Shown piece after piece: positions 1-33,905 of a stretch of 33,905 nucleotides of DNA. Position 1 is the first letter of the stretch; each line of letters starts with the position of its first letter. The notes under the pieces were generated by a model. The model worked only from the letters and a program-made list of their open reading frames with translations, was not told the origin of the DNA and ran no database searches. Source of the DNA: Bacillota bacterium (GTDB taxonomy: Bacteria > Bacillota > Limnochordia > DTU087); assembly GCA_012519025.1 (NCBI GenBank), contig JAAYQZ010000030.1, positions 1 through 33,905 on the forward strand, read 5' to 3'. Made by a program: the position numbers and the translations under genes.

Positions 1-22
1 ATGCAAAATCAACCTATTTCTC

Positions 23-1453
23 TCAGTGCCGCTCTGTAGCATAGGAACTAGACGAAATGGTATCACCCATTCCTACTGTGCTGACAGGGTTGGCCACAAT
101 GTGGGCCGGTGTCAAAAGTAGATAGTGATCATCAAACTCCAAATAGCCCTCTGTCAACAGATCACTTGCCTGGGGATGCTCACCTTTAAGCCCCTCGGCA
201 AGGGCAGCAAGCTGCTTAAATCCTACATCAGACAAAGCCAGCTCTACTGCTTCTTGAAGCTGTGCCGTTTTCGCATAGCCGCCATATTTAGCCTTCATGG
301 CATTGACAGCAGAAGCATACAGACAAGACTGCCGCACATCTTCCATTGACACGGGGTACGGTTTGCTTAAAATCACAACATAATAACCCAGATTGTGTAA
401 GTGCAGGCGGTTGAGCTTCATATGCCTAAACAGGGCCAAAGCACCTTTATAAAGAGTATATGCGTTTTCGTCATCTTCAATGGCCTGCATTTGTGATTCA
501 TAACCGAATTCCCGCAGTACCCGCTTAACCTCGTTCTCATTAATGCCAAAGCTTTTGATCTCTTGGCAAATCGCTGTAAGCATCTCCGGCTCCAATTCAG
601 GCCTTTTCATTGGCACATATTCAAAATGGAACATCAAATCCGGATTTTGCTTTTTTAGACTTTGCAACTGTTGGACACTATCTTCCACAAACTCATCAAA
701 AGTCCGCCCACAACTGTTCATGGGCTCCGCGTAATGATAACCGGCCATAAAAGCAATATCAATATTTTCCCCAAGTTTTGGCAAATGGGGTATAGTTTTT
801 TGGTCGAAACTCATGATGGAGCCCTGCGGCCGAGTTGCTAAAATCACTCGATTGGCCCGGGGTGTTGTGACTGTATCGTCACCAAAAGCAACAGCCTCAC
901 CTTTGGCATATTCAAAAATCCAATTGATTTTTGTTTCATCTTCTGAACGTGCCGCCTGAGACACGGGCAGGATCTCGATGTCATCACCAGTCAACACCGG
1001 TGTAGCGACACCATCTGCAAACAATTTAGCCTGCTTCGCGGATAAGAGCGGTGTATAAACTACTGAAGTGGCCCCAAGGCTGGCCATTTGATTGGCAATA
1101 ATCCCGGCTTGTCCCCCCATATTTTCCCGGGCGCCGGTAAAGTATTCATCAAGCCAATCTAAGAGGGAAAGCTCTTCCAAAACTATGTGGAAGGACTTGC
1201 CACCGGCCAAGCAGTCTTTCAAAATGACTAAAAGATCCTCTTTGCTTCTGACAGCAGTAATCTCCTCCGCTTTACCGCCGGTCACTTTTTCCCAAGAGAT
1301 ACTTGTATCCCTTGCTTTTATGTCCTCCATCAGCGTTCCTGTAATGTGGACCACTGCATCAATATTTGTATTAAAAGCAGCAAATACTCTGGACCTTATT
1401 TGCCGCTGACATGCTTCTTGCAAGTATCCACGCCACAAATTCTTATCTACCAA
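23..1453 (-). CDS. ADP-dependent sugar kinase (ADP-GK/ADP-PFK family), paralogue 1
   Basis: Predicted to phosphorylate a sugar (glucose or fructose-6-phosphate) with ADP as phosphoryl donor, in the cytoplasm. From the TTG start the protein is about 476 residues. It shows NTNID near 28-32, an MGGQAG glycine-rich stretch near 112-117, HFE at 276-278 (the HxE motif of ADP-dependent kinases), NENE at 305-308 (NxxE, metal) and GMGD at 461-464 (GxGD, catalytic Asp464). I chose TTG at 1453 because GGAGG lies exactly 8 bases upstream (1462-1466) and the length then matches the 473-residue paralogue at 31987-33408. An in-frame ATG at 1528 would add 25 residues but has a weaker site. It is the last gene of the long minus-strand run, after the radical SAM gene. 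Family membership is firm; the substrate cannot be read from sequence. Confidence 0.88.
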   Translation of the reverse strand: MVDKNLWRGYLQEACQRQIRSRVFAAFNTNIDAVVHITGTLMEDIKARDTSISWEKVTGGKAEEITAVRSKEDLLVILKDCLAGGKSFHIVLEELSLLDWLDEYFTGARENMGGQAGIIANQMASLGATSVVYTPLLSAKQAKLFADGVATPVLTGDDIEILPVSQAARSEDETKINWIFEYAKGEAVAFGDDTVTTPRANRVILATRPQGSIMSFDQKTIPHLPKLGENIDIAFMAGYHYAEPMNSCGRTFDEFVEDSVQQLQSLKKQNPDLMFHFEYVPMKRPELEPEMLTAICQEIKSFGINENEVKRVLREFGYESQMQAIEDDENAYTLYKGALALFRHMKLNRLHLHNLGYYVVILSKPYPVSMEDVRQSCLYASAVNAMKAKYGGYAKTAQLQEAVELALSDVGFKQLAALAEGLKGEHPQASDLLTEGYLEFDDHYLLLTPAHIVANPVSTVGMGDTISSSSYATERH

Positions 1454-1563
1454 AGTGCTTCCCTCCATACAGAATAATGTGGGAAACCCAGGAAACCTGA
1501 CTCCCCTTCCTTCACTTTTCGACAACATTAATGTTTCCCCTGCCGAACTAGTCTATATTTGCT

Positions 1564-2436
1564 TTACAATCCTACATTGCCCAGGTAAACGAAATCCAGC
1601 CATTTACCGGCCAAAGCCCGCGCCCGCTTCAAAACATCTGTTGGTGTCGCAGGAATCTCCAATCGGTAGCTGGGGAAATACCTAGAAAAATGTACGGGTG
1701 TATCTGCTCCCAAATTATTATATACCCAGCGGGCAAAGCCCTCTAAACTAGCATCATCATCATTGTGATCCGGAATAACCAAATATGTCAACTCAATATG
1801 GCATTTATCTTTGGCAGCCGCCAGGTTATCCAAAACCGGTCCTAGCCTGGCTCCACACATTTTACCATAAAAGTCATCATCCCAGGCCTTTACATCCACA
1901 TTAAGGGCATCAATATGCTGTATAAGCTCATCCCAGGGCAGCCGACTGAGATAACCGTTGGTAACCAAAACTGTTTTCAACCCCGCCGCCTTAAGCAGTG
2001 GTGCGGTCTCTAAGATAAACTCATACCATATTAAGGGTTCGTTATACGTAAAGGCCACCCCGACACAGCCGTCACTTTGATGGGTTTTGGCAAGATTTAA
2101 AACATCCTTGGGGACAATTGGCCTTGCTTTTCCCTGGGTTTGGGATATCTGCCAATTTTGACAAAACAAACAGCGTAAATTGCAGCCATACGAGCCTAAA
2201 GACAAAATACTGCTGCCGGGATAAAAATGAAATAAAGGCTTTTTCTCAATAGGATCTAAAGCAATAGAGCTGACAATTCCATAGCCTTCCGCAACCAGCA
2301 TCCCGTCACGATTGCGCCGCATGCGACAAATCCCGCTTTTCCCGGGCAGCACCAAACATCGATGGGGACACAGCTCACAGCGAACACCATTATTCTCTTT
2401 ATGGGAATACATTGCCGGTTTACCTAGCAAATGCAA
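1564..2436 (-). CDS. amrS: AmmeMemoRadiSam-type radical SAM enzyme, short C-terminus
   Basis: Radical SAM protein of the AmmeMemoRadiSam system; its reaction is not established as far as I know. The 290-residue product has an N-terminal cysteine motif (C20, C23, C27, C37) followed by conserved DPIEKKPLFHF text, and the radical SAM CxxxCxxC at C85, C89 and C92, which binds a 4Fe-4S cluster and SAM. The start is TTG at 2436, 6 bases past the stop of the upstream MEMO-AMMECR1 gene; an ATG at 2412 is a shorter alternative. The family usually continues some 30-40 residues past the conserved Gly-Asn-Val with a CPxCG-like end. Here the protein stops two residues after Gly-Asn-Val, and no continuation is seen downstream. 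It is translated between the MEMO-AMMECR1 fusion and an ADP-dependent kinase. Confidence 0.88.
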   Translation of the reverse strand: MHLLGKPAMYSHKENNGVRCELCPHRCLVLPGKSGICRMRRNRDGMLVAEGYGIVSSIALDPIEKKPLFHFYPGSSILSLGSYGCNLRCLFCQNWQISQTQGKARPIVPKDVLNLAKTHQSDGCVGVAFTYNEPLIWYEFILETAPLLKAAGLKTVLVTNGYLSRLPWDELIQHIDALNVDVKAWDDDFYGKMCGARLGPVLDNLAAAKDKCHIELTYLVIPDHNDDDASLEGFARWVYNNLGADTPVHFSRYFPSYRLEIPATPTDVLKRARALAGKWLDFVYLGNVGL

Positions 2437-2442
2437 AACACT

Positions 2443-3858
2443 TCACTCTTCCTGAAAACGCTTAACTTCAAATCTATATATGTTGGTCATGTCATGGGGT
2501 TTAATGCCGGCTTTATTTTTGGCAACGGTAAGTTGCTCTGCACCGGTTTGAATTCCTTCCAGATCCGGCAGCAGAAGACCCTCCCGGCCGCCCGATTCCA
2601 CAATCACCCCGAAACGTTTGGGATCTAACTCATCAACATCAGTCACTTTTTCAGGGCATCCCAAAACATCGACTGAATAGGTTAAAGCAGCAAGCTCACC
2701 GGGGACAACCGGTTGGAACCGCGGATCCCTTGATGCCGCTTGCCCAGCAGCGTAAACCACTTCTTCCAAAATATTCGGTTGTGTCGGCCGGATAGTGCCT
2801 ATACAACCCCTCAACATGCCGCATTTCTCAATAGAGACGAACACTCCCGCTCGCTTGGGCAGACCCAAGGGCAGATCGTCCAAAGTCGGCGTTGGCGGCG
2901 GCAGGTTTTTGGCTGTAGCTTCCACAGTATTGCGGGCCAGTTGGACCAGAAATTGTCCCTCTGAGTCACTTCCGGCACCCTGTGTCAACGATGACACAAG
3001 ACGCTCATACACATCCCCATCAGTGGAGTATAACGCACATACACCGTAGCCTACCCCGAAAGGTCCTTCATAGGACAACGGAAGTGCTGCCAGTTTACAT
3101 GACTCCCAGCACCCCAAAATCATCACAAGAGGCCGATATCCACACTCACCGGCCTCCCGAATAAACGCATCATCCAAATTAAGTAAACCTTTCACATCGG
3201 CATTTTCCAAAAGGTGCCACAGTTTTTCATCAAACAACCTACCTACAGGAGAATATCCCCCCGGTGCATCTTCGGTCAGCCGGTGGGATAAATCTCCACT
3301 GGCAATAACAACTGCTCGGCGGCGGGAATTTTCCACAGCCTGCCTAAGCAGCCGACCGAATTCATACAACTGTGGAATAGACAAAAAGCCCACACCCACC
3401 GAAAGCAGGGACGCCCTAACTCCCGCCTCTTGTAAATAATAAAGAGGAACCAATGTCGCATAATCGAGTTCAGGAGGCCAACCGCTGTTTTTGCCACCAC
3501 TGCTGTTTACTTCTCTAAGTGGATAGTCTTTAGTCTTACCAATATCAAATAGGGTCTCAAAAAGTTCAAGGTCATTTGTAAAATTAAGCTTAATATGGGA
3601 GGCACCAAACTGTCCGAAATCTCCCTGTAGAACCTTTTCGGAACGCACTCCGATTCCATCCGCCAATAAAGGACCATGTGGACTCACTACTATGACAACA
3701 TCAGGTTCCAGCTCTTTGACTGCACGGGCCAAACGCTGCATGGCCATAACGGTCGATTTTACTTTTGCTAAAGCCTCTTTACCTATTTCCGGAATAAGCA
3801 GCGCCGGATGAGGTGTAAGGGCCCCCATAACCACTTCTCCACAAACCTTTGTATTCAC
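2443..3858 (-). CDS. MEMO-AMMECR1 fusion protein (AmmeMemoRadiSam proteins B and A)
   Basis: Two-domain protein of 471 residues. Residues 5-280 form a MEMO/class III extradiol dioxygenase-like (LigB-fold) domain with candidate metal histidines H17 (TPHPALL), H61 (SPHGP) and H192 (GDLSHR). Residues 300-470 form an AMMECR1 domain with the signature LRGCIG at 349-354. The two families are separate proteins in humans (MEMO1, AMMECR1) and fused in many Firmicutes; their bacterial role is unknown. The start is GTG at 3858 behind a strong AGGAGGTG site 8 bases upstream; an ATG overlapping it at 3860 is out of frame. The downstream radical SAM partner starts 6 bases after this stop, so the two are almost surely co-translated, and the three AmmeMemoRadiSam domains are all encoded here. 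Confidence 0.9.
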   Translation of the reverse strand: MNTKVCGEVVMGALTPHPALLIPEIGKEALAKVKSTVMAMQRLARAVKELEPDVVIVVSPHGPLLADGIGVRSEKVLQGDFGQFGASHIKLNFTNDLELFETLFDIGKTKDYPLREVNSSGGKNSGWPPELDYATLVPLYYLQEAGVRASLLSVGVGFLSIPQLYEFGRLLRQAVENSRRRAVVIASGDLSHRLTEDAPGGYSPVGRLFDEKLWHLLENADVKGLLNLDDAFIREAGECGYRPLVMILGCWESCKLAALPLSYEGPFGVGYGVCALYSTDGDVYERLVSSLTQGAGSDSEGQFLVQLARNTVEATAKNLPPPTPTLDDLPLGLPKRAGVFVSIEKCGMLRGCIGTIRPTQPNILEEVVYAAGQAASRDPRFQPVVPGELAALTYSVDVLGCPEKVTDVDELDPKRFGVIVESGGREGLLLPDLEGIQTGAEQLTVAKNKAGIKPHDMTNIYRFEVKRFQEE

Positions 3859-3889
3859 ATCTTACACCTCCTGATTGCTGTTGGATTTT

Positions 3890-4951
3890 CTAGCCGAGAA
3901 TTCGCTTTTCCACATATGGAGATGTCGTTACTCCCAGCAACCCACCGTAGTCAAGTCTAAATTCCAATAAATCGCCGGGTTTCACCGATATCTCGGCTGG
4001 GTCTACCGCTAGAACTGTATGGTCACTTGTCATACCTAAAACCTCAATTCCCGCATGCTTCGGATATAGACGCCCGGCACCCAAATCCTGTCTGCCCAAA
4101 GCCACTATAGCCCGCAAATGTGTGCCGAAATCTTTGAAAACTAGCTTGTCATCGAAAGCATTTTTCAAAACTGTGCCGGTGGGCAAACTTGGCTTGTAAT
4201 TCATCTCTATGACTTCCCCAAACAGCCGAAACGCATCTTGGCTTGTCCCTGCAATTGGCTCGTTTGTCAGTACATCCTTACCCAAAAGAATGCTTTCCCC
4301 GAACCGCAAATGTGCCGGTATGGAAAGCCCCGGCCACTTCTTTTGGATAATCAACTGCAGGCAGCTGCTGTTGCCGGCGGATAATACCAAAGATCGGTTG
4401 TTCTCGAAATAATTCATAAGCATCTCTTCAAGCCGGATGATATGCTCAGATGTCGGGCTGACCCCGGCAAAACAAGCCATGTTGATGGCTAACCCTTTCA
4501 CCTTCACCTCCGGCAAAGACCTGATACCGCAAAACAAAGCTTCTAATGAGTCGGGCATAACACCCTCCCGCCGGTCCCCCATTTCCACCACAGGAATGAT
4601 CCCAACGGTCTTCTGTTTTCCGACGCTTCGGGCCAAAGCTTTAAGGTAAGTTAGATCAGAGCACAAAATCAGATCAGCCACCATCACTGCTTCTGCCATT
4701 TCACCGAAAATAGGGCTCCGTAGAAGCATCAATTTCGTACCAATACCGCTTTTTCTCAGTTTGACCAAATTAGCCAAACGGGAATCAGCCAAACCCACTA
4801 CCCCACCGGCCAGCATGGCACGGGCTGCCCCGGGAAGACCGCATACGCCTTTGGTTACTCCAATTACATCCACATTTTCTTTACGGCAGTAATCAGCTAT
4901 TGTTTTGGTATTGTGATAGATGTCCTGCAGATGGATATCCAAATAAGCCAC
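3890..4951 (-). CDS. Alanine/ornithine racemase-family PLP enzyme
   Basis: Fold-type III PLP enzyme related to ornithine racemase and predicted amino-acid racemases (COG3457-like). With the preferred start it has about 353 residues. The Schiff-base lysine is K34 in the segment VIGVTKGVCG, and the rest follows the TIM-barrel plus beta-domain pattern, ending with a PGDLLEF motif near 330-336. GTG at 4951 is chosen because GGAGG (4960-4964) lies 8 bases upstream; GTG at 4957 would put it only 2 bases away. The gene sits 31 bases after cwlD and 31 bases before the MEMO-AMMECR1 gene. Its substrate could be alanine, ornithine or another amino acid; no adjacent ornithine-degradation gene favours one. 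Confidence 0.8.
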   Translation of the reverse strand: MAYLDIHLQDIYHNTKTIADYCRKENVDVIGVTKGVCGLPGAARAMLAGGVVGLADSRLANLVKLRKSGIGTKLMLLRSPIFGEMAEAVMVADLILCSDLTYLKALARSVGKQKTVGIIPVVEMGDRREGVMPDSLEALFCGIRSLPEVKVKGLAINMACFAGVSPTSEHIIRLEEMLMNYFENNRSLVLSAGNSSCLQLIIQKKWPGLSIPAHLRFGESILLGKDVLTNEPIAGTSQDAFRLFGEVIEMNYKPSLPTGTVLKNAFDDKLVFKDFGTHLRAIVALGRQDLGAGRLYPKHAGIEVLGMTSDHTVLAVDPAEISVKPGDLLEFRLDYGGLLGVTTSPYVEKRILG

Positions 4952-4982
4952 AAACACTGCCTCCCCAGATTAATCAACCGGT

Positions 4983-5729
4983 TTACCGTTTCAAGATTTT
5001 CGATGATTTTGATCTATAATACCGCAAGATCCCATGATAAATCGCTTCCGCCACTCGGATTTGGTAATCGGGCTCTGCCAGCAGTTTGGCTTCTTTAGGG
5101 TTGGACAAAAAACCCACTTCTACAACGACCGCGGGCATATGTGTGTCCTTGATAACGCGATAATCTCCTGCATTGGCTTTTCGACGGTTGGGACCAAGCC
5201 TTGCTACAAGCTCGGTTTGGATGGCAGTCGCTAAAAGCTTACTTTCCTCCCGTCCCGGGTAATAAAAGACCTGGGCACCGGACCAAATTGATTGAGGAAA
5301 GCTATTGCAGTGGATGCTGATAAACAAGTCGGCTTTTGCCTGATTGGCTAAATCCACTCTTTCCAGCAGATCCTGCCGTTTTCGAGTAAGCAAAACATCT
5401 GCGGAGGAATCAGCTGAATCATCGGCCTCTCTCGTCAGTATAGTAAATACACTGGCTTGGTTGAGAAATACCTTCAGGTGTTGAGCAATATCTAATACGA
5501 TATCTTTTTCCAGGGCTCCATAGATAGATACTGCACCGGGATCATATCCACCATGGCCGGGATCGATCACAATAAGCTGCCCTGAGATCATTTCTCGCAA
5601 AGCCGTTTGGGCAGGCAGTAAGTGTCTTTGATCGGCGTAAAACGCCAAAACTCCCAACAAAACCAACACTAAAATCCCTACACAAATGCGTCGGCGCGTT
5701 ATGTGGATAACCACAAATCTACCTGTCAT
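4983..5729 (-). CDS. cwlD: N-acetylmuramoyl-L-alanine amidase, CwlD-like
   Basis: Zinc amidase of the Amidase_3 family. In Bacillus CwlD removes the peptide from muramic acid so that muramic-delta-lactam, the mark of spore cortex, can be made. From ATG 5729 the product has about 248 residues: an N-terminal membrane anchor (about 15-31), then IDPGHGGYDPGA with zinc ligand H59, E74, H140 (SIHCNS) and the C-terminal VVEVGFLSN with catalytic E204. An in-frame TTG at 5807 would add 26 residues ahead of the membrane segment and has no good ribosome site, so I prefer the ATG, which gives the usual CwlD length. Its neighbours and the germination operon in the same window fit a spore role. A vegetative amidase is the alternative. 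Confidence 0.87.
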   Translation of the reverse strand: MTGRFVVIHITRRRICVGILVLVLLGVLAFYADQRHLLPAQTALREMISGQLIVIDPGHGGYDPGAVSIYGALEKDIVLDIAQHLKVFLNQASVFTILTREADDSADSSADVLLTRKRQDLLERVDLANQAKADLFISIHCNSFPQSIWSGAQVFYYPGREESKLLATAIQTELVARLGPNRRKANAGDYRVIKDTHMPAVVVEVGFLSNPKEAKLLAEPDYQIRVAEAIYHGILRYYRSKSSKILKR

Positions 5730-5812
5730 AATATCCAGCCCCCAGTCTGCAGCAAGGCACCGGACATTCAGCCGGTTCCTATCTACAGACTTATGCGGCG
5801 AACGCAAAGATA

Positions 5813-6439
5813 TTATTCAGGACTCGATTCTTCTTTAAAGGCAGCAAACACTCGGTATCCGCCGCCTTTGTCAATTGTTTTCACCCGAGCATAATTGTCT
5901 ATCAAATGTTGTTTTAGACTTTTGGCACCCTGTTTGGTGCGAATTACAACACAAAGTACACCTCCCGGCAGGAGGTGCTGTTTCGCTCGCACTAAAAGCG
6001 AATAGACAACCTGCTTACCGGCCCTGATCGGAGGATTAGCAGCTATTAACGAAAAATCGCGTTCTTTTACAACTTGGAAATCCTCACCCCAGCGAACATC
6101 GACAACTACACCGTTCAGTCGGGCGTTCTCTTTTGTTAAATCCACTGCCCGGCGATTCACATCAACCATGATGACATCAAGCTGTGGTTCTGATCCAACT
6201 GCAGCAATACCCACAGGCCCGTACCCACAACCTAAATCTAAAAACCTTCCCTGTTTAGGCAGGGGCAGAGCCTCAATAAGTAAACGGGTGCCACGATCAA
6301 CGCGCAAACGAGAAAAGACTCCTGCTTCTGTAAGGAAGCGGTATTCCCTGCCCCGCAGCAGTGCCGTGATTTCGGTTTGTGCAGATGGAGAGCTGGGTTC
6401 CTTAGAAAAATAATGTTCCGGTTTAGCTTTTCTGTTCAT
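5813..6439 (-). CDS. ybxB: Class I SAM methyltransferase, YbxB/RsmC-like
   Basis: Small-domain methyltransferase (MTS family, 208 residues) resembling Bacillus YbxB and the C-terminal half of RsmC, which methylates guanine in 16S rRNA. The SAM site is DLGCGYGPVG (about 68-77), and the catalytic NPPY-type motif is NPPIRAGK (about 135-142), with Ile replacing the usual Tyr. The N-terminal HYFSKEPSS and GVFS segments match the YbxB family pattern. The start is ATG at 6439 with an AGG-rich site upstream. It lies 15 bases after the YhaM-like gene and its stop is 83 bases before the CwlD ATG, so it is probably in the same transcript. The RNA target is inferred only from family resemblance. Confidence 0.83.
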   Translation of the reverse strand: MNRKAKPEHYFSKEPSSPSAQTEITALLRGREYRFLTEAGVFSRLRVDRGTRLLIEALPLPKQGRFLDLGCGYGPVGIAAVGSEPQLDVIMVDVNRRAVDLTKENARLNGVVVDVRWGEDFQVVKERDFSLIAANPPIRAGKQVVYSLLVRAKQHLLPGGVLCVVIRTKQGAKSLKQHLIDNYARVKTIDKGGGYRVFAAFKEESSPE

Positions 6440-6454
6440 ACCGGCCCTACCTTT

Positions 6455-7447
6455 TTACAATTCGTTTTCGGGGAAGTCAGTCTTTTCTTGTCCTCCCATA
6501 TATAAAGCCCGGCCTAATCGCTTATCGTAGTTTGTCCATGTTTGACCGGGAGCACCAGCTGCCAAGATCTCCATATATTTGCTGACCTGCCCGTCTAAGT
6601 TATCAGTATAATGCAGTATACAGGCCTCAACTGTTTGAGGTTCTTTTGGCGATCCCCAGGCCAGTTCACCATGGTGACTGAGCAGCATGTGGTAAATACG
6701 CAGGGCCTTTTCGGGCGGGAAACCAGGTAAGCTTTCTACTATTTCGCTGACCAATTTATAGCCCATGGATATATGACCCAAAAGGCGGCCTTCATCGGTG
6801 ATTTCAATACCGGCGGCAAGAGCATACTCTTCAACTTTTCCCACATCATGCAAAAGGGCCCCCGTAATTAAAACATCCCGATCAACCCGTGGGTAAAGCT
6901 GTACAACAGTGTCGCAAAGCCGCGCTACATTTAAAGTGTGCTCCACCAGCCCACCCACATATGCTTGATGCATAGAGCGAGCCGCCGGAGCCTTGGCAAA
7001 TTCGGTCAAAAAGTCCCCCGTGAAAACAGCCTCAAGTAAGCCGCGGCAATCGGAATCAATAATACTCTCTATAAGGTTCGAAAGCTCTGAAGTCATCTCT
7101 TCAATATTGCGAGTGCTGGTGGGCAAAAATTTATCAATGGAGTACTGACCGGGTAAAGATTTATGCACTTGGCTGCAGACTATCTGCAGGCTGTCCCGAA
7201 ACACCGTCACTCTACCCTCGACTTCGATGACATCTCCAACATTCAACTCTGCCGCTAGTCTTTCCCCTTGTTCCCAAACGATGGCACGGATATCTGCTGT
7301 TTTGTCAGATAACTGCATTAGCAGAAACCGTCCCGGTTTGGAAGAAAAGGGGATCAACTCTTTGCGACTCAGCAAATAGTGCCCCCTCACATCACTGCCT
7401 GCCATCAAATCTTTAATTTCCATAAATATTGGGCCAACCAAATACAT
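6455..7447 (-). CDS. yhaM: HD-domain 3'-5' exoribonuclease, YhaM-like
   Basis: Protein of 330 residues with an N-terminal OB-fold nucleic-acid-binding domain (about 15-95) and a C-terminal HD metal-dependent domain (about 150-315). HD residues seen are H170 (GGLVEHT), H200-D201 (LLHDVGK), H258/H259 (LLSHHGE) and D282. In Bacillus YhaM trims RNA, and also DNA, from the 3' end. The start is odd: ATG 7447 is fixed by an in-frame TAG directly upstream, but the strong GGAGG is about 21 bases away, much farther than normal. ATG 7423 has no visible site. Translation may depend on mRNA folding or on coupling to the upstream gene. Confidence 0.85.
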   Translation of the reverse strand: MYLVGPIFMEIKDLMAGSDVRGHYLLSRKELIPFSSKPGRFLLMQLSDKTADIRAIVWEQGERLAAELNVGDVIEVEGRVTVFRDSLQIVCSQVHKSLPGQYSIDKFLPTSTRNIEEMTSELSNLIESIIDSDCRGLLEAVFTGDFLTEFAKAPAARSMHQAYVGGLVEHTLNVARLCDTVVQLYPRVDRDVLITGALLHDVGKVEEYALAAGIEITDEGRLLGHISMGYKLVSEIVESLPGFPPEKALRIYHMLLSHHGELAWGSPKEPQTVEACILHYTDNLDGQVSKYMEILAAGAPGQTWTNYDKRLGRALYMGGQEKTDFPENEL

Positions 7448-7497
7448 CTAAACAGATGCCGGCCCACACCTCCTAAAACTGCCGGATACATATTTTT

Positions 7498-8949
7498 TTA
7501 CAAATCAGACACTCCCAGCTTTTCCAACCGTCGGAGTTCATCTTTAGCCTGGGTAAGACCGGGGTCCAAGTTGAGCGCCTTTTCCAAGTGCTCTTTAGCT
7601 TTAACAATTCTAAACTCCACACTGTAGGCCATGCCCAAGTGATAATGGACTGTGGCTTGATCCCAGCCGGCCGCTTCATCTCCCATGAGTGCCAATGCCT
7701 CTGTCAATTCGCCAACAGCGGCTTCATAATCACCGAGTTTAAAATACGCCCATCCCAAAGTATCTCGAAATGCACCGTTGCCCGGTGATAGTTCTACTGC
7801 TTTTTCGGCCATTTCCAACGCCTTCTGCAGATAAATGCCGCTGTCTATATAGATATAAGCCAGGTTGTTGTACCCCAGGGGATCTTTAGGCGCCAGCATG
7901 ATAACTTGCTCAAACTCAGCAATCGCGCCTGCCTCATCACCGCTTTCTATATAAGCATAGCCCAGATTAGAATGCGCGGCAACATTATAGGGATCAATGG
8001 CAACAATCTTCTCAAATTCCTTAACCGCGGAATGGTAGTTCCTGGCAAGCAAAAAAGCGGTTCCCTTGGCAAAGGCGGTGCGTAAAACTTCAAATTCTTC
8101 TACATAAAATAACTCATCAGGCAAAGTAACATTGAAATCCAAGTTGGTAAACTGTTGGGCGATGGACAAACCGGCTCCTTCCACACAAACTTCCCTGGGA
8201 AACCAAACGTTGTTATCAAACCGAGCAAGATCCATTCTCATACGGGCTTCTTCGGGACCCATTTCCACCAACTCAGCAACCATACCAACAATTTGACCAT
8301 AATCGTTAGCATCCAGTGAAAGAGCTTTAAACTCTATAGAAGCGAAGGGAGTACCTAAACCGGTGATCCGCAGTGGAAGATAACTGGTGGAATCAATCCA
8401 AAACACCGTATTTTGCCACAAGTCCGGGCGGTTCTCCACGGGTTCCAGCTCAACAGCATATACCATGCGCTCTAGATATTCTTCCTCACCGGCTAAGAAA
8501 CCTCGACCTCCTACGGACAGCCATTCCAATGAAGACAAGACCAGATCTGTCACCAAAGGCAAACCCAACTGACCGGGATCATGTATAATGCGGGGCCGCG
8601 GTGTACCCGCTTGATAGTGGGCAACCAGCTCTCCATCGGTAATGATCGTGGAAGATGCGGCAGTGCCCGGTTCTATGTAATCGAGTCGAAAATGGTCCCC
8701 ATCTTTGACCATAAGATCTCCCTGCAGCAATTTGAGATGGAGTCCATTTTCCTCAATAGAAAACGTTATCTGACCGGTCAAGTCCGTAGCCACGTTAAAT
8801 TGCCCCGCCATCTTTGCCAGTACACTATCACCGTCTAAGCCCACAGTGCCGTTTTTGGCCTGGGCAAATGTCCCACCTAGGACCAGCAAAACCGCGGCAC
8901 TCAGGCAAAGGGCAATCGGAAAAACGCGCCTAGATAGATAAATACCCAA
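7498..8949 (-). CDS. Secreted LolA-like domain and TPR repeat protein
   Basis: Exported protein of about 483 residues. It has a signal peptide (SRR n-region, hydrophobic core, cleavage after an AQA motif near residue 31). Residues about 40-290 resemble the LolA/outer-membrane lipoprotein carrier-like beta fold, and about five tetratricopeptide repeats (about 292-475) follow, with typical NLGYAY, NNLAYIY, TLGWAYF and HLGMAYS helices. No lipobox cysteine is present, so it should be released or held by protein contacts rather than lipid-anchored. TTG at 8949 is preferred because AGGGGAG lies 7 bases upstream and the signal peptide then starts cleanly; TTG at 8973 is the longest ORF. It shares a gene run with cwlD, which recalls the LolA-like GerS partner of CwlD in Clostridioides difficile. 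The LolA assignment rests on fold-like pattern, not a motif. Confidence 0.72.
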   Translation of the reverse strand: MGIYLSRRVFPIALCLSAAVLLVLGGTFAQAKNGTVGLDGDSVLAKMAGQFNVATDLTGQITFSIEENGLHLKLLQGDLMVKDGDHFRLDYIEPGTAASSTIITDGELVAHYQAGTPRPRIIHDPGQLGLPLVTDLVLSSLEWLSVGGRGFLAGEEEYLERMVYAVELEPVENRPDLWQNTVFWIDSTSYLPLRITGLGTPFASIEFKALSLDANDYGQIVGMVAELVEMGPEEARMRMDLARFDNNVWFPREVCVEGAGLSIAQQFTNLDFNVTLPDELFYVEEFEVLRTAFAKGTAFLLARNYHSAVKEFEKIVAIDPYNVAAHSNLGYAYIESGDEAGAIAEFEQVIMLAPKDPLGYNNLAYIYIDSGIYLQKALEMAEKAVELSPGNGAFRDTLGWAYFKLGDYEAAVGELTEALALMGDEAAGWDQATVHYHLGMAYSVEFRIVKAKEHLEKALNLDPGLTQAKDELRRLEKLGVSDL

Positions 8950-9012
8950 TCTACATCTCCCCTTACAAATCAATCAAATGACCATCAGCACATCACGGCC
9001 GACCGGGCCCGG

Positions 9013-9813
9013 TTATCTCATGGAAATCTGGGCAACAGAATCCAAAACATACGTCGGAACTATGTCAGATGCCTGCAGTATATCCTTATCTGTAACACCG
9101 GTCATGACCAAAGCCGTGTCCAGCCCAAATTCCTGTCCCATTAAAATGTCTGTTTCTATGCGATCGCCGACCATAAGACACTGAGATGCTTTTAGATTCA
9201 GCACATTTAAAGCTACTTCAACAGTAATGGGACTTGGCTTGCCCACAATAAGCTCAACTTTGCGGCCGGTTGTCCCTTCTACTGCCCCGATTACTCCACC
9301 GGCATCGGGTATTTCCCCACCTTCCACAGGGCATGTTCGATCACCATTGGTAGCAATTAATCGGGCTCCTTTTTTCACACACTGCAAAGCCCGATCCAAC
9401 TTTCTATAGTGAAAAGTCCGATCAAAGGATAGAATAACATAATCCACTAAGTAGCCGTTCAATTCCGGTTCTAAAGTGTAGCGAATTCCGGCTTCAGCCA
9501 GATCATCCAATAAGGCCTGCTCACCTACGACATAACAAAGAGCCTGTGGGTTGTATTCCCTTAGATACTTGCCCAAAACAAAAGATGAATTGATTACACT
9601 GCGAACATCGGTAGGTATGCCGAGTCTGGTAAGTTTTGCGGCATAATCATATCTAGTTTCGATGGGCTTGTTTGATAAAAATAAGATTTGTTTGCCGGCT
9701 TCCCTAAGTCCCTCGATAACCTGTTGTGCCCCCGGCAAAAGTCTGTCCCCTAAATAAATGGTGCCATCGAGGTCAAAAATGTAGCCATCATACAACCGCA
9801 TCTTCCTAAACAT
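9013..9813 (-). CDS. HAD-IIA sugar/nucleotide phosphatase, NagD/AraL-like
   Basis: Cytoplasmic phosphatase of 266 residues. The HAD nucleophile motif is FDLDGT (D14, D16), motif II is FLSNKP near 45-50, the C2-type cap lies between, and the C-terminal motifs are VGKPSP and MVGDRIETDI near 195 and 220. This order is that of the NagD/AraL/p-nitrophenylphosphatase branch, which acts on small phosphorylated sugars or nucleotides. It starts 2 bases after the GlpP stop, with a GAGAGGG site upstream, so the two are translationally close. In Bacillus-type genomes such HADs serve metabolite repair or sugar-phosphate relief. A glycerol-phosphate-linked role (phosphoglycolate or glycerol-phosphate phosphatase) is attractive beside GlpP but unproven. 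Confidence 0.85.
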   Translation of the reverse strand: MFRKMRLYDGYIFDLDGTIYLGDRLLPGAQQVIEGLREAGKQILFLSNKPIETRYDYAAKLTRLGIPTDVRSVINSSFVLGKYLREYNPQALCYVVGEQALLDDLAEAGIRYTLEPELNGYLVDYVILSFDRTFHYRKLDRALQCVKKGARLIATNGDRTCPVEGGEIPDAGGVIGAVEGTTGRKVELIVGKPSPITVEVALNVLNLKASQCLMVGDRIETDILMGQEFGLDTALVMTGVTDKDILQASDIVPTYVLDSVAQISMR

Positions 9814-9815
9814 TT

Positions 9816-10448
9816 TTACGTCCCTCTCCCCGTTTTAGACCAATCCCAAAGCTCTACTCGACTGGTGGATACTGCCACGGCAGGACCGGCCAAAATTGCT
9901 TTTATTTCCTCGACTGTTTCCACGAGCCCACCTGCTATTATAGGCGGCATTGAGTCAACAGGAAGCCTTTCTTTAAGGGAAGGCAGCACCAAAGCCGGCA
10001 AAATCTCCACGGCATCAGGTTCACTTGATCTTAGAATATTTAATCCTGTCTTTACAGCCTCCGAATCCAGAGCAAACAACCGCTGGATAGCCAACAAGTC
10101 AGTATCCTTAGCTGCGCGAATGAGGTTGCTTCTTGTGGTCACAATACCGTCTAAAGGCATGCGCTTTGCCAGGTAGTTTACGGCAGCGGCGTCTTTGCCC
10201 AGACCGGGAATGAGATCTATATGTACAAATGCGGCTGTATCGTTTTCGGCTTTAATGGTCTTTATTATGCTCTCCAGTTCTAGAATGCTGCCGCCCAGAA
10301 TAAAAAAAACATTCATTCCCTTAGCCAGTGCTAAGTTGACGGCGGCAGAGTCTCTAAGACCGGCGATGACCGGATTCTCAACAAGTTTCCTAAGTAAATC
10401 TCTTTTTGTATTCAACTTTAGGACAATTCCCCTTTCGGGCGTTATCAT
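9816..10448 (-). CDS. glpP: Glycerol-3-phosphate-responsive antiterminator GlpP
   Basis: RNA-binding antiterminator family. In Bacillus, GlpP with glycerol-3-phosphate binds the glpD leader mRNA and prevents termination. The product has about 210 residues and shows the family text NPVIAGLRD, HIDLIPGLGKD, DGIVTTRSNLI, QRLFALDS, EILPA and PPIIAGGL, in order along a TIM-barrel-like chain. ATG 10448 follows a CAGG site 7 bases upstream; the longest ORF begins at TTG 10487, which would overlap the preceding gene by 14 bases. No glpF, glpK or glpD is present in the window, so the usual target is elsewhere or the regulator serves another leader. It sits between the folate gene and the HAD phosphatase gene. 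Confidence 0.87.
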   Translation of the reverse strand: MITPERGIVLKLNTKRDLLRKLVENPVIAGLRDSAAVNLALAKGMNVFFILGGSILELESIIKTIKAENDTAAFVHIDLIPGLGKDAAAVNYLAKRMPLDGIVTTRSNLIRAAKDTDLLAIQRLFALDSEAVKTGLNILRSSEPDAVEILPALVLPSLKERLPVDSMPPIIAGGLVETVEEIKAILAGPAVAVSTSRVELWDWSKTGRGT

Positions 10449-10473
10449 GATTTTACCTGCTGCTTGCGGTTCA

Positions 10474-11037
10474 TCAAACTGCAACAACCTCTTTTTCCGT
10501 AATCACTAGATCAACTGGTACATCATGGGCTGCTTTGGGGAGGGTGTCCATAAGCTGTATGTGAAAACAGATGCCTATCTTGCAGGTATTGGGGACATTT
10601 GATAAAAATCGATCATAATATCCGGCACCATAACCAATGCGATTTCCCTGCCGATCAAAGGCCAACCCGGGCACCACCACAATGTCCAACACATCCGGTG
10701 AAATGGGCTGATTGTTGCGGGGAGGTTCCAGTATGTCCCAATGCCCTACCACAGCCTCTTCTTTACGGGAAATCGGGTAAATAAGCAGCTCTTTGGTGGC
10801 CGGTAAACAAACTGGAGCAGCAATTGTTTTGCCTTGCGCGACTCCGTGTTCCAAAATACACCATGTGTCAACTTCGCTGCCAAAGGCAAGAAATAGCATA
10901 ATCACTGCGGCTTGCTGTGCAACCGGCAGGGAAAAAAGCTGTTCTTTGATGGCATGACTAAAAGCCTGCCTTTTGTCTTTTGGCAATTGATTGCGCAGGC
11001 TCAACAGTTTTTTGCGAATGGTCTCTTTATCTTGCAT
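10474..11037 (-). CDS. 5-formyltetrahydrofolate cyclo-ligase
   Basis: Converts 5-formyl-THF to 5,10-methenyl-THF using ATP, recycling a storage or inhibitory folate. The 187-residue protein has the N-terminal basic helix (RKKLLSLRNQL) that contacts ATP, and the family signature VPGLAFDRQGNRIGYGAGYYD near 121-141 with the GYGxGYYDR substrate loop. Length and motif order are normal (YgfA/MTHFS family). ATG 11037 follows AGGGGGAG. There is a 64-base gap to the upstream ymfH-like gene with no clear promoter, so it is probably part of the same run. Folate recycling supports purine, thymidylate and formyl-methionine synthesis. Confidence 0.9.
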   Translation of the reverse strand: MQDKETIRKKLLSLRNQLPKDKRQAFSHAIKEQLFSLPVAQQAAVIMLFLAFGSEVDTWCILEHGVAQGKTIAAPVCLPATKELLIYPISRKEEAVVGHWDILEPPRNNQPISPDVLDIVVVPGLAFDRQGNRIGYGAGYYDRFLSNVPNTCKIGICFHIQLMDTLPKAAHDVPVDLVITEKEVVAV

Positions 11038-11101
11038 AAACTCCCCCTAGCTTGAATTTCCCTCCACCCCGCTTAGGATTGCTGAAGCCCTGCTTAAAAC
11101 T

Positions 11102-12424
11102 TCACATAGGTATCACAGTGGAAATTGCCAAGTTATCTTCGATTAATTGGCTGTGAAGATATCCCTCTACATCATCTAAGGTAATCTCCTGCATCATATC
11201 CAAATATGAGAACAGCGAACTGCCCTTAAAGTGGATAGATATGAAATTACTCGCGATAAAATCCAATGCATTGAAAGCATACAAGAATCCGCCTATTGAC
11301 TTCCTTTTTTGCTTTGTAAATTCCTCCCGTTCAATACCCTTCTCCCTTGCTTTCTGCAATCCTTTCAAAATTGATGCTGCGAATTTCTCCGGATCGTCAG
11401 TAGAGCCTCCCACTACGGCGTGTGCGAAATTCCTCTCAGCAGTATAGTGGACTCCGAAACCTAAATCAATGAGTCCGTTCTCGTAAAGATAGCTGTATAA
11501 CGCTGATGTCTTGCCAAATAGGATCTGCAGGGCGAGGCTCCCTATAAGCTGGCGCTTGAGCAGTTCATTGCCGTTTTGCAGACAGTTGTCTTTAAACCCC
11601 AAATAACATAAAGGTCGTGCTACTGCCATCGCCATCTCCACACTTTGTGCCTTCACACTAAAAGGTTCTGCTTTGTGGATGCGGCGCACTACGGGAGAAC
11701 TGTTTTCTTCAGCCTTCTGGGCTGCAGTTTTCCCAAGCTGTTTTTCTGCAAGCTGAAATACTTCCCCCGGCTCTACTTCCCCAACAACGAACAATACCAT
11801 GTTCTTTGGATGGTAAAACGCTTGATGACAAGCATACAAAACCTCCGGAGTGATGCGGCCGATAGAGGCAGTGGTGCCGGCGATTTTTTCTCTCACATTA
11901 TTGACATGATACACAGCATTCATCAGGTTGGTAAATACACGGTGTCCAGGTTCATCTTCAAACATCGTAATTTCCTGAGCAATAATGCCCCGTTCCTTTT
12001 CTACGCTTTCAGGGGTGAAATACGGTGTCATAACAAAATCTAAAAGCAAGGCCAGACACTGTAGAAAATTATCTGTAGTAGAAAAGAGATAACTTGTCAA
12101 AGTATAACCTGTATACGCGTTGACTGATGCCCCCAGCCCCGCAAATTCATCAAACACATTGCCTTTTGGATTTTCAAAAAGCTTGTGTTCTAGAAAATGC
12201 GCTACACCCGGCGGTGTGGATGCAGCACCACTTTTATCGTCAAGCATAAAATCTGTATCAATGGCTCCATAGCGAGTGGCAAACATCGCGTATTTTTCGT
12301 TATAACCTGATTTTGGCATCACATACATATCCAGCCCAGAGGAGGTTTTTGCATGGTGATATTCTTCCTGCAGAACTTCACTCTTGACAGCACCAAGTGG
12401 TTTGATTTTGGTTGAGATACCCAC
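11102..12424 (-). CDS. ymfH: M16 zinc metallopeptidase, YmfH-like (catalytic partner)
   Basis: Pitrilysin/M16-family peptidase of 440 residues. The inverted zinc motif HxxEH is present as H76-F-L-E79-H80, with the downstream E and the GASVNAYTGYTLTSY segment usual for the active half. M16B enzymes act as pairs of an active and an inactive half; the gene upstream supplies the inactive half. The start is GTG at 12424, which shares one base with the upstream stop (TAGTG), and GGGGG lies 9 bases before it, so translation is coupled. No signal peptide is visible, so the peptidase should be cytoplasmic. Processing-type roles are known for relatives; the substrate here is unknown. Confidence 0.88.
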   Translation of the reverse strand: MGISTKIKPLGAVKSEVLQEEYHHAKTSSGLDMYVMPKSGYNEKYAMFATRYGAIDTDFMLDDKSGAASTPPGVAHFLEHKLFENPKGNVFDEFAGLGASVNAYTGYTLTSYLFSTTDNFLQCLALLLDFVMTPYFTPESVEKERGIIAQEITMFEDEPGHRVFTNLMNAVYHVNNVREKIAGTTASIGRITPEVLYACHQAFYHPKNMVLFVVGEVEPGEVFQLAEKQLGKTAAQKAEENSSPVVRRIHKAEPFSVKAQSVEMAMAVARPLCYLGFKDNCLQNGNELLKRQLIGSLALQILFGKTSALYSYLYENGLIDLGFGVHYTAERNFAHAVVGGSTDDPEKFAASILKGLQKAREKGIEREEFTKQKRKSIGGFLYAFNALDFIASNFISIHFKGSSLFSYLDMMQEITLDDVEGYLHSQLIEDNLAISTVIPM

Positions 12425-13719
12425 TAGTCCATACCCCCTTGGAATGCATTTTCTCCTTCTTCACCTTGCAGGAAATAGATGGTATCAAGTTGGAGTTGTT
12501 CTCCTATTTCTACCAAGTCTTCCACAGTTACAGCTTTGATGGCCTCTATAACATCTTCCGCCTTGCGCCGGACATCTTGAGTAGCTTCAACTATGCCGCG
12601 ATCGATTATAGATATGGCACTGTCTTCCATTGTCAAGAAACTGTTCACCAAACCGCGTTTTGTTTGTTCAAGCTCCCAAGAAGTGACACTGCCCGCATCT
12701 AAAGCATCCACTTCCTGCAGGATAATCTCCAAAGCTTCATTGTATCTGGAAGGTGGAATACCAGCATTAATCATAAGAAACCCTTTGTTGCCATCAACTC
12801 TTGCAAAAACATAATAAGCAAGACTTGCTTTTTCTCTCACATTGCGAAACAGCTTTGCATGGGGAAACCCACCTAAAACACCGCTATAGACCAGCAGCTT
12901 GTAATAATCGGGGGAGCTGTACGTAATTGGAACACGATAACCTAAAAACAATATGCCTTGTCTAAGCTGTTCTTGTTCAACAACAGTCTTCAACTCCTTG
13001 GGAGTATGGGATCTTGCGTCAATCGACAGTGGCCTAAAACCATTTCTAAGCTCGCCGATTGCATTCTGCCACTGACGGTGCAAAGCACCGTGATCTATAT
13101 TCCCGACAACAAAAATCTCAATGGGGTTTTGGGCCAACAAGCTGCGGTAGTGAGTCAAAAGCTCGGAATCACTAACCGTATCCAATCCTTCCAGTCTACC
13201 GTATTTGTAAATGGCAAAAGGCTCTCCTTCAAACATAATCTCGATGAATCGCTTTAAGGCGTAACTGCGTTTATTATCAATAATACTGCGAATTTGGTTG
13301 CGCAGATTGGATACTTCCTGTTCCACAAACGGCTTGTAGAATCCACTGCCCTCAACCCGGGGTTGGGTGATCAACTCTGCCAAAGCATCCATGCCCTGCC
13401 GCAGTAATTTTTCCCCATTTTGTCCCAAGTAAGATCCATCAGCAATTTCGAAGTAGTAATCAATCAGCTGGTATTCGCCAAGCTTAAGCACACCTGCACC
13501 AAACCGTGCCCCGTAAAGATCTGCAAGATGGGAGGCAATGTGCTGCATCGTCGGCAATCTTCTGCTTCCACGGGCTATTATTTGCGGTACCAGCGCGGTT
13601 TCAGTTGCTTCTGACCCAAGCTGATGTTGAATAAAAACTTTGCACGTTACAGTCTTAAATTTCCTTGTCGGCAAAACATGTAAGCGACATCCTTCAGTGA
13701 GCATTGCTGTTTGAAACAA
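12424..13719 (-). CDS. ymfF: M16 peptidase-like protein, YmfF-like (non-catalytic partner)
   Basis: M16-fold protein of 431 residues that lacks HxxEH: the region where it should lie reads VPQIIARGSRRLPTMQHIASHL, split here as VPQIIARGSRR and LPTMQHIASHL, with no zinc pair. The C-terminal half keeps the conserved Arg/Tyr region (REKASLAYYVFAR) that completes the active site of the partner chain. It overlaps the ymfH-like gene by 1 base, the normal ymfF-ymfH arrangement. TTG 13719 is supported by AAAGGTGGG 8 bases upstream; ATG 13704 is a shorter choice. It is the first gene of the long minus-strand run, facing nifU across a 221-base divergent region. Confidence 0.85.
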   Translation of the reverse strand: MFQTAMLTEGCRLHVLPTRKFKTVTCKVFIQHQLGSEATETALVPQIIARGSRRLPTMQHIASHLADLYGARFGAGVLKLGEYQLIDYYFEIADGSYLGQNGEKLLRQGMDALAELITQPRVEGSGFYKPFVEQEVSNLRNQIRSIIDNKRSYALKRFIEIMFEGEPFAIYKYGRLEGLDTVSDSELLTHYRSLLAQNPIEIFVVGNIDHGALHRQWQNAIGELRNGFRPLSIDARSHTPKELKTVVEQEQLRQGILFLGYRVPITYSSPDYYKLLVYSGVLGGFPHAKLFRNVREKASLAYYVFARVDGNKGFLMINAGIPPSRYNEALEIILQEVDALDAGSVTSWELEQTKRGLVNSFLTMEDSAISIIDRGIVEATQDVRRKAEDVIEAIKAVTVEDLVEIGEQLQLDTIYFLQGEEGENAFQGGMD

Positions 13720-13837
13720 CGTCTAAACCCACCTTTTCCTACTAAGTAGTTAAAATTCGCCACCTGTCTATTCTCCCTTGCGGTTCCCTGCCGTATGCAC
13801 TCACTATCTTTGACACGGTTCCTTTGATATTCCCCGG

Positions 13838-13852
13838 GACACATTTTGTGTC
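13838..13852. promoter_or_regulatory. Short perfect palindrome in the ymfF/nifU divergent region
   Basis: The 15-base element GACACA-TTT-TGTGTC has perfect 6-base arms around a 3-base centre. Its right arm merges with a perfect minus-strand TTGACA (13854-13849). The octamer TTTGACAC at 13809-13816 and its inverse at 13848-13855 form a wider inverted repeat. This arrangement suggests an operator between divergent genes. No regulator can be named. Confidence 0.4.
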
Positions 13853-13859
13853 AAACAGC

Positions 13860-13888
13860 TTGTATAATCGACATCCCTAGTGTATACT
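13860..13888 (+). promoter_or_regulatory. Candidate sigma-A promoter of the nifU-like gene
   Basis: A -35 box TTGTAT (13860-13865), a 17-base spacer and a -10 box TATACT (13883-13888, preceded by TG) would start transcription near 13895, about 45 bases before the nifU ATG. A TATAAT at 13863-13868 overlaps the -35 box but has no matching upstream hexamer. Confidence 0.5.
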
Positions 13889-13940
13889 TTAAGCCGTACA
13901 AGATTAGGTGAATTTGATTCATCATAGGGAGGTGCCCGCG

Positions 13941-14162
13941 ATGAAAGAGCAGGTGCAGGAGGTCCTAGACCGAATCCGCCCTCAGCTGCAGGCCGACGGC
14001 GGCGATGTGGCATTAGTTGATGTGAAAGATGGCGTTGTTTCTGTTCAGCTGCAAGGGGCCTGTGTTGGCTGTCCTATGTCGACCATTACACTAAAGAACG
14101 GCATCGAGCGACTGCTTAAACAGGAAATTCCCTCTGTTAAAGAGGTCGTCAACGTACAATAG
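13941..14162 (+). CDS. NifU C-terminal-domain Fe-S scaffold protein
   Basis: A 73-residue stand-alone NifU C-terminal domain (Nfu type). The CxxC pair in the segment GACVGCPMS (about 39-47) holds a 4Fe-4S cluster for delivery to apoproteins. The preceding [13 protein letters not shown] segment is the family's typical first strand. ATG 13941 follows GGGAGGTG; an earlier GTG at 13908 is rejected because it precedes this site. It ends at a clear terminator, so it is likely a single-gene transcript. It may serve the Fe-S proteins encoded nearby (QueG, AmrS, the DUF362/ferredoxin protein), which is inference. Confidence 0.9.
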
Positions 14163-14177
14163 ATGGGTGTGTTCTTC

Positions 14178-14210
14178 AAAGCGAGATGCCCTTTGGTGTC
14201 TCGCTTTTTT
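14178..14210 (+). terminator. Rho-independent terminator after the nifU-like gene
   Basis: A 9-base perfect stem, AAAGCGAGA (14178-14186) with TCTCGCTTT (14199-14207), encloses a 12-base loop and is followed by a run of six T (14205-14210). It lies 15 bases after the nifU stop and separates it from queG. Confidence 0.85.
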
Positions 14211-14244
14211 CTATAGAGGGATTCCGCAGGTTGGAGGGCATTCA

Positions 14245-15405
14245 GTGACAACTTTAAAAACAAAAATCACAGACTGTGCAAAAAGTTTAGGATTCGATTT
14301 GGTGAAGGTGACTGATGCAAAACCCTTGCCTGATGCTGAAAAACGCCTTATGGAAATACTAAACTCCGGACACGACAGCACCATGGTGAGCGGCAGCCCC
14401 GAAGAAAGGACAGCACCTCAACGGATTTTGCCCGGGGCAAAAAGCGTGGTTGTGGTCGCTATGTCATACAGCGTGAAACTCGACCGGGATACAGATGCAC
14501 CCCACTCTCCCGACTGGACCAGCCGTCTCAACCTTTCCCGCTACGCGTGGGGCCAAGATTACCACCATGTCTTACGAGCCCGTTTGCTCGAATTGGCCGA
14601 TTATATGAAACAGCTTGTAAGTGGTACTGAAAGTAAAGTGTTGGTAGACACCGGGCCCTTGGCAGAAAAGGCCGTGGCCTATAAAGCCGGTATCGGGGTG
14701 TATGGTTGGAATTCGTGCATGATCACAGAAAAATGGGGATCCTGGGTTTTCTTGGGCTCCATCATCACCACCCTCCACCTAGAACCTGATCTTTTTAATC
14801 CAGGAACTTGCCAGCAGTGCGGACGCTGCATTAAAGCCTGTCCAACTAATGCTATCATTGCGCCCTACATCATCGATGCTGAACGGTGTTTATCCCAAAT
14901 AACCCAAGCCCGAGGCATTGTTCCTAAAGAGTTTCGCAAACCAATTGGTAAAAGACTGTTTGGATGTGACACCTGTCAAGCTGTTTGCCCCCACAATAAT
15001 GAAAAAAAGATTGCATACGGGAATCATGAGGAGTTTTTCCCGCACCCTGACGTTGGTGCTGAACCAACCGCCCGGTCAGTGCTTTCCATGGATAATCATC
15101 GATTCAATGATACCTTTCGACACACAGCAGCCGGTTGGCGGGGCAGGAAAGTCCTGCAGCGCAACGCGGCAATTTGCCTGGGCAATATCGGCAGCCCGGC
15201 TGATATTCCCATTTTAATCGAAACCTTGGCAGATCCATCTGAGCCTGTAAGGGCAGCAGCAGCCTGGGCCCTTGGTGAAATCAGCAAAAACGCCGATGAC
15301 GCGGCAAGGGCTTTAATCAAGGAAAAGCTTTTTTGTGCAAAAATCTCCGCCGCTCAACATAATAGTTTGCGCGCGGAGATAGATGAGGTGCTAAAATTTC
15401 TTTAG
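14245..15405 (+). CDS. queG: Epoxyqueuosine reductase QueG with C-terminal HEAT repeats
   Basis: Last step of queuosine synthesis: cobalamin-dependent reduction of epoxyqueuosine in tRNA. From GTG 14245 the protein has 386 residues. D135 (VDTGPLAEKA) matches the catalytic Asp. Two 4Fe-4S ferredoxin motifs follow: C189, C192, C195, C199, then C215 with C241, C244, C248. The C-terminal part (about 300-386) has HEAT repeats (NAAICLGNIG, AAAAWALGEI) as in full-length QueG. GTG 14245 is chosen because GGAGG lies 7 bases upstream; an ORF start at 14167 would run through the terminator hairpin. It converges on the carboxyltransferase gene with only 10 bases between stops. No other que gene is nearby. 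Confidence 0.92.
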   Translation: MTTLKTKITDCAKSLGFDLVKVTDAKPLPDAEKRLMEILNSGHDSTMVSGSPEERTAPQRILPGAKSVVVVAMSYSVKLDRDTDAPHSPDWTSRLNLSRYAWGQDYHHVLRARLLELADYMKQLVSGTESKVLVDTGPLAEKAVAYKAGIGVYGWNSCMITEKWGSWVFLGSIITTLHLEPDLFNPGTCQQCGRCIKACPTNAIIAPYIIDAERCLSQITQARGIVPKEFRKPIGKRLFGCDTCQAVCPHNNEKKIAYGNHEEFFPHPDVGAEPTARSVLSMDNHRFNDTFRHTAAGWRGRKVLQRNAAICLGNIGSPADIPILIETLADPSEPVRAAAAWALGEISKNADDAARALIKEKLFCAKISAAQHNSLRAEIDEVLKFL

Positions 15406-15415
15406 AACAGAGCCG

Positions 15416-16975
15416 CTATTTTCGGACTTTTAACCTGTAGCCATCGGTTTCAATATCTATTTCTTGCACAGGCAAACCGTCGATAATCGTCAGCAGCTCT
15501 TGTATGTTTTTCACCTTACCGGGGGATTCTGTACCTGGTTCTGTTTTATCGTTTGTGCTGGCAGTATGTCTTGTTTGCACATTTTGTTCTAGATTGGGGC
15601 CGGCTGTGGTTGCCTCCCAGCGTTCTGAAGTAATGCTTGCCCAACTTCGTCTTTCATCAAGAAATCGCCGCGCCACGTCGGGGAAAAGTGCGTAGCTTAA
15701 AACATCCTCCTCTGATTGGGCTAAATCTCCAACCTCGCTTTCTGCCTTCTCAAAACCACTTGAGAGCAAATCCGCCGGTCGGCACTGAATTATCTCACCA
15801 CCATTGGCGAGCCTTTCTTGTAAATTGACGTCTAAAGGCACCGGTGGTCTTCCATAAAACCCTCGGGCATAAAGCCTCACTTCGTCCGGTACTACTTTAT
15901 ATCGTTCGCCGGTAAGCACATTCAAAACAGACTGAATGCCCACGATTTGACTTGTGGGAGTAACTAAAGGCGGATAACCCAATTCCTCCCTAACAATGGG
16001 TATCTCTGCCAACACTTCCGGCAAGCGATGAATAGCCTTTTGCTGCCGCAGTTGTCCCACTAGGTTTGTGATCATGCCGCCCGGCACTTGGTGAGAGAAA
16101 ACCTGCATATCCGTGATTCTGGTGACGCCTCTTTCATAACCATGGTAGCGCCTGACTTCATCAAAGTATTCGGCTATCTCAAAAAGCAGATCTATATTAA
16201 GTTTAGGATCAAACGGTGTGCCTCGTAAAGAACCTTCCAATGTCTCAACAGCCGGTTGAGAGGAACCAAATGCCAAGGGTGCCGCGGCCGTATCCACCAC
16301 ATCGACCCCCGCCTCAATTGCCTTCAAATAGGACATCATGGCATGGCCACCGATGTAGTGACTGTGCAAATGAATGGGAATATCGAGCTTCTGCTTCAGG
16401 GCTTTTACTAAATCATACGCTACATAAGGCTCCAACAGCCCCGCCATGTCCTTTATACATAAAGAATCTGCACCCAAATCCTGCAGCTTTAAAGCTAGAT
16501 CAACATACAGTTTGAGAGTATGCACAGGGCTTACCGTATAAACAACTGTCGCCTGTACATGGGCACCTGCTTGCCGAGCCACCTGCATGGGCATTTTCAG
16601 ATTCTCGATATCGTTCAAAGCATCGAAAATGCGGATGATATTGATGCCGTTGGCTACTGCACTATTTACGAACCGCTTCACTATATCATCGGGATAGTGC
16701 TTGTATCCTAGAAGATTTTGACCCCTTAAAAGCATCTGAAGAGGGGTGTTTTTAACATGTTTAGCAATAGTGCGGAGCCGTTCCCACGGATCCTCATTGA
16801 GATACCTTAAACAAACGTCAAAAGTCGCCCCACCCCAAACCTCCAGCGAGTGGTAGCCCACCTTGTCTAACTTGTCTAGGATGGGAACCATATCTTCTGT
16901 CTGCATGCGGGTGGCCCAAAGTGATTGATGGGCATCTCGTAATGTAGTGTCTGTAATCCCAATCCGGCCCAACAT
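15416..16975 (-). CDS. Carboxyltransferase subunit, PycB/OadA type, lacking a biotinyl domain
   Basis: Carboxyltransferase that moves CO2 between biotin and pyruvate/oxaloacetate (pyruvate carboxylase subunit B or oxaloacetate decarboxylase alpha). The 519-residue product has the TIM-barrel start DTTLRDAHQS (D9 metal ligand), K175 in CIKDMAGL (carboxylated lysine) and H204/H206 metal ligands, then the PYC_OADA domain to about 445. Two deviations: the usual TSG after the histidines reads YIGG, and TSQP, which carries the catalytic Thr, reads SSQP with Ser238. After a low-complexity linker (about 450-487) it ends with IQELLTIIDGL...YRLKVRK, like the N-terminal motif of BCCP, but with no AMKM biotin site. 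A separate biotin carrier is needed. ATG 16975 follows AAGGGATGATG. Confidence 0.85.
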   Translation of the reverse strand: MLGRIGITDTTLRDAHQSLWATRMQTEDMVPILDKLDKVGYHSLEVWGGATFDVCLRYLNEDPWERLRTIAKHVKNTPLQMLLRGQNLLGYKHYPDDIVKRFVNSAVANGINIIRIFDALNDIENLKMPMQVARQAGAHVQATVVYTVSPVHTLKLYVDLALKLQDLGADSLCIKDMAGLLEPYVAYDLVKALKQKLDIPIHLHSHYIGGHAMMSYLKAIEAGVDVVDTAAAPLAFGSSQPAVETLEGSLRGTPFDPKLNIDLLFEIAEYFDEVRRYHGYERGVTRITDMQVFSHQVPGGMITNLVGQLRQQKAIHRLPEVLAEIPIVREELGYPPLVTPTSQIVGIQSVLNVLTGERYKVVPDEVRLYARGFYGRPPVPLDVNLQERLANGGEIIQCRPADLLSSGFEKAESEVGDLAQSEEDVLSYALFPDVARRFLDERRSWASITSERWEATTAGPNLEQNVQTRHTASTNDKTEPGTESPGKVKNIQELLTIIDGLPVQEIDIETDGYRLKVRK

Positions 16976-17028
16976 TTTACATCATCCCTTTTCTATTTTG
17001 GCAAGGCCGAATGCCTGACTTGCTGTCT

Positions 17029-17057
17029 ATAATGGGATAGAACAGGGAGAATGTCAA
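17029..17057 (-). promoter_or_regulatory. Sigma-A promoter P1 of the carboxyltransferase gene
   Basis: On the minus strand a perfect TTGACA (17057-17052), a 17-base spacer and CATTAT (17034-17029) form a good promoter. Its start point lies about 45 bases before the ATG at 16975. Confidence 0.65.
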
Positions 17058-17070
17058 GTGTTACCAAAAA

Positions 17071-17104
17071 ATTATACATTATACACGGCTTTTTTGCCTA
17101 TCAA
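17071..17104 (-). promoter_or_regulatory. Candidate upstream promoter P2 of the carboxyltransferase gene
   Basis: Minus-strand TTGATA (17104-17099), a 15-base spacer and TATAAT preceded by TG (17083-17078) form a possible second promoter. A second copy of TGTATAAT follows at once (TATAAT 17076-17071). The short spacer is suboptimal, but the TG extension may compensate. Confidence 0.4.
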
Positions 17105-17143
17105 CTCACTTTATGCCGCAGATGACTGGCAGGTTCTTTTTCC

Positions 17144-17386
17144 CTACATAACGCCCAAGCCCCCCATGATTCTGACCACACGGGCCCCTACAGCTCCCAC
17201 CAATTGTGACCAGCTGACCGTCGGCAAATTCTTAGACTGCAGGTACAATAAGGCGGCTCCCGCTAAAGTAACTCCCAGAAAAACCGTCAGCTCCCGCCAA
17301 AGGGCACCTTTTACCAGACGGGGGACTTCATACCATGCCACAGCACTGAAGATAAGAATCACTCCCGGCAAACCCAAATTGTTCAC
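17144..17386 (-). CDS. Small hydrophobic protein at the end of the germination operon
   Basis: An 80-residue ORF of unrecognised family with at least two likely membrane segments: about 5-22 (LPGVILIFSAVAWY) and about 34-50 (VFLGVTLAGAALLYL), with a glycine-rich C-terminus. The GTG start overlaps the gerC stop (GTGA), implying coupled translation and real expression. It is the fourth gene of the ger operon. Small accessory membrane proteins (GerD-like or extra GerX subunits) are known in some ger operons, but no homology is claimed. The antisense ORF in this region looks like a shadow. Confidence 0.6.
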   Translation of the reverse strand: MNNLGLPGVILIFSAVAWYEVPRLVKGALWRELTVFLGVTLAGAALLYLQSKNLPTVSWSQLVGAVGARVVRIMGGLGVM

Positions 17387-18624
17387 CTGCTTTCAGGTAA
17401 ATTGATCTCAACGAGTCCAATCTGACGTATCTTGGTTTTCACTTCCACCGTCACATTTAGCTTTTTGAACCCATCATCATTCCAATTGGACCTTAAGTTT
17501 TTCCAGACCTTTGGATATTTCCGATGAATGGCCTGTCCAAATCCAAAGATATCTGATCCATACTCCTCTTGGGCTTTATCGATTGCCTGATGAACTTCCT
17601 GTCTGATTGCTTCGGCGAAGCGCCGAATAATGGCCTTGGCCAACAGATTGCTGTCCTCAGTTCGGCCAACCATGTGCTGCGTTTCTCCGAAATTGGCCTC
17701 TGCTTGGATCCTTACTTTCGCAACCGGTCGATCATCTTTCATCTCCACCTCGATGCTGCTGTCAGCACCAAGAATTGCTATTGTCATATACTGTCCATCT
17801 TCCTTGGGATCCTCTATGGTAAGGACACTGCCTTTAACCCGACCTCTTACCCAGTTATAGCCCCGGGTTTCTGCTTCATCCAACCAGCCGACCAGCATCC
17901 TGTCTTTAAAGACTGCTGCACCTGAAATGCGGGGTGCAGTAGATATACAGCTTTGCTCCATCTGTCCTCTAACATCGACGTCAGGCAATCGATCTATGAT
18001 CTCCACACGCACAGCGACCGGTTCAATACCTTCACTGGCCATGACTTTAAAAAACTCGTGTATATCAACATCGACCACGGTGGACAGCGCCTCACTGGCG
18101 TCATCCAAAATACCCAAATAGGCCTCTGCCCCAATGCTTTCCAGTTCTGACTCTGTCTGCAAAAAATCCGATGCCTTACCATCTTTCACAACCGCGAGTT
18201 TCGCCCCGGCTCGACTTTCAGGATCTCGTTCATAAGCATCCAATACATTGTTAATGCCGGCCCGAGCCACATCCTCCCCCAGGATCACCCATTGGCTGTG
18301 AGCGAAAAAAGCCCTTCTGGAAGATTGACGAGCGAGGTGACGAATTGCTTCAAAAATGGTGTTTCCTGTGCTGCTCACCGTCCAAACCGCCCTCTCCAAA
18401 TCGCTGCCCCCCATGGCCGCGGCCGCCAACGCTTTAGGTTTTGCGATCTGAGCTGTGAGCATGATGCGATTGGGCATTTCGGCAAAATCTACCCCGCTGG
18501 CCATCACAAAAGCCAAAGTTTCTATCTCTTTACGGCTCCAACAGCCCGTTTGCAAGACCAGCAACATCACCACAACCGAGACTGCAAACAACCGCATATA
18601 ATGTTGTCCGCTGATCCTAATCAC
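17383..18624 (-). CDS. gerC: Ger(x)C-family spore germination lipoprotein
   Basis: C subunit of a GerA-type nutrient germinant receptor, an outer-leaflet lipoprotein of the spore inner membrane. The product has about 413 residues. The signal peptide ends in a lipobox, LQTGC, with lipidated C28 followed by WSRKEIE, the classical start of mature GerC proteins. The N-terminal domain follows, and the C-terminal germane-C domain carries YGSDIFGFGQAIHRKYPK near 350-380. GTG 18624 is chosen for the AAAGGAG site 6 bases upstream and the clean signal peptide; the longest ORF (18702) would lie deep in gerB. It overlaps gerB by 8 bases. Confidence 0.88.
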   Translation of the reverse strand: MIRISGQHYMRLFAVSVVVMLLVLQTGCWSRKEIETLAFVMASGVDFAEMPNRIMLTAQIAKPKALAAAAMGGSDLERAVWTVSSTGNTIFEAIRHLARQSSRRAFFAHSQWVILGEDVARAGINNVLDAYERDPESRAGAKLAVVKDGKASDFLQTESELESIGAEAYLGILDDASEALSTVVDVDIHEFFKVMASEGIEPVAVRVEIIDRLPDVDVRGQMEQSCISTAPRISGAAVFKDRMLVGWLDEAETRGYNWVRGRVKGSVLTIEDPKEDGQYMTIAILGADSSIEVEMKDDRPVAKVRIQAEANFGETQHMVGRTEDSNLLAKAIIRRFAEAIRQEVHQAIDKAQEEYGSDIFGFGQAIHRKYPKVWKNLRSNWNDDGFKKLNVTVEVKTKIRQIGLVEINLPESR

Positions 18625-19744
18625 GGTCAGCTCCTTTCTTTGCCGCCGAGGCGAAAGATCCCCGTATCCATCCAACAATATATATAAGAAGTGGTATGAC
18701 AACCCCCATCAATATGCTCAAAATCCCGAAACTCCTTAAAGAGATAAAATTCAATTTATCTAAAGCACCATGGAAAATCCACAGCGAAAAAGCGACAATT
18801 AAAAGCCCCACAGGATAAGCCAGTGCCTGCATTTCCTTCAAATTAAAAATTTGAGCAAGCCCCAACACAACCCCCCAAAGCAAAAGTGCCTGCTTCACCC
18901 CGGTGCCCACAGTAAAGGCGATCAGAGGGATAATCTCCAATCTTTCTATAATTAGGGCAAAATCCACCAATCTGCCTAAAGAAAAGGCCGGTAAATTTAC
19001 ATAAGAAATCAAAGGGCCGAAAGTAACGACAACCACTATAGATAAAACAGCTATGAAAACGCCGGATACCAACGTTGCGTAAGCCACAGTGCGAGCCGCA
19101 CTTTTTTGGTTCTCTAAATACGGCAGCAGCATAGTGATGATCAAATAGTCGGTATACATGGTAAATGACAAAAGTGAAGCTTTTTGCAGTTCCCGCCAGC
19201 CTTCGGCAAGCATAGGCCGCAAATAATTGAAGTCCATTTTATTTAAAGGAAGTATCAAAAGTGCTGTAAGCAATATGATGGTGACCCCAAAAACTATGGT
19301 GCCTGCCCTAGCTAAAACTTCCAACCCACCCCGCACTGCATTTGCTGACAGAAAAGTAATCATCAACACAAATACCAAAAGCGGTGTTTCAGGCATAACA
19401 GCCGTAACATACGCTGCACCACACACGCTCACTGCCCTAGCCGACTCTTGGATAAAGAAGAGAATGATCAAAAACCCCGCCAGCCGCCCCAGCCAAGGGC
19501 CCAAAACCAATTGGCTGTATTCAATGATCGTCATTCCAGGAAATTTGCCACCGATATGCACCAAAAAACACGCCCAGACAAGCACCATGGACGTGCTGAT
19601 TACAGCCGCAATCCAAGCATCATGCCCGATAGAAGTGGCCGAAAAGGTTGGCGCATCCAGTAAAATTGCAATCAACCTAGTCAAAACCAGCAGTGTAAAC
19701 AACTGCTTGGAATTGATCTTGCCCTTTTCTAAACCGGCCACCAT
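18617..19744 (-). CDS. gerB: GerAB-family spore germination permease
   Basis: B subunit of the germinant receptor, an APC-superfamily-like transporter with about 10 membrane helices that binds the germinant. The roughly 375-residue protein starts with KINSKQLFTLLVLTRL, typical of GerAB proteins, and is hydrophobic throughout. ATG 19744 sits just after AGGAG (4-base spacing), with a GTG directly following at 19741 (7-base spacing); either could be used. The TTG start of the longest ORF at 19762 is unlikely. A 12-base palindrome (19760-19771) lies between it and gerA. It is co-transcribed with gerA and gerC. Confidence 0.88.
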   Translation of the reverse strand: MVAGLEKGKINSKQLFTLLVLTRLIAILLDAPTFSATSIGHDAWIAAVISTSMVLVWACFLVHIGGKFPGMTIIEYSQLVLGPWLGRLAGFLIILFFIQESARAVSVCGAAYVTAVMPETPLLVFVLMITFLSANAVRGGLEVLARAGTIVFGVTIILLTALLILPLNKMDFNYLRPMLAEGWRELQKASLLSFTMYTDYLIITMLLPYLENQKSAARTVAYATLVSGVFIAVLSIVVVVTFGPLISYVNLPAFSLGRLVDFALIIERLEIIPLIAFTVGTGVKQALLLWGVVLGLAQIFNLKEMQALAYPVGLLIVAFSLWIFHGALDKLNFISLRSFGILSILMGVVIPLLIYIVGWIRGSFASAAKKGADRD

Positions 19745-19759
19745 ATCACTCCTGTCAGA

Positions 19760-19771
19760 CAAAGCGCTTTG
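19760..19771. repeat. 12-base perfect palindrome CAAAGCGCTTTG
   Basis: The palindrome lies in the 83-base gerA-gerB gap. Its AAAGCGCTTT core matches the centre of strong CcpA cre sites, but the outer TG...CA bases are replaced, so a working cre site is doubtful. It could also form a small mRNA hairpin near the gerB ribosome site. Confidence 0.3.
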
Positions 19772-19827
19772 AGCCGTTTGACATTTTGGGAAATGCCTTT
19801 TATCCTTCTCTATTCTTAATTCTTTGT

Positions 19828-21444
19828 TTAACTTTGCGGCGGTCTTGGCTTTTGTTCAGGTTCTTCCCGAATACGATCTTGTTCTGATTTTCTATTAGGT
19901 CTTACATCCATCATCCATAAAGGTGCTCTGATGCCGGCATCTTTCCATTGTGGGAAAATGACAGGCGAAAACGGTTCCAGATAAGGCACACCGAAAGTTC
20001 TCAAAGCTGACAGGTGAATCAACACAGCGGACAGCCCCATTACAACACCAAAAAGTCCCAAACTGCCGGCAAGTATCATAATGGGAAACCGCAAAAGATG
20101 CACACTCAATGTCATGCTCCAGATGGGGCTGGCAAAAGACGCGATGGCCGTAAAGGCCACTACAATTACCATGGCAGATGAAACAAGGCCTGCCTGAACC
20201 GCGGCTTCACCGAGCACCAATGCACCTACAATACTGATGGCAGGACCAACCACCTTAGGCAGCCGAATCCCCGCCTCCCGAAGCAGTTCAAAACTCAATT
20301 CCAAAAAGATGGCTTCCACGATAGCTGCGAAAGGAACCCCTTCCCGCTGAGCCGCGATGGAAAGAATCAAAGGTGTAGGGAGCATTTCTTGATGGAAAGT
20401 GGTGATTGCGATGTAAAAAGAGGGCAGTGTTAAAGAGATAAACATGGCGATTATACGCACAAGGCGCAAAAAAGAACTTGTCCACGAGCGCTCATAATAG
20501 TCTTCACTTGCCATAAGGAAACTTGCGAAAACGGCGGGGGCGATCAAGACAAAGGGAGTCCCCTCCGTTATGATCACAATTCTGCCTTCCAAAAGGGAAC
20601 CTGCGGCTTTGTCAGGTCTTTCAGTACGCAAAAGGGTGGGGAAAGGAGAAAATGGAGCATCTTCAATATACTCTTCAATGTATCCGCTTTCAAACACAGC
20701 ATCTACTGTAATCGATTGCAGCCGCCTGCGGGCTTCTTCGATTAAATCATTGGACGCAATACCCTTGATGTATGCTAAAGTGACTTTGGTCTTAGTCACC
20801 CCACCGATCTCTAATTCTTCAAACCAAAGCTCCGGTGCCCCGATAATCCGTCTCAACATACTCGTATTCACCCGAGGGTTTTCCACAAATCCCTGCTTAG
20901 GCCCGCGCACCGCCGACTCTGTTGTGGGTTCCTCCACCGAGCGCTCCACCCAACCCTGTACCGCATAAGCCTGCCCTTGAGCGACCCCTTCTACGAAAAC
21001 AACCGCAAAACCCTTACTTAAAACCTTCAAAGCGTCCCCAAGCTCATCTACTTCCTGGAGGGCGGCACCATGGAGCAGGCTTTGTCCGAGCAAATCATAA
21101 GCCCCTTTAGGAGCAGCCGGTAATGGCAGATCAAAAGGCAGCTCACTGCCGATAGGCCCCAGAATTGCTTCAGCAAGCAGGTGCATATCAACTAGACCAT
21201 CTATGTAACACACCAAAACCTCGATTTGATCGTTTGCAGCCAACCGCATCCGCCTAAAAACAAGGTCAGGACTGCCCCCGAATGCCGCCTTGATCAGTGC
21301 TTCGGTGTTTTCCAACTTACCGGTCAAGCTTTCCTGTTCTATGTATGCTTCAATCTCGTGGTAATCGGCATCAGACACTAACTGCTTCAGTGTGCGCCCT
21401 CGTCTCCGCCTGATGCCGCGCAGTACTTTAAGTAAAAATCGCAT
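19828..21444 (-). CDS. gerA: GerA-family spore germination protein (A subunit)
   Basis: A subunit of the germinant receptor in the spore inner membrane; related A subunits form ion channels that open on germinant binding. The 538-residue chain has a soluble N-terminal domain (about 20-240), the signature PFVLIAPAVFASFLMASEDYYERSW region (given as PFVLIAPAVF then FLMASEDYYERSW) near 300-325, and several membrane segments to about 490, ending in a proline-rich basic tail (EPEQKPRPPQS). Length is normal for the family. ATG 21444 follows AGGTGG 7 bases upstream. It is the first gene of gerA-gerB-gerC plus a small ORF, with a sigma-G-like promoter about 35 bases upstream. Confidence 0.9.
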   Translation of the reverse strand: MRFLLKVLRGIRRRRGRTLKQLVSDADYHEIEAYIEQESLTGKLENTEALIKAAFGGSPDLVFRRMRLAANDQIEVLVCYIDGLVDMHLLAEAILGPIGSELPFDLPLPAAPKGAYDLLGQSLLHGAALQEVDELGDALKVLSKGFAVVFVEGVAQGQAYAVQGWVERSVEEPTTESAVRGPKQGFVENPRVNTSMLRRIIGAPELWFEELEIGGVTKTKVTLAYIKGIASNDLIEEARRRLQSITVDAVFESGYIEEYIEDAPFSPFPTLLRTERPDKAAGSLLEGRIVIITEGTPFVLIAPAVFASFLMASEDYYERSWTSSFLRLVRIIAMFISLTLPSFYIAITTFHQEMLPTPLILSIAAQREGVPFAAIVEAIFLELSFELLREAGIRLPKVVGPAISIVGALVLGEAAVQAGLVSSAMVIVVAFTAIASFASPIWSMTLSVHLLRFPIMILAGSLGLFGVVMGLSAVLIHLSALRTFGVPYLEPFSPVIFPQWKDAGIRAPLWMMDVRPNRKSEQDRIREEPEQKPRPPQS

Positions 21445-21477
21445 ATCTTGACCACCTAGGTCTTTAGTTTCTGTTTA

Positions 21478-21508
21478 TAGAATGTCCCTAAGCGGTAAAC
21501 GATATTTA
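21478..21508 (-). promoter_or_regulatory. Sigma-G/sigma-F-like promoter of the ger operon
   Basis: On the minus strand TAAATA (21508-21503), an 18-base spacer and CATTCTA (21484-21478) match the forespore consensus TGAATA/CATACTA at 5 of 6 and 6 of 7 positions. Start near 21471, about 27 bases before the gerA ATG. Forespore expression is known for gerA operons, which supports the reading. Confidence 0.55.
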
Positions 21509-21544
21509 TTTGCAGGCCTCATGTTCGCAAAATCTAACTCACGA

Positions 21545-22147
21545 CTACAGGCTTTCACCGAGCAATTTTTCCAGCTCACTGATGAGATTCTTATAAGATG
21601 TAAACTCAATTGTCTGGAATCCCAAATCCGCGGCCGCCTGTAAGTTAGTGGAAATATCATCTATAAAAACACACTCTGCTGGCTCCAGTCCGTATTTTTC
21701 AATTAAAGCTTTGTAGATTTCAGGTTCAGGTTTGATGTAATTGATCGCATAGGAAATGATCATACCATCAAACAGGTCAAACCACTTATACTTAGTTCGC
21801 ACGTACGCAAAAGCTTCTTTGTGGAAATTGGATAGAGCATACAGTCCTAAACCCTCAGCTTTCAGCTTAGGCAACAGCGCTGTAGTCTCTTGGATAGGAT
21901 AAAGAAGTGAATACCACCGGGCAAATACCCTTTGGATGTCAGCCTTATGCTTTGGGTAACGGTTGCCCAATATTTCAACACCCTCAGCCTCATTAACAAC
22001 GCCTCGGTCAAGATCAAGCCACAAACTGCTTCTAAAGATCATCTCATGATACAGCTCTACGATATCCTGATCACAAAACAGCTCTTCAAGATATTCCCGA
22101 GGTTGATAACTCAGCAAAACATTGCCGATATCAAAGATAATATTCAA
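21545..22147 (-). CDS. HAD-superfamily phosphatase, YihX-like
   Basis: Cytoplasmic HAD subfamily IA hydrolase of 200 residues. The nucleophile motif is FDIGNV (D6), which has Gly two residues after the Asp, as in the glucose-1-phosphatase YihX. Motif II is LSNFH near 105, motif III lysine lies in INYIKPEPEIY near 137-145, and motif IV is FIDDISTN near 161-168. The helical cap spans about 15-85. The start is TTG 22147 with GGAGG 6 bases upstream. It follows the DUF362/ferredoxin gene closely and is probably co-transcribed with it. The substrate is unknown; a hexose phosphate is the family precedent. Confidence 0.82.
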   Translation of the reverse strand: MNIIFDIGNVLLSYQPREYLEELFCDQDIVELYHEMIFRSSLWLDLDRGVVNEAEGVEILGNRYPKHKADIQRVFARWYSLLYPIQETTALLPKLKAEGLGLYALSNFHKEAFAYVRTKYKWFDLFDGMIISYAINYIKPEPEIYKALIEKYGLEPAECVFIDDISTNLQAAADLGFQTIEFTSYKNLISELEKLLGESL

Positions 22148-22176
22148 AAACGCCCTCCCCTATCATGTGCAAACGC

Positions 22177-23343
22177 TCAACCCGTTCGCTTTATAGTTTG
22201 ATACAATTTCACAAGTGCTCCCGCCAGCGGGTAATCTTTACGCAGTTCCACGGCTTGGTGGCCGCAAAGCTCATGACAGCACATACATTCGATACAAGTT
22301 GAATAGTCAATTATTTTCGTCTTTGCATCAATGGCATGCACTGGACAGCTTTCCACACACACACCGCAGTGGCGACACAACCTGGCATTGATCTTAGGCC
22401 TGGTCTTTAAAAATTTTAAAGCAAACGACACAAATCGATAGTTGGAAAGCCGCAGCCGCCCTATATATCGGGGTAGACGAAAGTTGCGAAATCTTGGGAC
22501 AGACTCATAATCGCCAAGCAGCCCAATTTCATTCAGCCGCGATTGCCCAAGTCCCTCGTTCCTAGCAACAGTCAAAATTGGCACATCATCCACCACAAGG
22601 CCCATCATGGCAATTGCCACAGCATCTAAAGCCAGGGGATCTGTACTGATCAAAATTTTGTTGGCCTTATAGGGTACCCCCGCAGTTGGACCTTCACCCT
22701 GCATCGCCGAAATACCATCCATAATATGAAGCTGGACATTGGTTGCTTTATGTATACTTGCGATCACTTGGCCAAAATCAGTGGGATTTGGTGCAATTCT
22801 ATGATAATCGGCTTTTTTAAGACCCGGAACCAATCCGTAAAGATTTTTCACGGCACCAGTATACACAGCACCACTGTGGGTCTTAAGCTTTGGCAAATTG
22901 ATCACAAGATCAGCTTCAAAAACCGGTTTTGCCAAATGCATCTCACTTACAAAAGGGTTGTCTACGCCAACTGCCCGCACACCTTCAAGATCAAAATTCT
23001 TAATCTGTGCCCCTTCCTCTTCAGCCATCTGGGCCAATCCGGACACTATAAAACTGCGAGCCGTTGGTGCTGTTCCTGCAATTGCCCCACCCGAACTATC
23101 TCCAATCCAAACACTGCAGCCTCGCTCCCTCAAGATTTTCGTAATGGCCCGAACAAACTCAACATGGGTAATAGCAGCCGAGTCAGATCCTTTGGGAGTA
23201 ATCAGGTTGACTTTCAAAAGGACTGTCATATCCGGCTTAACAAACCTTTCCCATCCCCCAATCAGCTCCAAACCGGCATCAATTTTCTCCACAAGCTGCT
23301 CTACATCATAACTACTGCATTCGTTGACTACTACCTTTGCCAT
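22177..23343 (-). CDS. DUF362 protein with C-terminal 2[4Fe-4S] ferredoxin domain
   Basis: 388-residue protein. Residues about 30-270 are a DUF362 domain (LKVNLITPKG, GDSSGG, INLPKLKTH and GAVKNLYGLVPG are its usual landmarks). The tail carries two ferredoxin clusters: C323, C326, C329, C333 and C350, C353, C356, C360, with one extra cysteine, C355. The electron-transfer role is clear from the clusters; the DUF362 reaction is not known. ATG 23343 follows AAAGGATGG 8 bases upstream; the longest ORF adds 29 residues without support. It heads a two-gene unit with the HAD phosphatase. Confidence 0.87.
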   Translation of the reverse strand: MAKVVVNECSSYDVEQLVEKIDAGLELIGGWERFVKPDMTVLLKVNLITPKGSDSAAITHVEFVRAITKILRERGCSVWIGDSSGGAIAGTAPTARSFIVSGLAQMAEEEGAQIKNFDLEGVRAVGVDNPFVSEMHLAKPVFEADLVINLPKLKTHSGAVYTGAVKNLYGLVPGLKKADYHRIAPNPTDFGQVIASIHKATNVQLHIMDGISAMQGEGPTAGVPYKANKILISTDPLALDAVAIAMMGLVVDDVPILTVARNEGLGQSRLNEIGLLGDYESVPRFRNFRLPRYIGRLRLSNYRFVSFALKFLKTRPKINARLCRHCGVCVESCPVHAIDAKTKIIDYSTCIECMCCHELCGHQAVELRKDYPLAGALVKLYQTIKRTG

Positions 23344-23493
23344 GCATCCCATCCTTTGGAAGGTATTGCCGTCCTTTGCGTACAGTGGCTTTTTCAAGGT
23401 CAAATGGCCCCAATCCGGCTTTTGCCACAAGTTTTATAGTTTTGTTATACCATATTAAGTGTAAGAATAAAAGTGATGGTAACTCTTGTGTAA

Positions 23494-23522
23494 ACAGGCC
23501 GGTTTAAGTTAAGCCTGTTTCA
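23494..23522. repeat. 8-base inverted repeat in the divergent region before the rRNA methyltransferase gene
   Basis: AAACAGGC (23494-23501) pairs perfectly with GCCTGTTT (23515-23522) around a 13-base loop. It lies between two divergent genes and has only three T after the stem, so an operator or 5'-leader hairpin is more likely than a terminator. Confidence 0.45.
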
Positions 23523-23580
23523 TGGTAGACTAACATTTGCGGCATCACTTCCCACTTAAGTATAGATTTGAGGAGAAATA

Positions 23581-24750
23581 ATGGCAAACATTGAGTTGAT
23601 AGCAGCAACCACCTTTGGCCTGGAAGCCTTAGCAGCGCAGGAGCTGCGGCAGCTTGGCTATACCGATTTGACAGTAGAAAATGGGAGAATTACTTTCCCC
23701 GGGGATTTGAAAGCAATTTGCAGGACCAACCTATGGCTCCGCACAGCAGAAAGAGTCAAACTCAAAATAGGCGAATTTAAAGCAACTACCTTTGATGAGC
23801 TGTTTGATCAAACCAAAGAACTGCCTTGGGCGGATTGGCTCCCGGAAAACGCCAATTTTCCTGTTGAAGGTAGATCTGCCCGTTCCCAGCTTTTCAGTAT
23901 ATCCGATTGCCAGGCCATTGTGAAAAAGGCTGTCGTCGAAAGCATGAAAAAACGATACCCAAGGGATTGGTTTGAAGAAGACGGCCCTACATACACTATT
24001 GAAGTGGCACTCCTGAAAGATGTGGCCACACTAACGATTGACACAACCGGTGTAGGTCTTCATAAAAGGGGCTACCGCACTCTTGTAGGACAAGCACCCC
24101 TCAGCGAAACTCTAGCCGCAGCGATGATTATTCTATCACGCTGGTATCCAGATACAGCCTTAATCGACCCATTTTGTGGTTCCGGCACCATTCCCATTGA
24201 AGCAGCCTTAATTGGATTGAATATGGCACCGGGAATCAACCGAGACTTTGTCAGCGAAACGTGGCCAAATATATCCGGGGAGCTTTGGGATGAGGTTCGG
24301 CAAGAGGCCCGGGAAGCAGCTCGCTTTGATCGCACCCTGCAGATTATAGGTACAGACATCGATCCAGGGGCTATAAGAATAGCACGCCAAAACGCGGAAG
24401 CGGCGGGTTTGAGCGAACTGATTCACTGGCAAGCCAATGCTGTTGACTGGCTCAGTTCCAGTCGTAAGTACGGCAAGATCATATGCAACCCACCCTATGG
24501 CGAAAGAATTGGTGAACGCAAAGAAGCTGCTGCGCTGTATCGGGAGATGGGGAAAGTGTTCAGCAAATTAGACACCTGGTCTTATTATATTTTAACATCA
24601 AACCCCGATTTCGAACGACTGTTTGGTAAAGAGGCCTCACGCAAACGCAAACTTTACAACGGCAGCATCAAAGTGGATTTTTACCAATATTACGGGCCCC
24701 GCCCTCCCCAAAGCAGAAACCCCCAAATGGAAGGGCAAACGGAAATGTGA
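23581..24750 (+). CDS. 23S rRNA guanine-N2 methyltransferase, RlmL/YpsC-like
   Basis: THUMP-domain RNA methyltransferase of 389 residues, like Bacillus YpsC and the N-terminal half of E. coli RlmL, which makes m2G2445 in 23S rRNA. A ferredoxin-like N-terminus and THUMP domain occupy about 1-160 (FSISDCQAIVKKA is typical). The Rossmann domain follows with DPFCGSGT (196-203), GTDIDPGAIRIARQNA near 257-272, and the catalytic NPPY at 303-306 within NPPYGERIG. ATG 23581 follows GAGGAG. It appears monocistronic, ending at a bidirectional hairpin. Confidence 0.9.
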   Translation: MANIELIAATTFGLEALAAQELRQLGYTDLTVENGRITFPGDLKAICRTNLWLRTAERVKLKIGEFKATTFDELFDQTKELPWADWLPENANFPVEGRSARSQLFSISDCQAIVKKAVVESMKKRYPRDWFEEDGPTYTIEVALLKDVATLTIDTTGVGLHKRGYRTLVGQAPLSETLAAAMIILSRWYPDTALIDPFCGSGTIPIEAALIGLNMAPGINRDFVSETWPNISGELWDEVRQEAREAARFDRTLQIIGTDIDPGAIRIARQNAEAAGLSELIHWQANAVDWLSSSRKYGKIICNPPYGERIGERKEAAALYREMGKVFSKLDTWSYYILTSNPDFERLFGKEASRKRKLYNGSIKVDFYQYYGPRPPQSRNPQMEGQTEM

Positions 24751-24761
24751 AAAATACGAGC

Positions 24762-24790
24762 CAAAAGGCGTCCCTCGGGGCCGCCTTTTG
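24762..24790. terminator. Bidirectional terminator hairpin between convergent genes
   Basis: CAAAAGGCG (24762-24770) pairs perfectly with CGCCTTTTG (24782-24790) around an 11-base loop. Read either way the stem is followed by the T-rich arm, and it lies between two convergent stops (24750 and 24796). Confidence 0.7.
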
Positions 24791-24795
24791 AAGTA

Positions 24796-25830
24796 CTAGG
24801 GGGTCAGTGCAGACTGCTCAATCTCCTCAATAGATACAGGACGGTTCTCCCCCGCCGACATGGCAGCCGCCTTGGCGATATATAAAGCATGAAGGCCATC
24901 TTCGCCTGTAACCGGCGGCTCTTCATTTGAAGTTACAGCGGTGATAAAATCGCAAAGCTCCATGCGAAAAGAGTCCATATATCTCTCTAAGAAGAAGTAT
25001 AAGGGCTTATCGGTATAAACCCCCTGTTCTGTACTGATCTCCACATCAGTTGGCTTTTTATTATAAGCTGTCGCACTTCCTTTTTGACCAAAGACTTCTA
25101 CCCTCTGGTCGTATCCGTACACTGCCTTACGGCTGTTGTCAATCACACAAACTGCTTGATTGGCAAACTTCAAAACCACTACTGCACTGTCATAATCACC
25201 TACTTCAGCAATTGCAGGTTCGATTAAAACACTGCCTACCGCATATACTTCCGTTACTTCACTTCCGGCGAGATAGCGAGCCATATCAAAATCGTGAATA
25301 GTCATATCCATGAAAATACCGCCGGACGCTTTCACATAAGATATAGGTGGTGGAGCAGGATCACGGGACGTGATTTTAATAGAGTGAACTTCTCCCAGGG
25401 CACCTTCCCGAACCAAGGTGTGGATTTTTTGGAAATTGGGATCAAACCGCCGATTAAAACCAAGCTGAAGTTTAACTTTGGCTTTCCTAACAGCCGCAAG
25501 TGCCTTTTTAGTTTTAACAATGTCGTTGGCTATAGGTTTTTCACAAAATATATGCTTTCCTGCGTCAGCAGCTGCAATAATTTGCTGGGCATGCAGATCC
25601 GTCGGCGAACAAATCAGTACTGCATCGATATTTTCATCGGTAATAATCGCCATCGGATCATTGGCCACGTTGGTGATCCCGAATTTCCCGGCCCACCGCT
25701 TTGCCTCATTTACGTTAATATCCGCAACAGCTGCAACTTCTGCATTGGGCACTCCGTAACAAAGATTCTCGATATGAATTTTCCCTATACGCCCCACACC
25801 GATCACACCAACCCTTACCTTTTCGGCCAT
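24796..25830 (-). CDS. iolG: Gfo/Idh/MocA dehydrogenase, inositol 2-dehydrogenase-like
   Basis: NAD(P)-dependent sugar or cyclitol dehydrogenase of 344 residues. The Rossmann motif is GVGRIG (11-16), the EKP motif gives catalytic K98, and D175 and H179 in FMDMTIHDFDMARYL match the Asp and His of Bacillus IolG (K97, D172, H176). The sequence around GGIFMDM is characteristic of the myo-inositol 2-dehydrogenase branch. ATG 25830 follows GGGGAG. It is the third gene of the GH4-kinase-dehydrogenase unit. No other iol gene is present, so its true substrate may be a related sugar or scyllo-inositol rather than myo-inositol. Confidence 0.82.
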   Translation of the reverse strand: MAEKVRVGVIGVGRIGKIHIENLCYGVPNAEVAAVADINVNEAKRWAGKFGITNVANDPMAIITDENIDAVLICSPTDLHAQQIIAAADAGKHIFCEKPIANDIVKTKKALAAVRKAKVKLQLGFNRRFDPNFQKIHTLVREGALGEVHSIKITSRDPAPPPISYVKASGGIFMDMTIHDFDMARYLAGSEVTEVYAVGSVLIEPAIAEVGDYDSAVVVLKFANQAVCVIDNSRKAVYGYDQRVEVFGQKGSATAYNKKPTDVEISTEQGVYTDKPLYFFLERYMDSFRMELCDFITAVTSNEEPPVTGEDGLHALYIAKAAAMSAGENRPVSIEEIEQSALTP

Positions 25831-25868
25831 GTTTCTCTCCCCTTCCCTCTGCAGCTAGATCCCTTTAT

Positions 25869-26852
25869 CTAATTCAACTGCGCCAAAACTTTTTCGAACA
25901 AATCTTGACCCTGATAGACTCCCTCCAAGGCCCAGATCACCGCACCTGCTACAGGCGGATGGTGAAGTACAATAAAATTCATCTCTCTGGTAGGGTTCTT
26001 CAAAATAACTTCTTCTTTAATGGCATCTACCAATGCCGGATTGCTGCCTTTAACATTAACAGAGCCTGCCAACACAACATCAATCACATCAACATCGTGG
26101 AACTCGAGCTCCCGGATGGTTCCGTTAACTGATCTACCCAGTTCCCTGCCGATGAACTGCAGTATATCTAAGGCAACTTGATCGTTTTGATTGGCCGCTT
26201 CAAAAACCATTTTAGCATACTCTGTGCGTGTACCAGGTTCGCGCAAACTCTCAGTAACCGCATCCATGTAATCGTGTTTGGATGATATTTTTAACCTTTC
26301 AAACAGCATGTCTATCATTATTGTGTAGGGGCCATCTCGAAACAAGCAGTCATAAACATCACGCACAGCGGCCGTAGAAATGTTGCCGCCCCCGCCCACA
26401 TCACCAGTTAAGTGCCCCTGGCCGCCGATCTGGACCATTTCGCGTTTGGAATTAATACCTGCCACAGTGGCACCTGTCCCGTTTATAACGCATATCCCCA
26501 CACCTGCGGGACAGCCGGCTTTTACTCCAAGGTACGCATCATTGGCAAGCACAAAGTTCTCAATCCCCAGCTCTGTAATCATTTCCCCGATAATCTTGTC
26601 TTGGAGCTTGGTATCAACACCTGCCATGCCAAAACCGGCAGACACGATGTTTCGAGGCGCAATCTTATGCTTACGACAAAGCGTATCTATCATTTCTCCA
26701 AGTTCTTGCTTTAGCTGTTGGAACCCCCCGGGCAAAACCTCATGATTGGTCGGTCCCCAATCCAACATATCCACTTTATTTGCTCCGACATCAAACAAAG
26801 TACATTGAGTATGGGTGCCACCGCCGTCGACCCCCAGCACAAACCGCTTCAT
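25869..26852 (-). CDS. BadF/BcrA-family sugar kinase (N-acetylglucosamine kinase-like)
   Basis: ASKHA-fold kinase of 327 residues. The phosphate-1 loop is GVDGGGTHTQC near 7-17, with GFGMAGVD near 87, the phosphate-2 region INGTGATVAGI near 128-138, the GDVGGGGNIS segment near 149-158, and the C-terminal adenosine-type motif LAGSVNVKGSNP near 262-273. BadF-family members of this length phosphorylate GlcNAc, MurNAc or glucosamine. The GGAGG site lies 6 bases before ATG 26852, within the 12-base gap after the GH4 gene. In this unit it may phosphorylate a disaccharide or the sugar released by GH4; which is not determined. Confidence 0.83.
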   Translation of the reverse strand: MKRFVLGVDGGGTHTQCTLFDVGANKVDMLDWGPTNHEVLPGGFQQLKQELGEMIDTLCRKHKIAPRNIVSAGFGMAGVDTKLQDKIIGEMITELGIENFVLANDAYLGVKAGCPAGVGICVINGTGATVAGINSKREMVQIGGQGHLTGDVGGGGNISTAAVRDVYDCLFRDGPYTIMIDMLFERLKISSKHDYMDAVTESLREPGTRTEYAKMVFEAANQNDQVALDILQFIGRELGRSVNGTIRELEFHDVDVIDVVLAGSVNVKGSNPALVDAIKEEVILKNPTREMNFIVLHHPPVAGAVIWALEGVYQGQDLFEKVLAQLN

Positions 26853-26864
26853 TTTATTCCTCCT

Positions 26865-28148
26865 TTATGAAAACCGCGGCACAAATTCTTCATTAGCTTC
26901 CAGCATTTCATCGAGTACGGCTTTTGCTTTATGATAGTCTCCTATAAGGGGGTGAACCAAAAGAGCTGCCAATGCAGCGTGGTAATCACCATTTAACGCC
27001 GCTTTCACCGCAAGTTTTTCATAGGCTTTAACTGCCTTCATAAGGCCAATAATAAAATCGTTGTTGAAATTGCGAACCGGAACCGGTTTTGCGCCGTCTT
27101 TGCCTACCATGCACTTAACTTCCACAACATCGTCAAAATCCATAAAATCAAGAGCACCTTGGTTTTTCACATTAACCACATGATATTCGTTCCGATCATT
27201 TTCGATGGCATCAATCAGGGAAATAGCCGCTGTGGAGTATAGAGCACCACCCCGTTTTTCTAAAAGCGATGGTTTTTCTTTTAAAGACGGATCGCTGTAT
27301 AGTTGGAGCAGGTCTTCTTCGATAACCTTACATTCTTCGCCCCTGGTTTTAGGCTTTGCCAAGCATCTTTCCACTTCCCGTTCTCGGAAATAAAAATAAT
27401 TCAGATACCCGGCCGGTATACCTTTGGTGGCCTTAAGCAGGTCCTTATCATAAAGGGGGTCAGACAAATTTCGCATGCGGGAAAGCTTTAAATCACCTTC
27501 AATCAACTCGTTGAGAATGTCTTTGCCATCTGTTTCAATTCGGGTTATCCAGCAAAGATGGTTCAGACCCAAAAAATCATAGTCAAATGCGGCACCTTCC
27601 GGCAAGCTTTCTTGGACACTCTTTAGCATATTCACGGCAATATTGCACAAGCCCATCATTTTAATACTGCTGTGATTCAAAACAGCTTCCGCCACCATGC
27701 CGGCAGGATTGCTGAAATTAATCAACCAGGCATCAGGTGCAAGTCTTTCCATAGTCTCGGCCACATCCATAATCACAGGGATTGTACGCAGACCGTTCAT
27801 AAACCCTCCGGCACCAGTGGTTTCTTGGCCTAAAAGACCGTGTTTTAAAGGAATCTTCTCATCCAATATTCGCGCATCCAACTTACCGACTCTTACCTGG
27901 CCCATAACATAGTCAGCCCCGCGGACAGCTTCATCTAGATCATCGGTCAGCACCACTTCCGTCGGCATGTTACCGGCCTCAAGCATGCGTTGGGCCAATC
28001 CACCCACTATGCTAAGCTTTCTATCGTCTATGTCCATTAGATAAATGCTTTGAATAGGCAGTTGCTCCCGCTTGTCGATGAGTCCCTCGATCAACTCCGG
28101 TGTGTATGTACTCCCCGCACCGATGATCGCCAGTTTCAATGCTCTCAA
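26865..28148 (-). CDS. Glycoside hydrolase family 4, 6-phospho-beta-glucosidase-like
   Basis: NAD- and metal-dependent glycosidase of 427 residues that works by transient C3 oxidation of the sugar. The NAD site GAGSTYTPELIEGL is near 10-23. C168 in GLCNI and H197 in GLNHLCW are the Mn ligands, and GYLNYFYF near 247-254 includes the candidate catalytic Tyr. These features point to the LicH/CelF (6-phospho-beta-glucosidase) branch. The start is TTG 28148, with GGTGAT upstream; TTG at codon 4 is an alternative. It is the first gene of the sugar unit and divergent from cutC. No PTS component is seen in the window. Confidence 0.88.
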   Translation of the reverse strand: MRALKLAIIGAGSTYTPELIEGLIDKREQLPIQSIYLMDIDDRKLSIVGGLAQRMLEAGNMPTEVVLTDDLDEAVRGADYVMGQVRVGKLDARILDEKIPLKHGLLGQETTGAGGFMNGLRTIPVIMDVAETMERLAPDAWLINFSNPAGMVAEAVLNHSSIKMMGLCNIAVNMLKSVQESLPEGAAFDYDFLGLNHLCWITRIETDGKDILNELIEGDLKLSRMRNLSDPLYDKDLLKATKGIPAGYLNYFYFREREVERCLAKPKTRGEECKVIEEDLLQLYSDPSLKEKPSLLEKRGGALYSTAAISLIDAIENDRNEYHVVNVKNQGALDFMDFDDVVEVKCMVGKDGAKPVPVRNFNNDFIIGLMKAVKAYEKLAVKAALNGDYHAALAALLVHPLIGDYHKAKAVLDEMLEANEEFVPRFS

Positions 28149-28189
28149 GACAAATCACCACTTTCATGAATTTTAGTGATCAAGATTCA

Positions 28190-28282
28190 GCAAATGACGG
28201 CAAATTCCTTTGTACACCTCTCACTGCAGACATTTTCCACAATTCGCAAAATGCTCTGTCAAGGAAAGACCGCGTCATTTGC
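28190..28282. promoter_or_regulatory. Widely spaced 10-base inverted repeat in the GH4/cutC divergent region
   Basis: GCAAATGACG (28190-28199) and CGTCATTTGC (28273-28282) are perfect inverse copies 73 bases apart, inside the 194-base gap between two divergent genes. One copy lies close to each gene. This fits a pair of operators for a looping or cooperative regulator. No clear sigma-A promoter was seen near either. Confidence 0.45.
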
Positions 28283-28342
28283 AGAAGAGTTATAGGCGAA
28301 CAATTGGTAAGAACAGCCTATGAAACCAAGGGAGGCTACTAA

Positions 28343-29095
28343 ATGTCCCATACAGTTGAGGTTTGCTGTTATACTGTTCAAGACGTCCTCAAAGCCCACC
28401 ATGCCGGCGCCCATCGGGTTGAGCTTTGTGCAGATCGAACTGCAGGAGGCACAACACCCAGTTCCGGGTTAATTGAATGGGTGATTGATCAAATCCCTAT
28501 AGACCTAGCCGTCATGATTCGACCTCGGGGAGGGGATGCTGTTTATTCCCGGGAAGAACTCGCCGTCATGAAGCGAGATATAGAAATTGCCGGCCGTCTG
28601 GGGGCCCACAGTGTTGTTTTTGCTGTTTTGGATGAAACAGGTTTTTTGGATATCGGACCTATGAAGGAGCTTGTTGCTCTTGCTAAGTCTTATGAAATGG
28701 AGATTGCCTGCCACCGTGCGTTTGACAGAGCCAGAAATCCTCAAAAATTCCTTCACGAGTTAATTGGATTAGGGGTTAACCGGCTGCTCACATCGGGTCA
28801 AAAACCAACAGCCGTTGAAGGAGTTTCTCTGCTGCGGGAACTTATAGAAATTGCTGATGGGAAACTGTCTATTATGCCCGGTGGTGGGGTGCGCGGTACC
28901 AATCTGCAGCCTTTACTTGAGTTGGATATTACTGAAATTCATACAGGCAGCGCCAAAATCCAAAAAACTGATGTGAATGTCTATCAACATGAGGTTTATC
29001 TGGGCAGCCCCGTCCATGATGACAGCCAACAGCTGATAGTTGACCATCAGGATGTAGCACTAATTGTAAAGGCCATGGAAGCAAAAACAAGGTAA
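28343..29095 (+). CDS. cutC: CutC-family TIM-barrel protein
   Basis: 250-residue CutC protein with all landmarks: VELCADRTAGGTTPS near 26-40, VMIRPRGGDAVYS near 57-69, ACHRAFD near 122-128, RLLTSGQ near 148-154, IMPGGGVRG near 174-182 and EIHTGSA near 195-201. The family was named for copper homeostasis in E. coli, but its biochemical activity is unclear and the conserved residues suit a phosphate- or sugar-binding TIM barrel. The start is ATG 28343 after GGGAGG. Divergent placement with a sugar catabolic unit suggests a metabolic rather than a metal role here, which is inference. It ends at a large palindrome. Confidence 0.9.
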   Translation: MSHTVEVCCYTVQDVLKAHHAGAHRVELCADRTAGGTTPSSGLIEWVIDQIPIDLAVMIRPRGGDAVYSREELAVMKRDIEIAGRLGAHSVVFAVLDETGFLDIGPMKELVALAKSYEMEIACHRAFDRARNPQKFLHELIGLGVNRLLTSGQKPTAVEGVSLLRELIEIADGKLSIMPGGGVRGTNLQPLLELDITEIHTGSAKIQKTDVNVYQHEVYLGSPVHDDSQQLIVDHQDVALIVKAMEAKTR

Positions 29096-29115
29096 TTTTC
29101 ATCTGGCACAAACAC

Positions 29116-29145
29116 AACTGGGGTGGTTTTAAAACCACCCCAGTT
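29116..29145. terminator. 30-base perfect palindrome between convergent genes
   Basis: AACTGGGGTGGTTTT is followed directly by its exact inverse. RNA would form a 10-12 base GC-rich stem with a TTTTAAAA loop. It lies between the convergent cutC and threonine aldolase stops, so a bidirectional terminator is likely, although few T follow the stem. Confidence 0.6.
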
Positions 29146-29164
29146 TCGAACGCAAAGTTCCTTT

Positions 29165-30199
29165 TTAACCGGCAGCCACCTTTTTAAAGGCCGCAGCTGC
29201 CTGCTCTATGTCACCATCTTTAATATGCCTGTGGATAACTGCCCTAAGCAGTGTTCCATCCCGACTGAGGACTTTCACCTTTAAAGCTGCAAGACCCTTC
29301 ACAAATTCCGCGGCTGTAAGACCCGTTTCACCCACATCCACCAAAACGATATTTGTTTGATGTTTGCCGGCAGTGACCTGCAGACCCGGGATTTTTTCTA
29401 GGCTATCTACGAGAGTCTGTGCGCGCACGTGATCTTCCTCAAGACGCAAAACCATCTCTTCTAGAGCCACTATGCCGGCAGCAGCCAACACTCCTGCCTG
29501 ACGCATCCCGCCTCCGAGAATTTTGCGGAATTTGCGGGCCTTATCAACAAATACACGATTTCCGGCTAAAATAGATCCAACCGGTGCACTCAGGCCTTTA
29601 GAAAGACAAAACATAACCGAATCCACCGGTTCAATCAACTCTCGCGCCGGCACACCTAAAGCCGCCGCCGCGTTGAAAATGCGGGCACCATCCATATGTA
29701 CTTTGAGGCCGTGCCGGTGACTGACTGCGGCAACTGCCTGAATTTGTTCTTTGGTCATCACACGGCCGCCGGAGAAATTGTGACTGTTTTCAATGCACAC
29801 GAGGGATGTCGGTGCAAAATGGATATTTTCATCCCGTAGAGCATTTTCTAAATCCTGCGGATGGACAACCCCATCGAAATCATCTACTAAGCGAGGTATA
29901 AGACCGCCGATGCGGGAAATGCCTCCTACTTCATAGTTGTAAATATGACTTTGGGCACCGAGTACAATTTCGTCACCGGGTGTGGTATGAGCCAAGGCGG
30001 CCACCAGATTTCCCATAGTTCCGCTGGCAACAAACAAAGCTGCTTCTTTGCCCACCATTTTGGCTGCTAGGGCTTCCAACCGGTTGACAGATGGATCTTC
30101 CCCAAACACGTCATCACCAACAGGTGCCTTTGCCATTGCCTCCCGCATTTTATCCGTTGGCAGCGTAAAAGTATCACTCCTAAGATCAACGTCCTGCAT
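29165..30199 (-). CDS. Low-specificity L-threonine aldolase
   Basis: Fold-type I PLP enzyme of 344 residues that cleaves threonine or allo-threonine to glycine and acetaldehyde. PLP lysine K201 lies in CLSKGLSAPVGS, D170 and R173 in HMDGARIFNA, H85 (the ring-stacking residue) in QSHIYNYE, and the N-terminal LRSDTFTLPT is the family start. ATG 30199 follows GAGGAG, 3 bases after the stop of the upstream nuclease-fold gene. It is the last gene of the yigZ unit. A related beta-eliminating lyase is the alternative but fits less well. Confidence 0.88.
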   Translation of the reverse strand: MQDVDLRSDTFTLPTDKMREAMAKAPVGDDVFGEDPSVNRLEALAAKMVGKEAALFVASGTMGNLVAALAHTTPGDEIVLGAQSHIYNYEVGGISRIGGLIPRLVDDFDGVVHPQDLENALRDENIHFAPTSLVCIENSHNFSGGRVMTKEQIQAVAAVSHRHGLKVHMDGARIFNAAAALGVPARELIEPVDSVMFCLSKGLSAPVGSILAGNRVFVDKARKFRKILGGGMRQAGVLAAAGIVALEEMVLRLEEDHVRAQTLVDSLEKIPGLQVTAGKHQTNIVLVDVGETGLTAAEFVKGLAALKVKVLSRDGTLLRAVIHRHIKDGDIEQAAAAFKKVAAG

Positions 30200-30202
30200 A
30201 AT

Positions 30203-31159
30203 CTACTCTCCTCGTCCCTTAATGGTTTGCACTTCCTTACTCTTTGATGATACCACCAAACGAGCAGTTACCGGAAGATGATCTGAAGCTTTCGATGAGA
30301 TTACTTCATATGACTCGGCTTTGAGATCTTGATCTGTCCAAATATAGTCGATGCGGGGTCGAGGTTTGGCAGGATCCCCATAAAATGTCCCCAGTCCCTC
30401 TAAGCCGAATGTACTTGCCACATCTTCAAGCTGTGCTTTTAGAGTTCGAATCTCTATACTACCGGCAAGAGCGTTAAAGTCCCCCATCAGCAGCGATGGC
30501 AGTGATTCTTTTTCAATAGCTTCCAGAAGCCGTTTTGCTTGTGCTTCTCTCTCCACGGCGGAAAGACCCAAATGCGTAACCCAAACTGCTGTAGGACCGA
30601 TATTGGGAATATCAACAACAGCCCTGAGGGCAGTTCGAGGTTCATTGCCTAAGCGATTGGGCAAACGCAGGACCTCTGATTCCAAAATGGGATAGCGGCT
30701 GAGCAGCAAATTTCCGTAGTAGCCCACACCTCTGCCCGGGCGCAAGTGCCTTACTTTCAAAGATTCCCCGTAAACGTAATGCATACCAAGGTAATGAGCC
30801 AAAAGTTCCGGCTGATCTTGGAAATTTGACCGTTCCCCGAAATTGCGATCGACTTCCTGAAGACCCACGATATCGGCTTTGGATGCCTTTATCACCGCTG
30901 CTATTTTTTCCAAATCAAGTTCACCGGAAAGTCCTTTACCATGGTGAATGTTGTAAGTCATAACCTGCACGCCGGTCCTTCCTTTCTCATGGAGTATATC
31001 GGCAGGGAGCTGCCGAAAATCATCTGGGACTTCATTTTGTCCCATTAGTGTGTAAGGCCAAGCCACAGCCGGTGTTACCAGGCGCCAGCTGTTGTTTAGA
31101 GCCAAGATTACTGTAAAAAGTATAAGTATGCATACTGCCTTTGTTAGAAATTTCCCCAT
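30203..31159 (-). CDS. Endonuclease/exonuclease/phosphatase-family protein with N-terminal membrane anchor
   Basis: 318-residue protein with an N-terminal hydrophobic segment (about 8-22) that anchors or exports it, then the EEP fold. Catalytic metal and acid residues are visible: E102 (LQEVDRN), D227 and N229 (MGDFNA), and D293-H294 (SDHLPV). Members act as DNases, sphingomyelinases, inositol-phosphate phosphatases or CCR4-type RNases; an extracellular or membrane-facing nuclease or phosphodiesterase is likely here. The ribosome site before ATG 31159 is weak. It lies 98 bases after yigZ and 3 bases before threonine aldolase. Confidence 0.82.
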   Translation of the reverse strand: MGKFLTKAVCILILFTVILALNNSWRLVTPAVAWPYTLMGQNEVPDDFRQLPADILHEKGRTGVQVMTYNIHHGKGLSGELDLEKIAAVIKASKADIVGLQEVDRNFGERSNFQDQPELLAHYLGMHYVYGESLKVRHLRPGRGVGYYGNLLLSRYPILESEVLRLPNRLGNEPRTALRAVVDIPNIGPTAVWVTHLGLSAVEREAQAKRLLEAIEKESLPSLLMGDFNALAGSIEIRTLKAQLEDVASTFGLEGLGTFYGDPAKPRPRIDYIWTDQDLKAESYEVISSKASDHLPVTARLVVSSKSKEVQTIKGRGE

Positions 31160-31257
31160 AACAGCCCATATCCCCCAAACCTTTTATAACCCATTTCTCG
31201 TCTGCCCCCGGCCGATCCTCTCCAGAAGCGGCCTGGCAAATTTTCCTTTGGGGCAGC

Positions 31258-31896
31258 CTATGATGGCAAGGGCAATGAAACATAACCTTGTCCTTGTTTT
31301 TCAATTAGTGCTTGGCCGCTGGTAATTTCCGTAAATGTTTCCTCAAGGTGGGGACCTTCATTGGGAGGTGCCAATAATTGGAACGTTACGGCAGCTCCAT
31401 AATCGGTTTTTTCAAGAAGCCAGGGAGATTCCATGATCACATTTTCCAGCTTGCCGGCGAAAGTATAGTCCACTGTGGCAGTGTAGCGGGTGTGAAGCAC
31501 TTTTCGCACAATTCCCGCTGCTAGAATACCAATCTTCGCTCCTTCAGTGTATGCTCGCACAAGACCCCCGGCACCGAGCTTAGTTCCGCCGAAGTAGCGG
31601 GTAACAACAACGATGGTATTTTTCAAATTCATATTCTTGATGACTTCCAAGACTGGCATACCGGCAGTTCCGCTGGGTTCACCATCATCGTTAAATCTCT
31701 GAATTTGATTGTGCTCACCGATCTGGTAAGCATACACATTATGTGTAGCCTGTTTGTGTTCATCTCGGACTTTCTCTAAAAATGCCAGTGCTTCTGCCTC
31801 GTCTTTACACGGAGCAGCAGCCCCAATGAATCGAGAGCGACGAATGATCACCACATCGCTGCCACTGCCTTGCACAGTTAAATATTCTTGAAGCAA
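31258..31896 (-). CDS. YigZ/YvyE family (IMPACT-like) protein
   Basis: 212-residue protein of the UPF0029/YigZ family. The N-terminal IMPACT-type domain (about 1-125) includes RSRFIG, DDGEPSGTAGMPVL near 70-83 and TRYFGGTKLGAGGLVRAY near 99-116; the C-terminal ferredoxin-like DUF1949-type domain follows. Relatives bind nucleic acid or ribosomes and are linked to translation regulation, with no settled reaction. The start is TTG 31896 with GGAGG 7 bases upstream. It heads the minus-strand unit and is divergent from the second ADP-dependent kinase gene. Confidence 0.88.
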   Translation of the reverse strand: MLQEYLTVQGSGSDVVIIRRSRFIGAAAPCKDEAEALAFLEKVRDEHKQATHNVYAYQIGEHNQIQRFNDDGEPSGTAGMPVLEVIKNMNLKNTIVVVTRYFGGTKLGAGGLVRAYTEGAKIGILAAGIVRKVLHTRYTATVDYTFAGKLENVIMESPWLLEKTDYGAAVTFQLLAPPNEGPHLEETFTEITSGQALIEKQGQGYVSLPLPS

Positions 31897-31986
31897 GGTT
31901 ATGCCTCCTATTCTTGAAAGGAAATGCCGAATACACTGTGGAAGATTATGATACAGGCTTATTTAACTAATTAAGGGAGTGAATGT

Positions 31987-33408
31987 TTGGTGTCTATACA
32001 GGCAATATGGAATGGCCTTTACGAAAAAGCCGTCCACAACAGTCGCACCAGCTTTGAGTCTGTGCCCGGCGTTGCCTTGGGGTTTCATTCCACCATCGAT
32101 GGCTTAAAGCGGGTTGTCCCTCAAAAAATCGAAAATATCCTGGCCGAAGATCCCGCATTAGCCGAGGAGGTTCTAAACCGCCTAGGGAACGTACCCACTG
32201 AAATTTGCACCCCGGCTGATCTTCTAGTTGGGTTAATTGATTCCCTGCAAAACGGGAAAGCACTGCAGCTTATGATCAGAGAGGAAACCACCTACAACTG
32301 GATAATGGAGCATCTAGGTTACGACAACCTTCGCATGGGCGGTACTTCAGGCAATATGGCCAACTCTTTGGCACCTTTGCCTTTGCCCAAGCTACTGGTT
32401 TATGCCAATCCTTTGACTAAAGAACAGGCTGAGTTATTTGTTGACTCAGACAACCTTTTTGTCTTAAATGCTGACGGTAAACTGCAAAGCCCCCAAACCG
32501 CGTGGCGCGGCGAGGGCATCTATGCCATTCATTGGATTTTCGAATATCCGCAAGGCCTAAAACTAAATGTCGGGGATAAGGTCATACAAGCACCGAGGGC
32601 AAATCGCTTTATCGCTGCATGGAACCCCATCAACAACAAATTACAGCTGGAACCCAATTTTGTTAAGCATCTGCCCAGAATCGCCGATGACTTCAGCCAT
32701 TTTATTATATCAGGGTTTCATATTTTGTCTGAGGAATATCCCGATGGAACCACTTGGGAAACCTATTTAAGACCTGTAGCGCGATTTTTGCGGGAAACAA
32801 AAAAAGAGCATCCTGATCTTCGCTTACACTACGAATTTGCCTCTATCGCAAGTCCCAGCATCCGTAAAGGCATTGTTGATCACATCTTACCCACAGTAGA
32901 CAGCCTGGGCCTCAACGAAATGGAACTGGCTGCGGTTTTGCGGGATCGAGAAGAACCTGAATTAGCGGAAGAAATCGAGAAGCAAAGCTCTATGGCTGCT
33001 GTACTTCGGGGGCTGGAGAGACTTGCCGATGGTACAGGCCTGCGCCGCATTCAACTGCACGATCTCGGCTATTACCTGGCCTTGGTGGAGCAGGACTATG
33101 TAAGCGGTGAACTGTGCAGGGATGGTATGCTTTTTGGTGCAGTTCTTGCAGCCAGCCGATCTAGTATTGGCAAGGTAGGCACTTGGGACGAGATCCTGAC
33201 TGGGTTGGAAGTGCCCTTAGCCAAAGGAACGGAAGCAAGGCTTCAGGCATTGTCCAAAGCACTGGAATGTGATGAGTTCGCCGGCACAGGTATAGGCCGC
33301 AAAAACGGTCGTTATATTGTATTTGTACCCACGAAAATTGTGGAGGATCCTGTTCTAACCGTGGGATTGGGAGATTTGATCTCATCATCTGCCTTTATCT
33401 TAGGCTAG
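31987..33408 (+). CDS. ADP-dependent sugar kinase (ADP-GK/ADP-PFK family), paralogue 2
   Basis: Predicted ADP-dependent kinase of 473 residues. HYE at 281-283 (HxE), NEME at 310-313 (NxxE) and GLGD at 460-463 with Asp463 are all kept, and HWIFEYPQG, PRANR and QLHDLGYYLAL align by eye with the paralogue at 23-1453. The sugar-side motif differs: HSTID near 34-38 instead of NTNID, and MGGTSGN instead of MGGQAGI. The two are clearly diverged, so substrates may differ. TTG 31987 has GGGAG 7 bases upstream; GTG 31990 is in frame and equally possible. A weak candidate promoter (ATGCCG, 17 bases, TATGAT 31947-31952) lies upstream. It is a single-gene unit ending at a hairpin. Confidence 0.87.
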   Translation: MVSIQAIWNGLYEKAVHNSRTSFESVPGVALGFHSTIDGLKRVVPQKIENILAEDPALAEEVLNRLGNVPTEICTPADLLVGLIDSLQNGKALQLMIREETTYNWIMEHLGYDNLRMGGTSGNMANSLAPLPLPKLLVYANPLTKEQAELFVDSDNLFVLNADGKLQSPQTAWRGEGIYAIHWIFEYPQGLKLNVGDKVIQAPRANRFIAAWNPINNKLQLEPNFVKHLPRIADDFSHFIISGFHILSEEYPDGTTWETYLRPVARFLRETKKEHPDLRLHYEFASIASPSIRKGIVDHILPTVDSLGLNEMELAAVLRDREEPELAEEIEKQSSMAAVLRGLERLADGTGLRRIQLHDLGYYLALVEQDYVSGELCRDGMLFGAVLAASRSSIGKVGTWDEILTGLEVPLAKGTEARLQALSKALECDEFAGTGIGRKNGRYIVFVPTKIVEDPVLTVGLGDLISSSAFILG

Positions 33409-33420
33409 AAAATCATCTTC

Positions 33421-33444
33421 GGGGCGTCGACAATCAGATGCCCC
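33421..33444. terminator. Hairpin between convergent genes
   Basis: GGGGCGTC (33421-33428) pairs with GATGCCCC (33437-33444), including one G-T pair, around an 8-base loop. It lies between the kinase stop (33408) and the convergent HEAT-like stop (33448). The following T run is weak. Confidence 0.5.
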
Positions 33445-33447
33445 GCT

Positions 33448-33905
33448 TTAGATCCTTCGTTTTTTACTCTGCTCTGCCCGCATCTTTAAAGAGGCCATAT
33501 CCAAGAATTCTTTAGCCACAGCACCATAGGGAAATCCTGACATAGAGGCCCCAAGGCGCCTGAGGTGGGGAATGGCCCTGCTGTCACCGGTTTCCAACAA
33601 ACCTTGTGCTACCGCCAGCTTGTCTTCAAAACTTGCCGCTTTATCTAAAAGATTAACTAAAGCCGGGTAAACTTTAGCAGGCTGCACTTGCTCAAGCAAG
33701 GCAACTAAAGCCAAAGCCTCACCTACGCTTAAGTGCGGCTCCCGCAGACGGTTAAGCGCCGCTTCGGCGGCCTCATTTGCTTGCTGGATTAAAGCTGCCA
33801 TCACTCGTCGATAAAGCAATTTATCTGGGCGCAGTCTCCCCAAAAGCCTCAAAAGAGTGGGAATGGTTCCCGAATCGCCCTGTTTTTCTAAAACCGCCAT
33901 CACAT
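33448..33905 (-). CDS. HEAT-repeat-like protein, cut by the window edge
   Basis: The reading frame runs off the window end, so only the C-terminal part (about 152 residues) is seen. It is alpha-helical and built of repeats of about 30-35 residues: SGTIPTLLRLLGRL, EAALNRLREP, YPALVNLLDKAA, SRAIPHLRRLG. This is the amphipathic pattern of HEAT or armadillo repeats, which serve as protein-binding scaffolds, ending in a basic tail (EQSKKRRI). A GTG or ATG at the very edge could be a start but has no context. No specific function is offered. It is convergent with the second kinase gene. Confidence 0.65.
   Translation of the reverse strand, partial: VMAVLEKQGDSGTIPTLLRLLGRLRPDKLLYRRVMAALIQQANEAAEAALNRLREPHLSVGEALALVALLEQVQPAKVYPALVNLLDKAASFEDKLAVAQGLLETGDSRAIPHLRRLGASMSGFPYGAVAKEFLDMASLKMRAEQSKKRRI

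Follow-up and report, generated by a model that had tools for sequence, protein, structure and literature searches.

We conclude that the MEMO-AMMECR1 fusion and its radical SAM partner AmrS, on the one hand, and the adjoining ADP-dependent kinase (KinA), on the other, probably constitute two independent units lying side by side, and that the kinase does not work together with the module. The pairing of the module and KinA looks positional rather than functional. The functional link put forward in the original prediction, in which the kinase shares a substrate or a modification step with the module, is not supported, because KinA and the module have different neighbours, separate distributions, and a separate control element in front of KinA. 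The association of MEMO, AMMECR1, and radical SAM genes is widespread and already known, and its function is unexplained; our literature search returned 'AmmeMemoRadiSam' only as single mentions. The comparison reported here thus removes a tempting but probably wrong clue to that function, since the adjoining kinase would belong to another unit. The module itself being known, the leader of KinA and the ADP-dependent kinases found throughout the class (Limnochordia) are the more interesting parts.

The gene row and its conservation within the family

The window (the whole stretch of DNA that was analysed, 33,905 nucleotides) is one entire contig of a 2.4-Mb genome (G000) that is 98.6% complete. 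Profile matches confirmed the identities and coordinates proposed for the racemase (Rac), the fusion, AmrS, and the kinase, which follow one another in this order, 5' to 3', on the minus strand (Table 1), with gaps of 31 b between Rac and the fusion, 6 b between the tightly coupled fusion and AmrS, and 110 b between AmrS and KinA. The last of these gaps, as originally given, is correct when KinA starts at the TTG codon that stands behind the Shine-Dalgarno (SD) sequence GGAGGGA. A start at ATG 1528, which would shorten the gap to 35 b, was discarded because the upstream frame is not kept open in two relatives (G001 and G002). Rac scored below the cut-off of the ornithine racemase (Orr) model NF040742 (281.9 bits compared to 480).

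Table 1. Coordinates of features in the window, with the matches or remarks that identify them
Feature	Position	Strand	Remarks
KinA, ADP-dependent kinase	23..1453	-	PF04587 1.2e-67; 476 aa; TTG start at 1453; GXGD catalytic motif; gene runs to base 23, right at the contig edge
KinA leader element	1454..1543	-	10 family genomes, single copy in each, always directly 5' of KinA
SD of KinA, GGAGGGA	1460..1466	-	
GTTTCCC segment of leader	1481..1487	-	
TGTCGAA, perfect Spo0A-box core	1518..1524	-	begins at -71 from the KinA start codon
TTGTCGAA box of leader	1518..1525	-	
GCAGGGGAAAC box of leader	1533..1543	-	
AmrS, AmmeMemoRadiSam radical SAM enzyme	1564..2436	-	TIGR04337 295.7 bits; CX3CX2C and N-terminal four-Cys cluster
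MEMO (LigB-fold)-AMMECR1 fusion	2443..3858	-	471 aa; PF02900 2.8e-33 and PF01871 3.7e-39
Rac, Orr-like alanine/ornithine racemase family protein	3890..4957	-	PF01168; NF040742 281.9 bits
Rest of row: CwlD, MTS methyltransferase, YhaM, TPR, HAD, GlpP, 5-FTHF cycloligase-like, two M16 peptidases	4983..13719	-	block kept in the family; partly kept class-wide
KinB, second ADP-dependent kinase paralogue	31987..33408	+	PF04587 2.6e-77; outside the module

The order racemase, fusion, AmrS, kinase is not unique to this genome and recurs throughout the family of the window (f1; 11 genomes compared), being contiguous in 9 of the 11. In the tenth genome (G007), the contig carrying AmrS stops exactly at the KinA start codon. 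In the eleventh (G005, contig C274), AmrS is followed after base 13968 of the locus (L024) by what by eye appears to be the start of an IS200/IS605-type transposase and then by a contig break; elsewhere in the family, the same gap holds only the KinA leader. CwlD, MTS, YhaM, TPR, HAD, GlpP, and further genes are conserved alongside the four genes, which makes the four one section of a longer row that is conserved. A single insertion into an otherwise stable row of genes can give an order conserved throughout a family, although the order seen here could also reflect selection, which counts against regarding KinA as a bystander.

The module and KinA in other families

We compared about 70 related genomes, with class counts taken from 73 genomes; every gene of the window was mapped on kinase loci taken from 15 further families of the class, and the mapping was repeated with 57 named loci. 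In 13 genomes of five families (f2, f7, f13, f14, and f15), the same row ends in Rac followed directly by KinA, with neither the fusion nor AmrS, and some genomes have CwlD followed by KinA without Rac. Elsewhere KinA lies behind argH or an argH-like gene (f3, f5, f11, and f12; argH confirmed by its model for f5 and f11) or, in four further records, behind a gene of the isocitrate dehydrogenase family. The module likewise occurs apart from the kinase. Five f7 genomes (G016, G024, G027, G030, and G037) carry the fusion and AmrS at other loci and have an intact Rac-KinA pair. In f3 the fusion-AmrS pair adjoins argC-argJ-argB; in G021 (L035, 29-5753), it lies beside argC, an argJ-looking gene, and argB; the arginine theme shared by this locus and by the argH neighbours of KinA is loose and probably due to chance. 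In f5, the YhaM-MTS row lacks KinA and includes, after MTS and MurA, separate MEMO and AMMECR1 genes followed by AmrS; the f5 AmrS is the sister of the AmrS of the window's family in the tree (support 98/93). Together, the varied neighbours across these families and the sister relationship of the two AmrS proteins imply that the module and KinA became neighbours through a shared row.

Counts across the class also speak against a functional link. AMMECR1 was found in 21 of the 73 class genomes and an ADP-dependent kinase in 54, of which 34 have no AMMECR1. Nearly all AMMECR1 genomes (20/21) also have an ADP-dependent kinase (Fisher p=0.008, not corrected for kinship); we set this co-occurrence aside as evidence of gene linkage because whole families share both states. 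Among phylum genomes outside the class, two (G073 and G183) have both AMMECR1 and an ADP-dependent kinase, on different contigs.

These distributions bear on the proposal that the fusion, AmrS, and KinA act on one substrate or in a single modification step and form an operon together with the racemase. It accords with the common strand of the genes, with the order kept through the family, with the kinase present in almost every AMMECR1 genome, and with the absence of a terminator from the gaps scanned. We nevertheless judge it very unlikely, since in five families the kinase occupies the same position with no module beside it, the module in f3, f5, f7, and the two phylum genomes has no adjoining kinase, and the gap between AmrS and KinA is long, free in length, and furnished with an element specific to KinA. 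We favor instead the reading in which KinA is the final member of an older row, GlpP-HAD-TPR-YhaM-MTS-CwlD-racemase-KinA; the comparison of loci shows that, in the family of the window, the module came to be placed between racemase and KinA.

A conserved leader in front of KinA

In the family genomes, the stop codon of AmrS is followed by a freely varying stretch of 20-447 b and then by a sharply bounded leader of about 90 b, in which GCAGGGGAAAC, TTGTCGAA, and the SD sequence GTGGAGGGAA follow in this order and the distance from the start of the element to the SD is 76-81 b in all genomes that bear it. The leader pattern occurs once per genome, always just 5' of KinA, in 10 of the 11 family genomes, and a search of f2 did not find it. 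With a looser pattern, other matches in the genomes appeared only at the level of reversed controls, which led us to reject the idea that the leader is a promoter or regulon motif of general use. Within the leader, TGTCGAA is present without change in 10/10 genomes, located at -70 to -74 relative to the KinA start codon. This conservation implies that KinA is probably under its own control. A separate promoter and terminator between AmrS and the kinase had been named as evidence that would speak against linking the two. Neither a sigma-70-type promoter nor a terminator was found beyond chance in this gap in the window and three relatives (L029, L147, and L156), but the conserved element close to KinA was. 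Read-through from AmrS is possible, since the gaps scanned contain no terminator or classical promoter. The gap between Rac and KinA in f7 and f13 contains sigma-A-like promoters at a constant position (TTGTCT-17-TATCAT and TTAACA-18-TATGAT), and KinA in these families thus apparently also has a start of its own.

TGTCGAA is the core of the Spo0A box, and in Clostridioides difficile perfect 0A boxes with demonstrated binding lie at -67 to -82 (PMC3485338). Compared to the Spo0A-regulated promoters of that species (PMC3485338), the KinA leader has an identical core at a similar distance from the start codon; it differs in that the putative target encodes a kinase of the sugar type and belongs to a distant class. 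Every genome searched encodes two Spo0A_C proteins. Counting against a role of Spo0A, the regions upstream of spo0A in the same genomes mostly contain TGCCGAA rather than TGTCGAA. From its motif, position, and conservation, the leader may perhaps place KinA under Spo0A. Because this conserved leader belongs to KinA and carries the Spo0A-box core, it would most likely confer separate control on the kinase, perhaps at entry into sporulation, which makes it directly testable whether sporulation and the ADP-driven phosphorylation of sugars are connected. One speculative extension, to which we give little credence, is that a Spo0A-controlled KinA would act as an ADP-driven kinase of the phosphofructokinase type, so that at starvation, with ATP falling, the entry step of glycolysis would spend ADP instead of ATP, in a class where ADP-dependent kinases are widespread.

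Three other readings of the leader were considered. It might be the core promoter of KinA, such as a sigma-H-like box pair, GCAGGGGAA-N11/12-GTCGAA. The two conserved boxes at near-fixed spacing fit such a promoter, as does the sigma-A-like promoter of KinA in the corresponding gap of other families, but elsewhere in the genomes the pattern occurs only at about chance level, which implies that the box pair is not a common promoter; we regard a core promoter as possible, if somewhat unlikely. A second reading is an RNA switch, in which GUUUCC would have two alternative pairing partners, the upstream GGGGAAAC and the SD GGAGGGAAAC, and would thereby gate translation. The order of the three complementary segments is conserved, the expected pairing of segment 2 with the SD exceeds four pairs in four genomes, pairing of segments 1 and 2 dominates in G003, and an extra A in segment 1 is accompanied by an extra U in segment 2 in G008 and G009. 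RNAalifold, by contrast, recovered neither a shared structure nor supporting covariation, a clear gain in folding over shuffled versions was seen for just one of six sequences (z -2.8), an Rfam search with the leader returned no match, and TTGTCGAA, the most strongly conserved block, is not part of the helices proposed. With no common fold, covariation, or Rfam family, we rejected the RNA switch as a working interpretation and hold it to be doubtful. Finally, the leader could be a target of CsrA, with GGA motifs at the 5' box, the hairpin loop, and the SD through which KinA translation would be blocked. AGGA or GGGA motifs do stand at all three places, and CsrA is encoded in G000 and in 9 of the 12 genomes searched; yet no CsrA was found in G008-G010 (82-90% complete), where the leader is kept, the hairpin is not conserved in all genomes, and the motif is degenerate, which together make this explanation improbable.

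The AmmeMemoRadiSam module and the ADP-dependent kinases

The assignment of the module to the AmmeMemoRadiSam system was upheld by the profile scores of two of its three parts. The AMMECR1 domain (protein A of the system) scored 119 bits against a TIGR04335 cut-off of 99, and AmrS scored 295.7 bits against a TIGR04337 cut-off of 220. The MEMO domain (protein B) reached 24.2 bits, just under the TIGR04336 cut-off of 26, while its orthologues in f3, f5, and f7 reached 36.9, 30.5, and 31.7 bits. As in the known system, all three parts are present and adjacent, with A and B here in one fused protein; the fusion and AmrS are neighbours in f1, f3, and f7. In the tree, the fusion of the window has a branch length of 0.86 compared to 0.25 in its sister from G001, and this long branch, with the MEMO score just below the family cut-off, suggests a fusion that seems to be evolving fast.

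AmrS has the radical SAM motif CX3CX2C as CNLRCLFC, besides an N-terminal Cys cluster, and C85, C89, and C92 are invariant in an alignment of 10 sequences. In the MEMO domain, H17, H61, D189, H192, E238, and C239 are invariant in all 16 fusions aligned. The AlphaFold2 model of the fusion (pLDDT 86.8) matches structures of LigB-type dioxygenases, MEMO1, and AMMECR1, and by Foldseek the MEMO domain of this predicted model is closer to the LigB-type enzymes (3VSH, 1e-17) than to MEMO1 (7.8e-10). The fold and two His ligands are shared with both human MEMO1 (7KQ8, 3BCZ) and LigB-type extradiol dioxygenases (3VSH). At the position of the third ligand, the fusions differ from both by an adjacent Glu238-Cys239 pair, retained as such in 16/16: E238 aligns with the Glu iron ligand E251 of aminophenol dioxygenase, and the evident candidate to match C244 of MEMO1 is C239 (PMC11081632). 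The split MEMO protein of f5 has Gln in place of E238 and retains the Cys. AmrS would generate a 5'-deoxyadenosyl radical from SAM, the MEMO domain would supply a LigB-type iron site formed by His17, His61, and either Glu238 or Cys239, and AMMECR1 is probably the part that binds the substrate; the fusion and AmrS would act jointly on a substrate. Judging from knowledge of these families, our best guess is that the module carries out a redox or radical step.

KinA is predicted to be an ADP-dependent phosphosugar kinase of the ADP-phosphofructokinase type. Its best match among solved structures is AncMsPFK (1.1e-75), and it shares the fold family and the GXGD, HXE, and NXXE motifs with ADP-dependent phosphofructokinases (TIGR02045; AncMsPFK 6C8Z/6XIO, PhPFK 1U2X). 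At the AncMsPFK positions analysed in PMC7948494, KinA keeps N32, N34, D36, Q116, K179, N181, R206, R212, and the catalytic Asp D471 of the GXGD motif, including the fructose-6-phosphate phosphate contacts K179, N181, and R212. Phosphofructokinases and bifunctional enzymes keep these last three residues, whereas E90 occurs only in glucokinases and bifunctional enzymes (PMC7948494). In KinA, K179, N181, and R212 are present and E90 is replaced by His, but the phosphate contact Q244 is His as well; both changes are near-constant in the KinA clade, with His or Tyr at position 90. By the rule, KinA looks like an ADP-phosphofructokinase, and the predicted substrate stays tentative because two sugar-phosphate contacts are changed. 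KinA further differs from the characterized enzymes in scoring 268.7 bits against the cut-off of 408 of the ADP-phosphofructokinase equivalog TIGR02045, and in lying on a separate, long bacterial branch of the tree. A replacement of PfkA by KinA in this genome was rejected, since G000 encodes PfkA, as do 64 of the 73 class genomes. All nine class genomes without a PfkA match have an ADP-dependent kinase (3/3 in f10), and 19/19 genomes without an ADP-dependent kinase have PfkA (p=0.10 for PfkA absence against kinase presence, not corrected for kinship).

To our knowledge, ADP-dependent sugar-type kinases are rare in bacteria. Kinases of the ADP_PFK_GK family were found in 54 of the 73 class genomes compared to 5 of 115 phylum genomes outside the class; our literature search found no paper on Limnochordia with ADP-dependent kinases. 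They often number two or three per genome and fall into three clades, and the differences in their pockets make it probable that the class harbours an ADP-dependent kinase family with several substrates. A fragment of a third such kinase lies at a contig start in the genome of the window (G000:C140:7-90), and the third clade has a pocket that is different again from those of KinA and KinB. In KinB the sugar pocket is remodelled (N32H, N34T, Q116T, K179A, N181H, and R212N), with the residues H T D Q G T A H R N across AncMsPFK positions 32-212; the KinB clade is present in seven families of the class. On the contig of the window, KinB is divergent from a YigZ/UPF0029 gene, and a minus-strand row at 24796-28148, comprising a Gfo/Idh oxidoreductase, a BadF-type kinase, and a GH4 glycosidase, forms a sugar-derivative cluster near it.
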